Assembly: GCF_040499845.1 (NCBI RefSeq)
Contig: NZ_CP159342.1
Coordinates: 6,262,001-6,326,000, forward strand
Reading direction: 5' to 3'
Origin: Micromonospora sp. CCTCC AA 2012012
GTDB taxonomy: Bacteria > Actinomycetota > Actinomycetes > Mycobacteriales > Micromonosporaceae
Length of the DNA stretch: 64,000 nt
Shown: in pieces, positions 1 to 64,000 of the stretch
Layout: each line of letters begins with the position of its first letter
Position numbering within the stretch: position 1 is the first letter of the stretch
The notes under the pieces: model-generated
What the model was told of the DNA's origin: nothing
Databases searched by the model: none
Seen by the model: the letters and a program-made list of their open reading frames with translations, nothing else
Made by a program: the position numbers and the translations under genes

Positions 1-735
1 GACGAGGACGACCTGGCCCGCGCGGAATCGCGTTTCCGGCGTATCGAGGTGCCGGCGCACCGCGCGGGGGACCGGTTGATCACGGTCGACCCGGCCTCGG
101 GCACGGAGGTGACGCTCCGTATCGAGCCGCGGCGGCCGCTCGCGTACGTGCCGCCGCCCCTCTACAACGGACCGGGCCGCCCCGACCGGATCGGCACCCG
201 GGCGCCCGGCATCATGCGCCCCGGCCCGGTACGCCCCCGCGCGCTCGGCCACGTGGTGCTCGGCACGGTCGACTGGCCGATGTCGCTGCGCTACTTCACC
301 GAGGGCATCGGCTTCAAGGTCAGCGACCTCGTCAAGGAGGCCGGCGCGTTCCTGCGGGTCACCAAGGAACACCACAATCTGCTGCTGCTCAAGACTCCGG
401 TCAACTTCCTGCACCACACCTCGTGGCAGGTCGCCGACGTCGACGAGGTCGGCCGGGGCGCCATGCAGATGCTGCAGGACAATCCGGAGCGCCACGTCTG
501 GGGCCTGGGCCGACACCACGTCGGCTCGAATTTCTTCTGGTATCTCAAGGACCCGGCCGGCAATTTCTCGGAGTACTACGCCGACACCGACTGCATCGTC
601 GACGACCAGCTCTGGAAGCCGGAGACGTTCGAGGGCGTGCTCGGCCTGTACAGCTGGGGGCCGCCACCGCCCCCCTCGTTCATCCGCCCGGACGACCTGG
701 CCGCGCTGATGACCGGCGCACACAGCTCACGGTGA
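1..735 (+). CDS. Extradiol ring-cleavage dioxygenase (VOC superfamily), 5' end cut by the window edge
   Basis: The frame is open to base 1, so the N-terminus is missing; the ATG at 49 is probably internal. The visible 244 codons form a type I extradiol dioxygenase C-terminal module like that of 2,3-dihydroxybiphenyl 1,2-dioxygenase. The expected Fe(II) facial triad is present in order: His in LGHVVLG, His in LHHTSWQ and Glu in FSEYYAD. The family opens a catechol ring next to one hydroxyl using O2. The gene ends 31 bases before an HpaB-type hydroxylase, which could supply the catechol, so the two probably form one operon. The actual substrate cannot be read from the sequence. The family is clear; its role in this cluster is inferred. 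Confidence 0.85.
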
Positions 736-766
736 CCGCCGTACCGACCCGAGGAAGGGACCCCTG

Positions 767-2320
767 GTGCCCGACGATCCGACGCCGACCCGGCCGCTGA
801 CCGGCGACGAATACCTGGAGAGCATCCGTGACGGACGCGAGATCTACCTGTACGGGGAGCGCGTCAAGGACGTGACCACCCATCCGGCCTTCCACAACCC
901 GGCCCGGATGACCGCCCGCCAGTACGACGCCCTGCACGACCCGGCCCGCCGGGACGTCCTCACCGCACCCACCGACACGGGGAAGCCCGGCTACACCCAC
1001 CGGTTCTTCCTCACGCCGCACAGCGCCGAGGACCTGATCGCCGACCAGCGGGCCATCGCCGAGTGGGCGCGGATGAGCTACGGGTTCATGGGGCGCAGCC
1101 CCGACTACAAGGCGTCGTTCCTGGGTACCCTCGGCGCGAACTCCGACTTCTACCGGCCGTTCGAGGAGAACGCCCGCCGCTGGTACCGGGAGTCGCAGGA
1201 GAAGGTGCTGTTCTGGAACCACGCCCTGGTGCACCCGCCGGTCGACCGCAGCCTGCCGCCCGACCAGGTCGGCGACGTCTTCGTGCACGTCGAGAAGGAG
1301 ACCGACGCGGGGCTGGTGGTCAGTGGCGCCAAGGTGGTGGCCACGAGTTCGGCCCTGACCCACTACAACTTCCTGGCGCACTCCGGCCTGCCGATCAAGG
1401 ACAGGAAGTTCGCCCTGGTCGCCACGGTGCCGATGGACGCGCCGGGGATGAAGCTGATCTGCCGCCCGTCCTACACCGCCACGGCCGCGGTGATGGGCAC
1501 CCCGTACGACTATCCGCTGTCGTCCCGGATGGACGAGAACGACAGCATCCTCGTGCTGGACCAGGTGCTGATCCCGTGGGAGAACGTCTTCATCTACGGC
1601 GATCTGGGCAAGGTGTCGCGCTTCACCGGCTACTCCGGCTTCAACGAGCGGGCGATGTTCCACGGCTGCACCCGGCTCGCCGTCAAGCTGGAGTTCCTCG
1701 CCGGCATGCTGCTCAAGGCCCTGGAGATCACCGGCACGCACGAGTTCCGGGGCGTGCAGACCCGGCTGGGGGAGGTGATGGCCTGGCGCAACCTGTTCTG
1801 GGCCCTCTCCGACGCGGCGGCGCGCAACCCGGTGCCGTGGAAGAACGGCGCCGTCCTGCCGAACCCGCAGTACGGCATGGCGTACCGGTGGTTCATGCAG
1901 CTCGGCTACCCGCGGATCCGGGAGATCATCCTCCAGGACGTGGCGAGTGGGCTGATCTACGTCAACTCCAGCAGCCGCGACTTCCAGAATCCGGAGATCC
2001 GCCCCTACCTCGACAAGTACGTGCGCGGGTCGGGCGGGGTGGAGGCCGTCGACCGGGTGAAGCTGATGAAGCTGCTCTGGGACGCGGTGGGCACCGAGTT
2101 CGGCGGCCGGCACGAGCTCTACGAGCGCAACTACTCCGGCAACCACGAGAACACCCGGGTGGAGCTGCTGATGTCGCAGCTGGTCTCCGGCGACGCGGAC
2201 CGGTACAAGTCGTTCGTCGACGACTGCCTCGCCGAGTACGACCTGGACGGCTGGACGGTGCCGGACCTGGCGAACTTCTCCGACCTGCGACGGATCCGGG
2301 ACGACCTGCTCAACCAGTGA
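767..2320 (+). CDS. HpaB-type FADH2-dependent phenol hydroxylase (4-hydroxyphenylacetate 3-monooxygenase family)
   Basis: The protein is 517 aa, the usual length for HpaB and for SgcC of the C-1027 enediyne pathway. GTG at 767 is chosen because GAGGAAGGGA lies just upstream. The acyl-CoA-dehydrogenase-like fold of the family is visible throughout, with the typical ending region around [23 protein letters not shown]. Such enzymes ortho-hydroxylate a phenol to a catechol using FADH2 from a separate reductase; the flavin reductase at 27485 is the obvious partner, as SgcE6 is for SgcC. The next gene upstream is a catechol dioxygenase. Possible substrates are a carrier-bound aromatic amino acid or an orsellinate/orcinol-type phenol; the sequence does not decide. 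Confidence 0.88.
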
Positions 2321-2330
2321 CCGCACGAGG

Positions 2331-2361
2331 GAAGGGCCCGGCTGCGAGAGCCGGGCCCTTC
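2331..2361. terminator. Bidirectional hairpin terminator between convergent genes
   Basis: A perfect 13-bp stem (GAAGGGCCCGGCT at 2331-2343, its complement at 2349-2361) closes a 5-base loop. It lies between the stops of the hydroxylase (2320) and the DUF899 gene (2374), so it can serve both strands. There is no long T-run, as is common in GC-rich actinomycetes. Confidence 0.75.
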
Positions 2362-2373
2362 GTCGTACGCGGA

Positions 2374-3030
2374 TCAGTTGTCGTACTCGTCGTGGTAGCG
2401 GAGCCACGACTGCGTCCACGACAGCCCCTCCTCCTGCCGCCCGAGGGCGGTCAGGTCGAGGTAGTTGTAGGTGCCGTTGAGCAGGTCGCTGCCGCGCTGG
2501 TGCGTCGAGTACGTGTGGAAGACCCGGTCCCCGTCGCGCAGGAACGCGCTGATCCCCGGGGGGAGCGGCTTGTCGGCGCCGTCCATGGTGACCCAGAGGT
2601 CGCGGTAGAAGTCGCTGCCCTGCGACGACGTCCACGGCAGCCGCTGCCACCCCATCCGCTCGACGACCGGCTCGATCTTGGCGAGCGGCTCCGGGCAGTC
2701 GATGACGAACGAGGTGTTCCGGGCGTGCAGGTGGGCCAGGTGACCGATGCTGTCGATCCAGAAGGAGCAGCTGAGGCAGAAGGAACCCGGGTCCTTGAAC
2801 GGCATGGCGTGGTAGACGATGAGCTGCCGCCGCCCCTCGAAGAGGTCGAGCAGGCTCTTCTTCCCCTGTGCGGTGTCGAAGACGTACTCCTTCTCCATCG
2901 CGACCATCGGCAGACGCCGGCGTGCCGCGTTGACCTCGTCGCGGGCCCGGGTCAGTTCCTTCTCGGTCGCCAGGAACCGTTTCCGGGCGACCAGCCACTC
3001 CTCGCGCGACACCACATCGGGCAAGCTCAC
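2374..3030 (-). CDS. DUF899 thioredoxin-like protein
   Basis: A 218-aa protein starting at the second of two adjacent GTG codons, which stands five bases after GGAGG. It shows the DUF899 pattern: an N-terminal helical segment beginning VVSREEWLVARKRFL, a thioredoxin-like core, a Cys pair in SFCLSCSFWID and a C-terminal tyrosine-rich end. DUF899 proteins are predicted thioredoxin-fold proteins without settled function; they are widespread in actinomycetes and not specific to enediyne clusters. It is transcribed towards the hydroxylase and lies upstream of the MMPL gene on the same strand, so it may be a bystander or a redox-protective gene. Confidence 0.8.
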   Translation of the reverse strand: MSLPDVVSREEWLVARKRFLATEKELTRARDEVNAARRRLPMVAMEKEYVFDTAQGKKSLLDLFEGRRQLIVYHAMPFKDPGSFCLSCSFWIDSIGHLAHLHARNTSFVIDCPEPLAKIEPVVERMGWQRLPWTSSQGSDFYRDLWVTMDGADKPLPPGISAFLRDGDRVFHTYSTHQRGSDLLNGTYNYLDLTALGRQEEGLSWTQSWLRYHDEYDN

Positions 3031-3075
3031 CACGACCTCCGCAACGTCAGGATCGAGCGGTGGACACCGCCTCTG

Positions 3076-5172
3076 TCAGCTTCGACCCGCTGGCACCGGC
3101 ATGTCTTCTTCAGCCGTGCGGGCCGGTGCCGCCGGCCACCACAGCCGGCGCCCCAGGTCGATGCTCAGCGCCGGTACGAGCACCGAGCGGACGACCATCG
3201 TGTCGAGCAGGACGCCCAGGGCGACCGCGAAGCCGAGTTCGGCGAAGAAGACCAACGGCAGGGTGGCGAGCGCGGCGAAGGTGCCGGCGAGCACCAGACC
3301 GGCGGAGGTGATGACGCCGCCGGTGCTGGTGAGTGCCCGTTTGACGCTCTCGGTCGGATCGTGGCCGGCCGCCTCCTCGCGGACCCGGGTCATCAGGAAG
3401 ATGTTGTAGTCCACGCCGAGGGCGACGAGGAAGACGAACACGAAGAGCGGGAACGAGGTGTCCGCGGCGGTGAAGCCGAAGACGTGCCGGAACACCAGGG
3501 TGCTCACCCCGAGGGCCGCGCCGAAGGAGAGCACCACCGTGGCGATGAGCATGACCGGCGCCACCACGGCCCGCAGCAGCAGGCCCAGGATGATCAGCAC
3601 GACCAGCAGGACCAGCGGGATGATCAGTCGGTTGTCCCGCGCGCTCGCCTCGCTGACGTCGAGAGCCGTCGCGGTGTTGCCGCCGGTGATCGCGTCCGCG
3701 CCGGGCACGGCGTGCACCGCGTCGCGGACCCGTTTCACCGTGTCGGTCGCCGCGTCGCTGTCCGGCTGACTCTTCAGGGTGCCCTGGAGCATCACCCGGT
3801 CGCCGTGGAGCTGCGGCTCGCCGACCTGGGCGATGCCGTCGGTGCCCTGGAACGCCGCGGTGAGCTGCGGGGCCGCCGAGGCGTTGCCGATGACCACGAC
3901 CGGCTGGCCCTGGCCGGCCTCGAAGTGACGGGCCAGGGTCTCCTGGGCGGTGACGCCGGCCGGCTTCTTCACGAATGCGTTCTCGGCGGCGAAGCCGTGC
4001 GCGTCGAGCTGCACCACGCCGAGGGTGAGGACGGCCAGCACCAGCGCGATGGCGATCCACGCGGGGCGGGGCCGGCGGGCGACGGCGTCGGCGATCCGGG
4101 CCCAGAGGCCGCGGGAGTGGTCGGGGACGACGCCCGCCTTGGGGCGTACCGGCCAGAACAGCCACCGTCCGAAGATCACCAGCAGCGCCGGTAGCAGCGT
4201 CATCATCGCGATCAGGCCGACCGTGATGCCGATGGCGACCACCGGGCCGAGGCCGCGCGTCGAGCTCATCTGCGCGACGACGAGGCAGAGCAGGCCGATC
4301 GCGACAGTGCCGGCGCTGGCGACGATGGCCGGGCCGGCCTGCCGGAGGGCGACCGACATGGCGACGTGCCGGTCCTCGTGCCGGGTCAGCTCCTCGCGGT
4401 ACCGGGCGATCAGCAGCAGCGCGTAGTCGGTGGCGGCGCCGAAGACCAGCACGGTGAGGATGCCCGCGCCCTGGCCGGAGACGGTCAGACCGGCGTGCTT
4501 CGCGAGCAGGTAGATCACCGCCTGCGAACTCATCAGGGCGAGACCGGCCGAGACCACCGGGAGCAGCCAGAGGAACGGGCTGCGATAGGTGAACAACAGG
4601 ATGACCACCACCACGGCGACCGTGGCGATCGTCAGGGTGGCGTCGATGCCGTCGAAGGCGTCGGCCTGGTCGGCGAAGATCGCGGCGGGGCCGGCGACGA
4701 CCACGGTGAGCTGGTCGCCGCCCTTGCCGACCACGTCCCGGATGGCGTCGACCCGGGTGGCGCTCTGGCTCCACCCGTCGCCCGCCATGCTGAGCGGGAC
4801 GATGACCTGCAACGCCTTGCCGTCCTTGGCCGGTACGGGTGGCGACACCGGCCCGGCGAGGCCCTCGACCCCGCCGAGCCGCTGGGCGTCGGCCGCCGCC
4901 CGTTCCTGGTCGGCGGGGGTGATGCCGCTCGTCCGCTCGTAGACCACGATGGCCGGGGCGGCCTTCTGGCCCTGGAAGGTCGGCATCTCGTCGAGGACCT
5001 TGGCGGCCTCCGACCGGTCGGGCAGCCACTGCTCCGACTCGTTCTTCTGAATGTCGCCGACCTTGCCGGCCAGCGGTCCGGCCAGGACCACCAAGATCAG
5101 CCAGGCCGCGAGGACGACCCACTTCGTGGCCCGCCCACAAACCAGGCGTGCCCAACCACTCACGCGATCCAC
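3076..5172 (-). CDS. MMPL/RND-family membrane exporter
   Basis: About 698 aa starting at GTG 5172, chosen for GGAGA five bases upstream; an open frame continues further upstream but has no membrane or family signal. Two repeated halves are visible, each with a large extracytoplasmic loop followed by a five-to-six-helix MMPL block. The first helix is near residues 15-33, and the conserved ATDYALLLIARYREE and LGVDYNIFLMTRVREE segments mark the two halves. MMPL proteins use proton motive force to move lipids or hydrophobic products out of the cytoplasmic membrane. In this setting it is a likely exporter of the metabolite and hence a self-resistance factor, which is inference. It is divergent from the AraC gene. 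Confidence 0.88.
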   Translation of the reverse strand: MDRVSGWARLVCGRATKWVVLAAWLILVVLAGPLAGKVGDIQKNESEQWLPDRSEAAKVLDEMPTFQGQKAAPAIVVYERTSGITPADQERAAADAQRLGGVEGLAGPVSPPVPAKDGKALQVIVPLSMAGDGWSQSATRVDAIRDVVGKGGDQLTVVVAGPAAIFADQADAFDGIDATLTIATVAVVVVILLFTYRSPFLWLLPVVSAGLALMSSQAVIYLLAKHAGLTVSGQGAGILTVLVFGAATDYALLLIARYREELTRHEDRHVAMSVALRQAGPAIVASAGTVAIGLLCLVVAQMSSTRGLGPVVAIGITVGLIAMMTLLPALLVIFGRWLFWPVRPKAGVVPDHSRGLWARIADAVARRPRPAWIAIALVLAVLTLGVVQLDAHGFAAENAFVKKPAGVTAQETLARHFEAGQGQPVVVIGNASAAPQLTAAFQGTDGIAQVGEPQLHGDRVMLQGTLKSQPDSDAATDTVKRVRDAVHAVPGADAITGGNTATALDVSEASARDNRLIIPLVLLVVLIILGLLLRAVVAPVMLIATVVLSFGAALGVSTLVFRHVFGFTAADTSFPLFVFVFLVALGVDYNIFLMTRVREEAAGHDPTESVKRALTSTGGVITSAGLVLAGTFAALATLPLVFFAELGFAVALGVLLDTMVVRSVLVPALSIDLGRRLWWPAAPARTAEEDMPVPAGRS

Positions 5173-5630
5173 GTCGTCTCCAGCGAAGTTCCGTCGGTGT
5201 CCGGTGCCGACCCGCGGCGTCCGTGGGTGGGTACCGGGCTGTCGTACAACCGACGAGTGGGGCACCGCCAGACCGACAGCTACGGCAGAAACCTCCCGAA
5301 CTTCGCGGGTACGCCGTGCGGACAGTGACGGCGCAGCCCCCGCCGGACGGCTTGGCTTAGCTGAAAAAAGCGGGATATGCCTGATTAAGTCGCCGGTCGG
5401 AATTGGATAGTAACTATTTCTACTTTCGTTGCCGAGCGGGCCGAGAGCCATTCACGAACGGCTTTGAAAGGTATTGCGGGTGCCGAGTCCGTCCGGGTAG
5501 CCTTCCACGCAGGGAGATCAGGGGGTCACTCTCCGTGAACGGATGAGGTGTCCCCGACAATTCACGAAACGGTAATAGAGCCGTAGCGTAAATCCCTTCG
5601 CTGTCCGTTCTGTCCTGGGGGAGTGCAATC
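5173..5630. promoter_or_regulatory. Divergent intergenic region between MMPL exporter and AraC regulator
   Basis: A 458-base non-coding stretch, clearly richer in A+T than its surroundings at about 5355-5440. It must hold the promoters of both divergent genes. I could not pick a convincing -35/-10 pair or operator. The AraC gene is preceded by a good ribosome binding site, GGGGGAG, seven bases before its ATG. No small coding gene with codon bias is apparent inside. Confidence 0.5.
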
Positions 5631-6425
5631 ATGGACGAATCCACGAGTCGAGCGGTCCATCGTGCTATTGCTGCAATGGAGGAGAATCTGTCGGAACCCA
5701 TCACGGTCGACGATATGGCGCGAGCGGCGTTGTTCAGTAAATTCCACTTCTCCCGCGTCTTCCATCGTGCGACGGGGGTTTCCCCGGGCCGTTTCCTGTC
5801 CGCACTGCGGCTGCAGCGGGCCAAGGATCTGCTCGTCTCGACCACGCTCAACGTCGCGGACATCAGCCTGCGGGTGGGCTACAGCAGCGTGGGCACGTTC
5901 AGCTACCGGTTCAGCCGCAGCGTCGGCATGTCGCCGACGGCGTACCGGCGGGGGCGCGGGTACACCGACCGGCTGAGCCCGGCCAAGAGCGCCCGGCGCG
6001 ACTCCGGCCGGGGCGCGCGGATCTTCGGGAAGATCACCGGTGGGTCGGTGTCCCGGTCGACGATGGTCTTCATCGGCCTCTTCCAGGACCGCATCCCCGA
6101 GGGCCGGCCGGTGCGGTGCGCCGCGCTGGAGCTGCCGGCCGTCTACGACTTCACGGCGGTGCCGCCCGGCACCTGGTGGGTCCTGGCGCAGGCGGTGACC
6201 GCGGATCCGCGTCCGGTGTGGGACGCGGCCGGCGGCCGGGACGAGGTCAGTGTCGCCACCTACGGGCCGTTCACCGTCACCCACGACGACGTGCTCCAGG
6301 TGGAGGTCGCCCTGGAACCCGCACAGGCGCTCGACCCGCCGGTGCTGCTCGCGCTGACGGACGCGCGCAAGGAGGCGCTCGCCCGGGTCGCGGCCGCGGA
6401 GCGGTCGACCGTCACGGCGGCCTGA
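5631..6425 (+). CDS. AraC/XylS-family transcriptional regulator with N-terminal DNA-binding domain
   Basis: A 264-aa protein. The AraC double helix-turn-helix occupies about residues 8-110, with FSKFHFSRVFHRATG as the first recognition region and the hallmark DISLRVGYSSVGTFSYRFSRSVGMSPTAYR as the second. The remaining ~150 residues form a C-terminal sensor-like domain with no obvious enzyme motif. It heads a plus-strand run with the SCP2-type and SgcJ-like genes, so it may control them, and it diverges from the MMPL exporter. It is a plausible pathway activator. The ligand is unknown. Confidence 0.9.
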   Translation: MDESTSRAVHRAIAAMEENLSEPITVDDMARAALFSKFHFSRVFHRATGVSPGRFLSALRLQRAKDLLVSTTLNVADISLRVGYSSVGTFSYRFSRSVGMSPTAYRRGRGYTDRLSPAKSARRDSGRGARIFGKITGGSVSRSTMVFIGLFQDRIPEGRPVRCAALELPAVYDFTAVPPGTWWVLAQAVTADPRPVWDAAGGRDEVSVATYGPFTVTHDDVLQVEVALEPAQALDPPVLLALTDARKEALARVAAAERSTVTAA

Positions 6426-6554
6426 CCGGCGCCGGACCGCCACAGCCGCGCACTCTCGGAGTGGAGCGACGGCGCCACGGTGGCGACGATCGACGGACGG
6501 GTGCGACGACGTCGTCGCACCTCCGCCGCATCGCCGCCACCGGAGGAGCCGACG

Positions 6555-6998
6555 ATGGACCACAGTGATCCGAGCACGATGGACCTCCTGGCGTTCGGCC
6601 GCTACGTCGCCGGCGCCTCCGCCGCGGAGCTGGGTCGGCTGGTTCAGGGGGACGGGCGTACCGCCCTGCTGGACCGGTTGTTCCACAGCATGCCCGACGT
6701 GTTCCGGGCCGACCGCGCGGGCAACCTGAAGGCGGTCATCCACTGGCACGTCGGCGACCGCGTCGACGGGGGCGCCGACCACTACGAGATGGTGATCGCC
6801 GACGGCCGGTGCGTCGTCTCGCCGGCCCCCACCGGCCGCCCCGACCTCACCCTCACCCTCGGCGCGGTCTCCTACCTGCAGCTGGTCACCGCCAACGCGC
6901 ACGCGGTGGCGCTGGTCGTCCGGGGTCGGTTGCGCACCAGGGGCGACCTGGCGCTGACCGCGAAGTTCCCGAGCCTCTTCGATCCGCCCAAGCCGTGA
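6555..6998 (+). CDS. SCP2 sterol-carrier-like protein
   Basis: A 147-aa protein; ATG 6555 follows GGAGGAG with good spacing, so the longer frame upstream is not used. The fold pattern is SCP2-like: a helical N-terminus, then alternating strands with the motif GRPDLTLTLGAVSYLQLVTAN and the ending GDLALTAKFPSLFDPP typical of SCP2 sterol-binding proteins. Such domains bind hydrophobic ligands. It lies 38 bases upstream of the SgcJ-like gene and may handle a hydrophobic polyene or core intermediate, but that is inference from position only. Confidence 0.75.
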   Translation: MDHSDPSTMDLLAFGRYVAGASAAELGRLVQGDGRTALLDRLFHSMPDVFRADRAGNLKAVIHWHVGDRVDGGADHYEMVIADGRCVVSPAPTGRPDLTLTLGAVSYLQLVTANAHAVALVVRGRLRTRGDLALTAKFPSLFDPPKP

Positions 6999-7036
6999 CC
7001 GGTGGTCCGGCGTCATCCCGTTCGGAAGGTGCAACC

Positions 7037-7462
7037 ATGACCACGAGTTCCTCCGTGCAGAGCCCCATCTCCGGCCAGGACCAGGCGGCGGTCGCCGCCG
7101 TGCCGGCGCGCATGATCGAGACCTGGGCGGCGCACGACGCCGACGGCTTCGCCGACCTCTTCGTCGAGGACGGCACGATGATCCTCCCCGGCCTCTACCG
7201 CAAGGGCCGGGACGAGATCAGGGCCTTCATGGCCGCCGCCTTCGCCGGGCACTACCAGGGCACCCGGGTGACCGGTACGCCGCTGGAGATCAAGCCCCTC
7301 TCCGGCGACGCGGTCGCCCTCATCACCGAGGGGGGTGTCATCCGGGCCGGCGCCGATGAGCTGGCCGACAGCGACGCCATCCGGGCCTCCTGGATCCTCG
7401 TCCGACGGGGTGACGGCTGGAAGCTCGCCGTCTACCAGAACGGCCCGCGCGACCCGAAGTAG
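7037..7462 (+). CDS. SgcJ/EcaC-type NTF2-like protein
   Basis: A 141-aa protein starting at ATG 7037, preceded by GGAAGG. The sequence has the SnoaL/NTF2-like plan, with VPARMIETWAAHDADGFADLF at the start and DGWKLAVYQNGPRDPK at the end; this is the pattern of the SgcJ/EcaC family. SgcJ is conserved in nine-membered enediyne clusters, where it takes part in forming or modifying the core; its exact chemistry is not settled. Its presence supports a nine-membered product. It is the third gene of the AraC-SCP2-SgcJ run. Confidence 0.82.
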   Translation: MTTSSSVQSPISGQDQAAVAAVPARMIETWAAHDADGFADLFVEDGTMILPGLYRKGRDEIRAFMAAAFAGHYQGTRVTGTPLEIKPLSGDAVALITEGGVIRAGADELADSDAIRASWILVRRGDGWKLAVYQNGPRDPK

Positions 7463-7474
7463 AACGGAGCACGC

Positions 7475-7507
7475 ATCGGGCGGGTCCGCGTCGCGGGCCC
7501 GCCCGAT
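7475..7507. terminator. Bidirectional hairpin between SgcJ-like and MerR genes
   Basis: The arms 7475-7490 and 7492-7507 are complementary over 16 bp with a single G-U-type mismatch, leaving a very short loop. It sits between two convergent stop codons, which fits a shared terminator. Confidence 0.65.
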
Positions 7508-7525
7508 CGTCGTCTCCCAGGGTCC

Positions 7526-8149
7526 TCAGGCGGCCCGGAAGCGCTGTGCCGCCTGATGCTCCTGGGCCAGCCGGCGCAGCGAGCTGAGCACCTCGCCGAA
7601 GAGCACCGCCCGCAGCACGGCCGCCGCCCGGTCGGTCTTCATCCCGTCCGAGGGCAGCAGGTCCATCTCCTGCTCGGCGAGCTCGGCGGCGGCCCGCGCG
7701 TGCGGCAGGAAGAAATCCATCCCGTCGGCGCCGCCGAGGCTCCGCAGGGTGCCCATCATCGCCACGATGTGCTGGCGGGCCGGTGAGTCCGGGTCCCAGC
7801 CGAGCGTCTCGAAGAAGCGGTCGACGTCCTCGCGTACGGGCTCCTCGGCGACGATCTCGTCGATCACCGGGTCGTGGGCGCAGATGGTGCGGTTGACGAT
7901 CGCGTACAGCTCGGCGAGGGGCAGGTCGTCGTCGGCGATCGCCTCGAGCAGGGTGCGTACGGAGGCGAGGCCGAGCCCGCCGACCGTGGTCAGCGCCCGG
8001 ATGAGCTGCAGTCGGCGCAAATGGCATTCCGAGTAAACTGCCTGGTTGCGCGCGGTGAGTCTACCGGGGGGTAGAAGTCCTTCTCTGATATAGAACTTGA
8101 TCGTGGCTGTGGACATGCCAGTCTGTCGGCTCAGGTCCGAGATCCGCAT
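7526..8149 (-). CDS. MerR-family transcriptional regulator
   Basis: A 207-aa protein. ATG 8149 is preceded by GAGGGAG at the right distance, and the protein then begins MRISDLSRQTGMSTATIKFY, the MerR winged-helix start, followed by the typical REGLLPPGRLTARNQAVY. A short coiled region and an all-helical C-terminal domain follow; no Cys cluster for metal sensing is evident, so an organic ligand is more likely. It lies downstream of the acyl-CoA-dehydrogenase-type gene on the same strand, but a strong terminator separates them. It is probably a local regulator of biosynthesis or export; its target is unknown. Confidence 0.9.
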   Translation of the reverse strand: MRISDLSRQTGMSTATIKFYIREGLLPPGRLTARNQAVYSECHLRRLQLIRALTTVGGLGLASVRTLLEAIADDDLPLAELYAIVNRTICAHDPVIDEIVAEEPVREDVDRFFETLGWDPDSPARQHIVAMMGTLRSLGGADGMDFFLPHARAAAELAEQEMDLLPSDGMKTDRAAAVLRAVLFGEVLSSLRRLAQEHQAAQRFRAA

Positions 8150-8338
8150 CAAGCTCCCTCGCTGAGGTCCGGGCTCGAGCGGCCGAAGCCGCACCAGTCC
8201 AAGATGCAACTCTTAGGATCTTCATGCAATACCCACGCCGCGACAATTCAATGACGTCGAATCCTATGGTTATAAAAAGTCCGCTTTTCATGGACGGCAC
8301 GGTTTTCGCCGGTTTGTCGGCGCTCCGGGCCGGAAAAA

Positions 8339-8366
8339 GCCGGCGCCGCGGATTCGCGGCGCCGGC
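8339..8366 (-). terminator. Intrinsic terminator downstream of the acyl-CoA-dehydrogenase-type gene
   Basis: A perfect 12-bp GC stem (8339-8350 with 8355-8366, 4-base loop) lies directly after the stop of the gene ending at 8373. Read on the minus strand it is followed by a run of five T (8333-8337), so it is a textbook rho-independent terminator, rare in this GC-rich window. Confidence 0.85.
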
Positions 8367-8372
8367 CACCGG

Positions 8373-9560
8373 CTAGAAGTACAACGTATTGGGGGCCAGC
8401 CCGCAGAGAATGCGGCCGTACAGCTCGTCGTTGGTGTCGGGGTGCATCAGGCCGTGCAGGTTCACGGCGTGGATGTCGCGGACCAGCCGCTGGATCGGCA
8501 CCGAGGTGTAGATGGACGAGCCGCCGCTGGCCGTGCCGAAGACGTCCACGGCGGACTTCGCCAGCCGGACCGCCCGGCCCATCCCGGCCCGCGCCCGGGC
8601 CCGCTCCTCGGGCGTCCAGGCCGAGCCGTCGGCGCCCTTGCCGTCCACCAGGTCGGCGACCGACCGGGCGTGGAACCCGACCTCGTCGATCAGCAGGGAA
8701 CCCTCGGCGACCTGGAGGTGGGTGATCGGCGCGTCGTGCTGGTTGTCGTACGCCGTGTAGGTGATCTTCCGGCCGGGGAGCCGGTCGAGGAACTCCCGCT
8801 TCGCCGCCCGGGCCAGGCCCCACACCGGACCGACCGACAGCGCCGAGGCGGTCGGCAGCAGCGGCGTGCGGTAGACCGGGGAGGCGGCGTTCGTGGCGGA
8901 GGCGTACTGCTCGGCGAGGACCAGCGGCAGCGGCAGGATCCGCTGCGCGGGCACGAAGACGTTCTCCGCCGCCGTGCTGACGCTGCCGGTGCCGCGCAGC
9001 CCGGAGGTCTCCCAGTCGTCGATGATCTGCAGCTCGCTCATCGGCACCACGGTCATGATCGGCCAGAACTCGCCGGGCGGGCTCGGGGCCGGCGCGACCG
9101 CCACGATCACCTGCCAGGTGGCGTGCTGGGCGCCGCTGATGAACCCCCACTTGCCGCTGAGCATCATGCCGCCCTCGACCGGCATGCACATGCCGGTGGG
9201 GCTGAGCGTGCCGCAGAGCCGGGCGTCGCCGTTGCCGAAGACCTCGTCCTGCACCTCGTCCGGCAGGAGCGACGTCATGAAGGTGGTGATCGCGTTGACC
9301 CCGCCGATCCAGGCGGCCGACGGGTCGCCCTCGGCGACCTGGCCCAGCACCTCCACGGCGGTCCGGGTGCCGGCCTCGTAGCCGCCGTAGCGGGCCGGCA
9401 GCATCAGCCGGAAGACGCCGGCCTCGGTCAGCGCCTCCACCGTCTCCTCGTGCAGGCGGCGGTTCTGCTCGCCCCACGCGATGTTCGCCCTCAGCGTCGG
9501 CCCGATCGCCGACGCACGTTCCACCAACTCGGTACGCGAGGGAAGCTGGGTGACATCCAT
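8373..9560 (-). CDS. Acyl-CoA-dehydrogenase-type flavin monooxygenase (HsaA-like)
   Basis: A 395-aa protein from ATG 9560, with AGGAG upstream. It shows the acyl-CoA dehydrogenase fold in order: N-terminal helices, the LPARYGGYEAG loop, a middle beta domain around GKWGFISGAQHATWQV, and a C-terminal helical domain ending with RLVRDIHAVNLHGLMHPDT. This pattern is typical of two-component group D flavin monooxygenases such as HsaA rather than of true dehydrogenases, since the usual catalytic Glu motif of the dehydrogenases is not seen. It would need reduced flavin, perhaps from the reductase at 27485. The substrate is unknown; an aromatic or core-oxidation role is possible. It diverges from the FAD monooxygenase at 9798. 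Confidence 0.82.
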   Translation of the reverse strand: MDVTQLPSRTELVERASAIGPTLRANIAWGEQNRRLHEETVEALTEAGVFRLMLPARYGGYEAGTRTAVEVLGQVAEGDPSAAWIGGVNAITTFMTSLLPDEVQDEVFGNGDARLCGTLSPTGMCMPVEGGMMLSGKWGFISGAQHATWQVIVAVAPAPSPPGEFWPIMTVVPMSELQIIDDWETSGLRGTGSVSTAAENVFVPAQRILPLPLVLAEQYASATNAASPVYRTPLLPTASALSVGPVWGLARAAKREFLDRLPGRKITYTAYDNQHDAPITHLQVAEGSLLIDEVGFHARSVADLVDGKGADGSAWTPEERARARAGMGRAVRLAKSAVDVFGTASGGSSIYTSVPIQRLVRDIHAVNLHGLMHPDTNDELYGRILCGLAPNTLYF

Positions 9561-9797
9561 CGGAGGTTCTCCTTCGCTCGTGGCTGTCCGGCGGGGCGTC
9601 ACCGCCGCCGCGCACAGGCTCGCACGCGCCATGACGGCGCTCATCTTCCGAAATGCCGACCCGTCCCGCCGGCGCTCGGCCCGGGCCAGGCCACCGCCGG
9701 CGGAGCGCAATCGCGGAGATGGTCCTCGATGGGCACCGATGAGACGGTCGAGGTTGAGCTGTCTGACCCCACGATAGGGAAACAGGAGGGAACCGCG
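9561..9797. promoter_or_regulatory. Divergent promoter region of the two flavoenzyme genes
   Basis: 237 non-coding bases between divergent starts. The only sites I can name are ribosome binding sites on each side (AGGAG before 9560 and CAGGAGGGA before 9798). No repeat or operator could be recognised. Confidence 0.4.
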
Positions 9798-11138
9798 ATG
9801 GAGGTTCTTCCGGAGGACCGCGTCGTCGTACTGGGCGGGAGTATGGCCGGGCTGCTGGCCGCGCGGGTCCTGGCGGACGCGTACGCCGAGGTGGTCGTCG
9901 TCGATCGCGACAAGATCGTCGGCGTCACCACCGCGCGCCGCGGCGTCCCTCAGGGACGGCACGTGCACGGCCTGCTGGCCCGCGGCCAGCAGGTGCTGGA
10001 GGAGTTGTTCCCCGGCTTCACCGACGACGCGATCGCCGCCGGGGTGCCCACCGGCGACCTCGGCGAGCTGCGCTGGTTCTTCAACGGCCAACGGCTGCGC
10101 AAAGGCACCACCGGGCTGATCTGCGTCTCGACGGACCGGCCGGTGCTGGAGGGGATGGTCCGGGCCCGGGTCGCCGCGCTGCCCAACGTGCGCTTCGTGG
10201 AGAGCACCGACGTGGTGGGGCTGGTCGCCACCCCGGACGCGGCACGGATCACCGGCGTCCGGGTGAGCGAGCACGCCGGCGACGGCACCGAGGAGGTCAT
10301 CGAGGCCGGGCTGGTCGTCGACGCCACCGGGCGCGGCTCCCGGACGCCGGTCTGGCTGGAGGAGCTCGGCTACCAGCGGCCCGAGACCGAGAAGGTCCCG
10401 ATCGACCTGACCTACACCACCCGGCACTTCCGGCTGCGGGACGAGAGCATCCTTGACGGGGACCTGTCGATCAACCCGGTCTCCACCCCGGCCCAGCCCC
10501 GCGGGGCGTTCTTCTCCCGGGTCGGTCACGGCCGGTGCATCGTCTCGCTGACCGGCGTGCTCGGCGACGCGGCCGCCCCGGACGACGAGTCCTTCATGGA
10601 GTGGACCCGCACCCTGCCGGTCTCCGACGTCTACGACGTCATCCACGACGCCGAGCCGCTGGACGACCCGGTGTCGTTCAAGTACCCGGCCAGCGTCCGC
10701 CGCCGCTACGACCTGCTGGAGCGCTTCCCCGAGCGGCTGCTGGTGGTCGGCGACGCGATGTGCAGCTTCAACCCGGTCTACGGCCAGGGCATGACGGTCG
10801 CCGCGCTGGAGGCGCTGGCGCTGCGTACGCACCTGGAGAGCGGCGTGCCGGAGCCGCTGGTGTTCTTCAAGGACATCTCCGCCGTGATCGACGTGCCGTG
10901 GCAGATCTCGGCCGGCGCCGACCTGGACTTCGCCGAGGTGCCCGGCCCCCGGCCGCCGGAGCTGCAGATGATGAACTCCTACATGTCGCTGCTCCAGTCC
11001 GCGGCGACCCGGGACGGCGAGGTGACCCGGACGTTCATGCGGGTGGCCGGCCTGGTCGACCCGCCCACCGCGCTGATGAGCCCGGACATGATCTACCGGG
11101 TGCTCAAGCACGGCACGCCCCGGCCGCAGGCCGCCTGA
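9798..11138 (+). CDS. FAD-dependent aromatic hydroxylase/epoxidase-like monooxygenase
   Basis: A 446-aa protein; ATG 9798 follows CAGGAGGGA. The N-terminal Rossmann motif is VVVLGGSMAGLLAARVLADAY, then VVDRDKI at the end of the second strand; the second FAD motif is RLLVVGDAMCSFNPVYGQGM (GDA, about residues 318-337). This is the p-hydroxybenzoate-hydroxylase/squalene-epoxidase superfamily. The tryptophan motif WxWxIP of flavin halogenases is absent, so it is read as a hydroxylase or epoxidase. It is monocistronic between a divergent promoter and a terminator. Epoxidation or hydroxylation of the enediyne core or an aromatic group is possible. Confidence 0.83.
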   Translation: MEVLPEDRVVVLGGSMAGLLAARVLADAYAEVVVVDRDKIVGVTTARRGVPQGRHVHGLLARGQQVLEELFPGFTDDAIAAGVPTGDLGELRWFFNGQRLRKGTTGLICVSTDRPVLEGMVRARVAALPNVRFVESTDVVGLVATPDAARITGVRVSEHAGDGTEEVIEAGLVVDATGRGSRTPVWLEELGYQRPETEKVPIDLTYTTRHFRLRDESILDGDLSINPVSTPAQPRGAFFSRVGHGRCIVSLTGVLGDAAAPDDESFMEWTRTLPVSDVYDVIHDAEPLDDPVSFKYPASVRRRYDLLERFPERLLVVGDAMCSFNPVYGQGMTVAALEALALRTHLESGVPEPLVFFKDISAVIDVPWQISAGADLDFAEVPGPRPPELQMMNSYMSLLQSAATRDGEVTRTFMRVAGLVDPPTALMSPDMIYRVLKHGTPRPQAA

Positions 11139-11151
11139 CCGCACACGAGAA

Positions 11152-11177
11152 CGGCGGTGCGCTGATGCGCACCGCCG
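11152..11177. terminator. Bidirectional hairpin terminator between convergent genes
   Basis: A perfect 11-bp stem (11152-11162 with 11167-11177) around the loop TGAT lies between the convergent FAD monooxygenase and P450 stop codons. On the plus strand it is followed by ATTT. Confidence 0.75.
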
Positions 11178-11202
11178 ATTTCGCGTACCGGCCCGGGTCG
11201 TC

Positions 11203-12441
11203 TCAGACGGCCGCCGGCACCTTGGTCAGCCGGACCGGCAGGGTCCGGTGGCCGTTCATGATGAACGTCGGCAGCGGCTGGAGCTCCTCCGGCGGGACCC
11301 CCAGGGACAGGTCGGGGAAGCGCGCGAAGAGACGCGACAGGCCGGTCTCGGCGATCAGCCGGGCCACCCCCGCACCCAGGCAGTAGTGCGGGCCGTGCCC
11401 GAAGGAGAGGTGCTCCTTGTCCGGGCGGGAGATGTCGAAGACGTCCGCGTCCGACCCGTGCAGGGCCGGGTCCCGCCCGACCGCGCTGTAGTTGACGAGG
11501 ATCGGGTCACCCTTCGGGATCACCACGCCGTCGACCTCGACGTCCTCCACCGCGTACCGCAGGGGCAGGTGGGCGAGCGGGGACTCGGTGCGCAGCACCT
11601 CGTCCGTCACGTCGTCCCAGGAGCGCTGGCCCGAGAGCACCAGGTCGAGCTGCTCGGGGTGGGTCAGCAGCGCGGTGACCGCGTTGTCCAGGAAGTTGAT
11701 GGTGGTCTCCGAGCCGGCGCCGAGGATGGCGAAGATGGTGTCGGTCAGCTCCTGCTCGCTGAGCGCCGAGCCGTCCTCGTCGCGGGCCGCGATCAGGTCG
11801 CTGGTGATGTCCTCGCCCGGGTTGCGGCGCTTCTCCTCGATCAGCTCCAGCATCGCCGAGCGCCAGCCGGCCAGCACCGCCTGGGCCTGCTCCGGGGTGA
11901 CCGTCGTGTCGACCATCATGTCGATCACCTTGGCGGTACGCGCCCGGGCGGTCTCCGACATGCCGATCAGGTCGGCGACCAGCCGGGCCGGCAGCGGATA
12001 GGCGAACTTCTCCCGCAGGTCGACGATCTCGCCCGGCCCGGCGGTGGCCATGCCGTCGAGCAGCTCGTCGGTCAACTCGATCACCCGCGGCCGGAGGCTC
12101 TCCGTACGCCGGGGGCTGAACGCCTTGCCGACCAGCCGCCGCAGCCGCACGTGGTTCTTGCCGTACGCGGTGACCATGTTGTCCATCGCGATCCAGCTGA
12201 TCATCTCCCAGTCCGGCGCGATCTCACCGTTGATGAACGCCGGCCAGTGGTTGCGCGCGTTTTTGGTGACCCGCGGGTCGGACAGCACCTGCTTGATCGA
12301 CTCGTAGCTGTTGAGCGACCAGGCCCTCACCCGGCCCGGCAGCTCCACCTGCACCGGACCCTCGGCGCGCAGCCTGGCCGCTTCGCCGTGGAGGTCGCGG
12401 CCCAAGGTGTCGAGTGCGAAGGGACATTTGTTCTCCTGCAC
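11203..12441 (-). CDS. Cytochrome P450 (CYP105/107-like bacterial class)
   Basis: A 412-aa soluble P450. GTG 12441 is preferred because GGGAGGA lies just before it; an ATG five codons upstream has no ribosome binding site. The heme loop FGHGPHYCLGAG and the K-helix region (VLRTESPLAHLPLRYA) are present. The I-helix reads GAGSETTINF, so the usual acidic-alcohol pair is Glu-Thr. It is the last gene of the minus-strand operon with the A-PCP protein, 21 bases after it. P450s following an adenylation-PCP pair often hydroxylate the carrier-bound amino acid, so beta-hydroxylation of a PCP-tethered substrate is a reasonable guess. Electron partners are not encoded nearby. Confidence 0.9.
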   Translation of the reverse strand: MQENKCPFALDTLGRDLHGEAARLRAEGPVQVELPGRVRAWSLNSYESIKQVLSDPRVTKNARNHWPAFINGEIAPDWEMISWIAMDNMVTAYGKNHVRLRRLVGKAFSPRRTESLRPRVIELTDELLDGMATAGPGEIVDLREKFAYPLPARLVADLIGMSETARARTAKVIDMMVDTTVTPEQAQAVLAGWRSAMLELIEEKRRNPGEDITSDLIAARDEDGSALSEQELTDTIFAILGAGSETTINFLDNAVTALLTHPEQLDLVLSGQRSWDDVTDEVLRTESPLAHLPLRYAVEDVEVDGVVIPKGDPILVNYSAVGRDPALHGSDADVFDISRPDKEHLSFGHGPHYCLGAGVARLIAETGLSRLFARFPDLSLGVPPEELQPLPTFIMNGHRTLPVRLTKVPAAV

Positions 12442-12462
12442 GGTTCCTCCCGGCATCGTGTT

Positions 12463-14238
12463 CTATGAGGTGGCGACGGCACCAGCGGCCGCGCCACGGG
12501 TCTGTTCGAGCGCGATCTGCCCGGCCAGCAGGGCCGGCGTGGGGTTGTCGTAGAGCGTCTCGATGGGCAGGCGGATGCCGGTGGCCTGCTCGATCCGGAT
12601 GATGATCCGGATCGCCTGCAGGGACTGGCCGGAGAGTTCGAAGAAGTCGTCGTCCAGGCCGACCGTCGGCTGACCGAGCGCCTCGGCGAAGGCCGCCGAG
12701 GTCATCTCCTCCAGCGGGCTGAGCACCGGCGCCGCCTCCTGCGACCTCGCCGCGCCGGGCTCCGGCAGGGCGGCCCGGTCGAGCTTGCCGTTGGGGGTCA
12801 GCGGCAGCTCGTCCAGCACCACGAACGCCTCCGGGACCATGTAGCCCGGCAGGGCCGTGGCCGCGTACCCGCGCAGCTCGTCGGTCCGCAGGCCGGGCTT
12901 CGTGACCACGTACGCGAGCAGCCGCTTGTCGTCCCGGTCGTCGAGGGCCCGGGCCACCACCGCGGCGTCGACGACCGCGGGATGCGCCGCGAGCACGGCC
13001 TCCACCTCGGCCGGCTCCACCCGGAAGCCACGGATCTTCACCTGGTCGTCGGCGCGGCCCAGCAGCTCCAGCGCGCCGTCGGTGGTCCACCGGCCGAGGT
13101 CGCCGGTCCGGTACATCCGGGAGCCCGGCTCGCCGAACGGGTCCGCGACGAACCGCTCCGCGGTCTGCCCGGGGCGGCCGAGATAGCCGCGGGCGATGCC
13201 CTGACCGCCCACGTAGACCTCGCCCTCGTCGGCCGGGCGCAGCCGCTCGTCGAGCAGGTGGACCCGCTTGCCGTGCAGCGCGCGCCCCACCGGCACGGTG
13301 CCGTCCGCCCGGTACGGCGCGGTGATCGGCGACTGGGTGGTGAAGAGGGTCGTCTCGGTCGCGCCGTACATGGCCCGCACGACGAGGTGCGGGTTCGCCG
13401 CCAGCACCCGGGCGACGGCCGCGCCGGAGATCACGTCGCCGCCGGTCATCACCTCGCGCAGCGGGGCCAGCAGCTCCGGGGCCTCCTGGGCGACGACCCG
13501 GAAGAGGCCGGCGGTCAGGTGCGCCACCGTGACGCCCTCCCGGGCCAGCACGTCGCCCAGCACACCGGCGGTGATCTCGCCGGGCGGGAAGAGGACGATC
13601 CGGCGGCCGTGCAGCAGGGGGACCCAGATCTCGAACGTCGACATGCCGAACGCGAAGGGCGCGATCAGCAGCGACCGGTCGTACACCTCGGAGTCCCAGG
13701 TGGGCTGGCGGATCAGGCTCAGCGCGTCGCCGTGGGTGATGGCGACGCCCTTGGGCTCACCGGTGGAGCCGGAGGTGAACATGACGTACGCGAGGTTCTC
13801 CGGGCCCACCGCCGGCGCGGCGGCGACCTCGGCCTCGGCCCCGGCGTCGGTGTCCTCGGTGGGCACGAGCAGGGTGCGGCAGCGCTCGGGCAGGCCCCGC
13901 GCGCTGGTCGTGGCGTCCGCCAGCAGCACCGGGCCGCCGAGCTGGTCCACGATCCGCTGCAACCGGGCCGCCGGGTAGGAGGTGTGCAGCGGCACGTAGT
14001 AGGCGCCGGTCCGGGCCACCGCGAGCGTGGCGACCACCAGGTCCACCGAGCGTTCCATCAGGATCGCGACCGGCACCTCGGGGCCCGCACCCAGGGCGGT
14101 GAGCCGCCGGGCCAGCGCGGCGGAGCGGCGGTCGAGGTCGGCGTACCGGAGGGTCACGTCCCCGGCGGAGAGGGCGACCGCGTCCGGATCACGCGCCACC
14201 TGCGCGGCGAAGGCGGCCGGAACGGAGGAGGGTTGCAT
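12463..14238 (-). CDS. NRPS didomain protein, adenylation + peptidyl carrier (A-PCP)
   Basis: A 591-aa protein from ATG 14238 with GGGAG upstream. The adenylation domain (about 1-500) has the A3 motif FTSGSTGEPKG, A5 YGATETT, A7 YRTGDLG, A8 LGRADDQVKIRG and A10 TPNGKLDRA. The PCP (about 510-580) has the carrier Ser in FFELSGQSLQAI. Aligning A4 (FAFGMSTFEIW) by eye puts Gly where the alpha-amino-group-binding Asp235 normally sits; the other pocket residues read roughly M-F-H-M-G-M-L-F plus Lys517. Loss of Asp235 is typical of domains for beta-amino, aryl or other non-alpha-amino acids. No condensation or thioesterase domain is present, so it loads a building block for use in trans, like SgcC1/SgcC2 fused. 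Confidence 0.9.
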   Translation of the reverse strand: MQPSSVPAAFAAQVARDPDAVALSAGDVTLRYADLDRRSAALARRLTALGAGPEVPVAILMERSVDLVVATLAVARTGAYYVPLHTSYPAARLQRIVDQLGGPVLLADATTSARGLPERCRTLLVPTEDTDAGAEAEVAAAPAVGPENLAYVMFTSGSTGEPKGVAITHGDALSLIRQPTWDSEVYDRSLLIAPFAFGMSTFEIWVPLLHGRRIVLFPPGEITAGVLGDVLAREGVTVAHLTAGLFRVVAQEAPELLAPLREVMTGGDVISGAAVARVLAANPHLVVRAMYGATETTLFTTQSPITAPYRADGTVPVGRALHGKRVHLLDERLRPADEGEVYVGGQGIARGYLGRPGQTAERFVADPFGEPGSRMYRTGDLGRWTTDGALELLGRADDQVKIRGFRVEPAEVEAVLAAHPAVVDAAVVARALDDRDDKRLLAYVVTKPGLRTDELRGYAATALPGYMVPEAFVVLDELPLTPNGKLDRAALPEPGAARSQEAAPVLSPLEEMTSAAFAEALGQPTVGLDDDFFELSGQSLQAIRIIIRIEQATGIRLPIETLYDNPTPALLAGQIALEQTRGAAAGAVATS

Positions 14239-14413
14239 ACCGTACTCCCATCGTGTGCGAGCGTCGCGGCGAACCCGTCGGCACGCGAAGCGGTCCGTCC
14301 TCACGATCGCTTCGGCCGATGCGCCGGGTCATCTCTCTGAGTGCTGTCGGTCCGGCCCGGGCGGCGTCGTGGTCGCCCCACGCCACCGCCCGGGCCGGGT
14401 ACGCGGCCGAGGG

Positions 14414-15487
14414 CTACGGACGCTCGCCCGCCGTGGCCACGGGAAGGCTGGCGGCCAGCCGGGCGCCCTGCGCCCGCGCCGCCGTGAACGCGGCCCACGC
14501 CGCGATCGCCAGGAGGTCCCGGTCCGCCGCGCCGTCGCGTCGCACCGCCGCCACGACCTCGTCGCCGACCCGCCACGACGAGACGCTCACCAGCAGCGCC
14601 AGCCGGGCCGCCGCCCGTTCCGCCGCCGGCACCCCGCCGAGCGCCGCCTCCAGCGCCGGCCCGGCGCCGAGCGCGAGCAGGCGGGGGTCCGGCGCGTACG
14701 CCTGGTCGCGGACCAGCTCCCGGACCGGCGCGGAGAGCACGTCCGCCCCGGCCCGGTCGATCGCGGCGCCGGCCCGGGCCAGCGCGGAGCCGAGCACCGA
14801 GTCACCGGCCCAGCCCAGGTCGGCCGGCACCGGCGCGGCGGGCAGCAGGTGCAGGACCGCGCCCGGCGCCGGCGCCCGGCGGGCGAACCGGCCCAGCACC
14901 GAGGAGGTGACGGCCCGGATCCGGGGCAGGGCGACGCGGGGCGCCGGCGGCAGCGGCGTCTCCGGCAGGAAGACGTTCACCATCCGGTTCAGGTAATGGA
15001 AGGTGAGCGCCACCCCGATCAGCCCCGGGCGCAGTGCGGCCGGGCACCGCGGCGCGCCGTCGTCGAGCCCGGACGCCCACCGGGCCAGCGCGGCGCGCCA
15101 CGGATCGGCGATCCCGTCGATCCGACCGGCGGCCACCGCCGCCGCGTCGGGGTGCCGGATCAGCCCGCGCAGCGCCGCGCCGTGGATCTCCACGCAGTAC
15201 GGGCACCGGTTCGCCGCCGACACCGCCGCGGCGACCACCTCCCGGTCCGGCCGCGGCGGCTCGCCCGCCACCAGCAGGGTCTCCCGCACCAGCAACCACG
15301 CCGCAGCCAGCAGGGTGGGCTCGGCGGCGTGCAGCGCCACCGGCGGTGCGAGCATCCCGAACTCGTCCTCCATCCGGGAGTACACGGCGGCCACCGTGCC
15401 GGTGGCCGCCCGGTGCCGCACCGGCGTCACGTGCCGGATCTGCGCCAGGGTGATCCCGCGGGTCACCCGGGCGAACAGGCTGGACAT
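14414..15487 (-). CDS. AhpD-like (carboxymuconolactone decarboxylase fold) protein, copy 1
   Basis: A protein of about 357 aa from ATG 15487 (GTG 15496 is possible). It carries the AhpD-type redox motif RCPYCVEIHG, with the CxxC and following His, in a helical fold. It is longer than a plain AhpD, with a second helical half ending in a region like WRVGDEVVAAVRRDGAADRDLL. It is clearly paralogous to the plus-strand gene at 17951: both share FHYLxRMVNVFL and a related C-terminus. AhpD-type proteins are thiol-dependent peroxidases or disulfide reductases. It lies 25 bases downstream of the GMC gene in one operon. A thiol redox or protective role with respect to the thiol-activated enediyne is conceivable. 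Confidence 0.78.
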   Translation of the reverse strand: MSSLFARVTRGITLAQIRHVTPVRHRAATGTVAAVYSRMEDEFGMLAPPVALHAAEPTLLAAAWLLVRETLLVAGEPPRPDREVVAAAVSAANRCPYCVEIHGAALRGLIRHPDAAAVAAGRIDGIADPWRAALARWASGLDDGAPRCPAALRPGLIGVALTFHYLNRMVNVFLPETPLPPAPRVALPRIRAVTSSVLGRFARRAPAPGAVLHLLPAAPVPADLGWAGDSVLGSALARAGAAIDRAGADVLSAPVRELVRDQAYAPDPRLLALGAGPALEAALGGVPAAERAAARLALLVSVSSWRVGDEVVAAVRRDGAADRDLLAIAAWAAFTAARAQGARLAASLPVATAGERP

Positions 15488-15512
15488 CGTGGTCACCGCC
15501 GTCGCCCGCCGG

Positions 15513-17147
15513 TCACCGGGCCACGGGCTGACGCGTGGTGGACGGGACGCCCTCCGGCAGGGTGCCGCGGTAGGTCACCCGGACACCCCGGTCGGCGGCC
15601 GCCTTGACGATGCCGGGCATGGCGCGTTCGGCCAGCGCCGCGATGGTGAGCGCCGGGTTGACGGTCAACGCGCCGGGCACCGCCGAGCCGTCGGTGACGA
15701 AGATGCCGGGGTGCCCGCGCAGCTCGTGGGTGTCGTCGAGCGCGCTGGTCGCCGGGTCGTCGCCGATCCGGCACGACGCCAGCGGATGCACGGTGTACGC
15801 CCCGACCAGGTCGTTGGTCCACGGCCGTACCTTGGCCAGCCCGTCTCGCTCCAGGATCTGCCGCACGTCGGCGTCGGAGAGCGCCCAGCCGCGCCGGGTG
15901 TTCGGCGTGGGGTCGTAGCTCAACGGGCCGGTGCCGAGCATCTGCTGGGACAGCCGTACCGCGTTGCCGGTCTCCGGGGGCGGCCCGAAGACGCCCTCGT
16001 TGTCGTCCTCCGACATGGTGAAGACGGTCAGCCACGACTGCCAGCGCCGGAGCATCTCCTTCTTCTGCGGGCCGAACCAGGTCGGGCCGGTGGCGTCCGG
16101 CACCTGCGCGAGGATCGTCCCGAGGCCCGGCGGGAAGTAGAGCTGCTCCAGCGAGTAGCGCTCGTACTCCGGCAGGTCGCCGTCGAGCTTGTCCCAGCAG
16201 GCGACGGTCGGACCGCGGCCGATCTGGTTCGCGGCGAACGCCTGGCCGTCCTCCCGGCTCAGGCCGAGGACCTCGCGGACCCGGTCCTCGTCGAAGACCG
16301 CGGTGTTGAGCCGCTCGCCGTTGCCGGAGAAGTACCGGCCGACGGCGTGCGGCATCTTGCCGAGGGTCGCCTCGGAGCGCTGGAGGATGACCGGGGTCGC
16401 GGCGGTGCCGGCGGCGAGCACCACGATCTTGGCGTCGATGGCACCGGCGTCGTGCAGGATCCGGTAGTCCTCGTCGTCGACGATCCGGTAGTGCACCCGG
16501 TAGCCGCCGTCGTCGTTGCGGGTCAGGTGCTGCACCTCGTGCAGCGGCCGGATCTCGGTCTGGTGCTCCAGGGCGCCCGGCAGGTAGTTGAGCAGCATCG
16601 AGCGCTTGGCGTCGAACTTGCAGCCCGCCATCATCCAGTTGCAGTTGGTGCAGAGGTCGAGGTCGACCGCCGAGGGTGAGGGGTTCGCCGTCCGGCCGGA
16701 GTGGTGGCAGGCGGCACCGAAGAGGCCACCGGAGTACGGCACCTTGTCCCAGCCCTGCTGCTTGATCGGCAGGGCGGCGGAGACCCGGTCGTACCAGGGG
16801 TCGAGGCTCTCCCGGGTGATGGCGGCCGGCCACATCCGGCGGCCGATCGAACCGTGCCGCTCGAAGACGAACTTCGGCGCCCGGGGCATCGTCGCGAAGT
16901 AGACCACGCTGCCGCCGCCGACGCAGTTGCCGCCGAGCACGCTCATGCCGTCGCCGATGACGAAGTCGAAGATCCTGGTGTACGACTTGCCGAGCTCGAA
17001 GTTGTGGTCGAACTCGTCGGCGGAGAGCCACGGCCCGCGTTCCAGCATGACCACCTTGGCGCCCCCCACCGCCAGGTGGTACGCCGCGATGGAGCCGCCG
17101 AAACCGGTGCCGACCACCACGACGTCGGCCTGTTCGATTGCTGTCAT
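15513..17147 (-). CDS. GMC-family FAD oxidoreductase (SgcE9-like)
   Basis: A 544-aa protein from ATG 17147, preceded by GGGGAG. The N-terminal FAD motif is VVVGTGFGGSIAAYHL, followed by MLERGPW; the C-terminal GMC region has HPLASCRIGDD and TDGSAVPGALTVNPALTIAALAERAM. A Cys cluster CTNCNWMMAGC is inserted, as in cholesterol-oxidase-like members. SgcE9-type GMC oxidoreductases are conserved in nine-membered enediyne pathways, so this supports that assignment. Its start overlaps the stop of the DUF5987 gene, suggesting that the two products act as a complex. The oxidised substrate is probably an enediyne-core intermediate (inference). Confidence 0.88.
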   Translation of the reverse strand: MTAIEQADVVVVGTGFGGSIAAYHLAVGGAKVVMLERGPWLSADEFDHNFELGKSYTRIFDFVIGDGMSVLGGNCVGGGSVVYFATMPRAPKFVFERHGSIGRRMWPAAITRESLDPWYDRVSAALPIKQQGWDKVPYSGGLFGAACHHSGRTANPSPSAVDLDLCTNCNWMMAGCKFDAKRSMLLNYLPGALEHQTEIRPLHEVQHLTRNDDGGYRVHYRIVDDEDYRILHDAGAIDAKIVVLAAGTAATPVILQRSEATLGKMPHAVGRYFSGNGERLNTAVFDEDRVREVLGLSREDGQAFAANQIGRGPTVACWDKLDGDLPEYERYSLEQLYFPPGLGTILAQVPDATGPTWFGPQKKEMLRRWQSWLTVFTMSEDDNEGVFGPPPETGNAVRLSQQMLGTGPLSYDPTPNTRRGWALSDADVRQILERDGLAKVRPWTNDLVGAYTVHPLASCRIGDDPATSALDDTHELRGHPGIFVTDGSAVPGALTVNPALTIAALAERAMPGIVKAAADRGVRVTYRGTLPEGVPSTTRQPVAR

Positions 17148-17713
17148 TCCGGACTCCCCGTCGACGTCGTACGCGGGTGCGGGTCGGCCAGCGGCCGCCC
17201 GTAGGAGAAGGCGGGGAACCGCCAGAGCCCGTCCGAGCCGGGCCGGTTGTAGCCGATGGTCAGCAGGCCGGGGTGGCCCTGCGCGAGCGCGTCCAGCGTG
17301 TCGAGGTGCGCGGCGCTGTCGAACGCCATGTTGCTGAACAGCGCCAGCCCGACCCACATCGCCTTCTCCGGGTGCTCCGGCGCGGTGAGCTCCAGCACGA
17401 GCGCGGTCCGGTCCTCGAACGACAGCGCCACGAACGGCGGCACGGCGGAGTCGAGCGGGCGGCCGTTGTCGCCGGCGTACCGGAGGGCGTGGTCGTTGAG
17501 CGTGATGACCAGCGAGTCCAGCGACGGCGCGACGCCGGTGGCCGGGTCGTGCAGCAGGTCCAGGGCGCCCGCCGCCACCGCACCACCGCCGGGGGCGGCA
17601 CCGGCCACGGCGCGGTCGCCGGCATGGCGCTTCTCGCCCGGGATGATCGTGTCGGCGAAAGCCTCCAACGTCATGGTCCGTGCTTCCTGGTAATTGTCCG
17701 GTGGGGCTGACAT
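17144..17713 (-). CDS. DUF5987 protein, putative small partner of the GMC oxidoreductase
   Basis: A 189-aa protein starting at ATG 17713, five bases after AGAGG. It begins with the pattern LEAFADTIIPGEKRH, resembling the small subunit (subunit 3) of gluconate-dehydrogenase-type enzymes, and continues with helices such as FSNMAFDSAAHLDTLDALA. Its stop overlaps the GMC start (ATGA), so the two are translationally coupled and likely form a large/small subunit pair. There is no Tat or Sec signal. I assign DUF5987 from this pattern and context; the catalytic contribution is unknown. Confidence 0.7.
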   Translation of the reverse strand: MSAPPDNYQEARTMTLEAFADTIIPGEKRHAGDRAVAGAAPGGGAVAAGALDLLHDPATGVAPSLDSLVITLNDHALRYAGDNGRPLDSAVPPFVALSFEDRTALVLELTAPEHPEKAMWVGLALFSNMAFDSAAHLDTLDALAQGHPGLLTIGYNRPGSDGLWRFPAFSYGRPLADPHPRTTSTGSPE

Positions 17714-17950
17714 GGGCACCTCTTACCGGTTTCGTCATGCGTCGGACAAGGCGGCGGAAACGGGCGCGTACACCGTTCCCGAAGTGGCACCATCGTCCGA
17801 CCCGGCCTCCTGGCGGCGCATCTTCGTAATTGCTTGCCGGCCTGGGGTCGGCCGTTTCTCGCGGCGTGCGCACCTGGGCTGCGGCCGTTGCTCGGGATTG
17901 ATGAGCGGGAATAGCCTCCGGAAATTGAAGCTACTCGGGGGGGAGGAACA
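17714..17950. promoter_or_regulatory. Divergent control region between the GMC operon and the enediyne core operon
   Basis: 237 bases between divergent starts; the plus side ends with GGGAGGA before ATG 17951. This region would drive both the minus-strand DUF5987-GMC-AhpD-NRPS-P450 run and the plus-strand core run, so it is the most likely place for pathway control. I see no convincing operator or promoter boxes. Confidence 0.45.
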
Positions 17951-19012
17951 ATGATCGCAGGCAGGGCAGTGTCCTCGGTGGCCCAGCGGCAGGTGCGGCA
18001 CGTCTCGCCCGTGTCGCCGAGCGCCGCGCGGGGGCTGGTCGCCGATGTCTACCAGCAGGTCGCCGAGGAGATGCGGATGGTGATCCCGCCGGCGTCGCTG
18101 CACTCCCCGTCGCCCGAGGCGCTGGCCGCGTACTGGATGCTGCTGCGCGAACCGCTGCTGCCCAGCGGCGCGGCCGGTCGCCGGGTCAAGGAGGCGGTGG
18201 CGGCGGCCGTGTCGGTCGCCAACACCTGCCCGTACTGCGTGGACATGCACACCATGGGCCTCTACGACCTGGTGGGGGAGCGGGACGCGGAGACCATCGC
18301 CACGGGGGACGGCGACCGGCTCGCCGACCCGGTGCTGCGCGACCTCGTCGTCTTCGCCGGGGCCGCGCACCGCCCCGACGCCGAGCTGCCGGAGCTGGTC
18401 GCCGGCCCGTGGCGCGCCGAGATCGTCGGCGTGCTGGTGAGCTTCCACTACCTGTGCCGCATGGTGAACGTCTTCCTGGCGCCCTACCTGGTGCCGCCGA
18501 GGCTCGGCCCGCGCGGGCGACGCCGGTTCAAGCAGGGCATGAGCGTCGTGCTCCGCCCCACCCTGCACGACCTGCGCACGGCCGGCCGGTCGCTGGCCCT
18601 GGCCCCGGCGGCGGAGCTGCCGCCGGCCGCGGCCTGGGCGGCGGGGGACCCGGCGATCGCGGGTGCGGCCGCCCGGGCGTACGCCATCTTCGACCGCCTC
18701 GGGGAGCGGGCGGTGCCGGAGTCGGTCCGTGGGCTGGTCGAGGCGCGGACCGGGGCCTGGCAGGGCCAGCCCATGGGACTGAGCCGCCGGTGGTGCGAAC
18801 CGGACGTGGACACCCTGCCCCCGGGCGACCGGGCGGCCGGCCGGCTCGCCCTGCTCACCGCACTGTCGTCGTACCAGGTGGACGACGAGGTCGTCGCCGC
18901 GTTCCGGCGGGAGCGGCCGGACGATCGCGACCTCGTGGAACTCGTCGCCTGGGCCGGCTACACGGCCGCGCGCCGCATCGGCGTGCGGTTCACCGGGGTC
19001 GCGCAGCGCTGA
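17951..19012 (+). CDS. AhpD-like (carboxymuconolactone decarboxylase fold) protein, copy 2
   Basis: A 353-aa protein with GGGAGGA before its ATG. It has the same layout as the copy at 14414: the N-terminal RHVSPVSPSAARGLVADVY, the CxxC motif TCPYCVDMHT, FHYLCRMVNVFL, and a C-terminal half with SYQVDDEVVAAFRRERPDDRDLVEL. AhpD-type CxxC proteins do thiol-disulfide or peroxide chemistry. It is the first plus-strand gene of the core region, 111 bases before the first DUF1702 gene. Two divergent copies around a GMC gene suggest a shared redox step or protection function; this is inference. Confidence 0.8.
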   Translation: MIAGRAVSSVAQRQVRHVSPVSPSAARGLVADVYQQVAEEMRMVIPPASLHSPSPEALAAYWMLLREPLLPSGAAGRRVKEAVAAAVSVANTCPYCVDMHTMGLYDLVGERDAETIATGDGDRLADPVLRDLVVFAGAAHRPDAELPELVAGPWRAEIVGVLVSFHYLCRMVNVFLAPYLVPPRLGPRGRRRFKQGMSVVLRPTLHDLRTAGRSLALAPAAELPPAAAWAAGDPAIAGAAARAYAIFDRLGERAVPESVRGLVEARTGAWQGQPMGLSRRWCEPDVDTLPPGDRAAGRLALLTALSSYQVDDEVVAAFRRERPDDRDLVELVAWAGYTAARRIGVRFTGVAQR

Positions 19013-19123
19013 GGAAGCCCTGCGCACGCCTGAATAACCGCTCAGCCGCCACCGTCTGGCACAGTCTGTGCCGGCACGGTCACGCAAATGGCTGATTCTC
19101 GTATCAGCCGGAGGGAGTCCGTC

Positions 19124-20116
19124 ATGCCCGCGCTACTGGGGACCGCCCGACGACTGCTGCTGGCACCGTCGTTCGCCGACGTCGGATTCGAGGCCCGGGG
19201 CTTCGGCGGCACGCCGACCGCCGCGACCCGCCGGCTGGAACAGATCCCCCAGTCCGTGGTGATGGGCTTCGAGTGGGGCATCGAGCTGCGCTCCCAGGAG
19301 GAGCTGGAACGGCACCTGGCGCTGGTCGAGCCGGAGATGCGCGGCTTCGCCTACGAGGGCGCCGCGATGGCCTGCACCGTCCGGGACGCGATGGCCGCCG
19401 GTCGCGGCCACCGCACCCGGGACCTGCTCGAAGGGCCCGGCCGCCGGCACATCTTCCTCACCTACATCGGCATCGGCTTCGCCATGGCCCGGTTGCCGCG
19501 TCCGCTGTGGCGCAACGTGATCCCCGACCTGCGCGACGTGCCGTACCACCCGGTGATGAGCTGGCTGGCGGTCGACGGCTACGGCTTCGACCTCGCCTAC
19601 TTCGACACCCGCCGCTGGGTGGACGAGCAGCGGCGTCCCAGGCCGTACCCGTTCGACGGGCACCCGGACTACTTCCTGCGCGCCGTGGACCACGGCATCG
19701 GCCGGGCGCTGTGGTTCATCCACGGTGGCCGTCCGACCGACGTCGCCGCCGCCGTCGGGCGCTTCGCCGCCCACCGGCAGGCCGACCTGTGGGCCGGTGT
19801 CGGGCTGGCCGCCACCTTCGCCGGCGGCACCGACGCGGCCGGCTACGAGGCGCTGCGCCGCTCCGCCGGCCTCCACCAGGGGCCGCTGGCCCAGGGGGCG
19901 GTCTTCGCCGCCAAGGCCCGGGACCTCTCCGGGTACGAGCCGGCGCACACCGCGGTCGCGCTGCACGCGCTGACCGGGCTGTCGCCGCAGGCCGCCTCGG
20001 CCTTCGCCGACGAGGTCGCCGTCGCCCCCACGGTCGACGGCGACGTGCCCGCGTACGAGCAGTGGCGGTGTCGGATCGCCGACCGTTTCGATGTGCCGGC
20101 GGCGTCCATTTCCTAG
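19124..20116 (+). CDS. DUF1702 enediyne-cassette protein, copy 1
   Basis: A 330-aa protein. ATG 19124 is chosen for GGAGGGAG just upstream; an ATG 36 bases earlier has none. The family pattern is clear: RGFAYEGAAMACTVRDAM near residues 77-94, then FLTYIGIGFAMARLPRPLWR, DGYGFDLAYFDTRRWV and DHGIGRALWFIHGG. DUF1702 proteins occur next to enediyne PKS genes (the UnbL-type component of the conserved cassette). No catalytic site is established; they are taken to act in early core formation. It is followed by a second DUF1702 gene with about the same layout. Confidence 0.85.
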   Translation: MPALLGTARRLLLAPSFADVGFEARGFGGTPTAATRRLEQIPQSVVMGFEWGIELRSQEELERHLALVEPEMRGFAYEGAAMACTVRDAMAAGRGHRTRDLLEGPGRRHIFLTYIGIGFAMARLPRPLWRNVIPDLRDVPYHPVMSWLAVDGYGFDLAYFDTRRWVDEQRRPRPYPFDGHPDYFLRAVDHGIGRALWFIHGGRPTDVAAAVGRFAAHRQADLWAGVGLAATFAGGTDAAGYEALRRSAGLHQGPLAQGAVFAAKARDLSGYEPAHTAVALHALTGLSPQAASAFADEVAVAPTVDGDVPAYEQWRCRIADRFDVPAASIS

Positions 20117-20235
20117 CGCCGCCCGCCGTTTCTCTGCGGGTCCAGCAATGCCGAAGATGACGACGCGTGTGCTTTTGGCAACAATTTTTCCATGACTCCC
20201 GGCGATTCTTGATCGCCATTCGGCTGGAGGATTCC

Positions 20236-21210
20236 ATGAAAGCCTGGCGCAATCTGCGGCGCGCTTTGCTGACTCCCGACGTGTCAGCCACCAAGGTTGA
20301 CGTCCGCGGCTTCCACGTCAAATCCGAATCGGCACGCGACCTCTTCGAGCGGGTCGGCAGCAGTTTCCTGACCGGCTACGCGGCCGCCGCCGGCGCCACC
20401 CGGCACGCCGACGTCACGCCCGAGCTGGCCGGCCTGACCACCCAGTTCCGGGGGTTCGCCTTCGAGGGCGCGGCGATGGCGTACGCCATGCGGGACGCGC
20501 TCAACCCGTTCGGCGGCAACCTGGTCGCCCGGTTCCTCGCCGGTCCGGGCGACCCGCACGTCTACATGGCGTACGTCGGGGTCGGCTGGGCGATGGCCCG
20601 CCTGCCCCGGCTGCGCTGGTCGGCGCTGCACGCCCCCGACCCGGTGCTGCGCTGGCTGGTGCTCGACGGCTACGGATTCCACCAGACCTACTTCAAGACC
20701 GACCGCTACGTGCGCGGCCAGCAGCGGCACGAGCGGTTCCCGTGGCCGGCCGGCCCGCACAACTGGTACGCCGGCCACGCCATCGACCAGGGCGTGGGCC
20801 GGGCCATGTGGTTCGTGGCCGGCGGCGACGTCGACCGGGTGGCGGGTCTGATCAACGGCTTCGCCGAGGAGCGCCGCGCCGACATGTGGAGCGGCACCGG
20901 CCTGGCCGCCACGTACGCGGGCGCCACCGGCGAGGGCGAGCTGACCCGGCTGGCCGCGCTGGCCGGTCCCTACCGGGCGAACCTGGCGCAGGGCTCGGCC
21001 TTCGCCGCCGGTGCCCGGGTCCGGGCCGGCCTGGTGGTGCCGCACACCGACCTCGCCACGGGAGTCCTCTGCGGACTCTCCTCGACCGAGGCTTCCGCGG
21101 TGACCGACGACGAGCTGCCCGGCAGCGACGAGGACGGGGGCGACCGGCCCGCGTACGAGATCTGGCGCGAACGCGTGGCCCGACGGCTCGCGTCGCGGGT
21201 GGGGGGCTGA
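20236..21210 (+). CDS. DUF1702 enediyne-cassette protein, copy 2
   Basis: A 324-aa protein; ATG 20236 follows GGAGGA. It is paralogous to the preceding gene, with RGFAFEGAAMAYAMRDAL, YMAYVGVGWAMARLPRLRWS, DGYGFHQTYFKTDRYV and GVGRAMWFVAGG in the same order. It begins with a short basic helix, MKAWRNLRRALL, also present in copy 1 (ARRLLLAP). The gene sits directly before PKSE, the usual place for UnbL-type genes. The two copies have diverged well beyond a recent duplication, so they may have different roles or form a heteromer. Confidence 0.85.
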   Translation: MKAWRNLRRALLTPDVSATKVDVRGFHVKSESARDLFERVGSSFLTGYAAAAGATRHADVTPELAGLTTQFRGFAFEGAAMAYAMRDALNPFGGNLVARFLAGPGDPHVYMAYVGVGWAMARLPRLRWSALHAPDPVLRWLVLDGYGFHQTYFKTDRYVRGQQRHERFPWPAGPHNWYAGHAIDQGVGRAMWFVAGGDVDRVAGLINGFAEERRADMWSGTGLAATYAGATGEGELTRLAALAGPYRANLAQGSAFAAGARVRAGLVVPHTDLATGVLCGLSSTEASAVTDDELPGSDEDGGDRPAYEIWRERVARRLASRVGG

Positions 21211-21245
21211 CAGCGATGAACACAGTCGGGGAGGAACCGGACCGC

Positions 21246-24200
21246 ATGACAAGAATCGCGATCATCGGCATGTCGTGTCGGTATCCCGACGCCACATCAC
21301 CGCGAGAGCTGTGGGAGAACGCCCTGGCCGGGCGCCGCGCCTTCCGTCGCCTGCCGGACGAGCGGATGCGGCTGGACGACTACTACGACCCCGATCCGGC
21401 GACGCCGGACAAGTTCTACGTGCGCAACGCCGCCGTGATCGAGGGGTACGAGTTCGACCGGGTGGCCTACAAGGTGGCCGGCAGCACGTACCGGTCGACG
21501 GACCTGACGCACTGGCTCGCCCTCGACATGGCCGCCCTCGCCCTCGCCGACGCCGGGTTCCCGATGGCCGACGGGCTGCCGCGCGAGCGGACCAGCGTCG
21601 TCGTCGGCAACAGCCTCACCGGCGAGTTCACCCGCGCCGGGCAGCTGCGCCTGCGGTGGCCGTACGTGCGGCGGATGATGGCCGCCGCGCTCAAGGAGGA
21701 GGGCTGGGACGACGACCGGCTCGCCACCTTCCTGGGCGGCTTCGAGGCGATGTACAAGGAACCGTTCCCGCCGGTCGGTGAGGACAGCCTCGCCGGTGCG
21801 CTGGCCAACACGATCGCCGGCCGGATCTGCAACTACTTCGACCTCAAGGGCGGCGGCTACACCGTGGACGGCGCCTGCTCGTCGTCGCTGCTCTCGGTGG
21901 CGACCGCCTGCCGCTCGCTGCTCGACGGCGACGTGGACGTCGCCGTGGCCGGCGGCGTCGACCTCTCCATCGACCCGCTGGAGATGGTCGGCTTCGCCAA
22001 GACCGGTGCCCTGGCCACCGGCGAGATGCGCATCTACGACCGCGGCTCCAACGGCTTCTGGCCCGGTGAGGGCTGCGGCATGCTGGTGCTGATGCGCGAG
22101 CCGGAGGCCCGCGCCGCCGGTCACCGCATCTATGCCACCGTGGCCGGCTGGGGCATCTCGTCCGACGGCAAGGGCGGCATCACCCGTCCCGAGGTCGACG
22201 GCTACCGCCTCGCGCTGCGGCGTGCCTACGAGCGCAGCGGCTTCGGCATCGACACCGTGGCGCTCTTCGAGGGGCACGGGACCGGCACCAAGGTCGGCGA
22301 CCAGACCGAACTCTCCGCCCTCGCCGCCGCCCGGGCCGCCGCCCGCCCCGCCCCGGTGCCCGCCGCCGTCGGGTCGATCAAGGGCATGATCGGCCACGCC
22401 AAGGCCGCCGCCGGCGTGGCGGGGCTGATCAAGGCGACGATGGCCGTGCACCACGGCGTGCTGCCGCCCGCCATCGGCTGCGTCGACCCGCACGAGATCC
22501 TGGCCGGCGACTCGCCGCTGCGGGCCCTGCGCACCGCCGAGGAGTGGCCGGCGGAGATGCCGCTGCGCGCCGGTGTCACCGCGATGGGCTTCGGCGGCAT
22601 CAACGTGCACGTGGTGCTGGAGAACCCGACGCCGCGCCGCCGGCAGATGAACAGCCGGCACCGGGCCATCGCCGGCGCGCTCCAGGACGCCGAGCTGCTG
22701 GCCGTCGACGCGGCCGGACCGGACGAGCTGCGGGAGAAGCTGGCCGGGCTGACCGGCACCGTGCGGGACCTGTCGTACGCGCAGCTCGCCGACCTGGCCG
22801 CCCAGCTCCACGGCGAACTGCGCAACCTGCCGTACCGCGCCGCCGTGGTGGCGGCCCGGCCGGAGCAGGCGGTGCAGCGCCTCGACCGACTGGTGCAGGC
22901 CCTGGACGCCGGGGAGACCCACGTCTTCGCCCCCGGTCACATGCTCGGCCACGTCACCGGACCGGCCCGGATCGGCTTCCTCTTCCCCGGTCAGGGCTCC
23001 GGCCGCGGGGTGAGCGGAGGCGCGCTGCGCCGCCGGTTCCCCGAGGCCGCCGCCGTCTACGAGCGGTCGGGCCTGGCCGCCGGGGCGGACGCGGTCGCCA
23101 CCGAGGTGGCCCAGCCGAGGATCGTCACCGGCTCGGTCGCCGGCCTGCGGGCGCTCTCCGCGCTCGGGATCGACGCCGCCGTGGCGGTCGGGCACAGCCT
23201 GGGCGAGCTCAGCGCCCTGCACTGGGCGGGCGCGCTGGACGAGGACGGGCTGCTGCGGATCGCCGGTGTGCGGGGTCGCACGATGGCCCGGCACAGCAGC
23301 TCCGGCACGATGGCCGGCATCGCCGGCTCCGCCGAGGCCGTCGCCGGGCTGGTCGCCGGGATCGACGTGGTCATCGCCGGCTACAACGGGCCGGAGCAGA
23401 CGGTGATCGCCGGCACCGAGGAGGCCGTCGAGGAGGCGTGCCGGCTGGCCGCCGCGGGTGGGCTCACCCCGACCCGGCTGCGGGTGTCGCACGCCTTCCA
23501 CTCGCCGTTGGTGGCGCCCGCCGCCGACGCCTTCGCCGCCGAGCTGGCCGCCGAGCGCTTCGCGCCGGTGCACCGGCGGGTCGTCTCCACGGTGACCGCC
23601 GAGCCGTTGGCCGGCGACACCGACGTCGCCGACCTGCTGCGCCGGCAGATCACCGAGCCGGTGCTGTTCAGCCAGGCCGTGGCGCTGGCCGCCAAGGACA
23701 TCGACCTGCTGGTCGAGGTCGGGCCGGGGCACGTGCTGGCCGACCTGGCCGGGGCGATGGCGGACGTGCCGGCGTACGCGCTGGACACCGACAACGAGTC
23801 GATCGCCGGGCTGCTCGGGGTGGTCGGCGCCGCCTTCGTGGTGGGCGCCGCCGGGATCGACGCGACGCTCTTCGACGACCGGCTGGTCCGGCCGCTGCGG
23901 CTGGACCGGGAGAACCGGTTCCTGGCCAACCCGTGCGAGGCGGCGCCCGCGCTCGGTGTGGCGGTCCGGACGCCCGTCGCCGTGCCGTCGCCGTCGCCGT
24001 CGGCGCAGCCGGAGACGCCGGGCCGTACCGGTGAGAGCACCCAGGACCTGCTGCGCCGGCTCGCCGCGGAACGCGCCGAGCTGCCGCTGGAGATGATCGG
24101 CCCGGACAGCCGCCTCCTGGACGACCTGCACCTCAGCTCGATCACGGTCGGCCAGGTGGTCAACCAGGCCGCCCAGCAGCTCGACGTCCCGGTGGGGCAG

Positions 24201-27038
24201 CTGCCCACCAACTTCGCGGTGGCCACCATCCGGGAGGTCGCCGAGGCGCTGGACTCGCTGGACAGCTCGGCCGTCGAGCTGGCGGCCCGGCAGACCTCGG
24301 TCGCCGGGGCCGCGCCGTGGGCCCGGGCCTGGCGCATCGACGAGGACGAGGCGCCGGTGCCGGCGCGTACCGAGCCGCGGGAGGCGGGTGAGTGGCGGGT
24401 CTTCGCGGCCGACGGCCACCCGTACGCCAGCGAGCTGGCCGCCGCGCTGCGGCAGGAGCAGCTCGGGGCGGGCGTGCTGATCTGCCTCCCGAAGGAGTGC
24501 ACCGAGGCGGACCTGTCGTACGCCCTCGCGGGAGCGCAGGCGGCGGCGACCGGCGGCAACGGGCGGCTGGTGCTCGTGCAGCACGGGCCGGGCGCGGCGG
24601 GCATCGTGAAGACCGCCCAGTTGGAGTCGCCCGGCCTGCGCACCACGGTCGTGCGGCTGGCCGACGCCACGGACGCCGTGTCGCGAGTGGTCGCGGAGGT
24701 CGCGTCGAACGACGGCTTCCGCGAGGTCGGCTACGACGCGGCGGGGCAGCGCCGCCAGCCGGTGCTGCGGGCCATGCCGGTCGCGGCCGAGCGGCCCCGG
24801 CAGCTGCTGGACGACAGCGACGTGCTGCTGGTCACCGGCGGCGGCAAGGGCATCACCGCCGAGTGCGCGCTCGCCGTCGCCAGCGACAGCGGCGCCGCCC
24901 TCGCGGTGCTCGGCCGTTCCGACCCGGCGACCGACGCCGAGCTGGCGGCCAACCTGGAGCGCCTCGCGGCCGGCGGCCTCACCGTCCGGTACGCCCGCGC
25001 CGACGTCACCGACCCCGCGCAGGTACGCCGGGCGGTGACCGAGCTGACCGCCGAGCTGGGCCCGGTGACCGCCGTCCTGCACGGCGCGGGACGCAACGAG
25101 CCGGCCGCGCTGACCAGCGTGACCCCGGACGTGGTGCGCCGCACCTTCGCCCCCAAGGTCGACGGCCTGGCGGCGGTGCTGGACTCGGTCGAGGCGTCCG
25201 GGCTGAAGCTGCTCGTCACGCTCGGCAGCATCATCGGCCGGGCCGGCCTGCGCGGTGAGGCGCACTACGCCGCCGCCAACGAGTGGCTCGCCGCCCGTAC
25301 CGAGGAGTTCGGTCGGGCGAACCCCGGCTGCCGGGCGGTCTGCCTGGAGTGGTCGGTCTGGTCCGGGGTCGGCATGGGGGAGCGACTCTCCGTGGTGGAG
25401 AGCCTCGAACGGGAGGGCGTCACCCCGGTCACGCCGGAACAGGGGCTCGCGGTGCTGCGCCGGATCCTCGCCGACCCGGACGCCCCGGCCACGGTCGTGG
25501 TCAGCGGGCGCACGCTCGGCATCGACACCGTCCGCTACGACCTGCCGGAGCTGCCGCTGCTGCGGTTCGTCGGCGAGCCGCTGCTGCGCTACCCCGGGGT
25601 CGAGCTGGTCACCGAGGTGGAGCTGAGCGCCGGAACGGACCTCTATCTGGCCGACCACCGGCTGGACGGCAACCTGCTCTTCCCGGCGGTCTTCGGCATG
25701 GAGGCGATGGCCCAGGTCGCCGCCGCCGTGACCGGCCGTGCGGAGACCCCGGTGGTGGAGGACGCCCAGTTCCTCCGCCCGATCGTGGTGCCGCCGGACG
25801 GGTCGACCCGGATCCGGATCGCCGCCACCGTCGTCGCGGACGACGCCGTGGCCGTGGCGATCCGCAGCGCGGAGACGCTCTTCGCCGCGGACCACTTCAC
25901 CGCCACCCTCCGCTACGGGGTGCCCGTCCCGTCGGCCGGGCTGGTCGACCAGGTGCCGGAGGGGCTGCCGCCGGTCGAGCTGCACCCCGCCGACGACCTG
26001 TACGGCTCGGTGCTCTTCCAGGGCGACCGGTTCCACCGGCTGCGGACGTACCACGGGGCGGCGGCCAAGCACGTCGACGCCGACCTGGCCACCGACGAGT
26101 CGGTGCACTGGTTCGCCACGTACCTGCCGGGCGAGCTGCTGCTCGGCGACCCGGGCACCCGGGACGCGCTGATGCACGGCACCCAGATCTGCGTGCCGGA
26201 CGCGACCCTGCTGCCCGCGGGGGTCCGCCGCATCGTGCCGGCCGGTCCGGCGCTGGGCGGCTCGCGGACCGTCCGGTACAGCGCCGTGGAACGGTTCCAC
26301 GACGGCGACGACTACGAGTACGACGTGGAGCTGCGCGACGCCGACGGCGCCTTCCTGGAACGGTGGGAGGGGCTGCGGCTGCGGGCGGTCCGCAAGCTCG
26401 ACGGCCGCGGGCCGTGGGTGCCGGCGCTGCTCGGCCCGTACCTCGAACGGGTCCTCGACGACCTGGTCGGCGCGGGCGTCTCGGTGGCGACCGAGCCGGA
26501 CGGCGCCCCGCTGCGGGCGGCCCGCAGCGGCGACCCCGACCAGGTGGCCCGCCGCCGGGCGGCGACCGCGCTGGCGGCCGGCCGGGCGCTGGGCGGCCCG
26601 GTGACGGTGCGGTACCGGCCGGACGGCCGGCCCGAGATCGACGGCGGCCGGTCGCTCTCCGCGGCGCACGGTGCCGGGCTCACCCTCGTCGTGGCCGGCA
26701 CCGGGACCCTCGCCTGCGACGTCGAGGTGGCCGAACCACGGCCGGCCGGCACGTGGCCGGGCCTGCTGGGGGAGCACACCGACCTGGCGAAGCTGGTCGC
26801 CTCGGCGACCGGTGAGGACGACGACGTGGCCGGCACCCGGGTGTGGACCGCGCGGGAGTGCCTGCAGAAGTCGGGTGCCTCCGCCCACGCCCCGCTCGTC
26901 CTCCAGCCGTCGACCCGGCCCGGCTGGGCGGTCTTCGCCGCCGGCGGCGTCCGGGTGGCGACCTTCGTGACCCACCTGCGCGACCTCACCGACCCGGTGG
27001 TGTTCGCGGTCCTGACCGACGGAGGTGCGCGCTCGTGA
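21246..27038 (+). CDS. pksE: Enediyne iterative type I polyketide synthase (PKSE)
   Basis: About 1930 aa from ATG 21246, which gives the usual PKSE start MTRIAIIGMSCRYPDA; ATG 21216 is an alternative. Domains in order are as follows. KS has Cys near 211 in DGACSSSL, EGHGTGT near 343 and the GHAKAAAG His. AT has GQGS near 580 and GHSLGE near 650. ACP has its Ser near 964 in DDLHLSSI. KR has GGGKGI near 1196 and the YAAAN site near 1340. DH has DHRLDGNLLFP near 1469. A C-terminal phosphopantetheinyl transferase domain has DVEVAE and WTARECLQKSG near 1818-1880. This architecture is unique to enediyne synthases, which self-phosphopantetheinylate and make a linear conjugated polyene released with TEBC. 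The stop overlaps the thioesterase start. Confidence 0.97.
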   Translation: MTRIAIIGMSCRYPDATSPRELWENALAGRRAFRRLPDERMRLDDYYDPDPATPDKFYVRNAAVIEGYEFDRVAYKVAGSTYRSTDLTHWLALDMAALALADAGFPMADGLPRERTSVVVGNSLTGEFTRAGQLRLRWPYVRRMMAAALKEEGWDDDRLATFLGGFEAMYKEPFPPVGEDSLAGALANTIAGRICNYFDLKGGGYTVDGACSSSLLSVATACRSLLDGDVDVAVAGGVDLSIDPLEMVGFAKTGALATGEMRIYDRGSNGFWPGEGCGMLVLMREPEARAAGHRIYATVAGWGISSDGKGGITRPEVDGYRLALRRAYERSGFGIDTVALFEGHGTGTKVGDQTELSALAAARAAARPAPVPAAVGSIKGMIGHAKAAAGVAGLIKATMAVHHGVLPPAIGCVDPHEILAGDSPLRALRTAEEWPAEMPLRAGVTAMGFGGINVHVVLENPTPRRRQMNSRHRAIAGALQDAELLAVDAAGPDELREKLAGLTGTVRDLSYAQLADLAAQLHGELRNLPYRAAVVAARPEQAVQRLDRLVQALDAGETHVFAPGHMLGHVTGPARIGFLFPGQGSGRGVSGGALRRRFPEAAAVYERSGLAAGADAVATEVAQPRIVTGSVAGLRALSALGIDAAVAVGHSLGELSALHWAGALDEDGLLRIAGVRGRTMARHSSSGTMAGIAGSAEAVAGLVAGIDVVIAGYNGPEQTVIAGTEEAVEEACRLAAAGGLTPTRLRVSHAFHSPLVAPAADAFAAELAAERFAPVHRRVVSTVTAEPLAGDTDVADLLRRQITEPVLFSQAVALAAKDIDLLVEVGPGHVLADLAGAMADVPAYALDTDNESIAGLLGVVGAAFVVGAAGIDATLFDDRLVRPLRLDRENRFLANPCEAAPALGVAVRTPVAVPSPSPSAQPETPGRTGESTQDLLRRLAAERAELPLEMIGPDSRLLDDLHLSSITVGQVVNQAAQQLDVPVGQLPTNFAVATIREVAEALDSLDSSAVELAARQTSVAGAAPWARAWRIDEDEAPVPARTEPREAGEWRVFAADGHPYASELAAALRQEQLGAGVLICLPKECTEADLSYALAGAQAAATGGNGRLVLVQHGPGAAGIVKTAQLESPGLRTTVVRLADATDAVSRVVAEVASNDGFREVGYDAAGQRRQPVLRAMPVAAERPRQLLDDSDVLLVTGGGKGITAECALAVASDSGAALAVLGRSDPATDAELAANLERLAAGGLTVRYARADVTDPAQVRRAVTELTAELGPVTAVLHGAGRNEPAALTSVTPDVVRRTFAPKVDGLAAVLDSVEASGLKLLVTLGSIIGRAGLRGEAHYAAANEWLAARTEEFGRANPGCRAVCLEWSVWSGVGMGERLSVVESLEREGVTPVTPEQGLAVLRRILADPDAPATVVVSGRTLGIDTVRYDLPELPLLRFVGEPLLRYPGVELVTEVELSAGTDLYLADHRLDGNLLFPAVFGMEAMAQVAAAVTGRAETPVVEDAQFLRPIVVPPDGSTRIRIAATVVADDAVAVAIRSAETLFAADHFTATLRYGVPVPSAGLVDQVPEGLPPVELHPADDLYGSVLFQGDRFHRLRTYHGAAAKHVDADLATDESVHWFATYLPGELLLGDPGTRDALMHGTQICVPDATLLPAGVRRIVPAGPALGGSRTVRYSAVERFHDGDDYEYDVELRDADGAFLERWEGLRLRAVRKLDGRGPWVPALLGPYLERVLDDLVGAGVSVATEPDGAPLRAARSGDPDQVARRRAATALAAGRALGGPVTVRYRPDGRPEIDGGRSLSAAHGAGLTLVVAGTGTLACDVEVAEPRPAGTWPGLLGEHTDLAKLVASATGEDDDVAGTRVWTARECLQKSGASAHAPLVLQPSTRPGWAVFAAGGVRVATFVTHLRDLTDPVVFAVLTDGGARS

Positions 27039-27466
27039 CCGCCAAGTACTTCGAATACCTGCACACGGTGGGGTTCGAGGAGACCAACCTCGTGGGCAAC
27101 GTCTACTACGTCAACTACCTGCGGTGGCAGGGCCGGTGCCGGGAGATGTTCCTGAAGAACCGGGCGCCGGAGGTGCTGGCCGACCTGCAGGACGACCTGA
27201 AGCTCTTCACGCTCAAGGTGGACTGCGAGTTCTTCGCCGAGATCACCGCCTTCGACGACCTGTCCATCCGGATGCGGCTCGTGGAGCTGGGCCAGACGCA
27301 GGTGCACTTCGGCTTCGACTACGTGCGGCTGGACGCGGGCGGCGGCGAGACGCTGGTCGCCCGCGGCAGCCAGCGGGTGGCCTGCATGCGCGGACCCAAC
27401 ACCCGTACGGCCCCGACCCGGGTTCCGGAAGCGCTGGCCCGCGCGCTGGCGCCGTACGCGGCCTAG
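27035..27466 (+). CDS. tebC: Enediyne hotdog thioesterase (TEBC; SgcE10/CalE7 type)
   Basis: A 143-aa single hotdog protein. It starts at GTG 27035 overlapping the PKSE stop (GTGA), with GGAGGTG upstream. It carries the family hallmark FEETNLVGNVYYVNYLRWQGRCRE, in which the Asn, Tyr and Arg residues used by CalE7/DynE7 are kept; these enzymes lack the acidic nucleophile of ordinary 4HBT thioesterases. It releases the polyketide from the PKSE carrier, giving the linear polyene. The tight coupling to PKSE fits the paired function. Confidence 0.95.
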   Translation: MTAKYFEYLHTVGFEETNLVGNVYYVNYLRWQGRCREMFLKNRAPEVLADLQDDLKLFTLKVDCEFFAEITAFDDLSIRMRLVELGQTQVHFGFDYVRLDAGGGETLVARGSQRVACMRGPNTRTAPTRVPEALARALAPYAA

Positions 27467-27484
27467 CCGCCGCAGGGAGGAGGG

Positions 27485-28021
27485 ATGACCGTGGAGAGCA
27501 CGCCGGTCGCCGACATGGCCGACCACCGGGCACTGCGCAGCATCCTCGGTGTCTTCGCCACCGGAGTCACCGTGCTGACGGTCGGCGGTGAGGTCCCGCA
27601 CGGGATGACCGCCAACTCGTTCACCGCCGTGTCGCTCGACCCGCCGCTGGTCCTGTTCTGCGTCGGGCGGGAGGCGCTGATGCACAGCGTCCTGCTGACC
27701 GCCCCGGCGTTCGGGGTGTCGGTGCTCGCCGCGGACCAGGAGCCGGTGGCGCGGTACTTCGCCAACCGGCACCGGCCGGTGGGGGTGGACGAGTTCGCGT
27801 CGGTGGACTGGCTGCCGGGGACGCAGACGGGGGCGCCGCTCATCGTCGGCGCCGCCGCCCACTTCGAGTGCGTGCCGTGGCGCACCTACGACGGTGGCGA
27901 CCACACCATCTTCCTCGGCCGGCTGCTCGCGGCGGACAGCGTCCTCGACGAGGACGCGCTGCTCTTCCTGCGCGGGCGGTTCCACCACCTCCGCTCCGCA
28001 CCCAGCGACGTGACGGCATGA
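27485..28021 (+). CDS. Flavin reductase (SgcE6-like, HpaC/NTAB family)
   Basis: A 178-aa protein from ATG 27485 with a strong GGAGGAGG. The split-barrel flavin reductase pattern is present: ILGVFATGVTVLT, then GMTANSFTAVSLDPPLVLFC and the ending DHTIFLGRLLAADS...LLFLRGRFHHL. SgcE6 of C-1027 is a flavin reductase that supplies FADH2 to the hydroxylase SgcC. Here it can serve the HpaB-type enzyme at 767 and perhaps the acyl-CoA-dehydrogenase-type monooxygenase at 8373. It lies in the order TEBC-E6-E7 seen in nine-membered clusters. The stop overlaps the P450 start. Confidence 0.92.
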   Translation: MTVESTPVADMADHRALRSILGVFATGVTVLTVGGEVPHGMTANSFTAVSLDPPLVLFCVGREALMHSVLLTAPAFGVSVLAADQEPVARYFANRHRPVGVDEFASVDWLPGTQTGAPLIVGAAAHFECVPWRTYDGGDHTIFLGRLLAADSVLDEDALLFLRGRFHHLRSAPSDVTA

Positions 28022-29379
28022 CCGCGACGATCGACCGGCCGCAGACCATCGCGGGTCCGCCGCGCCGGGCCCTGCTGCGGATGCTCGCGGTCATGTCCAC
28101 CGACCGGCTCGGCATGATGACCGACGCGGCCCGGCGGTACGGCGACGCCTCCCGGCTGCCCGTCGGGCACAAGACCCTCTACTTCTTCAACCACCCGAAG
28201 CACGTCAAGCACGTGCTGACCGACAACGGCGCCAACTACCGCAAGGGCATCGGCCTGGTGCACGCCCGCCGCGCGCTCGGCGACGGCCTGCTCACCAGTG
28301 AGGGTGAGCTGTGGCACGAGCAGCGCAAGGTGATCCAGCCGGCCTTCCGGGCCCGACGGGTCGCCGAACAGGCGGGCACCATCGCGGAGGAGGCGGACCG
28401 GCTGGTCGCCCGGCTGCGGGACGCGGCGCGGGCGGGGCGGCCGGTCGAGGTGACCGACGCGCTGACCGAGCTGACGCTGGGGGTGCTGGGTCGGGCGCTG
28501 CTCAACGCCGACCTGTCCCGCTTCCCCGGCATCGGTGCCTCGTTCGCGGCGGTCCAGGACCAGGCGATGTTCGAGCTGGCCACGCTGAGCACGGTGCCGA
28601 CCTGGGTGCCGCTGCCGAAGCAGCGCCGGTTCCGCCGGGCGCGGGCCCACCTCCAGTCGGTGGTCGACCAGCTCGTCCGCGAGCACGACGACGGCGGTGA
28701 CCCGGAGAACGACGTGCTCAGCCGGCTCATCGCCTCGGCCGCCAAGGAGGCCGACCCGAGGGTGGGCCGGATCCGGATCCGCGACGAGCTGGTCACGCTG
28801 CTGCTGGCCGGGCACGAGACCACCGCCAGCACGCTGAGCTGGACGCTGCACATGCTGGACGAGCATCCGCAGGTGTGGGAACGGCTGCACGCCGAGGCGA
28901 CCTCGGTGCTCGGCGGCAGCGGCCCGGTGACCGCCGACGCCCTGCACGGCCTCCGCTACACCACGATGGTGATCGAGGAGGTCATGCGGCTGTACCCGCC
29001 GGTCTGGCTGCTGCCCCGGGCGGCGATCGGACCGGACGTGGTCGGCGGCTTCCCGGTGCCGGCCGGGGCCGACGTGCTGGTCTGCCCGTACACCCTGCAC
29101 CGCCATCCGGCGTTCTGGGACGACCCGGAGCGGTTCGACCCGGAGCGCTTCGACCCGGACCGGCCCACCGACCGGCCGCGCTACGCGTACGTCCCGTTCG
29201 GGGCCGGTCAGCGGTTCTGCGTCGGCAACAGCCTCGGCATGATGGAGGCCGTTCTGGTCACCGCGATCCTGGCCCGTGACCTGCGACTACGCAAGATTCC
29301 CGGCCGAACAGTGGTGGCGGAGCCGATGCTCTCGCTGCGGGTGCGCGGCGGCCTCTCGATGACCGTGCAGGACGCCTGA
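28018..29379 (+). CDS. Cytochrome P450 (SgcE7-like)
   Basis: A 453-aa P450 whose ATG overlaps the flavin reductase stop (ATGA). Key sites are the I-helix AGHETTAS near residue 263, the K-helix EEVMRLYPP (ExxR) and the heme-binding loop FGAGQRFCVGNS near 397-408. The sequence is closer to CYP102/CYP4-style proteins (WHEQRKVIQPAFR at the C-helix) than to the P450 at 11203. E7-type P450s next to E6 and E10 are a feature of nine-membered enediyne clusters and are assigned to core oxidation. Its exact step is not known from the sequence. Confidence 0.93.
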   Translation: MTATIDRPQTIAGPPRRALLRMLAVMSTDRLGMMTDAARRYGDASRLPVGHKTLYFFNHPKHVKHVLTDNGANYRKGIGLVHARRALGDGLLTSEGELWHEQRKVIQPAFRARRVAEQAGTIAEEADRLVARLRDAARAGRPVEVTDALTELTLGVLGRALLNADLSRFPGIGASFAAVQDQAMFELATLSTVPTWVPLPKQRRFRRARAHLQSVVDQLVREHDDGGDPENDVLSRLIASAAKEADPRVGRIRIRDELVTLLLAGHETTASTLSWTLHMLDEHPQVWERLHAEATSVLGGSGPVTADALHGLRYTTMVIEEVMRLYPPVWLLPRAAIGPDVVGGFPVPAGADVLVCPYTLHRHPAFWDDPERFDPERFDPDRPTDRPRYAYVPFGAGQRFCVGNSLGMMEAVLVTAILARDLRLRKIPGRTVVAEPMLSLRVRGGLSMTVQDA

Positions 29380-29455
29380 CGACGCGCCGATCCTCGCCAT
29401 GCAAATCGACATACTTCCATCCCTGTAGGCCCGGAACCGTCTCGAGGGGGACTCC

Positions 29456-31417
29456 TTGCCCGCGAAACCCGTCGGTATGTTGCGCCGACTCGCACCCGCC
29501 CTGTTCGTACTCGTCCTGGTCGCCGGCTCGTACCTGTTCGCGCGCATCCCACCGGTGTCCGCCGAGGCGCGCGACGCCGTCGGCTCGCGCTTCCAGTTCA
29601 CCAAGATGGCGATCGCCCTGCCCCCCGGCCTGCCGGAGCGGACCGTCCGCGTGGTCAACCCCAAGTACGAGCGCATCCGGTCGTGGGTCTCGTCGGTCGG
29701 CGCGGCCATCGCCGTCAACGACCTCGACGGCGGCGGCAAGCCGGACGACCTCTGCCTGGTCGACACCCGCAGCGACAGCGCCATCGTCACCCCGGTACCC
29801 GGAACGGGCGGCACCTACGCCCCGTTCGTGCTCGACCCGGCGCCGCTGCCGGTGAGCGCCACGTCGGCCCCGATGGGCTGCGTCCCCGGTGACTTCAACC
29901 AGGACGGTCGGATGGACCTGATCGTCTACTACTGGGGCCGCACCCCGGTGCTCTACCTGCACCGCGCCGACGCCACCGGCCTCACCCTGGCGACGTTCCA
30001 GCCCACCGAGCTGGTACCGCAGGCCGAGACCAGCGGCGACGGCTACCGCGGTCCGCTGTGGAACACCAACGCGGTCTCCGTCGCCGACTTCGACGGTGAC
30101 GGCTACCCCGACGTGGGCGTCTTCAACTACTTCCCGGACACCGCCGTCCTGGACCCGAACGGTCAGCCCAACGTGCAGATGAACCACTCGATGTCCCGGG
30201 CCCGCAACGCCGGCGGCGCGCACATCCTGCGCTGGACCGGTGCCACCGGCGGGGCCAAGCCGGCCGTCACGTTCCAGGAGCAGCCGGCCATCGACCCCCA
30301 GTACGCCACCGGGTGGACGCTGGCCGCCAGCGCCGCCGACATCGACGACGACCTGCTGCCCGAGCTGTACGTGGCCAACGACTTCGGCCAGGACCGCTTC
30401 TTCCACAACGTGTCCACCCCCGGCCGGATCGCCTTCAAGCTGACCGAGGGCACCCGCGGCCCGTTCGACCCGAAGTCGCTGGTGGTCGGCCACGACTCGT
30501 TCAAGGGCATGGGCGTCGACTTCGGCGACCTGCGCAACACCGGCTCGTTCGACATGTTCGTCAGCAACATCACCACCTCGTGGGGCCTGGAGGAGAGCAA
30601 CTTCTTCTGGAAGGCCAACACCAGCACGCCGGCCGAGGCGCGCAAGCGGATGGCGAAGGGCGAGGCCCCGTACGACAACGACGCCGCCGACATGGGCCTC
30701 GCCTGGGTCGGTTGGGGCTGGGACACCAAGATGGCCGACTTCGACAACAGCGGCGACCTGTCGATCGTGCAGGCGGCCGGCTTCGTCAAGGGCACCATCA
30801 ACCGCTGGTCCTGGCTCCAGGAGCTGGCCATGACCAACGACCTGATGCTCCAGGACCCGACGCTCTGGCCGAACGCCCGCCCCGGTGACGACATCGCCGG
30901 ATCGCAGCCGTTCGCGTTCTGGGCCAAGGACAAGCCCGACCACTACATCAACGTCGCCAAGTCGCTCGGCATGACCGACGGGACCCCCAGCCGGGGCATC
31001 GCGGTGGCCGACACGACCGGCACGGGCGTGCAGGACTTCGCGGTGGCGCGCCAGTGGGGCGCCCCGGAGTACTGGCGCAACGACCGGAAGGCCGCCCAGG
31101 ACTTCCTGGGGCTGCGCCTCTGCCGGCCGGCGATCGGCACGCCCGGCGCCGGGACCCCCGCGTACGGCGCCAAGGTGAAGATCACCATGGCGGACGGCCG
31201 GACCCGCATCGCCCAGCTCGACGGCGGCGGCGGGCACTCCGGCAAGCGCAGCTTCGACGTCTTCTTCGGGCTCGGCGAGGCCGGGTCGAAGCCGGTGTCG
31301 GCGGAGCTGAGCTGGCGGGACACCGACGGCGGTGTGCACCGGCAGACGCTCTCGCTGGCGTCCGGCTGGCACACGCTGATGCTCACCACGGAAGCGAAGG
31401 AGGTGCCGACGCGATGA
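29456..31417 (+). CDS. unbV: Enediyne protein UnbV (FG-GAP/ASPIC type, exported or membrane-anchored)
   Basis: A 653-aa protein from TTG 29456, taken because GAGGGGG lies seven bases upstream; an ATG seven codons later has no ribosome binding site. A hydrophobic segment at about residues 10-27 acts as a signal or anchor, so most of the protein is outside. At least six Ca-binding-like repeats follow: DLDGGGKPDD, DFNQDGRMDL, DFDGDGYPDV, DIDDDLLPEL, DLRNTGSFDM and DFDNSGDLS. The C-terminal ASPIC/UnbV domain includes AYGAKVKITMADGRTR. UnbV belongs to the conserved enediyne cassette; its biochemical role is unresolved. The UnbU start overlaps its stop. Confidence 0.92.
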   Translation: MPAKPVGMLRRLAPALFVLVLVAGSYLFARIPPVSAEARDAVGSRFQFTKMAIALPPGLPERTVRVVNPKYERIRSWVSSVGAAIAVNDLDGGGKPDDLCLVDTRSDSAIVTPVPGTGGTYAPFVLDPAPLPVSATSAPMGCVPGDFNQDGRMDLIVYYWGRTPVLYLHRADATGLTLATFQPTELVPQAETSGDGYRGPLWNTNAVSVADFDGDGYPDVGVFNYFPDTAVLDPNGQPNVQMNHSMSRARNAGGAHILRWTGATGGAKPAVTFQEQPAIDPQYATGWTLAASAADIDDDLLPELYVANDFGQDRFFHNVSTPGRIAFKLTEGTRGPFDPKSLVVGHDSFKGMGVDFGDLRNTGSFDMFVSNITTSWGLEESNFFWKANTSTPAEARKRMAKGEAPYDNDAADMGLAWVGWGWDTKMADFDNSGDLSIVQAAGFVKGTINRWSWLQELAMTNDLMLQDPTLWPNARPGDDIAGSQPFAFWAKDKPDHYINVAKSLGMTDGTPSRGIAVADTTGTGVQDFAVARQWGAPEYWRNDRKAAQDFLGLRLCRPAIGTPGAGTPAYGAKVKITMADGRTRIAQLDGGGGHSGKRSFDVFFGLGEAGSKPVSAELSWRDTDGGVHRQTLSLASGWHTLMLTTEAKEVPTR

Positions 31418-32484
31418 CCGAGGCACAGCCCGTCAACATGACCCGACCGAGCGCCACCGCGGCGCGTACCCGGATCGCCGCCCCCGTCAGCCCCGCGGTC
31501 CCGGCGGTCACCAGCAACGGGCACGCGCCCGCCCGACCGCCGGCCGTACCCCGGGTCGACGCGCGGGACCCGCGCTACCTCGCCCTGCGCAACTTCGCCA
31601 TCTCGATGTCCGTCTTCAACATCATCGGCTACACGATCCTCGGCTTCGAGCAGCCGTGGACCTGGCCGCTCTTCTCGGTCGCCATCGGCTACGCGGTCGA
31701 GCTGAGCGTGGAGTTCATCTCCTCCCGGGTGAACAACCGGGCGCCCGGCTACGCCGGCAACGGTGGCTGGGGCCTCTACACGTTCCTGCTGCCGGCGCAC
31801 ATCACCTCGCTCGCCGCGAACATGCTGCTCTACGCCAACGACCGGTACTGGCCGATCGCCTTCGCGGTGATCGTCGCGGTCGGTCAGAAGGCGCTGTTCC
31901 AGGCCCCGATCAAGGGTCGGATGCGGCACTTCATGAACCCGTCCAACCTGGGCATCACGGTGGCGCTGCTGGTCTTCCCGTGGGTGAACGTCGCGCCGCC
32001 GTACCAGTTCACCGAACAGGTGCCCGACACGTTCCGGATGATGGTCCCGATGATCATCCTGACCGCGGGGACCGTGCTGAACAGCATGCTCACCAAGAAG
32101 GTGCCGCTGATCCTGGGGTGGCTCGGCGCCTTCGTCATCCAGGCGCTGATCCGGCACTTCGTCTGGGACGTCGGCCTCTGGGCCGCGCTCGGCCCGATGA
32201 CCGGTGTCGCGTTCGTGCTCTTCACCAACTACATGATCACCGACCCGGGCACCACGCCGTCCCTCGGTCGCTGGCAGTTCATGTTCGGCGCGAGCGTCGC
32301 CATGGTGTACGGCGTACTGATCCAGCTCAACGTCGTCTACACGCTCTTCTTCGCGGTCTGCATCGTCTGCGCCCTGCGCGGCGGCTACTGGTGGGCGCGC
32401 TGGCTGCGGGAGCGGCGTGCCGACGAGCCGGTGCCGCCGATGGGGCGGACGTCCACCCCGGACGTGGTGGCCTCCACCAGCTGA
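31414..32484 (+). CDS. unbU: Enediyne membrane protein UnbU (RnfD/NqrB-like)
   Basis: A 356-aa protein from ATG 31414, overlapping the UnbV stop. After a disordered, Pro/Ala-rich N-terminus of about 50 residues come roughly eight to nine membrane helices. The segment MNPSNLGITVALLVFPW resembles the flavin-site region of RnfD/NqrB proteins, and DPGTTPS follows between later helices. This is the UnbU component of the enediyne cassette. Its likeness to electron-transport subunits suggests a membrane redox or transport role for the UnbV/UnbU pair, which remains unproven. A terminator follows directly. Confidence 0.92.
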   Translation: MTEAQPVNMTRPSATAARTRIAAPVSPAVPAVTSNGHAPARPPAVPRVDARDPRYLALRNFAISMSVFNIIGYTILGFEQPWTWPLFSVAIGYAVELSVEFISSRVNNRAPGYAGNGGWGLYTFLLPAHITSLAANMLLYANDRYWPIAFAVIVAVGQKALFQAPIKGRMRHFMNPSNLGITVALLVFPWVNVAPPYQFTEQVPDTFRMMVPMIILTAGTVLNSMLTKKVPLILGWLGAFVIQALIRHFVWDVGLWAALGPMTGVAFVLFTNYMITDPGTTPSLGRWQFMFGASVAMVYGVLIQLNVVYTLFFAVCIVCALRGGYWWARWLRERRADEPVPPMGRTSTPDVVASTS

Positions 32485-32494
32485 GCCGCACGAG

Positions 32495-32522
32495 AACACC
32501 CCCGGCCTCGGCCGGGGGTGTT
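32495..32522. terminator. Terminator after the enediyne core operon
   Basis: A perfect 13-bp stem (AACACCCCCGGCC at 32495-32507 with 32510-32522) and a minimal loop lie ten bases past the UnbU stop and just before the convergent stop at 32540. It ends the core transcript and probably also the opposite gene. Confidence 0.8.
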
Positions 32523-32539
32523 CCGTCGTACGCCGACGG

Positions 32540-33361
32540 TCAGGCGTGCGCGGCGAACTGGCCCGGGGCGCGACCCTCGCCGGCCGGCCCCCGGTACGCC
32601 TGGGCGATGGTCAGCCAGTGCCGGGCCACCTCGCCGGTCGCCGACAGGTCGAGGTCGTCCACGTGCCGGCGACGGGTCACCAGCAGGCAGAAGTCGGCGG
32701 CCGACCCGGAGACGACCTGGTCGGAGTCCGCCGGCCCGAAGGTCCACCGGGCACCGGACGGGGCGGTCAGCTCGAAGCGCAGCTGCGCGTCCGGCGTCTC
32801 GAGCCCCCGCGCCTGGTACCCGAAGTCCCAGGTCCGGACGGCGAAGCCGACCAGGAACCGGATCCGGTCGGTGAAGGTGCGCCGCACGCCCAGCGCGTCC
32901 GCGATGTCCTGACCGTGCCCGAACAGCTCCATCATTCCGGCGCAGGCCAGCACCGACGCGGGCAGCGGCCGGACCAGCCACGGCACGATCCGGTCGCCGG
33001 GGATCGCGCCCAGCGCCTTCTCGGCGAACGCCTTCTCCTCCTGCCAGCGGCTCAGCAGCACCGGTGGCGGGTCGGCCAGGTAGCCGGCCAGCGCCGCGTC
33101 GACGTTGGCGTTGAAGTCCGGGCTCAGCCGGCTGGTCACCGCCTGGAAGGTGTCCGGGTCGGCGGCGGCCAGGCCGGCCAGCTTGAAGGTGGCGGCCAGG
33201 TGCGCCACCTGGTGGGCGACCGTCCAGCCGGGCGCGGGCGTGGGCGTACGCCACCCGGCCTCGTCCAGACCGACGATCATGGCGTCCAGTTCGGCGCCGT
33301 CCGCGGTGAGGGCGGCGACGACGTTCGGCGCGGCCGCGCCGGCGGTCTCCTGGTCAGCCAT
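32540..33361 (-). CDS. DinB-like / mycothiol-dependent maleylpyruvate isomerase family protein (TIGR03084-like)
   Basis: A 273-aa protein from ATG 33361, preceded by AAAGGAGC. It has the four-helix DinB plan with the metal-site pattern GWTVAHQVAHLAAT near residue 47 and MMELFGHGQDIADALG near 155, and a C-terminal domain. Many proteins of this superfamily use mycothiol and a divalent metal; the TIGR03084 subgroup itself has no settled function. It lies between the enediyne core and the His-rich membrane protein. As enediynes are set off by thiols, a mycothiol-linked protection or isomerisation role is possible but speculative. Confidence 0.8.
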   Translation of the reverse strand: MADQETAGAAAPNVVAALTADGAELDAMIVGLDEAGWRTPTPAPGWTVAHQVAHLAATFKLAGLAAADPDTFQAVTSRLSPDFNANVDAALAGYLADPPPVLLSRWQEEKAFAEKALGAIPGDRIVPWLVRPLPASVLACAGMMELFGHGQDIADALGVRRTFTDRIRFLVGFAVRTWDFGYQARGLETPDAQLRFELTAPSGARWTFGPADSDQVVSGSAADFCLLVTRRRHVDDLDLSATGEVARHWLTIAQAYRGPAGEGRAPGQFAAHA

Positions 33362-33548
33362 CGGGGCTCCTTTCGATTGGCGGGTCGGGCGCTCCCAGCA
33401 TCGGATCCGGTCCGATCGGGTGTCTTCTCGGACCGTGCGGAGATCGTCACCGGTGATGGGTGGCCGGACATTGCGCACGCCAGGAGAACGTGTCGGGGCG
33501 GGTGGAACGGAAGCCTGGGGGAGCAGACGACTACCGCAGGAGGACCGG

Positions 33549-34121
33549 ATGTCCGTGACGAAGACCCAGGCGCCCGCCGCCCGCACCGGCTGGCTCGCAG
33601 CGCTGAACGGCAAGCACCATCGGGCGGCCCTGACCGCGTTCCTGGTCGTGGTCATCGGCCACTGGGCCGAGCACATCGCCCAGGCCTACCAGCTGTGGGT
33701 GCTGGGCTGGGCCCCGGCGCAGGCGCGCGGCGTGCTGGGTCTGCCCTTCCCGTGGCTGATCAAGTCGGAGTGGCTGCACTACGGCTACGCCATCGTCATG
33801 CTGATCGGCCTGTTCCTGCTGCGCCCCGGCTTCACCGGCCGCAGCCGCACCTGGTGGACCATCGCGCTGGCCATCCAGTTCTGGCACCACATCGAGCACT
33901 TCCTGCTGCTGCTCCAGGCGCAGCTCGGGCACAACTTCTTCGGCCGGCCGGTGCCGACCAGCCTGCTCCAGCTCGTCGTGCCGCGGGTGGAGCTGCACCT
34001 GTTCTACAACACGATCGTCTTCATCCCGATGGTCGTCGCGATGTACCTGCACCTGCGGCCGTCGCCGGCCGAGGCCCGCCAGATGGTCTGCAGCTGCCGG
34101 CCGGTCGTGGCGACCGCATGA
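33549..34121 (+). CDS. Histidine-rich membrane protein of unknown function
   Basis: A 190-aa protein with AGGAGGA before ATG 33549. About four to five membrane helices are visible. Several His pairs lie at helix edges: VIGHWAEHIAQAYQ near residue 37, EWLHYGYA, QFWHHIEHFLLLLQ near 116 and VELHLFYN near 150. The HxxEH and HHIEH patterns look like metal (iron) sites of membrane di-iron proteins, but I cannot assign a family. The ATGA overlap with the CopC-like gene argues for a joint, metal-related function. Confidence 0.7.
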   Translation: MSVTKTQAPAARTGWLAALNGKHHRAALTAFLVVVIGHWAEHIAQAYQLWVLGWAPAQARGVLGLPFPWLIKSEWLHYGYAIVMLIGLFLLRPGFTGRSRTWWTIALAIQFWHHIEHFLLLLQAQLGHNFFGRPVPTSLLQLVVPRVELHLFYNTIVFIPMVVAMYLHLRPSPAEARQMVCSCRPVVATA

Positions 34122-34714
34122 CGCCGGCCGCCGACCGCCCCGCGCCGCGCCCCGGCGCCGCCGCGGCGGTGGCCGTGATGGTCGCGGTCGTGGTGGGCAT
34201 CCTCGCCATGATGTACGCCGGAGGGTCCGCACCCGTGCGGCTCTCCGGCGTCACGCCGGGCGACGGCGCGTCGCTGGCCGCCGGCCCGTCCCAGGTGACG
34301 CTCTCGTTCTCCGGTACGCCGAAGCTGGGCCAGGCGCACCTGACGGTGGTCGGGCCGGACGGCGCCACGGTCTCCCGCGGGTTGCCGGCCCGCTCCGGCT
34401 CGACCGTCGTGCAGCCGGTGAACGCCACCGGCGCGGGGCGTTACCAGGTCGCGTACCACGTGGAGCTGACCGACGGCACGCAGTTCTCCGGGGTCACCGC
34501 CTTCACCGTGGGTCAGGTGACCGGTGACGCGGCGGCCGTGCCCGCACCGACCGCCGTACCGGCGGGCCACCAGCACGAGATGCAGCGGGACGCGACGACG
34601 CTGGTGCTGGTCCTGGTGGACCTGGTGCTGGTCGGCGTGGTCGTGGTCGTGCTGCTGCCGCGCCGCCGCAGGGTCACCCCTGACGCACCGGCGCAGGAGC
34701 GGCGGCCGGTGTAG
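34118..34714 (+). CDS. CopC-domain copper-binding-like membrane-anchored protein
   Basis: A 198-aa protein coupled to the previous gene. A hydrophobic N-terminal helix (about 14-36) is followed by an extracytoplasmic CopC-type beta domain: APVRLSGVTPGDGASLAAGP, VTLSFSGTPKLGQAHLTV, GRYQVAYHVELTDG. A second hydrophobic helix lies near the C-terminus (about 165-185), preceded by GHQHEMQRD, a possible metal ligand group. CopC domains bind copper outside the membrane. Its 3' end overlaps the end of the convergent MFS gene by 41 bases within a 15-bp tandem repeat. Confidence 0.78.
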   Translation: MTPAADRPAPRPGAAAAVAVMVAVVVGILAMMYAGGSAPVRLSGVTPGDGASLAAGPSQVTLSFSGTPKLGQAHLTVVGPDGATVSRGLPARSGSTVVQPVNATGAGRYQVAYHVELTDGTQFSGVTAFTVGQVTGDAAAVPAPTAVPAGHQHEMQRDATTLVLVLVDLVLVGVVVVVLLPRRRRVTPDAPAQERRPV

Positions 34715-35909
34715 CGGCGGCCGGTGTAGCGGCGGCCGGTGCGGCGGCGGTGAGCAGCCGCAGCACCCGGGGCGCGGTCACCGTCACCAGCACCACCAGG
34801 GCCGCGGGGATGACCATGGCGGACGAGAGCGAGGTGGCGGACGCGGCGTACCCCATGACGGCCGGACCGAGCAGGCCGCCGCCATAGCTCAGGGTGGTCA
34901 CCAGCGACAGGCTCTTCGCCCGCCCCGGGAACGCCGCACCCACCGTGCTCGACACGATCGGCCACATCAGCGCCATGCCGGCGCCGGCCAGGACCCAACC
35001 GCCGAGCGCGACGGCGACCCGGCCCGCACCCAGGGCCGGGGTCAGCAGGATGACGCCGTAGCCGACGGACGCGGTCGTCCCGGCCAGCAGCACCACCCGG
35101 GCCGCGCCGAGCCGGGCGCGGACCGCGTCGCCGAGCAGGCGGACGCCGGTCATCGCCGCGAAGAAGACGGTGTACGCCAGCGACGCCGTCGCCGTGTCGG
35201 CGCCCAGCACCCGTCGGGCGTGCACCCCGGCCCAGTCGGTCGCCGCGTTCTCGGTCAGGAACGCGGCGGCACCGATCAGGCCGAGCAGCACCACCAGCCC
35301 GAAGGTGGGCAGCGGTCCGGCCGGCCCGGTGCTGGCGGTGGTCGGCGCGACGGGTGCCGGCGGCGGCAGGAGCCGGCCGACGACCAGCAGCGCCGTGGCG
35401 GCCACGGCCGCGCCGCAGAGCATGATGAGCCGCGAGTCGGCACCGGCCCGCAGCGCCGCCGCGGTGGCTCCGCCGCCGGTCAGCGCGCCCAGCGCCCACA
35501 CCCCGTGCAGGGTGGCCATGGTGGGCCGCTGCTCACTGCGTTCGAGGTCGACCGCCTGCACCGTCAGCGCCACGTTGAGGACGCCGAGCACCAGGCTCAG
35601 CAGCAGCATGCCGGCGACCAGGGCGGGATAGGAGCCCGCCACGGCCGGCCCGGCCAGCGACGCGGCGAAGAGCACCGACGCCACCCGCAGCACCCGGCGG
35701 CCGCCCACCCGGTCGGCCAGCGCCCCGGTCACCGGCATGGTGACCAGCGTCCCGACGCCGAGCACCAGCAGCACCACGCCGAGTCGGCCGGGGCCGAGAT
35801 CGAGCCGGGCGTCGACGGCCGGCAGGCAGGCGCCCCACAGCCCGTTCCCCATGCCGGTCAGCCCGAAGAAGCCGGCCATGACCAGCCGGTAACGCGTCCA
35901 TCCCACCAT
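34674..35909 (-). CDS. MFS transporter
   Basis: A 411-aa protein with twelve predicted membrane helices. Motif A is present after helix 2 as GALADRVGGRRVLR. The region LTENAATDWAGVHARR in the second half is typical of the small-molecule MFS group near YbjJ. The C-terminus is low-complexity (AAATP repeats) encoded by a 15-bp tandem repeat. It may export the product or precursors; no substrate can be read. It is followed on the same strand side by the LysR gene upstream, without evident coupling. Confidence 0.85.
   Translation of the reverse strand: MVGWTRYRLVMAGFFGLTGMGNGLWGACLPAVDARLDLGPGRLGVVLLVLGVGTLVTMPVTGALADRVGGRRVLRVASVLFAASLAGPAVAGSYPALVAGMLLLSLVLGVLNVALTVQAVDLERSEQRPTMATLHGVWALGALTGGGATAAALRAGADSRLIMLCGAAVAATALLVVGRLLPPPAPVAPTTASTGPAGPLPTFGLVVLLGLIGAAAFLTENAATDWAGVHARRVLGADTATASLAYTVFFAAMTGVRLLGDAVRARLGAARVVLLAGTTASVGYGVILLTPALGAGRVAVALGGWVLAGAGMALMWPIVSSTVGAAFPGRAKSLSLVTTLSYGGGLLGPAVMGYAASATSLSSAMVIPAALVVLVTVTAPRVLRLLTAAAPAAATPAAATPAAAPAPVRQG
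34698..34742. repeat. Three tandem copies of a 15-bp unit
   Basis: Unit AGCGGCGGCCGGTGT occurs at 34698-34712, 34713-34727 and 34728-34742, the last with one changed base. It encodes Ala-Ala-Ala-Thr-Pro repeats at the C-terminus of the MFS protein and covers the stop of the CopC-like gene, so copy-number change would alter both 3' ends. Confidence 0.9.
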
Positions 35910-35984
35910 GGTCCGACCCTGCCCGTCGCCGGCCGCCCGGGTCCAACACCGGCTGCGGCCCGATCGACGCGTTCCCGTTGTGGG

Positions 35985-36914
35985 TCAGGGCCGCCAGGCG
36001 CCCGGCGGCGGGGTCAGCCAGCCGTCGGCTACGGCCAGCTCGTCGGCGGCCCGCAGGAGCGCGCGCAGTCCCCGGGGCGCGGGCTCCCCCCGACGCCAGA
36101 CGAGACTCCACGGATAGACCGCGCCCGGCTCGACCAGGGGCCGCAGCACCGCCCCCGGCACCGGCGGCTGGTCCAGCAGGGTCAGCACGGGTGAGTCGCG
36201 GGCCCGGACGTGATGGGCCAGCTCCTCGATGCTGTGCACGTACGGATGGGCCGGGCCGTTCCCGGCGTCCGCGCCGCAGGACCGCAGCAGCCGGACGGCG
36301 GCGTCCTCCCACTCCGGGGTCACGTGGTCGCCGGCGAGGAAGCAGACCCCGGCGTCGCGCAGCTCCGCCAGCGCCACCGCCGGCCGGGCGGCCAGCGGAC
36401 TGCGCTCCGGCACCAGCAGCGCCATCGGCTCCCACCGGACCAGCCGGTGCGCGAACGCGTCGGCCGCCGGGTCCCACCGCCCGAACGTCGCGTGCAGGCG
36501 GCGCTCCCGCAGCAGCGTGCCGGCCCGGTCGAGGCCACCGTCGAAGCGCGCGAAGAACTCGGTCGCCGGGTCCAGCCGTCGGGCGGCGGCCAGCACCCGG
36601 GCCGGGGTCAGCCCCGGCGCCACCACGTTGACCAGCAGTGCCGAGTCGTCGCCGCGCAGGTCGCGGACCGTCTCGTCGTGCAGGGCCAGCAGCTGCCGCG
36701 CGCGGGGCAGCAGCCGTTCACCGGCCGGCGTCAGGCTCACCCGGCGGCTGGTCCGGTCCAGCAGGAGGACGCCGGCCCGCTCCTCCAGGCGCCGTACGTC
36801 GCGGCTGAGCGCCTGCTGCGCCACGAAGAGCCGGGTGGCGGCCCGGCCGAAGTGGAGTTCCTCCGCCACGGCGACGAAGTGGCGGAGCAGACGGATGTCG
36901 AGGGTGGGCCACAC
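35985..36914 (-). CDS. LysR-family transcriptional regulator
   Basis: A 309-aa protein from GTG 36914 (no clear ribosome binding site, so the start is tentative). The N-terminal winged helix is typical: LDIRLLRHFVAVAEELHFGRAATRLFVAQQALSRDVRRLEERAG, then LLDRTSRRVSLTPAGERLL. The effector domain follows at about residues 90-295. It lies upstream of the MFS gene on the same strand, so autoregulation and control of that exporter are likely guesses. Confidence 0.9.
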   Translation of the reverse strand: MWPTLDIRLLRHFVAVAEELHFGRAATRLFVAQQALSRDVRRLEERAGVLLLDRTSRRVSLTPAGERLLPRARQLLALHDETVRDLRGDDSALLVNVVAPGLTPARVLAAARRLDPATEFFARFDGGLDRAGTLLRERRLHATFGRWDPAADAFAHRLVRWEPMALLVPERSPLAARPAVALAELRDAGVCFLAGDHVTPEWEDAAVRLLRSCGADAGNGPAHPYVHSIEELAHHVRARDSPVLTLLDQPPVPGAVLRPLVEPGAVYPWSLVWRRGEPAPRGLRALLRAADELAVADGWLTPPPGAWRP

Positions 36915-37006
36915 CCGGCCATCATGGCCCGCCGCGCCCCACCCGCGCGTCCCGCGCCGGGGGTGATCCGGTGCGCTCCACCGCGCGCCGAGGTCGGTGC
37001 GGCGGG

Positions 37007-37873
37007 TCAGAGCTCCGCGACGGCCGGCACCAGTTCGCGGCCGATCAGGCGCAGCCGCCGCAGGTCCCACACCTGCGGCACCCAGCCGTGCGCGTGGCTC
37101 ACCCCCGCCCTGGCCAGTGCGGTCAGCTGCGCCAGCAGCGCGTCGACGTGTTCGCCCCGGTCGCCCACGTCCAGCTTGACCAGCACGGTCTTCTCGATGT
37201 CGTCGTAGTCCCGCCCCTCGGCGGCGCAGTGCTCGCGGAGGATCGCGAACTTCCGGTCGAGGTCGTCGTGGGCGAAGAGGTTGCACGCCTGCGCATAGCG
37301 GGCGACCAGCCGCAGCGTCTTGCGTTCACCGCCACCGCCGATGAGGATCGGCGGCCGGCGCAGCGGCTGCGGCGAGTTCAGCGTCCGGTCCAGCCGGTAG
37401 TGCCGGCCGTGGAACGGGGCGTCGCCCTCGTCCCACATCTGCCGGCAGATCCGCAGCGTCTCCTCCAGGCGTTCGAAGCGCTCCGCGACCGGCGGGAAGG
37501 TCAGGCCGAGCCCGGTCGCCTCGTCGGCGTTCCAGCCGGCCCCGATGCCCAGCCAGGCCCGCCCTCCGCTGAGCACGTCCAGGGTGGAGACCAGCTTCGC
37601 CACCATGCCCGGCGCCCGGTAGGTCGCCGCGGTCACCCACGCCAGCAGCTCCACCCGCGTCGTGCGGGCGGCCAGGTACCCCAGCGTGGTGTACGCCTCG
37701 AGCATCGCGTTCTCGGTCGGCCCGACCGAGGGGATCTGCCAGAGGTGGTCCATGACGCTGACCCGGGCCACCCCGGCCTCCTCGGCCGTCACGGCGATCC
37801 GGGTCAGGGTGTCGGCGAGGCCGGCCGTCCCGTCCGGGAAGGTGAAGTCCGCGATGTGCAGGCCGATTCTCAT
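37007..37873 (-). CDS. LLM-class F420-dependent oxidoreductase (luciferase-like)
   Basis: A 288-aa TIM-barrel protein from ATG 37873 with GGAGGAGAG upstream. Recognisable elements are ADFTFPDG at the start, SVMDHLWQIPSVGP, the glycine-rich RAWLGIGAGWNADEATGLGLTFP and PILIGGGGERKTLRLVARYA. These are hallmarks of F420-dependent luciferase-like enzymes of actinomycetes. The closest functional groups reduce or oxidise small molecules with F420; substrates vary. It is divergent from the large operon starting at 38070 and may or may not belong to the pathway. Confidence 0.87.
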   Translation of the reverse strand: MRIGLHIADFTFPDGTAGLADTLTRIAVTAEEAGVARVSVMDHLWQIPSVGPTENAMLEAYTTLGYLAARTTRVELLAWVTAATYRAPGMVAKLVSTLDVLSGGRAWLGIGAGWNADEATGLGLTFPPVAERFERLEETLRICRQMWDEGDAPFHGRHYRLDRTLNSPQPLRRPPILIGGGGERKTLRLVARYAQACNLFAHDDLDRKFAILREHCAAEGRDYDDIEKTVLVKLDVGDRGEHVDALLAQLTALARAGVSHAHGWVPQVWDLRRLRLIGRELVPAVAEL

Positions 37874-38069
37874 TCGCTCTCCTCCTCGTCCGGGTGCGGC
37901 TGCTCACCGGTTCGACCGGACCCCCGCGCCCCGCACACTACGGACGCTGCGTCGCCCGCGTCGCGGCCGGCGGACCAACACCGCAAGATCCAAGAAGTTG
38001 GCTCCGTAAACCCGTGTTTGACTGACTGCCGAGCCGAATTCGGCGGTGTGAAACTGGGGGGCAATGCAC
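37874..38069. promoter_or_regulatory. Divergent control region ahead of the 13-gene operon
   Basis: 196 bases between divergent starts, A+T-richer at 37980-38060. TTGACT at 38018-38023 could be a -35 element, but I see no good -10 at the proper distance. This must contain the main promoter for the operon 38070-51982, as the following genes are nearly all overlapping. Confidence 0.4.
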
Positions 38070-40754
38070 ATGGTGGACAACTCCGCCCTGCTCGTCGACG
38101 ACGAATCCGTCCTCGTCGCCGAACCGGCATTGTTCGGGCGCAAATTCACCCGGCAGATCGAGTTGGCCGCCGCCGGATTCCGGGTGCCGCCGCTGGCCTG
38201 CGTGCCGGCGACCGTGTTCGACCGGGCGGTCGCCCCGGTGCTCGGTGACCCGGCGCTGCCCACCGGGCCGCCGGACGTACGCGCCGAGGAGCTGCGCAAG
38301 CGGGTGCTGGCCGGTGGTGTGCCGGACGAGCTGCGCCGCGTGCTCGACGAGCGCTTCGACGCCATCGCCGGGCCGGACGGGCTGGTCGCCGTACGCGCCT
38401 GCGTGGTCCCCGACGCCACCGATCCGGATTCCGGCGAGGATTCCGCCCAGGACCCGTTCGCGGGTCTCAGCGACAGTTTCCTCTATGTCCGGCGGGAGGA
38501 ACTGCCCGAGCGGGTGGCCGCGTGCTGGGCGTCGGCGTTCAATCCCGAAGCGGTTCTCTACCGCGCACACAAGAATATCGACCCGTTCGCCGCCCGGGTC
38601 GCCGTGGCGGTGCAGAGAATGGTGTGCGGCGAACGCTCCTTCGTCGTCTTCACCCGCGATCCGTTGAACGGTTCGGATCGCCGGGTGATTGCCGCCGCGT
38701 ACGGAATCGGCGAAGGAGTCGTGCAGGAGAAGGCGGACGTCGACCATTTCTTCGTCGACCCGGCGACCGGTGTCGTGGAGGCCCACGTGGCGGCCAAGTC
38801 GCGCGCGGTGGGCCGGGACCCGGCGAACCCGGCGGCCGGTCCGGTCCCCGTCGAGGTGCCGCCCGAGCTGGCGGAGCGACCGGTGCTGGACGACCCGCAG
38901 GCGCGGGAGATCGCCACGCTGGCCGGGGCGATCGCTGAGCACTTCGGCGCCCCGCAGGACATCGAGGGCACGATCACCGCCGACGGGGTGGTGCACGTGG
39001 TGCAGGCCCGGCCGATCGTGATCCCGACCGTCGCCGCACCCGTCGCGCAGATCCTCTGGGACAACAACAACACCACCGAGACGTTCCCCGGGGTGAGCTG
39101 CGCCCTGACGTACTCGGTGGGCCGCGAGCTGATGGAGGTCGGCTTCACCGACCTGTACCGGCGGATGGGTGTCCCCGAGGAGACCATCCGGCACAACAGG
39201 CCCCGGCTGCGGCAGATGATCGGCTACCTGGACGGACACGTCTACTACGCCATCGACAACTGGTACCACCTGCACGGGATGATGCGCTGCTTCCGCCCGC
39301 TCTGGAGCACCTGGGAGCAGGCGGTCGGCCTGGCCGGCCGGCACGACGAGCGCACCCCGCCGAACCTGGCGCAGACGATCGTCCACCTCGGAGAGATCGG
39401 GCTGCGGATGGCCGCCCACCCGCGCCGGGTACGGGACTTCCTCCGCTGGTGGGACGAGCGGCACGCCACCCTGGACGTGGCCGACCTGACGCCGTCGGAG
39501 GTGGTGGCGACCTATCGCCGCCTCTGGACGGAGGTCGGCGAGTGGTGGGGGGTCACGCTCGTCAACGGGGTGTTCCTCTTCGCCGCGACCTGGGCGGCCA
39601 ACGGCCTGCTGCGGCGCTGGGCGCCGGAGGCGGACCGCGCGGTCCTCAACGGCCTGCTCAGCGGCGGGAAGATGAACAAGTCGGCGCTGGCGGTGCAGTC
39701 CGCCGTCGACCTGGCCGCCCGCGCCGCCGCCGTACCGGAGCTGCGGGCCGCGCTGCTGGCCGACACCGACGCCCGCGAGCTGTGGGACGAGCTGGTCGCC
39801 GGCCGGTACGGCGACGACTTCGCCGAGGCGCTCCGCACCCACCTGCGGGAGTACGGCGATCGGGCGTTGCAGGACAACAAGATGGAGGCGATCACGCCCC
39901 GGGAGCAGCCGTGGACGGTGCTGCACTCGGTCCGCGCGTACCTGCGGCAGGGCCAGGACGTCGAGCGGAGCCTCTCCGCCGGTCGGGACGCGGCCCAGCA
40001 GGCCCGCCGCGAGCTGCGCCGGCACCTGCGCGACCCGGCCCGGCGGGCGCTGGTGCGGGGCGCCTTCGGCACCATGCGCACCTTCCTGCGGCTGCGCGAG
40101 GACATGCGGTTCCGGCGCAGCCAGCTGATGGGCGACCTGCGTGCGCTGCTGCTGCGGCAGGGCGATCACCTGGTCACGGCCGGCCGCCTCGACACGCGCC
40201 GGGACGTGCTCGACCTGACCGTCGAGGAGGTCCTCGGGGCGTTCGACGGCACCGCGCCCACCGCCGACCTGCGCGGGATGGCCGCCGTCCGGGCGGCGGA
40301 ACGCGCCGCGTGGACCGCCGCCGAGCTGACGCTGCCGGCGCGGTTCGCCACCGACGCCGACCGGCCGGTCACCGACGCGCTCGCGACGGTCGCCCCGGCC
40401 TCGGTGGCCGGGCCCGACGGCGAGGCGGTGCTGCGCGGACTGGCCTCCAGTTCCGGCATCGCGCGGGGCCGGGCGATGGTCGTCCTCGACCCGTCGGTGA
40501 CCGCGGACGAGACCCGCGACCGGATCCTGGTGGCCCGGGAGACCGACCCGGGCTGGCTGTTCCTGATGATGTCGGCGAAGGCGCTGGTGGTCGAGCGCGG
40601 CACCCTGCTGTCGCACACCGCGGTGACCGGCCGGCTGCTGGGCATCCCGACGGTGGTGGCGGTGCCGGGGGCCACCACGCTGATCCCCGACGGCTGCGAG
40701 ATCGAGGTGGACGGGGCCGCCGGCACCGTGCGGATCCTGGGGAGCGCCGGATGA
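38070..40754 (+). CDS. One-chain PEP-synthase/rifampin-phosphotransferase-like protein
   Basis: An 894-aa protein from ATG 38070, eight bases after GGGGGG; ATG 38064 is too close. The N-terminal ATP-grasp-like domain shows GRKFTRQIELAAAGFRVPP, QRMVCGERSFVVFTRDPLNG and DIEGTITADGVVHVVQARPI. The middle is a long helical domain. The C-terminal swivelling phosphohistidine domain has the catalytic His near 848 in GTLLSHTAVTGRL. The layout and length match rifampin phosphotransferase and PEP synthases, which pass a phosphate from ATP through His to an acceptor. The usual VRSSATAED nucleotide motif is replaced by VRACVVPDATD, so ATP use may be altered. It is the first gene of a 13-gene operon; the acceptor is unknown. 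Confidence 0.82.
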   Translation: MVDNSALLVDDESVLVAEPALFGRKFTRQIELAAAGFRVPPLACVPATVFDRAVAPVLGDPALPTGPPDVRAEELRKRVLAGGVPDELRRVLDERFDAIAGPDGLVAVRACVVPDATDPDSGEDSAQDPFAGLSDSFLYVRREELPERVAACWASAFNPEAVLYRAHKNIDPFAARVAVAVQRMVCGERSFVVFTRDPLNGSDRRVIAAAYGIGEGVVQEKADVDHFFVDPATGVVEAHVAAKSRAVGRDPANPAAGPVPVEVPPELAERPVLDDPQAREIATLAGAIAEHFGAPQDIEGTITADGVVHVVQARPIVIPTVAAPVAQILWDNNNTTETFPGVSCALTYSVGRELMEVGFTDLYRRMGVPEETIRHNRPRLRQMIGYLDGHVYYAIDNWYHLHGMMRCFRPLWSTWEQAVGLAGRHDERTPPNLAQTIVHLGEIGLRMAAHPRRVRDFLRWWDERHATLDVADLTPSEVVATYRRLWTEVGEWWGVTLVNGVFLFAATWAANGLLRRWAPEADRAVLNGLLSGGKMNKSALAVQSAVDLAARAAAVPELRAALLADTDARELWDELVAGRYGDDFAEALRTHLREYGDRALQDNKMEAITPREQPWTVLHSVRAYLRQGQDVERSLSAGRDAAQQARRELRRHLRDPARRALVRGAFGTMRTFLRLREDMRFRRSQLMGDLRALLLRQGDHLVTAGRLDTRRDVLDLTVEEVLGAFDGTAPTADLRGMAAVRAAERAAWTAAELTLPARFATDADRPVTDALATVAPASVAGPDGEAVLRGLASSSGIARGRAMVVLDPSVTADETRDRILVARETDPGWLFLMMSAKALVVERGTLLSHTAVTGRLLGIPTVVAVPGATTLIPDGCEIEVDGAAGTVRILGSAG

Positions 40755-41650
40755 TCCGCCGGTGGGGCCGCTACGTGGGGGCCGCCTACCGGCCGGCGGT
40801 GCAGATTCCGTACACGGTGTCCTGGGCGGTGGGGCTGACCGCGCTCTTCGCCACGGTGACCGCCGGGGTGGCCCGCTGGCGGCCCGGTGTCGACCTGCTG
40901 GTCACCACGGTCACGCTGATGGTGACGATGCTGCTGATCAGGGCGCTGGACGACCTGCGCGACCTGGAGTACGACCGGGCCCTGAACCCGGGCCGACCGC
41001 TGCCCAGCGGGCTGGTCCGCCCCGGCGACCTCTACACCCTGGTGGCGGTCGGCGGGGTGCTGCTGCTGGCGTTGAACGCCGGCCGGGGCGTCGCCCTGGT
41101 CGCGCTGGTCGTGCAGATGGTCTACACCGCCGCGGTGATCGTCGCGGAGCTGGTGGGCGGTTGGCCGGCCCCGGACCGGATCGGCCTCCAGGCCGCCGTC
41201 AACCTGCCGATCCTCAGCATGCTCAGCCTCTACGTCTACGCCGGGTTCCTCCGCGCCGAGCACGTGCGCCCGAGCGCCGCCGGGTTCGTCGCGGTCGCCG
41301 CGGTCACCCTGGGCGCCCTCGCGGTGGAGTTCGGCCGCAAGACCAGCCGCCGACCCCGCCCGGGGGAGCGGACGTACGCCACCATCCTCGGCGCGGCCGG
41401 CACCTCCGCCGCCGGGCTGGCCGCCGCGGTGCTGGCCACCACGGCCGTCGTGGTGATGGTGGCGCCCTGGCGGCCGGGTGCCGCCTGGGGCTGGCTGGTG
41501 CTGGCGCCGCTGGCCCTGCCGGTGATCTCGGCGGGCCGGTTCGCCGCCGGCGACAACCGCTGGCCGGCGCTGCCCACGATCGCCTACGTCCCGGCCATGT
41601 ACGGCAGTTTCCTGGTGGTCGGCTGGCTCACGAAGGGAGCACTCGGATGA
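40751..41650 (+). CDS. UbiA-type membrane prenyltransferase-like protein
   Basis: A 299-aa protein coupled to the preceding gene by an ATGA overlap. Eight to nine membrane helices are visible. The first Asp-rich motif of the UbiA superfamily is present as RALDDLRDLEYDRALNPGRPLPSG near residues 63-86, including the downstream NxxRPLxxG element. The second motif, normally DxxxD, reads EFGRKTSRRPRPGE, so a charged residue is kept but the Asp pair is not. The fold suggests transfer of an isoprenyl or other pyrophosphate-borne group to an aromatic or lipid acceptor, but the altered second motif leaves the reaction open. Membrane location. Confidence 0.78.
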   Translation: MIRRWGRYVGAAYRPAVQIPYTVSWAVGLTALFATVTAGVARWRPGVDLLVTTVTLMVTMLLIRALDDLRDLEYDRALNPGRPLPSGLVRPGDLYTLVAVGGVLLLALNAGRGVALVALVVQMVYTAAVIVAELVGGWPAPDRIGLQAAVNLPILSMLSLYVYAGFLRAEHVRPSAAGFVAVAAVTLGALAVEFGRKTSRRPRPGERTYATILGAAGTSAAGLAAAVLATTAVVVMVAPWRPGAAWGWLVLAPLALPVISAGRFAAGDNRWPALPTIAYVPAMYGSFLVVGWLTKGALG

Positions 41651-42273
41651 CCGCCTTCTGGACCCTGCTCGGCCCCGACTTCGCCGGCAAGTCCACCGCC
41701 CTGCGCCGACTGCGCCGCGAGCACGGGTGGCGGGTCGTGTCGCACGACGACGAGTTCCTGGGCGACCGGCCGCTGATCTCGACGCTGCGCCGCTGCTGGG
41801 TGGACCAGGCGCTGCGGCACGCGGGCACCCGGTACACCGCCGAGCTGGTGCTGTCGGTGATGCACCCGGTGATCCTGCACCAGCGGGACGAGCTGGACCG
41901 GCAGGCGACGGGGGAGGGCGGCCCGCTCGTCGTGGACTCGTCCTATTACAAGGTGCTGGCCGCCTGCACGCTGCTCGGCGTGACGGACGACGGCGTCTTC
42001 GACCGCTGGCGCGCGATGCGTCCGCCGTGCGGCGTCGTCTATCTGGACGTGCCGCCCGAGGTGACCTGGGAGCGGACCGGACCGCTGCGGGAGGTCAGCG
42101 CCTTCGAGCACTACGGCCCGACGCTGACCCGGGAGGGGTTCGTCGCCTTCCAGCGCGACCTGCGCGCCCTGATGCTGGAGCAGCTCGCCGACCTGCCGGT
42201 GACCATGGTGGACGGCGCCGCCCCGCCGGACGAGGTGCTCGCCAAAATCATCTCTGCGGTCGGTCGGTCATGA
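41647..42273 (+). CDS. P-loop kinase, thymidylate-kinase-like
   Basis: A 208-aa protein overlapping the UbiA-type gene by four bases. The Walker A loop is LLGPDFAGKST at residues 8-18; later segments YKVLAACTLLGV and VVYLDVPPEVTWERTG resemble thymidylate kinase and related dNMP-kinase folds, with the Asp-Val-Pro element of the base of the lid. No clear nucleoside-binding DRY/H motif is seen, so a nucleotide substrate is not certain. It could phosphorylate a small molecule for the pathway of this operon. Confidence 0.72.
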   Translation: MTAFWTLLGPDFAGKSTALRRLRREHGWRVVSHDDEFLGDRPLISTLRRCWVDQALRHAGTRYTAELVLSVMHPVILHQRDELDRQATGEGGPLVVDSSYYKVLAACTLLGVTDDGVFDRWRAMRPPCGVVYLDVPPEVTWERTGPLREVSAFEHYGPTLTREGFVAFQRDLRALMLEQLADLPVTMVDGAAPPDEVLAKIISAVGRS

Positions 42274-42899
42274 TCACCCACGACCGCCTCGCCGCCGACC
42301 TGCTCGCCGAACGCCTGACCTGGGTCGGGAACGACTCCGCCGGGGACGCCGACGCGACCGTCCTCGTCGTGCTGCGGGCGTTGGACCTGGTCGACCTGGT
42401 GCACGGCACGCGTGCGTTCGTGGCCGACCTGGACCCGGCCGACGCGGCGCGGTGGCGGCGGTCGTACACCCGGACCCGGTTCCTCTTCGGCAACCCGTCG
42501 AGCCTCGGCGACCAGCACGCCCCCCGGCGGTCGCGGCGCGCCACGGCCGCCTGGCTCGGGCCGTACCGGGACTCGACGCCCGGGGTGGCCCGACTGCTCA
42601 AGCCGGTCACCGGACGGATGCCGCCGCTGCCGCGGACGGTCCGGGTCCCCGGCATCGGGCGGGCCCGCCGGCTGGAGATCGCGATGGGCGCCTCCGTCGT
42701 GGACTACCTCGTGCACCTGCACCACACCCTCGCCGAAGCGGCGCTGATGGGCCGGCTCGCCCCGGAGGAGCCGCTGCTGCTGCGCCACCGCGCCGACCTG
42801 GCCGACCGGGCCGACAGCCCCGCCGCGTACGCCCGGGTGCTGCCCGACCCCGACGCACCCGACGGCCTCCGCCTGCACACCTGGCTCTCCCCCCGCTAA
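42270..42899 (+). CDS. Unrecognised protein of the 13-gene operon
   Basis: A 209-aa soluble protein coupled by an ATGA overlap to the kinase gene. I do not recognise a family. Visible features are an acidic-aromatic N-terminal half, an Arg-rich stretch APRRSRRATAAWLGPYRDSTPG in the middle, and VVDYLVHLHHTLAEAALMGRLAPEE with several His. No signal peptide or membrane helix is present. Codon use is the same as its neighbours, and the overlap shows it is a real gene expressed with them. Confidence 0.65.
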   Translation: MITHDRLAADLLAERLTWVGNDSAGDADATVLVVLRALDLVDLVHGTRAFVADLDPADAARWRRSYTRTRFLFGNPSSLGDQHAPRRSRRATAAWLGPYRDSTPGVARLLKPVTGRMPPLPRTVRVPGIGRARRLEIAMGASVVDYLVHLHHTLAEAALMGRLAPEEPLLLRHRADLADRADSPAAYARVLPDPDAPDGLRLHTWLSPR

Positions 42900-42908
42900 G
42901 GAATCGCC

Positions 42909-43784
42909 GTGGACATCACCAACTTCACCGAGTCCGACCTGGCCCGCCTCGAGGTGTCCCTGCGGCTGCGCGACCTGTCGGAGGCGTGCCGCCAGGCGGT
43001 CGCCGCCGAGGAGACCGCCGGCCCGGACGAGCCCGGCCTCCAGGCCCGCCTCCGGCTGCTCTGGGAATCCCAGGTGCCGCAGTTGCAGGACGCGATCGCG
43101 CGGCACGTCCGGATCCGCGGCGGGTCGTGGTCCGACATCGCCGCGCTCGGCGCGCTCGACGAGCAGGAGGCCCGCGAGCGGGCCGCCAACCCGGAGGCGC
43201 CGGTGGCGGGCGACCCGGTCGCCGAGGCCGCCGCCCTCGACGACTGGTACATGCGGCACGCCCAGCTGGAACCCCTGGCCCAGTTCCGCGACCCGTTCAG
43301 CCGGCTGCTCAGCGCCCACCCGGCCCAGGAGCACGAGTGCCTGATCTGCGTGAAGTACCGGGGCGGGACGCTGCCCGCGTACGGCGGGTACACCTCCCCG
43401 CCGGGCGGCTACCTGCTCGACGACGGCTGCTGGCGGGTCGGGCACGGGCCCACCCCGTACTGGCCCGCCGGGACGCTGCTGATCGAGTCGCACCGGCACT
43501 TCCTCGACCACGCCGAGATGACCCCGCACGAGGCCGCCACCATCGGCCCGCTGATCCAGCGCTTCGTCGGGCCGCTCAAGGAGGCGATGGACGCCCCCCG
43601 GGTGCACGTCTTCTCCTGCATGGAGGGCGCCGAGCACTTCCACACCTGGCTGGTGCCCCGGGTCGGCAAGGTGAACAGCGGCCGGGCCTTCATCGCCGCC
43701 CCCGGCCACTGCAGCATCCGCGAGGCGGAGGACGCGATCGCCCGGGTGCGCGCGGCACTCGCCCGGGCCGAGGCAGTCCGGTGA
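42909..43784 (+). CDS. HIT-like protein with N-terminal extension
   Basis: A 291-aa protein from GTG 42909, with AAGGA overlapping the preceding stop. The N-terminal ~90 residues are helical and include ARHVRIRGGSWSDIAALG, like a small helix-turn-helix found in actinobacterial proteins. The C-terminal part has a Cys pair in HECLICVKYRGG near 142 and a HIT-type His cluster GAEHFHTWLVPR near 240, matching the H-x-H-x core of HIT hydrolases/transferases although the third His is missing. HIT proteins act on nucleotide-alpha-phosphate bonds through a covalent His. Together with the kinase and PEP-type genes this suggests phosphate-transfer chemistry in the operon. Confidence 0.65.
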   Translation: MDITNFTESDLARLEVSLRLRDLSEACRQAVAAEETAGPDEPGLQARLRLLWESQVPQLQDAIARHVRIRGGSWSDIAALGALDEQEARERAANPEAPVAGDPVAEAAALDDWYMRHAQLEPLAQFRDPFSRLLSAHPAQEHECLICVKYRGGTLPAYGGYTSPPGGYLLDDGCWRVGHGPTPYWPAGTLLIESHRHFLDHAEMTPHEAATIGPLIQRFVGPLKEAMDAPRVHVFSCMEGAEHFHTWLVPRVGKVNSGRAFIAAPGHCSIREAEDAIARVRAALARAEAVR

Positions 43785-44920
43785 GCGGCGCCGGGGCACC
43801 GCCCGGGCGGCTGCTCCTCGCCCCGGTCACGGTCAGCCCCACCAAGCCGCTGACCCCGTCCCACCTGAAGCTGCTCCTGTCGGTGGACGTCCTGCACCGC
43901 GCCACGTCGACGCTGACCGACGTCACCTTCCTCTACCGGCCGCTCGCGCACGCCGGCAGCCGCCAGATCGCGGGGTTCTGGGAGTTCCTCGACCGGCGCC
44001 ACCCCGGCACCTCGTACGACGACTGGAGCGAGGAGCGGATCGGCGACGCGTACGGCGAGTTCCAGCGCGCCGAGCGCGTCCCGTACGCCCGGCTGGAGCC
44101 GCTGGTCCGGCGGGCCGCAGCCGGCTGGGTCCACCCGGTCAGCCGGCGGGTCGTCGACCTGTGGCACGACCACTACCGGCGGCTGGCGCTCACCGACCCG
44201 ATGGAGGCGCCCGGGCCGACGCCGATGCCGCTGGACGAGCTGATCGACCTGCTGCTGCGGCACGGGCTCTGCGTGGACGGCCGGCCCTTCGGCGCGCCGG
44301 TCTATCTCGACGCCACCCCGGCCGGTCTGCCGCTGCGCACACTCGTCGGCGCGGACGGGCACGCCAACTATCTCGCCTCCACGCTGGCCGAGCTGCTGCC
44401 GCTGCGCGCCGGCCACGACCACGTGGTGCTGCCGCACGACGTGGAGATCCGCACCGACTACCGGACCCTGGCGTACGTGCTGACCCGGCTCGGCACCCCG
44501 GTGTCGCGGATCGAGTTCCCCCGGGTGCCGCTGGACGGGACCGCCCGCGCCACCCGGTACGGCGGCTGGCACGCGTACACCGTCGACGCGCTGGCCGCGC
44601 GGGCCGCCGCCGACGGACCGGTGTTCGCCCTCGGGCTGCGGCTCTATCTGATCGCCGGGCTGGGCCGCACCGCCCGCGAGTCGTTCGACCGGCGGCAGCT
44701 CGACCGCTGGCTGCGCCGCGCCGAGCGGCTGCTCGCCGGGGGCGTCGGCGCCGCCGATCCCGTCGCGCTGGCCGCACTGGCCGGACGGCTCCCGTACGTG
44801 GACCCGTACCGCCTGGTCACCTCGATGCTCGGCCGCACGGGGGGCGCCGCCGCCGGTGACCTGCTCGCCGTGGTGCTGGGTGCCGACGCGTTCGCGCAGC
44901 CGATCCTGTCCGCGTCCTGA
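43781..44920 (+). CDS. Unrecognised protein, possible class I synthetase/nucleotidyltransferase-like fold
   Basis: A 379-aa protein from GTG 43781 overlapping the HIT stop. I cannot name the family with confidence. The N-terminal segment SPTKPLTPSHLKLLLSVDVL has the placement and composition of the HIGH-loop region of class I aminoacyl-tRNA synthetases (as in PTGPLHLGH), and GADGHANYLASTLAELLP is His-rich further on, so a class I nucleotidyl-transfer fold is possible. There is no membrane helix. This reading is a weak inference from pattern only; the gene is surely real from its coupling and codon use. Confidence 0.6.
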   Translation: MSGAGAPPGRLLLAPVTVSPTKPLTPSHLKLLLSVDVLHRATSTLTDVTFLYRPLAHAGSRQIAGFWEFLDRRHPGTSYDDWSEERIGDAYGEFQRAERVPYARLEPLVRRAAAGWVHPVSRRVVDLWHDHYRRLALTDPMEAPGPTPMPLDELIDLLLRHGLCVDGRPFGAPVYLDATPAGLPLRTLVGADGHANYLASTLAELLPLRAGHDHVVLPHDVEIRTDYRTLAYVLTRLGTPVSRIEFPRVPLDGTARATRYGGWHAYTVDALAARAAADGPVFALGLRLYLIAGLGRTARESFDRRQLDRWLRRAERLLAGGVGAADPVALAALAGRLPYVDPYRLVTSMLGRTGGAAAGDLLAVVLGADAFAQPILSAS

Positions 44921-44939
44921 GGCCGAGGGGAGACAGAGG

Positions 44940-45908
44940 ATGTCCGTCGTCGACGAGGGACCACCCCGGGTGGACCGGCTGCTGCTGCACCGGGTGCATC
45001 CGGAGGAGGCGTTCCTCCGGGGCGCGGTGGCGACCGGCCCGTCCTCCTTCGAGGCCGTGGCGCTGCTGCCGGCCGCGCACCCGCACTACCGGGGGCACAC
45101 CGGTCCCAGCCGGGACCGGGACCCGCTGCTGCTGCTGGAGTGCGCCCGGCAGGCCGAGACGTACGCGGCGCACGCCTTCTACGGCGTCGACACGGACGCG
45201 CGGTTCGTGCTGCGTACCTGGTCCGCCACCTTCGACCCGGCGGCGCCGGCGGGGGCGGAGGTGCGGCTGACCGGCACCACCAGCGGCGCGCGCCGGGTCG
45301 GCGACCGGTTGCGCGGGATGACGTACGACCTGGAACTGCGGGCCGGTGACGACCGGCTGGGCGCCGTCCGGATGGACGTCGACCATCCGAGCGCCGCCGC
45401 GTACCGGATGCTGCGCCGCCGCAAGCACCCCGGCGGCCTGCCCAGCTCCGACGACCTCGCGCCGACCCCCGGCCACCCGGTCGACCCGGCCCGGGTCGGC
45501 CGCCTGCGCGCCACCGACACGCTGTTGCAGGACGTCGCGACGACGGACGGCACGGTCACCGCCGTGCTGCGGGTGCCGGTGGAGAACCCCAGCCTCTTCG
45601 ACCACGCCCAGGACCACGTGCCGGCGATGGTGCTGATGGAGGCGGCCCGACAGGTCGCGGCGCTGGCGACGGCCGCCTGGGGCGGCCCGGCCGCCGACCG
45701 CACCGTGCTGACCGCCCTGACGGCGACCTTCGTCGACTACGCGGAGCTGGGCCCGCCGCTCGTCCTGGTCGCCGACCGGCCGCCCGGCGACGACCCGGTG
45801 CGGATCACCTTCACGCAGGCCGGCGCGGTGGTCGCCACGGCCCGGATCACGATGACCGCACCGCTGTCGCCCCGGGGGAGGCGGACGTGTCCCGCGCCGC
45901 GGTCCTGA
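44940..45908 (+). CDS. AfsA-type double hotdog protein (A-factor biosynthesis family)
   Basis: A 322-aa protein from ATG 44940. Two AfsA hotdog repeats are seen: HRVHPEEAFLRGAVATGP...RDPLLLLECARQAETYAAHAFYGV in the first half, and ENPSLFDHAQDHVPAMVLMEAARQVAALATAAW in the second. AfsA joins a beta-ketoacyl thioester to dihydroxyacetone phosphate on the way to gamma-butyrolactone signals; related proteins take part in methylenomycin-furan and other pathways. Here it is inside a biosynthetic operon with KAS III, ACP, KAS II and a HAD phosphatase, and not beside a receptor gene. That suggests a metabolic use of the reaction. It overlaps the KAS III start by 22 bases. Confidence 0.85.
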   Translation: MSVVDEGPPRVDRLLLHRVHPEEAFLRGAVATGPSSFEAVALLPAAHPHYRGHTGPSRDRDPLLLLECARQAETYAAHAFYGVDTDARFVLRTWSATFDPAAPAGAEVRLTGTTSGARRVGDRLRGMTYDLELRAGDDRLGAVRMDVDHPSAAAYRMLRRRKHPGGLPSSDDLAPTPGHPVDPARVGRLRATDTLLQDVATTDGTVTAVLRVPVENPSLFDHAQDHVPAMVLMEAARQVAALATAAWGGPAADRTVLTALTATFVDYAELGPPLVLVADRPPGDDPVRITFTQAGAVVATARITMTAPLSPRGRRTCPAPRS

Positions 45909-46918
45909 CCGGCCTGGGGGCGTACCTGCCGCCCACCGTGCTGCCCAACGACGAGCTGGCGTCGTGGTGGGACCGGGATCCGGAGTGGATCCGCAGCCGC
46001 ACCGGCATCGAGCGCCGGCACGTGCTCACGCCGGGCTCCGCCACCAGCGACCTGGCCGTCGAGGCGGGGCGGCGGGCCCTGAGCTGTGCTGGGGCGGACC
46101 GGGCCGGCGCGGTCGTCGTCGCCACCAACACCCCGGACCGGCTCAGCCCGGCGATCGCGCCGGACGTGGCGTACCGCCTCGGCCTGGACACGGTGGCCGC
46201 CGTCGACGTGAACGCGGTCTGCACCGGCTTCGTCTACGCGCTCGCCACCGGTGCCGGGCTGATCGCCGCGGGCGTGGCCGGCAGCGTGCTGGTGATCGGC
46301 GCCGACGCCTTCACCACCGTCCTCGACCCCGACGACCTGACCACCCGGCCGCTCTTCGGCGACGGCGCGGGCGCGGTGCTGCTGCGCGCCGGCACGCCCG
46401 ACGAGCCGGGGGCGCTGGGCGGGTTCGACCTGGGCAGCGACGGCGCCCGTCGCGACCTCATCGAGATTCCGGGCGGCGGCTCCCGGCAGCGCTCCGCCGG
46501 GCTGCCGGTCAAGGAGCAGGACACCTGGTTCCGGATGCAGGGCCGGGCCGTCTTCGCCCAGGCGGTACGGCGCATGTCGGCGTCCGCCGCGCGCGCCGCC
46601 GACCTGGTCGGCTGGCCGACCGGCGAGGTCGACCGGTGGGTGCTGCACCAGGCGAACGCACGCATCCTCGCCGCGGTCGCCCGGGAGATGGACGTGCCGG
46701 GCGACCGGTTCGTGTCGAACATCGCGGCGGTCGGCAACACCGTCGCCGCGTCCATCCCGCTCGCGCTGCGCGACGGGCAGGCCGACGGGACGCTGCGGGC
46801 CGGGCAGCGCGTCGTGCTGTCCGCCTTCGGCGGCGGGCTCACCTGGGGCTCGGCCGCCCTGCGCTGGCCGGAACTGCCCGGCGCCTCGGCCGTCGCGCCG
46901 GACCGCTGCGCACCCTGA
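45887..46918 (+). CDS. Ketoacyl-ACP synthase III (FabH-like)
   Basis: A 343-aa protein from GTG 45887 (GGGGGAGG upstream), overlapping the AfsA gene. The full Cys-His-Asn triad is present: Cys in AVCTGFVYALATG, His in VLHQANARI and Asn in AVGNTVAASIPLAL. It starts with TGLGAYLPPTVLPNDELA and SRTGIERRH, as in FabH. It should start acyl chains on the dedicated ACP that follows, or act as an acyltransferase like the KAS III-type enzymes of several natural-product pathways. The next gene is an ACP. Confidence 0.92.
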   Translation: MSRAAVLTGLGAYLPPTVLPNDELASWWDRDPEWIRSRTGIERRHVLTPGSATSDLAVEAGRRALSCAGADRAGAVVVATNTPDRLSPAIAPDVAYRLGLDTVAAVDVNAVCTGFVYALATGAGLIAAGVAGSVLVIGADAFTTVLDPDDLTTRPLFGDGAGAVLLRAGTPDEPGALGGFDLGSDGARRDLIEIPGGGSRQRSAGLPVKEQDTWFRMQGRAVFAQAVRRMSASAARAADLVGWPTGEVDRWVLHQANARILAAVAREMDVPGDRFVSNIAAVGNTVAASIPLALRDGQADGTLRAGQRVVLSAFGGGLTWGSAALRWPELPGASAVAPDRCAP

Positions 46919-46932
46919 CGAGGAGGTCGATG

Positions 46933-47172
46933 ATGAGTTCCATCCAGGACCGGATCACCCGGACGCTGGTCGAGGAGTTCCGGATACCGCCCGGAGCGAT
47001 CACGCAGGAGACGAGTTTCACCGATCTCGGCTTCGACTCGCTGGTCATCGTCGAGCTGGCGCTGGTCCTCGACCAGCGGTTCGGCGTCGCCCTCAAGGAC
47101 GGCGAGCTGGCCGAGACGATGACGCTCGCCGCCGCGGCCGACCTGCTGGCCGCCAAGGGCGCGGTGCCGTGA
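46933..47172 (+). CDS. Acyl carrier protein
   Basis: A 79-aa carrier protein. ATG 46933 stands six bases after AGGAGG; ATG 46930 is the alternative. The phosphopantetheine Ser lies in DLGFDSLVIVEL, followed by LDQRFGVAL and the usual helix three. It sits between KAS III and KAS II, so it carries the chain they build. No acyl-group specificity can be read. Confidence 0.93.
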   Translation: MSSIQDRITRTLVEEFRIPPGAITQETSFTDLGFDSLVIVELALVLDQRFGVALKDGELAETMTLAAAADLLAAKGAVP

Positions 47173-48398
47173 GCCGCCCCGCCGCCGAGGTCGCCGTCAC
47201 CGGTCTCGGGCTGGTCACCCCGGCCGGGATCGGCGTCGCCGCGAACTGGCGGCGGGTGCTCTCCGGCGTCTCCACCGCCGCCCCGGACGACCGGTTGCGC
47301 GACTGCCCGGTCGCCTTCAGCTGCCGGGTCCCCGACTTCGACCCGGACGCGCTGCTCGGCGGCTTCGCGGCCCGGCAACTGGCCCGTTACACCCAGCTCG
47401 CCGTGGTGGCGGTCCGGGAGGCGGTCGCCGACGCCGGCTGGGACCCGCGCACCTGGGACGGGGCCCGCGTCGCCGTGGTCTTCGGCACCTCCTTCGGGGG
47501 CGTGGAGTCGTACGAGTCGGCGTACGAGGCGCTGGCCGGTCGGGGCCCCCGGGCGGTGTCCCCGCTGACCATCCCGATGCACCTGGTCAACATGGTCGCC
47601 GGGCAGCTCGCCATCGACATCGGCGCACGCGGCCCGAGCCAGGTGACGGCGACCGCCTGCGCGTCCGGCGCCACCGCCGTCGGGACCGGCCGGGAACTGC
47701 TGCGGCGCGGCGACTGCGACATCGTGGTGGCCGGTGCCGCCGAGGCCGCCCTCACCCCGCTGGTCGTCACCGGCCTGGCCCGGATGGGGGCGCTCTCCGG
47801 CCGGGCCGACGCCCCCGCGGAGGCGTCCCGGCCGTTCGACCGGGACCGCGACGGCTTCGTGCCAGCCGAGGGCGCGGGCGCGCTGGTGCTGGAACGGGCC
47901 GCCGACGCCCGGGCCCGGGGACGGCGTCCCCGCGTCCTGGTCGGCGGCTACGGCGCGTCGACGGACGCGCACCACGTCACCAGCCCGGCCCCCGGCGGCG
48001 AGGGCATCGAGCGGGCCCTGCGGGAGGCGCTGCGGGACGCGGGCGTCGACGGCACGGACGTCGACCACGTCAACGCGCACGGCACCTCCACGCCGCTCGG
48101 CGACGTGGTCGAGGGCCGGATGCTGCGCCGGGTGCTCGGCGCGCGGGCGGCGGTCACCTCCACCAAGGGCGTGACGGGTCACCCGCTGGCCGCGGCGGGG
48201 GCCATCGAGGCGGCGTACACCGCCCTCGCGGTCGGCGCCGGCACCGCACCGCCCACCGCCAACCTCACGCACCTCGCGCCCGAACTGGACCTCGACGTCG
48301 TCGCGGGCGTGCCCCGCGACCTCCCCATCGACGTCGCGGTGAGCATGTCGATGGGTTTCGGCGGTCACAACGCCGCGCTCGTGCTCACCGCGACGTGA
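47169..48398 (+). CDS. Ketoacyl-ACP synthase II (FabF-like)
   Basis: A 409-aa protein whose GTG overlaps the ACP stop. The catalytic Cys is in TACASGATAVG, the His residues are in VNAHGTSTPLGD and TGHPLAAAGAIEA, and the start VAVTGLGLVTPAGIG is standard. All active residues are kept, so it is a true condensing enzyme and not a chain-length factor. With KAS III and the ACP it makes a minimal type II fatty-acid or polyketide set. No ketoreductase is encoded in the operon, so reduction, if any, must come from elsewhere, or the product is a beta-ketoacyl chain suited to AfsA. Confidence 0.93.
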   Translation: MSRPAAEVAVTGLGLVTPAGIGVAANWRRVLSGVSTAAPDDRLRDCPVAFSCRVPDFDPDALLGGFAARQLARYTQLAVVAVREAVADAGWDPRTWDGARVAVVFGTSFGGVESYESAYEALAGRGPRAVSPLTIPMHLVNMVAGQLAIDIGARGPSQVTATACASGATAVGTGRELLRRGDCDIVVAGAAEAALTPLVVTGLARMGALSGRADAPAEASRPFDRDRDGFVPAEGAGALVLERAADARARGRRPRVLVGGYGASTDAHHVTSPAPGGEGIERALREALRDAGVDGTDVDHVNAHGTSTPLGDVVEGRMLRRVLGARAAVTSTKGVTGHPLAAAGAIEAAYTALAVGAGTAPPTANLTHLAPELDLDVVAGVPRDLPIDVAVSMSMGFGGHNAALVLTAT

Positions 48399-48426
48399 CC
48401 ACCCCCGCCCGAAGGAGACGGCAGCC

Positions 48427-49143
48427 ATGAAGAAGATCCGACTCGTCGCCCTGGACAGCGACGGAGTCCTGCTGAACGACACCTACAGCCCGGTGATCGA
48501 GCGCTTCGTCACCCGGCACGGAGGCGAGTACACCGCCGCGGTGGAGCGCGGCGTCTGGGGCTCGCCGCAGCTCGCCGCGGGGCAGAACATGGCGCTGGCC
48601 TGCCGGCTGCCCTGGTCGGCGAAGGACACCATCGCGGCGTTCTTCCGCGAGCGCGACGACTACCTCGCGACGCACCCGGTGGAGGTCATGCCCGGCGTCG
48701 AGGAGCTGCTGGCGATGCTCCGCGACACCGGTGTCCGGATCACCTGCTACGGCGGCCGGCACCGGGAGTACACCTTCGACCGCTACCTCGGCCGCTACGC
48801 CCGCTACTTCGACGCCGACCAGCCGTACGTGGACGTGAACAACTTCCGTCCCGGGGTCAAGGAGATCGTCGAGGACTTCTTCGGCTACCGCTACGACGAG
48901 GTGCTCTTCGTCGACGACATCAACCGGGTCGCCGAGGTCACCAAGGCCCTCGGTGCCGGTTTCCTCGGCGTACCGGCGAGCATGCCGCACAACTTCCAGC
49001 GGGCCGAGATGGAGCAGACCGGGGTCCGGCACATGGTCGGCGACATCCGCGAGATCGACCGGGCGCTGATCGAGCGGCTCGACGAGGAACTCGCCGCCGG
49101 GGAGCACTGGGCGCCGGTCCCGGTCACCGGTGGTGCCCGGTGA
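48427..49143 (+). CDS. HAD-superfamily phosphatase-like hydrolase
   Basis: A 238-aa protein from ATG 48427 with GAAGGAGA upstream. Motif I is VALDSDGVLLND (nucleophile Asp and acid Asp), a mid-protein VDVNNFRPGVKEIVEDFF contains the Lys of motif III, and motif IV is VLFVDDINRVAEV. A cap domain fits between motif I and the VMPGVEELLAML segment. It is too short and lacks the partner domain to be an FkbH-type glyceryl transferase, so a small-molecule phosphatase is the better reading. It could remove the phosphate introduced by AfsA or by the PEP-type enzymes. Confidence 0.85.
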   Translation: MKKIRLVALDSDGVLLNDTYSPVIERFVTRHGGEYTAAVERGVWGSPQLAAGQNMALACRLPWSAKDTIAAFFRERDDYLATHPVEVMPGVEELLAMLRDTGVRITCYGGRHREYTFDRYLGRYARYFDADQPYVDVNNFRPGVKEIVEDFFGYRYDEVLFVDDINRVAEVTKALGAGFLGVPASMPHNFQRAEMEQTGVRHMVGDIREIDRALIERLDEELAAGEHWAPVPVTGGAR

Positions 49144-50978
49144 CGGCCGGAGCGCGCCGGTTCCCCTTCTTCGAGGAGGTGCCGGCGCCGGCCGGGGGCG
49201 AGGGCTGGGAGTCGATGTACCCCTACTATCTCGTCCCGGCCGCCGAGACCCGGGAGCAGGAGCAGGGCCGGCTCTGGTTCGCCGACACCATGCACTGGTC
49301 GCGCGGGTGCTACCCGCTGGGCAGCGTGATCGCCGAGGCGGCGTACCTGGGGGCCGGGCAGAACAGCACCCGGATCTTCGCGCTGCCCGGCTCGCTCGGG
49401 CTGGACCTGCGGGTGCAGCACGGCTACGTCTACATCGCCCCGGTGCCGGTCACCGACCCGGCCGAGGTGGCCCGGCGTACCGAGCTGTTCCAGGCCCGCG
49501 CCGGGCACTACTACCGCAACTGGGACGAGCTCTACGAGCGCTGGAAGAACGCCGTGCAGGGGCTGGTCGAGGACATGCGCGGGGTCCGGTTCCCGGCGCT
49601 GCCGGAGTTCGAGCCGATGGAGACGGTCACCGAGGCGCGCGGGCGCTCCGCCGGCTGGCAGCTGCTGGCCGACTTCCGCCGGGTGATCGACGACCTGTTC
49701 CTGGTCTGGCAGCGGCACTTCGAGTTCCTCAACCTCGGCTACGGCGGCTACATCGTCTTCTTCCAGTTCTGCCGGCAGGCCTTCCCGGAGATCCCGGACC
49801 AGGTGATCGCCCGGATGGTCGCCGGGATCGACGTGATCGCGTTCCGCCCGGACGACGAGCTGCGCCGCCTCGCCCGGCTCGCCTGCGAACTGGGCGTCGA
49901 CGACCTGGTCGACGGCACCGACGTGGACCGGTCGCGGGCGGCGCTGGCCGGCACCGAGCCGGGGCGGGCCTGGCTGGCCGCGTACGAGAAGGCCCAGGAC
50001 CCGTGGTTCTCCTACTTCGCCGAGTACGGGTTCACCCACGACCAGGACACCTGGCTCAGCAACCCGTCCATCCCGATGACCGGCATCGCCCGGTACGTGG
50101 CGCGGCTGCGCGAGGGCGCGGAGATCGACCGGCCGGTGGCCCGGCTGCGGGCCGAACGCGACGAGCTGGTCGCCGAGTACCGCGCCCTGCTCACCGAGGA
50201 GGAGGCCGCCCAGTTCGACGACCTGCTCCACCTGGCCCGGACGGTCTTCCCGTACATCGAGGAGCACAACATCTATGTCGAGCACTGGGCGCACGCGGTC
50301 TTCTGGGACCGGATGCGCGAGCTGGGCGACTTCCTGGTGACGTCGGGCTTCGCCGAGGCGGGCGACGACGTCTTCTATCTGCACCGGTTCGAGCTGGAGC
50401 AGGTGCTCAACGACGTCGCGCAGTCCTGGGCGATCGGGGTGCCGCCGCGCGGGGCCGGGCGCTGGGCGGCCGAGGTGCGCCGACGGCGGGGCGTGGTGGC
50501 CGCGCTGCGCGAGGCGGCGCCGGAGCCCGCGTACGGGACGCCACCGGAGACGATCACCGACCCGTTCGCGATCATGAACTACGGGATCACCGACGAGCAG
50601 GTGGCGGCGTGGCTGGGCCGCTCCGGCCCGGACGCCGGCGAGCTGACCGGCATCGGCGGCTCGCCCGGTGTGGTGGAGGGACCGGTCCGGGTGCTCCGCT
50701 CGGAACGCCTGCTGGACCGGCTGCGGCCGGGCGAGATCCTGGTCTGCCCGATCACCGCCCCGTCCTGGGGGCCGGCGTTCTCCGTGGCGGGCGGCGTCAT
50801 CACCGACATCGGCGGGCTGATGAGCCACGCCGCGATCGTGTGCCGCGAGTACGGGCTGCCCGCCGTCGTGGGCACCGGCGCGGCCACCACCACCCTGCGC
50901 ACCGGCGACCGGGTACGGCTGGACGGCCGGACCGGCGCGGTGACCGTGCTGGAGCGGGCCCCGGCGGTGGCGACGTGA
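49140..50978 (+). CDS. PpsA-like phosphohistidine subunit of a split PEP-synthase-type phosphotransferase
   Basis: A 612-aa protein whose GTG overlaps the HAD stop. It has no ATP-grasp domain. The first ~500 residues form a large helical substrate domain (for example TMHWSRGCYPLG and EEHNIYVEHWAHAVFWDRM). The last ~100 residues form a swivelling domain with ILVCPITAPSWGPAFSVAGG and the catalytic His near 563 in GLMSHAAIVCREYGLPAVVG. Size, order and lack of nucleotide domain match PpsA of phenylphosphate synthase, which works with a separate ATP-binding PpsB to phosphorylate phenol. The next gene is just such a PpsB-like protein, coupled by GTGA. An aromatic or alcohol acceptor is inferred. 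Confidence 0.82.
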   Translation: MTAGARRFPFFEEVPAPAGGEGWESMYPYYLVPAAETREQEQGRLWFADTMHWSRGCYPLGSVIAEAAYLGAGQNSTRIFALPGSLGLDLRVQHGYVYIAPVPVTDPAEVARRTELFQARAGHYYRNWDELYERWKNAVQGLVEDMRGVRFPALPEFEPMETVTEARGRSAGWQLLADFRRVIDDLFLVWQRHFEFLNLGYGGYIVFFQFCRQAFPEIPDQVIARMVAGIDVIAFRPDDELRRLARLACELGVDDLVDGTDVDRSRAALAGTEPGRAWLAAYEKAQDPWFSYFAEYGFTHDQDTWLSNPSIPMTGIARYVARLREGAEIDRPVARLRAERDELVAEYRALLTEEEAAQFDDLLHLARTVFPYIEEHNIYVEHWAHAVFWDRMRELGDFLVTSGFAEAGDDVFYLHRFELEQVLNDVAQSWAIGVPPRGAGRWAAEVRRRRGVVAALREAAPEPAYGTPPETITDPFAIMNYGITDEQVAAWLGRSGPDAGELTGIGGSPGVVEGPVRVLRSERLLDRLRPGEILVCPITAPSWGPAFSVAGGVITDIGGLMSHAAIVCREYGLPAVVGTGAATTTLRTGDRVRLDGRTGAVTVLERAPAVAT

Positions 50979-51982
50979 CCCCGTACGTCCGGCGGCTGGA
51001 CGACCCGGCGTGCCGCGACCCCCGGGAGTTCGGCGGCAAGGCCGCCGGCCTGGCGGCGCTGGCCGGGCTGGGGGTGGCGGTGCCGCCGGGCTTCGTGCTC
51101 GGCGCCGCCGCCTACCGTGCGTTCCTCGGCTCCGGCGACCTCCGCGCGGCCGTGGACGCCGGCCGGCCCGCCGCGGAGCTGGCCCGGCTGGCCGCCGTGA
51201 CGCCGGTGCCGGCCGCGGTCGCCGACGCCGTCCGGGACGCGTACGCCGCCCTCGGCGGCCCGTCCCCGGTCCCGGTGGCGGTCCGCTCCAGCGCCACCGC
51301 CGAGGACGGCGCGGCGGCCAGCTTCGCCGGCGGGTTCGAGTCCTGGTTGGACGTGACCGGCCCGGACGCCGTGGTGGCGCACGTGCACCGGTGCTGGCAG
51401 GCGGTCTTCGCGCCCCGGGTCGGCGACTACGCGCGGGCCGGCGGCGGGCACCCGGCCGCCATCGAGATGGCCGTCGTCGTGCAGCGGGTCGTCCGGGCAC
51501 GCGCGGCGGGGGTGATGTTCACGGTCAGCCCGGTGACCGGCGACCGGTCGCGGATCGTCGTGGAGGCGAGCTGGGGGCTCGGGCTGGCGGTGGTCGGCGG
51601 TGAGGTGACCCCGGACCGCTGGGTGGTGGACAAGGTGGGGCTGGAGATCGTCGGGTTCGAGGCGGGCGACAAGCGCATCGAGTACCGGCACGGCGGCGCC
51701 GCCACGCCCGTCGAGCCGGCCCGCCGGTCGGTGCCGTGCCTGACCGACGGGCAGGTGCTCGCCCTGGCCGGGCTGGGCAAGCGGCTGGAACGCGCCCAGG
51801 GCGCCCCGCAGGACGTGGAGTTCGTGGTCGGGGAGGGGGCCGACGCCGGCCCGGTGCTGGTGCAGTGCCGGCCGGAGACGGTCTGGTCCAACCGGCCCCG
51901 GCCGCCCCGGTTCACCGGCGGTGACCCGGCGGCCTGGCTCGGCGAGGCCGTCGGGCTGCTACCCGGCGGCCCGGCCCGCTGA
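50975..51982 (+). CDS. PpsB-like ATP-grasp subunit of a split PEP-synthase-type phosphotransferase
   Basis: A 335-aa protein from GTG 50975 overlapping the previous stop. It equals the N-terminal PEP/pyruvate-dikinase nucleotide domain alone. Visible motifs are FGGKAAGLAALAGLGVAVPPGFV, VRSSATAEDGAAASFAGGFE, RAAGVMFTVSPVTGD and PQDVEFVVGEG...VLVQCRPETVW. The motifs for ATP binding are intact, unlike those in the one-chain protein at 38070. In phenylphosphate synthase PpsB performs the ATP-dependent step that loads the His of PpsA, so this gene and 49140 probably make one enzyme. It is the last gene of the operon. Confidence 0.85.
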   Translation: MTPYVRRLDDPACRDPREFGGKAAGLAALAGLGVAVPPGFVLGAAAYRAFLGSGDLRAAVDAGRPAAELARLAAVTPVPAAVADAVRDAYAALGGPSPVPVAVRSSATAEDGAAASFAGGFESWLDVTGPDAVVAHVHRCWQAVFAPRVGDYARAGGGHPAAIEMAVVVQRVVRARAAGVMFTVSPVTGDRSRIVVEASWGLGLAVVGGEVTPDRWVVDKVGLEIVGFEAGDKRIEYRHGGAATPVEPARRSVPCLTDGQVLALAGLGKRLERAQGAPQDVEFVVGEGADAGPVLVQCRPETVWSNRPRPPRFTGGDPAAWLGEAVGLLPGGPAR

Positions 51983-51996
51983 AGGCCGGCGGGCTG

Positions 51997-53013
51997 TCAG
52001 TCGGCGGGCCGCGCCACCAGCAGGCCGGTGGACGCGCCGACCTCCCGGGTCTCGGTCAGCCGCAGTCCTGACCCGGCGAACAGGGCGGCGAACTCGGCCT
52101 CGGTGCGTTCCCGACCGGGGTGCAGGGTGAGCATGATCAGGTCGCGGATCTTGCCGTCGTGCGGGACGTCGCCCGCCGGGACGATCGCGTCCACCACCAG
52201 CAGCACGCTGTCGTCCCGCATCGCCCGGCGTACCGCGCCCAGCAGGGTGGCGGCCCGCTCGTCGTCCCAGTCGTGCAGGATCATCGACATCAGATAGACG
52301 TCCGCGCCGGGCGGGACGGCGGTGAAGAAGTCCCCGCCGACCGTCTCCGCCCGGTCCGCGACGCCGGCCGGTCCGAGCACCGCCGCGGCCCGCGCCACCA
52401 CGGCCGGCTGGTCCAGCAGTACGGCCCGCAGCCGGGGATGGCGACGCAGCAGTTCGGCGACCAGGTGCCCGTGCCCGCCGCCCACGTCCACGACGAGCGA
52501 GACGTCCGACAGGTCGTACGCGTCGAGCGTCGCGGCGTGCAGCCGCCGGGACAGGTCACCCATCGCCCCGGCGAAGATCGCGGCCTGCTCCGGGTGGGTT
52601 GCGAGATGCGTCCACCAGCTCGTCCCGTACAGGTGCGGGAAGGACGGCTGGCCGGTACGCACGCTGTGCCGCAGTGCGCCCAGCGCGGCGTTCCGTTCGG
52701 GCAGTCCCCACAGCCGCGCCCAGTCGCGGAGCGAGTCGGCGCCCCCGCGCAGCGTGTCGGAGAGCGGCGTCGCCGCGAACGTCCCCGCCGCCGTCTCGGT
52801 GAACACCCCCTCGGCGGCCAGCGCGCGCAGCACCCGGTGCAGCGCGCCGGGGTCGGTCCCGCTGGCGTCGGCGAGGTCCTTCACGTCGCGCGGCCCCTCC
52901 GCGACGAGGTCCGCGAGGCGCAGCTCGGCGGCCACCGCCAGGGCCTGGGTGATCACCGGGGCGTGCAGCAGCCGCATCATCCTCTCGTGTGCGCTGCCCG
53001 TCGGGGTGCTCAT
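51997..53013 (-). CDS. SAM-dependent O-methyltransferase (hydroxyindole/aromatic type)
   Basis: A 338-aa protein. The N-terminal dimerisation and winged-helix domain (about 1-100) is followed by the SAM fold with motif I LVVDVGGGHGHLVAELL near residue 172 and the catalytic-base region LHDWDDERA near 249. This is the plant-like/polyketide O-methyltransferase family that acts on phenolic hydroxyls. Its ATG overlaps the stop of the orsellinate-type PKS (ATGA), so its substrate is most likely the PKS product or a derivative. It ends 15 bases from the convergent operon end. Confidence 0.92.
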   Translation of the reverse strand: MSTPTGSAHERMMRLLHAPVITQALAVAAELRLADLVAEGPRDVKDLADASGTDPGALHRVLRALAAEGVFTETAAGTFAATPLSDTLRGGADSLRDWARLWGLPERNAALGALRHSVRTGQPSFPHLYGTSWWTHLATHPEQAAIFAGAMGDLSRRLHAATLDAYDLSDVSLVVDVGGGHGHLVAELLRRHPRLRAVLLDQPAVVARAAAVLGPAGVADRAETVGGDFFTAVPPGADVYLMSMILHDWDDERAATLLGAVRRAMRDDSVLLVVDAIVPAGDVPHDGKIRDLIMLTLHPGRERTEAEFAALFAGSGLRLTETREVGASTGLLVARPAD

Positions 53014-56000
53014 GCCGCCCGCCCGGCCAGGTCGGCCGCGGGAGCCTCCTCGCGCGCCGCGGCGACCAGCTCGGTCAGGTACGCGGTGATCGCGCCGATG
53101 GTGGGCCGGTCCCAGAGCAGGCTGCTGGGCAGCGGCACCGGGAAGCGGCGGTCCAGCCGCAGGCAGATCGACTGGCCCAGCAGCGAGTCGACGCCCAGGT
53201 CGGAGAGGGGACGGCGGCGGTCCAGCCCGTCCGGGCCCAGCCGCAGCTCGGCGGCGACCACCTCGCGGACGACGGATTCGACCTGGTCGGGGAGGAGTTC
53301 ACCGGGCAGCGACCACCAGTCCGGGCCGGCCAGGTCGTCGTTCGCCGCGCCCGGTGTCTCCGCCGCGGTGGGCTGGACGGCGGCGAACCGGACTCCGCGC
53401 AGCCGCAGCCCGGCGCCGTCCGGGCCGGTGGCGGTGATGTCGACGGTGACCTGGTCGGCGACGTCGCCGGTCCACCGCACGTCGACGAGCCGGATCCGGA
53501 CGGTGGCCTCGGCGGGCGGCTCGCCGTGCACGGTCACCGTGGCCAGGTCGGCGGGCATGCGCAGCAGCGGGGCACCGGGGAAGAGGATCGGGGCGGCGGA
53601 GAGCGCGCCGTCGAGCAGCGACGCCCAGGACGCCCGGGGCAGCAGCCCGTCCGGGTCGGCGGCGATCCGGCAGGTGAGCGTCTCCGGGCCGCGCCGCAGC
53701 GTGCGGACCTGCCAGGGGAACCCGATGCCGACCACCCCGATCTCGGCGAGCAGCGCCATCACCGCGTCGGGATCCCGCGTCTCCTCCGGCTCCGGCGGCT
53801 CCCCGGCGTCCGGCGGGCCGACCGTCGGCGGTGGTCCGTCGCCGGCCGGGCCCCGGGTCGCGGTGGCGTGGGTGTGCCAGCTGTGGTCGTCCGGCTCACC
53901 CACCGGCCGGGAGCTGAGGGTCAGCGCGTCGTCCTGCGCCACCACCTGCACGTCGCGCGCCGCGGAGAGGGTCACCGGCACCCGCAGGGCGACGTCGCTC
54001 AGCCCGACGTCGGCCGCGTCGAGGAAGGTGGTGAGCACGACCGCGGCGGGCAGGATCTCGGTGCCGAGGACCCGGTGGCCGCCCGGATAGGGGCGGCTCT
54101 CCGCGTCCAGCCGGGTCTGCCACAGCGTCGCGGGCACCGGCCCCTGCACCCGGGTCCGGTGCCCGAGCACGGTGTGGCTCTCCACGTCGTGCCGCAGGCC
54201 GGCGCTGGCCGGCGGGGGCACCTCGTCGACCCAGAACCGCCGGTGCTGCCACACGGTGGTCGGCAGGTCCGCCCAGGCCGGCGTGGGGTGCAGCGTGTGC
54301 CAGTCCACCGGCACGCCGAGGCAGTGCAACCGGCCCAGGTGGGTCAGCAGCGTCGCCCGGTCGCCGGCGCCGCGCCGGAGGGTGGGCACCACCGCGCCGT
54401 CGTCCGCACCGCTCGCGGCGAGCGTCTCCAGCACGGAGTGCGCCACCACCGGGTGCGTGGAGACCTCCAGGAAGACCCGGTGCCCGTCGGCGGCGGCCGC
54501 GGCGACGGCCTGCGCGAAGCGGACCGGCTCACGCAGGTTCACCGCCCAGTACGCGGCGTCGCGGCTGCGGCCGGAGCGGGGGTCCGCCAGCGCGGTGCTG
54601 TAGACCGGCAGCTGCGCGGGGCGGGGCGAGACCGGCACCGCCGCGAGATCGGGCAGCAGCGGGTCCATCTGGGCGCTGTGGAACGCCACGTCGGCGGCGA
54701 CCCGGCGGACCAGGAGGCCCTCGGCGGCCCACCGGGCGGCGAGGGCGTCGACCGCCGCGACGTCGCCACTGACCACCGTGGACCTCGGTGCCGCCGCGAT
54801 GGCCGCGGTCACCCCGGCCAGCCCGGCCACCCGGTCGGCGGTGTCGGCGAACGGCAGGTCCACCATCGCCATCGCGCCCCGGCCGGCGACCCGGCGCAGC
54901 AGCAGCGAACGGCGGCAGATCAGCCGGGCGGCGTCGGTCAGGTCGAGCATCCCGGCGACGACGGCGGCGGCGATCTCCCCGACCGAGTGGCCGATGATCG
55001 CGGCCGGCCGCAGCCCGTACGACTGCCACACCCGGGCCAGGCCGACCTGGAGCACGAAGGTCATCGCCTGCGCGGTGGCGACGTCGGTGAAGTCCCCGTC
55101 GGCGATGGCCTGCCGTGGTCCGATGCCCAGCTCGGCCCGGAAGACGGCGTCGACCTCGTCGCAGACCGCGCCCAGCGCCGGCTCGTCACGCAGCAGGTCC
55201 CGGCCCATGCCGCTCCACTGCGCGCCGTGCCCGGAGAACACCCAGACCGCGTGCGGGCCGGCCGGGGCCCGGACGACGGACTCCTCGACGGTGCCCGGCG
55301 CCGGGCGACCGGCCGCCACGTCGTGCAGGCGGGCGACGAGTTCGTCCCGGTCGGCGGCGAGCAGGCAGGACCGGCTCTGCCGGGCGGTCCGGCGCAGCGC
55401 CAGGGTCGCCGCCGCGGCTACCGCCGGCAGGTCCGGGTCGGCGGTGAGCGCCGCCGCCACGGCCGCGGCCTGGGCCCGCAGCGCTGCCGGCGAGGTGCCG
55501 GAGAGCGGGACGACCATCGGCGTACGGGCCGGTGCCACCGGCTCGGGCGTCGCCTCCGGCGGTTCCGCGACGACGACGTGCGCCAGCGTGCCGCCGTACC
55601 CGTAGTTGCCGATGCCGGCCAGGCGCGGGCTGCGCGGGTCGCGTGGCCACGGGGTGGCGTGGGTGACCACCCGCAGTCCCGAGTCCGCCCAGTCGATGTG
55701 CGGGTTCAGGCCGGTGCGGGAGAGCGTCGCCGGAATCTCCCCGTGCCGCAGGGCGAGCACGGTCTTCATGATCCCGACCACCCCGGACGCCGCCTCCAGG
55801 TGGCCCACGTTGGTCTTCACCGAGCCGATCAGGCACGGCTGCCCCGCCGGACGGTCGGCGCCGGCCGTCGCGGCCAGCGCGCGGATCTCGATCGGGTCGC
55901 CGACGCCGGTGCCCGTCCCGTGCGCCTCCACGTAGCCGAGGTCGGCCGGGGTCACGCCCGCGTCCCGGCAGGCCAGCCGGACCAGCCGGGACTGCGCCTC

Positions 56001-56861
56001 CTCGCTCGGCGCCATGATGCCGTTGGTACGGCCGTCCTGGCACACCGCGCTGCCCCGGATCACCGCCAGCACCCGGTCACCGTCGCGTTCGGCGTCGGCC
56101 AGCCGCTTGAGCGCCAGGATCGCGCAGCCCTCGCTGCGGACGTAGCCGTTCGCCGCCGCGTCGAACGCCCGCGACGTGCCGTCCGGTGACAGCGCGCCAG
56201 CCGCCTCCAACGCCAGGGCGAACCCGGGGCTGGTCACCAGCATCACCCCGCCGGCCAACGCCAGGGAGGTCTCCCCGGCCTGGAGGCTGCGGCACGCCTG
56301 GTGGATCGCCACCAGCGACGCCGAGCAGGCGGTGTCCAGGGTGACACTCGGGCCGCGCAGGTCCAGCGCGTGCGAGACCCGGTTCGCGACCGCGCACATC
56401 GACGCGCCGATGCCGCTCCACGCCTCCAGCCGGGGCAGGTCCTCCAGCAGCCGACGGCCGTAGTCGTCGGTGCAGACGCCCATGAAGACGGCGGTGTCGG
56501 AGGCGGCCAGCCCGCCCGGCGCGATGCCGGCGTGCTCCAGCGTCTCCCACGCCACCTCCAGCGTGATCCGCTGCTGCGGGTCCATCAGCTCGGCCTCGCG
56601 GGGGGAGATGCCGAAGAAGTCGGCGTCGAAGCCCGCGACGTCGTCCAGGTAGCCGCCGGCCCGGATGGCCCGGCGGACCGCGGCGGCGTGTTCCGGCCCC
56701 CGGCCGGCGTACCCGGCCCAGCGGTCGTCGGGGACCGTGCCGATGACGTCCCGCTCGGCGGCGAGCAGGTCCCAGAGCTGGTCGGGCGAGCCGATACCAC
56801 CGGGCAGGCGGCAGCCCATGCCGACGATGGCAACCGGGCCCGAAACGCTTTCCGAAGACAA
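53010..56861 (-). CDS. Orsellinic-acid-synthase-like iterative type I PKS (KS-AT-DH/TH-ACP)
   Basis: A 1283-aa protein from TTG 56861, preceded by GAGGAGA. Domains: KS (Cys near 179 in DTACSASLV, EAHGTGTGVGD near 314, VGHLEAASG), AT (HGAQWSGMG near 550, GHSVGE near 626), a DH-type or thioester-hydrolase region (HTVLGHR near 897 and HRVLGTEILP near 928) and ACP (Ser near 1224 in LGVDSLLGQ). There is no ketoreductase, and the length is close to AviM and CalO5, the orsellinic acid synthases of avilamycin and calicheamicin; 6-methylsalicylate synthases are longer and have KR. The expected product is orsellinic acid from four malonate-derived units. An O-methyltransferase is coupled downstream, and a decarboxylase is divergent. 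Confidence 0.9.
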   Translation of the reverse strand: MSSESVSGPVAIVGMGCRLPGGIGSPDQLWDLLAAERDVIGTVPDDRWAGYAGRGPEHAAAVRRAIRAGGYLDDVAGFDADFFGISPREAELMDPQQRITLEVAWETLEHAGIAPGGLAASDTAVFMGVCTDDYGRRLLEDLPRLEAWSGIGASMCAVANRVSHALDLRGPSVTLDTACSASLVAIHQACRSLQAGETSLALAGGVMLVTSPGFALALEAAGALSPDGTSRAFDAAANGYVRSEGCAILALKRLADAERDGDRVLAVIRGSAVCQDGRTNGIMAPSEEAQSRLVRLACRDAGVTPADLGYVEAHGTGTGVGDPIEIRALAATAGADRPAGQPCLIGSVKTNVGHLEAASGVVGIMKTVLALRHGEIPATLSRTGLNPHIDWADSGLRVVTHATPWPRDPRSPRLAGIGNYGYGGTLAHVVVAEPPEATPEPVAPARTPMVVPLSGTSPAALRAQAAAVAAALTADPDLPAVAAAATLALRRTARQSRSCLLAADRDELVARLHDVAAGRPAPGTVEESVVRAPAGPHAVWVFSGHGAQWSGMGRDLLRDEPALGAVCDEVDAVFRAELGIGPRQAIADGDFTDVATAQAMTFVLQVGLARVWQSYGLRPAAIIGHSVGEIAAAVVAGMLDLTDAARLICRRSLLLRRVAGRGAMAMVDLPFADTADRVAGLAGVTAAIAAAPRSTVVSGDVAAVDALAARWAAEGLLVRRVAADVAFHSAQMDPLLPDLAAVPVSPRPAQLPVYSTALADPRSGRSRDAAYWAVNLREPVRFAQAVAAAAADGHRVFLEVSTHPVVAHSVLETLAASGADDGAVVPTLRRGAGDRATLLTHLGRLHCLGVPVDWHTLHPTPAWADLPTTVWQHRRFWVDEVPPPASAGLRHDVESHTVLGHRTRVQGPVPATLWQTRLDAESRPYPGGHRVLGTEILPAAVVLTTFLDAADVGLSDVALRVPVTLSAARDVQVVAQDDALTLSSRPVGEPDDHSWHTHATATRGPAGDGPPPTVGPPDAGEPPEPEETRDPDAVMALLAEIGVVGIGFPWQVRTLRRGPETLTCRIAADPDGLLPRASWASLLDGALSAAPILFPGAPLLRMPADLATVTVHGEPPAEATVRIRLVDVRWTGDVADQVTVDITATGPDGAGLRLRGVRFAAVQPTAAETPGAANDDLAGPDWWSLPGELLPDQVESVVREVVAAELRLGPDGLDRRRPLSDLGVDSLLGQSICLRLDRRFPVPLPSSLLWDRPTIGAITAYLTELVAAAREEAPAADLAGRAA

Positions 56862-57019
56862 TGGAATCTCCTCGCGGCGAGGGGTGATCGTCGTTCAGAA
56901 TGCACTCGTCGTGATTCACCGTCATCTCTGGAAATGCGCTGCGCCGAAGCCTGCGGAACGTTGACCGAAACGGTCGGTCAATGGTCGGATGGCTCGATCG
57001 CCGGCCGGAGGGGGTAGCC
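56862..57019. promoter_or_regulatory. Divergent promoter region of the orsellinate-type PKS and the decarboxylase
   Basis: 158 bases between divergent starts with ribosome binding sites on both sides (GAGGAGA before 56861 and GGAGGGGG before 57020). Shared control of PKS-methyltransferase and decarboxylase units is likely. The palindrome-like GACCGAAACGGTC at 56962-56974 could be an operator; this is a suggestion only. Confidence 0.45.
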
Positions 57020-58018
57020 GTGAATGAGCTGATCGACGTCCATTCCCACTTCGTCACCGAGGAATACGTGGCGGCGGCGACCCAGGCCGGACACCACCTG
57101 CCGGAGGGTATGCCGGCGTGGGCCACCTGGTCCGCCGAGGAGCATCTCGCGCTTATGGACAAGGCTGGAATTCGTACGTCGGTGCTCTCCGTCTCGGCAC
57201 CCGGCACCCATTTCGGCGACGACGCGCGGGCCCGAACGCTGACCCGCCGGCTCAACACGTACGCCGCCGAAGTGGTGGCCCGTCACCCGGGCCGGTTCGC
57301 CTTTTTCGCCGCCCTGCCGCTGCCCGACGTGGCCGGCGCGCGGGCCGAGGTGGGGCACGCGTTCGACGAGCTCGGCGCGGTCGGTGTGGTGCTGCTGAGC
57401 AACGCGCACGGCGTCTATCCGGGCGACCGCCGCTACGACGACCTCTATGCCGAGCTGAACCGCCGCCGGGCGGTCGTGTTCGTGCATCCACTGTCGTCGG
57501 TGGAGAACGCGCAGGTGGCGCTCAACCGGCCCAGCCCGATCCTGGAGTTCCTCTTCGACTCGGCGCGGGCCGCCAGCGACCTGGTGTTCGGCGGCGTCCT
57601 GACCCGCTTCCCGGAGATCCGCTGGGTCTTCTCGCACAGCGGCGGGGTGCTGCCCCTGCTCGCCGACCGGATGCAGCTCTTCCGCCACCTGGCCGGCGCG
57701 CCGGACGGTCCACCGGTCACCGAGCAGCTCGCCGGCCTCTGGTACGACATCGCCGGGACACCGTTCCCGCACGCCGTCCCCGCCCTGGTACGGGCGTTCG
57801 GTGCCGACCGGGTGCTCTACGGCAGCGACTACTGCTGGACCCCGCTGGCCGGGGCGCTGGGGCAGATCGCCGCGGTGGACGGGGCCGTGCAGCCGCCCGG
57901 GAACACCTGGCGCGGTCTCACCACCCGCAACGCCGAGCGGTTGCTGCCGGGCCTGCTCGGGCCGGCGGCGGCACCGCACGCAGGAGGGTGTCCGCACGTC
58001 ACGCCGTCGATAGCGTGA
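57020..58018 (+). CDS. Amidohydrolase-2 (ACMSD-like) decarboxylase, 6-methylsalicylate/orsellinate decarboxylase type
   Basis: A 332-aa TIM-barrel protein from GTG 57020, after GGAGGGGG. The metal ligands of the ACMSD family are visible: His8 and His10 in DVHSHF, His near 155 in VFVHPL, the His of FSHSGG near 205 and Asp near 269 in YGSDYCW. Members include gamma-resorcylate and 6-methylsalicylate decarboxylases, which remove the ring carboxylate without cofactors other than a divalent metal. Divergence from an orsellinate-type PKS makes orsellinate to orcinol (or its methyl ether) the natural guess. It is followed after four bases by a DinB-type gene. Confidence 0.85.
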   Translation: MNELIDVHSHFVTEEYVAAATQAGHHLPEGMPAWATWSAEEHLALMDKAGIRTSVLSVSAPGTHFGDDARARTLTRRLNTYAAEVVARHPGRFAFFAALPLPDVAGARAEVGHAFDELGAVGVVLLSNAHGVYPGDRRYDDLYAELNRRRAVVFVHPLSSVENAQVALNRPSPILEFLFDSARAASDLVFGGVLTRFPEIRWVFSHSGGVLPLLADRMQLFRHLAGAPDGPPVTEQLAGLWYDIAGTPFPHAVPALVRAFGADRVLYGSDYCWTPLAGALGQIAAVDGAVQPPGNTWRGLTTRNAERLLPGLLGPAAAPHAGGCPHVTPSIA

Positions 58019-58022
58019 CGGG

Positions 58023-58772
58023 ATGCGCGTCTTCGACATGATCGTCGACGAGCGGCGCCGGGCGGCCGACCTGTTCAGCGGACTCACGGCCGACCAGCTC
58101 CGTCGGCCGAGCCTCTGCGCGGGCTGGACGGTGCACGACGTGGCCGCCCACCTGACCACCTACCTGCGGTTCGGCCAGTTGAAGATCTACACCGCCATCG
58201 TCACCACGGGCGCCGACTTCGACCGCTTCAACCTGCTGCTGACCCGGCGGGCCGCCCGCCTGCCGATCGAGCGGATCGTCGCGCGGCTGCGCCGGGGCGC
58301 GGCCTCCCGGACGACGATCCCGCGCTCCGGTTACGACCCGGTCCTGAGCGACCTGCTGCTGCACGACCTCGACGTACGGGTACCGCTCGGCATCCGCCGC
58401 GACACCCCGGAGGACCGGCTGCGGGTGGTCTTCCGGCACCTGACCCAGGAGCCGTCACCCGGTTACACGATGGGCGACCGGCTGGCCGGCCTGCGGTTGG
58501 TGGCCACCGACACCGGCTGGACGTACGGCTCCGGCGCGCTGGTGCGCGGCTCGGCCGACGAACTGCTGCTCGGCATCAGCGGGCGCGCGTGGGCGTTCGA
58601 CCGGCTGGCGGGGGACGGGCTGCCGCTGCTGCGGGCGCGGGTGCTGGGCCGGACCCGGCCGGGCGCGGCCACCCGGCTGATGGCGCCGCTGCGGGTGCTG
58701 ACGAGCCCACCGCCGCGCGACCGGCGTGCCCGGACGGCGGTGGCGCCCGCGCAGGTGCGGCAGGACGGCTGA
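58023..58772 (+). CDS. DinB-like / mycothiol-dependent maleylpyruvate isomerase family protein
   Basis: A 249-aa protein starting four bases after the decarboxylase stop. The pattern is that of the maleylpyruvate isomerase N-terminal domain: ERRRAADLFSGLTADQLRRPSLCAGWTVHDVAAHLTTYLRF near residues 10-50, and SDLLLHDLDVRVPLGI near 110 for the third metal ligand. Such enzymes often use mycothiol and a metal. Tight linkage to the decarboxylase suggests action on the same aromatic branch; alternatively it protects against the thiol-triggered product. The stop abuts that of the convergent MFS gene. Confidence 0.82.
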   Translation: MRVFDMIVDERRRAADLFSGLTADQLRRPSLCAGWTVHDVAAHLTTYLRFGQLKIYTAIVTTGADFDRFNLLLTRRAARLPIERIVARLRRGAASRTTIPRSGYDPVLSDLLLHDLDVRVPLGIRRDTPEDRLRVVFRHLTQEPSPGYTMGDRLAGLRLVATDTGWTYGSGALVRGSADELLLGISGRAWAFDRLAGDGLPLLRARVLGRTRPGAATRLMAPLRVLTSPPPRDRRARTAVAPAQVRQDG

Positions 58773-59999
58773 TCATCGCTGGTGGCCGCGCCCGGACGAG
58801 CCGAGTGCCACCGGCCGGAGGTCGGGCGTCCCGGCCAGCAGCAGCGCCGACAGGGCCGCGCAGGCCGCCGCGCCGACGAAGACCAACCCTGGTGACCCGT
58901 ACGCCAGCAGCCAGCCGAACGCCGCGCCGGCCGCGACCGGCACGACGGCCTCCGCGACGGCGCCGAGTCCGGTCAGCGCCCCCTGCACGGTGCCCTGCTC
59001 GTGGTCCGCGACGCCCCGTGAGATCCACGACTGGGTGGCCGCACCGGCGACCGACCCGAGCACGCCGACCACCAGGAGGACGTAGAGCAGCCACGGCACG
59101 GCGACGAACGCCGTCCCCAGCAGCGACGCGGCGCCGGCCAGGCTGCCGGTCACCGCGGCCCGCTTGTCGCCGAACCGGCGGACGACCGGGCCGACGGCCC
59201 AGGCCTGGAAGGCCGCGCCGCCGAGTGCCCCGGCGGCCATCACGACGCCGACGTGCGTGCTGTCCCAGGCGAACCGGTACGTCAGGAAGAACGCCCACAC
59301 CGACTGCTGGGTCATCCGGGCGACGTCGGCGCAGAAGCGGGCGTACGCGAGCCGCCCGAGCACCGGCCGGCGCAGGACGGCGGCGAGCGAGCCGACCGGG
59401 TTCGCCATCCGCAGGCTCAGCGGGGTGGTGCGGTCGCCGGGCCGCGACTCGGGCAGGACGAACCAGCCGTAGGCGACGTTGGCCAGGGAGAGCGCGGCGG
59501 CGGCGAAGAACGGCAGGCGTACGTCGACCGCGCCGAGCAGGCCGCCGATGGTCGGACCGGCGACGAAGCCGAGCCCGAACGCGGCACCGAGCAGCCCGTA
59601 GGCGCGCGCCCGCGACTCCGGCGCCGTGACGTCCGCGATGTACGCGTTGACCACGGTGTACGTCCCCGCGCACGCCCCCGCGAGAGCGTGGAACACCAGG
59701 AGGGTCCAGGGGCCGGACGCCGTCGCGTGAGCCAGCCAGTCGGCGCCGAGACAGGTCAGCGACGCGAGCAGGACGGGTCGTCGACCGTACCGGTCGGAGA
59801 GGCGTCCGAGCAGCGGCGAGACGACGAACTGGAGCAGTCCGTAGGTGGAGCCGAGCAGGCCGGACCAGAGGACGGCGGTGCCCGCGTCCCCGGTGACGGT
59901 CGTCATCAGGGCCGGCAGGATCGGCACGATCAGGCCGAGCCCGAGCATGTCCAGGAAGACGGTGACGAGGAGGAAGGGGAGGGCGGGTGCCCGGCGCAT
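58773..59999 (-). CDS. MFS drug exporter, TetA-like
   Basis: A 408-aa twelve-helix transporter from ATG 59999 with AGGAG upstream. The start FLLVTVFLDMLGLGLIVPILP and motif A GRLSDRYGRRPVLLA are those of TetA-type 12-TMS antiporters, as is GACAGTYTVVNAYIADVTAPESRARAYGLLGAAFGLGFVAGP in the middle. It is likely a proton-driven efflux pump for a small molecule and a good resistance candidate for the adjacent cluster. No repressor gene lies beside it. Confidence 0.9.
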   Translation of the reverse strand: MRRAPALPFLLVTVFLDMLGLGLIVPILPALMTTVTGDAGTAVLWSGLLGSTYGLLQFVVSPLLGRLSDRYGRRPVLLASLTCLGADWLAHATASGPWTLLVFHALAGACAGTYTVVNAYIADVTAPESRARAYGLLGAAFGLGFVAGPTIGGLLGAVDVRLPFFAAAALSLANVAYGWFVLPESRPGDRTTPLSLRMANPVGSLAAVLRRPVLGRLAYARFCADVARMTQQSVWAFFLTYRFAWDSTHVGVVMAAGALGGAAFQAWAVGPVVRRFGDKRAAVTGSLAGAASLLGTAFVAVPWLLYVLLVVGVLGSVAGAATQSWISRGVADHEQGTVQGALTGLGAVAEAVVPVAAGAAFGWLLAYGSPGLVFVGAAACAALSALLLAGTPDLRPVALGSSGRGHQR

Positions 60000-60275
60000 T
60001 GCGGCTCCTGAGTCGTGAGAGGGGCGGGGCCCCCTCGCGACTCACGGCGTGCCGAAAGTACGGAGGATCAGATTATCGGTGCTGTCAAAGGGTTTTTTGT
60101 GGTCGCTCGGCGAGCCCTCTGCCGGGCGGCCCTCGTGTGGAACGGTCCCGGGAAGTCCGATCGGTGGTCGACGTGGTGGCCCGTCGGGTCGTTCACGTCG
60201 GGTGCCGAGTCCTGCACGATCCGACGGGCCGGCTGGCCCCGCTCACGGCCGCGTGCGGCACCCCGGACTGACTCG

Positions 60276-60707
60276 CTATCCGCCCGGGCAGCGGGTGTCG
60301 CCGCCGCTCAACTCCACGCAGTGCCCCGGTGGCCCGGGCGGGGCCGGTGCCGGGGTGAGGCTCCGGTAGGCGGAGGCGGCGACGACCAGGCCGGGAATCG
60401 CGAGCACAACGGCCAGCACCAGGAAGACGATCGCGGTACGGACCAGCCGCAGCCGGTACGCCACGACCGCGATCACGGCGGGCCCACCCGCCGCCACCAG
60501 CACCCCGATCAGCAGGGCGTGGTTCGCCTGCCGCCGGAGCCCGTCGACGTCGGTGGGCTCGTCCGAGTAGTTGGCGGCCCACTGGTGCATGCCGATGCCG
60601 AACACCCACCAGGCGACCGCGAGCAGGCCGCCCACCCAGAGCAGCACCAGGCACCCCACCAGCGGGCCGCCGGGGCGCCCGGAGGCGGTCGTCGCCGGAG
60701 TCGTCAT
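60276..60707 (-). CDS. Small membrane protein, hypothetical
   Basis: A 143-aa protein with three hydrophobic helices (about 17-38, 66-84 and 91-112) and a Pro-rich, Cys-containing tail (GHCVELSGGDTRCPGG). No known domain is recognised. It stands alone between the MFS gene and small hypothetical genes, outside the obvious cluster. Confidence 0.6.
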   Translation of the reverse strand: MTTPATTASGRPGGPLVGCLVLLWVGGLLAVAWWVFGIGMHQWAANYSDEPTDVDGLRRQANHALLIGVLVAAGGPAVIAVVAYRLRLVRTAIVFLVLAVVLAIPGLVVAASAYRSLTPAPAPPGPPGHCVELSGGDTRCPGG

Positions 60708-60865
60708 GCGGCCCAGCCTGGTCGAGGCGGGACGGCTTGCGCATGAGCCGGCGTACTCAGCGGGCCATGCCGTCCGGACCTGGCCGGTACGGTGGGCGAC
60801 GTGACGCAGCTCCGCGTCCCGCCCGTCGGGTGCGTTCCTCCGGGCCCATGAACGAGGAGGATGAC

Positions 60866-61096
60866 GTGCCCGCCGACGGCCATCGGGATTCGTCCTGCTA
60901 CCACTATTCGATCGGGCTGCCGCTCGGTGACGGGCAGGACGACGTTCCGGCCCTGTTGCGGCACGTGGCGAAGTCGATCGAAGACCTGGCCGAGTACGGC
61001 ACGGCCGACGTGGTGGGCCTGATGTACAGCAATGACGAGGTAAACGAGTACGGCGAGTGGCCCCGCATGACCGTCTTCTACACCCTCGACCAGTGA
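60866..61096 (+). CDS. Small hypothetical protein
   Basis: A 76-aa acidic protein. GTG 60866 is chosen because GAGGAGG ends five bases upstream; ATG 60848 in the same frame has none. It has no Cys cluster or membrane helix, and its end EWPRMTVFYTLDQ looks like a beta hairpin. I do not recognise a family. Confidence 0.5.
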   Translation: MPADGHRDSSCYHYSIGLPLGDGQDDVPALLRHVAKSIEDLAEYGTADVVGLMYSNDEVNEYGEWPRMTVFYTLDQ

Positions 61097-61170
61097 CGCC
61101 GACGAGGGCACGGGTTTCACCAGGCCGAGGGTAGGTGAACCGGCCTCAAGCAGGGGACACCCCGCCGTGG

Positions 61171-61707
61171 CTACCGCCCGGCCGCCGCGCGGGCGATCAG
61201 GGGAGGCCCGTGGTCGGGCATGACGACGATGAACAGCCACGGTCCGAACTCGACCCTGGCAAGTCCGATCGGCCCGTCGACGGCAAGCGCCGCGACCAGG
61301 GGCGGTGCCCCTTCGACGATGCGGTCCAGTCGAGCGTGGTGCTTGGCCAGTAAGGCGGCAGGGCCGTTGATCCACAGCTTGATCTCGGCCCCCCGGCGCA
61401 GCGCGTCGAGCAGTTCGTCGCGCATCGGTCCCGCCACCGCCGTCAGGACCCGTTCGTGCAGTCGTTCCTGTCCGCAGGGTCGGGTCGGGGCGACGGCAGC
61501 CCGGTGGCGGCAGGTCGGGCAGGCCGAGTCGTCCTCGTGGTCGAAGAGGTGCAGGTACAACTCGACCCGGTCCTCGGTGAGCCCGCACAGGGTCTCCTCG
61601 CCGCCCCAGGCGTGCTGCACACCCGGTTGACGCCTCTGCACCGCCGCGCCGAACTGGGCCGGGACCCGTGCGGTCGCGAAGGACCAGCCTTCCTGATCAG
61701 CAGACAT
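61171..61707 (-). CDS. Hypothetical protein with CxxC motif
   Basis: A 178-aa soluble protein from ATG 61707. Near its middle is DSACPTCRHRAAV, a possible zinc or redox Cys pair, and near the N-terminus HAWGGEETLCGLTEDRVELY. The second half is an alpha/beta segment ending VEFGPWLFIVVMPDHGPPL. Similar short proteins are common in actinomycetes; no function is known to me. Confidence 0.55.
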   Translation of the reverse strand: MSADQEGWSFATARVPAQFGAAVQRRQPGVQHAWGGEETLCGLTEDRVELYLHLFDHEDDSACPTCRHRAAVAPTRPCGQERLHERVLTAVAGPMRDELLDALRRGAEIKLWINGPAALLAKHHARLDRIVEGAPPLVAALAVDGPIGLARVEFGPWLFIVVMPDHGPPLIARAAAGR

Positions 61708-61770
61708 CACGGCGCGAGGGTATCGAGGGGCAGAGAGCGGCCTCCCGGGACGTGACCTAGGTTCGGTGCG

Positions 61771-62202
61771 GTGAGAGGGACGAGCGACCTTGCCGACCAG
61801 ACCCGTCAGGCACTGGAGGCAGCGGGGTGGCGTCCCGGCCGGACGATCGAGATCGCGGGCGGGGAGGCGGAACTCGTCGCGGACGGCTTCCCGCCGCTGC
61901 ACCCGGTCGCCCGCCGGTTCCTCGCCGAGTACGGGGGACTGAGGTTGCCGTACTCCGGGCCCGGCGTGACCCGCGCCCGCGAGGCGATCGAGCTGATGCC
62001 GGACGCGTGCAGTGGGGAGGCCGACCGGTTCATCGAGTGGAGCGAGCACGTCCAGCGCCGGAAGAAGTCGACTGAGCCGGCATCTCGACTCGTCACGGCA
62101 TGTTCGCGTAGCGGAGGGGGAGCCGAGGTCGGGGTCGGCGCCACGCCAGGCGGGTCAGGACGGCGAAGGCGATCAGCAGCACCACCGCCGGGAGGACGAT
62201 GA
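61771..62202 (+). pseudogene. Truncated SUKH-3-like immunity protein remnant
   Basis: The first ~95 codons match the SUKH-3 pattern: ALEAAGWRPGRTIEI, ARRFLAEYGGLRLPYSGPG and GEADRFIEWSEHV. At that point the family normally continues with a segment like LFPLGE...IDE.G.VY, which is missing in all three frames. The remaining codons (about 62065-62202) are out-of-family sequence overlapping the opposite gene at 62093. SUKH proteins neutralise polymorphic toxins. No toxin is adjacent, so this looks like a worn-out immunity gene; truncation by rearrangement is the simplest reading. Confidence 0.55.
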
Positions 62203-62539
62203 ACCACCCGCCCCGGTCGCCGACCTCACGCACCCGCAGGCACGGGTCGTTCCCGGCGTAGTGGACGCGAACGGGCTGACCGGTGGTCACCGTCCGATTC
62301 GCGTCCACCGTGACGCGCAGGTCTGATTCACAGACCTCGCCCCGGTCCGTGGTGAACCGGACCGTCAGGAAGGTCCTCGCTCCGCGATGCTCGACGGTCA
62401 GCACGTCGGCCACTGTCTCCGATCCCCGACGTTCGTCCATGACGGACCAGATGGCGATCGTCGTGAGCGTCAGCGCGAAGACCAGGCCGAACGCCGAGAA
62501 CACCCGCAGGAGGGTGCGGCCCGGCCGTCGGCGTCTCAC
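62093..62539 (-). CDS. DUF3592-like membrane protein
   Basis: A 148-aa protein from GTG 62539. Two membrane helices (about 12-33 and 112-132) enclose a beta-rich extracytoplasmic part with VRVHYAGNDPCLRV, the arrangement and end motif of DUF3592 proteins. Function unknown. It is convergent with, and overlaps, the SUKH-3 remnant. Confidence 0.65.
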   Translation of the reverse strand: MRRRRPGRTLLRVFSAFGLVFALTLTTIAIWSVMDERRGSETVADVLTVEHRGARTFLTVRFTTDRGEVCESDLRVTVDANRTVTTGQPVRVHYAGNDPCLRVREVGDRGGWFIVLPAVVLLIAFAVLTRLAWRRPRPRLPLRYANMP

Positions 62540-62577
62540 AGCCGGACCCTAGGACCGGCCCGCAACGGCTTCCCGTG

Positions 62578-63336
62578 TCATCGCGGGTGCAGGCGGTCGA
62601 TCTCGGCGAGGACGTGGTCCACGTGCGGGCGCACCCGGGCCATCAGCTCGTCGCTCCAGCTCTCCTCGGAGTACGTGCGGTTGAGGTAGAGGTCCCGGGC
62701 GTGTTCCAGGACGGGGCGGTGCTCCGGCGGGAGGTGGGCCAGCGCCCAGTCCGCGGCGGCGTCCTTGGACCTGATCTCGCCGGTGGCGATCGTGGTCCAG
62801 ATGCGGGCGAAGGTCAGCAGGACGTTGCGGGTGTCGCCGACCAGGTCGTCGAGCAGGCCGGGAATGCCCGCCACGGTCGCCCGCACGAAGTCCGCGTGCG
62901 GAACCGCATCGAGTACGCGGGCCGGCGGCGGGCCGGTGAGCGGATGATCGCCCTTCAGCGTCATGGTGAGCAGCAGGGCCAGGTCGGGCATCGGTTCCGG
63001 CTGGGGTGGCCCGTTGGTCTCGAACTCGTCGCGCAGCCACTCGCCGTAGACGAAGTCGGCGGTCGGCGGGTAGCGCCAGGGGCATACCTCGGACTGGACC
63101 ACCACGGTCAGCTCGACGGGACGGGCCTGGTTGCGAGAGCCGGAGAGTCTCAGGAGACCGTCGAGGAGGCCGCGCCGTTCCTGGTCGGTCATGCCGCGCC
63201 GGGTGACGACGAGGACATCCAGGTCGCTGGCCGGTCTGAGGCCGCCGAGCACGGACGAGCCGTGCAGGTAGCTGCCGACGACCTCCGGACCGAGCACCCG
63301 TTCCACCAGCCCGACGATCCGTTGAACCTGATCCAT
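62578..63336 (-). CDS. Aminoglycoside nucleotidyltransferase, AadA/ANT(3'')-like
   Basis: A 252-aa protein from ATG 63336. The N-terminal nucleotidyltransferase site is GSYLHGSSVLGGLRPASDLDVLVV (G-S and D-x-D metal ligands near residues 21-42), followed by PVELTVV for the third acidic residue. The C-terminal helical domain has GEIRSKDAAADWAL and the ending DELMARVRPHVDHVLAEI, as in AadA proteins, which adenylylate streptomycin and spectinomycin. Many chromosomal actinomycete homologues have unknown substrates, so antibiotic resistance is only possible. Confidence 0.83.
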   Translation of the reverse strand: MDQVQRIVGLVERVLGPEVVGSYLHGSSVLGGLRPASDLDVLVVTRRGMTDQERRGLLDGLLRLSGSRNQARPVELTVVVQSEVCPWRYPPTADFVYGEWLRDEFETNGPPQPEPMPDLALLLTMTLKGDHPLTGPPPARVLDAVPHADFVRATVAGIPGLLDDLVGDTRNVLLTFARIWTTIATGEIRSKDAAADWALAHLPPEHRPVLEHARDLYLNRTYSEESWSDELMARVRPHVDHVLAEIDRLHPR

Positions 63337-63422
63337 CGCGCCAGTCTCGACCATTGTGGAGGTAGAGCGCCTCGGGATTTTCGGTGTCGCCCGCTTCCCA
63401 GACGTGATCACCGGCAGGTCAG

Positions 63423-63940
63423 TCAGCGACGCCAGAACTGGCGGAGCGCGAACCCTTCACGTCGCAGCCAGTGCTCGGTGTAAACGATCCGCTCCGGCTC
63501 GACGACCACCAGCGTGTCCTCGGGTGGCTCGGACAGTAATCGCCCCCGCTCGGCGTGCTCGTTCTCCCATCGGAACGCTTCCCAGTAGTGCGCACGGTCC
63601 GGATGTCCCGGATCGAGCACCCGGGCAGCTCCGAAGAGTTGAGCCCCGCGGCTGCTGGCCAGCCCAATCAGCGGCGCGAAGATCCCGACGGAGATCCGTG
63701 GATCGGCAGCGATGTTGCGCATCTTCGGAGAACCCGGCGCGGCCGTGAACAGCACCGCGAACCCGAGCGAGAAGTACCGCACCGGAGCACCGGAGTGGCC
63801 AGCGGCCCGTCCGGACCAGCGGTCGCGAGCACGCACATGTTCTGCGACGACAACAGATTGAGAATGCGCTCTTCAAGCCGTTCACGATCGAGCCGCTTCG
63901 CCGGGGTGGGCTCGGCCAGCCACGGATTCGTCAACGGCAT
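63423..63940 (-). pseudogene. Pyridoxamine 5'-phosphate oxidase-family protein, frameshifted by an 8-bp tandem duplication
   Basis: The N-terminal part (63940 down to about 63788) reads MPLTNPWLAEPTPAKRLDRE and then NLLSSQNMCVLATAGPDG, a PNPOx/F420-type split-barrel start. The C-terminal part lies in another frame and begins with RYFSLGFAVLFTAAPGSPK, ending at 63423. Between them the octamer CACCGGAG occurs twice in a row (63780-63787 and 63788-63795); removing one copy joins the frames exactly to give LATPVRYFSLG. The gene is therefore broken by a tandem duplication, or the extra copy is an assembly error. An intact form would be a flavin-binding reductase/oxidase of about 169 aa. Confidence 0.8.
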
Positions 63941-64000
63941 GCGGCGTCCTCGATCATGGCGAGCACCCTACCGATCCGGCCTGTCCCGCGCTCACAGCCC

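What the first reader, a model, noticed from the sequence alone, without database searches (positions are those of the whole stretch)
38070..51982. 13-gene coupled operon mixing PEP-synthase-type phosphotransfer, UbiA, nucleotide enzymes and a minimal type II acyl synthase
Thirteen plus-strand genes, most joined by ATGA/GTGA overlaps, encode a one-chain PEP-synthase-like protein, a UbiA-type membrane transferase, a P-loop kinase, two unrecognised proteins, a HIT-like protein, an AfsA hotdog, KAS III, ACP, KAS II, a HAD phosphatase and a split PpsA/PpsB-like pair. Tight coupling means one pathway, and I know of none with this set. A model: KAS III/ACP/KAS II build an acyl chain, AfsA joins it to a phosphorylated three-carbon unit, HAD removes phosphate, the PEP-type enzymes phosphorylate an alcohol or phenol, and UbiA makes a membrane-linked product. 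The model is inference.
Basis: partly seen in the sequence, partly recalled or inferred. Interest (0 to 1): 0.85.

Follow-up and report, generated by a model that had tools for sequence, protein, structure and literature searches.

The report
Salinipostin-like phospho-butyrolactone operon near enediyne genes
Thirteen coupled genes in an actinomycete form a real, conserved pathway that looks like an unrecognised branch of the salinipostin family of phosphate-carrying butyrolactone molecules, with an extra phenol-phosphorylating module, and it could yield a new type of bacterial signal or enzyme inhibitor.

Summary
In detail: 13 plus-strand genes fill 38064-51982, and 7 of 12 junctions are 4-bp overlaps. 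All 13 occur in the same order in two Actinophytocola genomes, genes 1-11 in three more genomes. The core, AfsA + one-chain PEP-synthase-type phosphotransferase + UbiA, is also found in the Salinispora salinipostin (spt) operon, and in 11 of 11 genomes of a class sample with a strong UbiA hit. Best reading: a phospho-gamma-butyrolactone pathway of a new subtype. KAS III/ACP/KAS II feed AfsA; PEP-synthase type and UbiA add the phosphoester. Genes 12-13 are of phenylphosphate-synthase type (45% and 37% identical to a PpsA/PpsB pair before ppcBDAG) and occur in 3 of 3 loci with an orsellinate-type PKS and amidohydrolase alongside, 0 of 3 without. One 'unrecognised' gene is a stand-alone arginyl-tRNA-synthetase-like core, the other DUF6182. 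An enediyne PKS lies within 61 kb in 3 of 5 judgeable genomes. Reactions and product are inferred.

The parts
38064..40754 (+). g1: one-chain PEP-synthase-type phosphotransferase (PPDK_N + PEP-utilizer mobile domain with SHxA His); core gene shared with spt
40751..41650 (+). g2: UbiA-superfamily membrane protein; first Asp motif DDxRDxxYDR kept, EFxRK where a second Asp motif is expected; core gene shared with spt
41647..42273 (+). g3: P-loop small-molecule/nucleotide kinase-like protein (weak family scores)
42270..42899 (+). g4: DUF6182 protein, function unknown; partner of g6 in many loci; in one open frame with g5 in L023
42909..43784 (+). g5: HIT-like protein with CxxC and HFHxW
43781..44920 (+). 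g6: stand-alone arginyl-tRNA-synthetase-like catalytic core with altered HIGH/KMSKS stretches
44940..45908 (+). g7: AfsA/ScbA-type butyrolactone synthase (two hotdog stretches)
45887..46918 (+). g8: KAS III with Cys/His/Asn motifs
46930..47172 (+). g9: acyl carrier protein (DSL)
47169..48398 (+). g10: KAS II with Cys/His/His motifs
48427..49143 (+). g11: HAD phosphatase-like protein (DxD); nearest solved relatives HDHD1 and pseudouridine-5'-phosphatase
49140..50978 (+). g12: PpsA-type phosphotransferase subunit, 45% identical over its length to the PEP-utilizing protein before ppcBDAG in Azoarcus KH32C
50975..51982 (+). g13: PpsB-type ATP-binding subunit, 37% identical to the Azoarcus partner
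51997..53013 (-). associated O-methyltransferase; similar genes lie beside the operon in L028 (41%) and L031 (44%), and a partial 37% match in G208 contig C20
53010..56861 (-). associated iterative PKS, KS-AT-DH-ACP, orsellinate-synthase-like layout (product inferred); relatives beside both other 13-gene operons
56981..58018 (+). associated Amidohydro_2 protein (possible decarboxylase, inferred); 63% identical genes beside both other 13-gene operons

Best explanation
The operon encodes a phospho-gamma-butyrolactone pathway, a distinct subtype of the salinipostin (spt) kind. KAS III, ACP and KAS II make a dedicated beta-ketoacyl-ACP; AfsA joins it to a glycerone-phosphate-type C3 phosphate to give a butenolide or butyrolactone phosphate, and the HAD protein removes that phosphate (inferred from family chemistry). 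The one-chain PEP-synthase-type enzyme uses ATP and its mobile histidine domain to phosphorylate an alcohol, and with the UbiA protein installs the phosphoester (shared core triad shown, reaction inferred). In the 13-gene version the PpsA/PpsB pair phosphorylates a phenol made by the neighbouring orsellinate-type PKS and perhaps freed by the amidohydrolase, so that the product carries or includes an aryl phosphate (inferred). Kinase, DUF6182, HIT and the ArgRS-like core form a sub-module whose step is unknown; activation by adenylylation is my guess.
For: The spt operon was found in G175 (contig 5,183,331 bp): nine genes over 11.1 kb, matching the published gene count and size (RS20900-RS20940, 11.1 kb; passage of PMC7888443). 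It holds PEP-synthase type, UbiA and AfsA, 30, 32 and 38% identical to g1, g2 and g7. In a class sample 17 of 394 genomes had a UbiA hit; the 11 strong ones (E 1.2e-40 or better, window included) all hold PEP-synthase type and an AfsA homologue in the same locus (the AfsA of L181 is weak, E 6.6e-10); the 6 weak ones (E 3e-5 or worse) were not examined. All 13 genes in L027 and L028, genes 1-11 in G169, G211 and G206. g12/g13 match a pair lying before a CBS protein and ppcBDAG. PKS and amidohydrolase relatives are adjacent in 3 of 3 loci with g12/g13. G169 and G211 have no close g12 (only partial matches) and no close PKS (best 42-43%); G206 has neither in the 200 kb examined. KAS, ACP, HAD, kinase and mobile-domain motifs are intact.
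Against: The operon lacks relatives of spt's acyl ligase, DUF6001-like, reductase and NDK-like genes. The window's luciferase-like gene 37007-37873 is 32% identical over 168 residues to the spt one, stands divergent, and had no match beside the operon in L027, L028 or L031. Four relatives have an aldo/keto reductase beside the operon, the window has none. AfsA scores just below NCBIfam's equivalog cut-off. The UbiA lacks the usual second Asp motif (that it is usual is recalled). No GBL-receptor gene was recognised among the window proteins given to Pfam. Nothing shows a phosphorylated product. The PpsAB/PKS correlation rests on six loci (Fisher p 0.05), one of them examined over 200 kb only.
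Confidence: 0.55

Rival explanations
1. The operon makes an ordinary or mildly decorated gamma-butyrolactone autoregulator that switches on the neighbouring enediyne cluster; the phosphotransferases act on intermediates and no phosphoester is released.
For: AfsA present. The enediyne PKS lies 11 kb from the operon in the window, 24 kb in G211 and 61 kb in G169, where other relatives of window enediyne-region genes begin about 11 kb away. A different AfsA/PEP-synthase/UbiA set lies about 17 kb from an enediyne PKS in G157. The enediyne marker DUF1702 is in 5 of 6 genomes (the negative one, G210, has only g1-g6), against 22 of 388 over the cut-off in a class sample.
Against: G206 has genes 1-11 without enediyne genes in the 200 kb examined. 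In G209 the enediyne genes are on another contig and none on the 89.9-kb operon contig, of which all but 1 kb was examined; likewise none on the 36-kb operon contig of G208. Classical autoregulator synthesis needs few genes [recalled]. No GBL-receptor gene was recognised in the window proteins given to Pfam.
Confidence: 0.2
2. The operon and the orsellinate-type PKS build a side group of the enediyne itself.
For: Proximity in three genomes; aromatic polyketide appendages made by an iterative PKS with an O-methyltransferase are known from enediynes [recalled]; PKS and O-methyltransferase follow g13.
Against: The 13-gene set plus PKS lies on a contig without recognised enediyne genes in A. xinjiangensis, and genes 1-11 occur without enediyne genes nearby in G206.
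Confidence: 0.1
3. The operon makes a phospholipid- or isoprenoid-like membrane product; AfsA was recruited for another acyl condensation, and UbiA is a true prenyl or alkyl transferase using a diphosphate made by the kinases.
For: UbiA keeps the first Asp motif; its best solved profile match is digeranylgeranylglyceryl phosphate synthase (E 0.00058); kinases accompany the g6/DUF6182 pair in several contexts, in one with an HMG-CoA reductase.
Against: The triad is shared with an operon whose reported product is salinipostin, a phosphotriester related to butyrolactones.
Confidence: 0.1

Closest known systems
Salinipostin spt operon of Salinispora and spt-like loci elsewhere
   Same: AfsA, one-chain PEP-synthase-type enzyme, UbiA and an ACP in one operon
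   Different: spt has acyl ligase, DUF6001-like, NAD_binding_4 reductase, NDK-like and luciferase-like genes; the window operon has KAS III/KAS II, HAD, kinase, DUF6182, HIT, ArgRS-like core and PpsA/PpsB instead
A-factor-type gamma-butyrolactone biosynthesis (AfsA/ScbA/BarX)
   Same: AfsA of the ScbA/BarX family (194.4 bits)
   Different: Score just below NCBIfam's cut-off of 200; dedicated acyl supply and two PEP-type phosphotransfer systems; no receptor gene recognised
Phenylphosphate synthase (PpsAB) of anaerobic phenol degraders
   Same: Two subunits of matching layout; 45% and 37% identity to the pair before ppcBDAG in Azoarcus KH32C
   Different: No CBS-domain third subunit and no phenylphosphate carboxylase; placed in a biosynthetic operon
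Arginyl-tRNA synthetase
   Same: g6 aligns to its catalytic core from HIGH to KMSKS (hhalign probability 96.4, E 1.2e-9, 279 columns)
   Different: 379 aa, no counterpart of the N-terminal and anticodon-binding parts; HIGH stretch reads TPSH, KMSKS stretch RATRYGG; the genome has two ArgRS genes over the family cut-off

Membership tests
Salinipostin spt-type cluster | AfsA + PEP-synthase type + UbiA in one operon | tested here: met
Salinipostin spt-type cluster | full nine-gene spt complement | tested here: not met
   operon has no relative of the acyl ligase, DUF6001-like, reductase or NDK-like genes
Salinipostin spt-type cluster | phosphotriester butyrolactone product | not testable with these tools
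   needs extraction with MS/NMR
AfsA-type butyrolactone synthesis | AfsA hotdog protein, two hotdog stretches | tested here: met
   PF03756 over its cut-off, two stretches
AfsA-type butyrolactone synthesis | NCBIfam equivalog cut-off for ScbA/BarX | tested here: not met
   194.4 bits against 200
Phenylphosphate synthase | split PEP-utilizer + PPDK_N pair homologous to PpsA/PpsB, with mobile-domain His | tested here: met
Phenylphosphate synthase | CBS-domain third subunit and phenylphosphate carboxylase alongside | tested here: not met
   no such family among g1-g13 or the flanking proteins given to Pfam
Phenylphosphate synthase | phosphorylates a phenol | not testable with these tools
   needs an assay
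Arginyl-tRNA synthetase | catalytic-core homology | tested here: met
   hhalign E 1.2e-9 to 25 ArgRS; 24 CysRS gave probability 4.3
Arginyl-tRNA synthetase | HIGH and KMSKS signatures plus anticodon-binding domain | tested here: not met
   stretches altered; 379 aa align to the core only
UbiA prenyltransferase | two Asp-rich motifs (recalled) | tested here: not met
   first motif kept; EFxRK in place of the second in 5 of 5 aligned sequences
Enediyne biosynthetic cluster | operon always inside or beside an enediyne PKS cluster | tested here: not met
   near in G000, G169, G211; not near in G206 and G209; G208 undecided

The most novel reading that the evidence does not exclude
A composite pathway in which a phenol made by an orsellinate-type PKS is phosphorylated by a phenylphosphate synthase, an enzyme known from anaerobic phenol degradation, and built into an aryl-phosphotriester butyrolactone, with a repurposed arginyl-tRNA-synthetase core and DUF6182 doing an activation step new to natural-product chemistry.
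Probability: 0.25. Interest if true: 0.8.

Novelty: new variant of a known kind. Interest (0 to 1): 0.6.

Why it matters
Cyclipostins inhibit serine hydrolases and mycobacteria, and salinipostin A is a potent antimalarial (PMC6681047, passages). A second operon type that keeps only the AfsA/PEP-synthase/UbiA triad points to the genes most likely needed for the phosphoester. The ArgRS-like core with DUF6182, clustered here in 58 loci besides the window and in several gene contexts, is a family for which I found no description. Proximity to enediyne genes in three genomes makes a link between a phospho-butyrolactone and enediyne production testable.

Tried and rejected
Structure prediction for g6 and g4 was not available, so the claim for g6 rests on sequence profiles; DUF6182 had only weak ribosomal-protein matches among solved structures (best E 0.0017). 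A single-sequence UbiA scan of genome contigs confirmed no relative, UbiA had no match among plasmids and g6 one. I first took the genes at 32540-34714 for general chromosomal genes; homologues in the enediyne-linked regions of G169, G211 and G157 spoke against that. I suspected that G208 contigs C20 and C7 meet inside the PKS gene, which would link operon and enediyne genes there; the ends do not overlap, so I dropped it. The first hhalign run used some wrong reading frames (ArgRS 70.5, CysRS 0.2) and was repeated with frames chosen by BLAST (96.4 and 4.3). Chance assembly was rejected on synteny. Papers: Kudo 2020 is not held, recalled only; Creamer 2021 is not held, seen only as a reference-list entry in PMC12838356. 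PMC8609351, PMC7888443, PMC6681047, PMC11095149 and PMC12838356 were seen as passages; all others as search listings. No listed title or abstract start in searches described this operon, but lists were capped (one search showed 8 of 5,397, 30 of 64), so this is weak; DUF6182 was in no held paper.
Full report
Observation. Genes g1-g13 occupy 38064-51982 on the plus strand. Seven of 12 junctions are 4-bp overlaps; the others are +9, +19, -22, +11 and +28 bp. Families: g1 PEP-synthase type, g2 UbiA-like, g3 P-loop kinase-like, g4 DUF6182, g5 HIT-like, g6 (below), g7 AfsA, g8 KAS III, g9 ACP, g10 KAS II, g11 HAD, g12 PEP-utilizer, g13 PPDK_N. The calls for g2, g3 and g5 rest on weak scores for the window copy. 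Motifs of the KAS enzymes, ACP, HAD and kinase and the mobile-domain histidines of g1 and g12 are present.

Conservation. A scan of named genomes with a g6 alignment gave 56 loci, one of them (L082) a 24-residue match. Mapping the 13 proteins: all 13 in order in Actinophytocola sp. MAG Dino_bin25 (L027) and A. xinjiangensis (L028); g1-g11 in Kitasatospora sp. SUK 42 (L031); g1-g6 in Streptomyces silaceus (L029), with a P450-like gene before g6 and an AfsA-family gene in front; g4-g6 on a short contig of Streptosporangium minutum (L030). In G169 g4 and g5 are one open frame. So g1-g11 is a conserved unit and g12-g13 an extension.

Relation to spt. In the genus search 11 of 160 genomes had the UbiA. 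Seven of them had a more distant copy (31-33% identity); in the five of these seven that I fetched, PEP-synthase type, UbiA and AfsA lie together. One of the five, G175 (5,183,331 bp; recalled as the size of S. tropica CNB-440), has nine genes over 11.1 kb, as the table in PMC7888443 gives for spt. Pfam there: PEP-synthase type, AMP-binding, DUF6001-like (below cut-off), ACP, NAD_binding_4, NDK, UbiA, luciferase-like, AfsA. In a class sample 17 of 394 genomes had a UbiA hit. The ten strong ones besides the window were fetched: one of window type (g1-g11), five spt-like, three with AfsA/PEP-synthase/UbiA and a P450-like gene, one with PEP-synthase/UbiA and a weak AfsA match. The six weak ones were not examined. 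The triad is thus the shared core of several operon types.

The extra module. g12 has relatives covering at least 80% of it in 10 plasmid records; I looked at three. In Azoarcus KH32C the pair lies before a CBS protein and ppcBDAG, i.e. a phenylphosphate synthase locus; in Rhodococcus oxybenzonivorans and Thermomicrobium the pair is also adjacent but in other contexts. Identity to the Azoarcus pair is 45% (g12) and 37% (g13). In the window an O-methyltransferase, a KS-AT-DH-ACP PKS and an Amidohydro_2 protein follow g13. A PKS relative lies beside the operon in A. xinjiangensis (66%) and, cut by the contig end, in the MAG (78% over residues 4-302, 51% over 301-564); the amidohydrolase (63%) is near it in both. 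G169 and G211, searched whole, have neither a close g12 nor a close PKS (the match list was cut, but best first); G206 has neither in the 200 kb examined. That the PKS makes orsellinate is inferred from its domain layout.

g6. Pfam gives no hit up to E 10 for four family members. A profile of 39 relatives finds a Pyrococcus ArgRS first among solved structures (E 0.0046) and aligns to 25 ArgRS with hhalign probability 96.4, E 1.2e-9, over 279 columns; controls: CysRS 4.3, DUF6182 0.3, UbiA and HIT 0.1. A first attempt with poorer frames gave 70.5 and 0.2. The family was clustered in 59 loci including the window; the cluster holding DUF6182 in 49 loci, GH3 in 47, and kinases of different clusters in many (GH3, HMG-CoA reductase with APH, weak thymidylate- and guanylate-kinase matches by Pfam on representatives). 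Lysobacter loci carry it too, with a DUF6182 protein in the one tested. Function unknown; adenylylation is a guess.

Enediyne neighbourhood. The window holds an enediyne-type PKS with DUF1702 and UnbV-family genes. DUF1702 is in 5 of 6 genomes searched and in 22 of 388 of a class sample over the cut-off. Local mapping puts the enediyne PKS 11 kb from the operon in the window, 24 kb in G211, 61 kb in G169; no enediyne relatives in the 200 kb examined in G206; on other contigs in G209 and G208. A different AfsA/PEP-synthase/UbiA set in G157 is also close to one, while the same type in G357 is on another contig than its DUF1702 genes. A Fisher test of 5/6 against 22/388 gives 6e-6, but it sets G206 as negative on 200 kb only, ignores kinship, and DUF1702 need not mean an enediyne in each genome. 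I take it as suggestive.

Verdict. A real, conserved operon; a new variant of the salinipostin kind of pathway, not a category of its own on present evidence. Shown: gene content, synteny, shared triad, PpsAB homology, ArgRS-core homology, proximity. Inferred: each reaction and the product.

Noticed in passing
L006, L007, L032-L081: A g6-like ArgRS-core protein with DUF6182, GH3 and various kinases recurs in Streptomyces, Frankia, Actinoplanes, Lysobacter and others, in at least three gene contexts, one with an HMG-CoA reductase/APH protein.
   Followed up: partly
window 767-32484: Enediyne-type region: HpaB hydroxylase, AMP-binding/ACP protein, P450s, two CMD proteins, DUF1702 (a second DUF1702 match overlaps my call of the PKS start at 20742, so that start is probably too early), enediyne-type PKS, UnbV-family protein.
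   Followed up: partly
L025 (G157:C1:1247000-1266500) with flanks L236-L238: A different AfsA/PEP-synthase/UbiA/P450/nitroreductase set lies about 17 kb from an enediyne PKS in another genome of the genus.
   Followed up: partly
L023:10627-12231: DUF6182 and HIT-like proteins form one open frame of 534 aa in G169.
   Followed up: no
G000:C1:6244034-6247522, outside the window: A second PKS of the same kind (48% identical to window 53010-56861) ends about 14 kb before the window's left edge.
   Followed up: no
window 34674-37873, minus strand: MFS transporter, LysR regulator and luciferase-like monooxygenase divergent from the operon; the last is 32% identical over 168 residues to the spt luciferase-like protein and has a 36% match near the operon in G169.
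   Followed up: partly
L023, L027, L028, L031: An aldo/keto reductase lies beside the operon in four relatives but none is in the window.
   Followed up: partly
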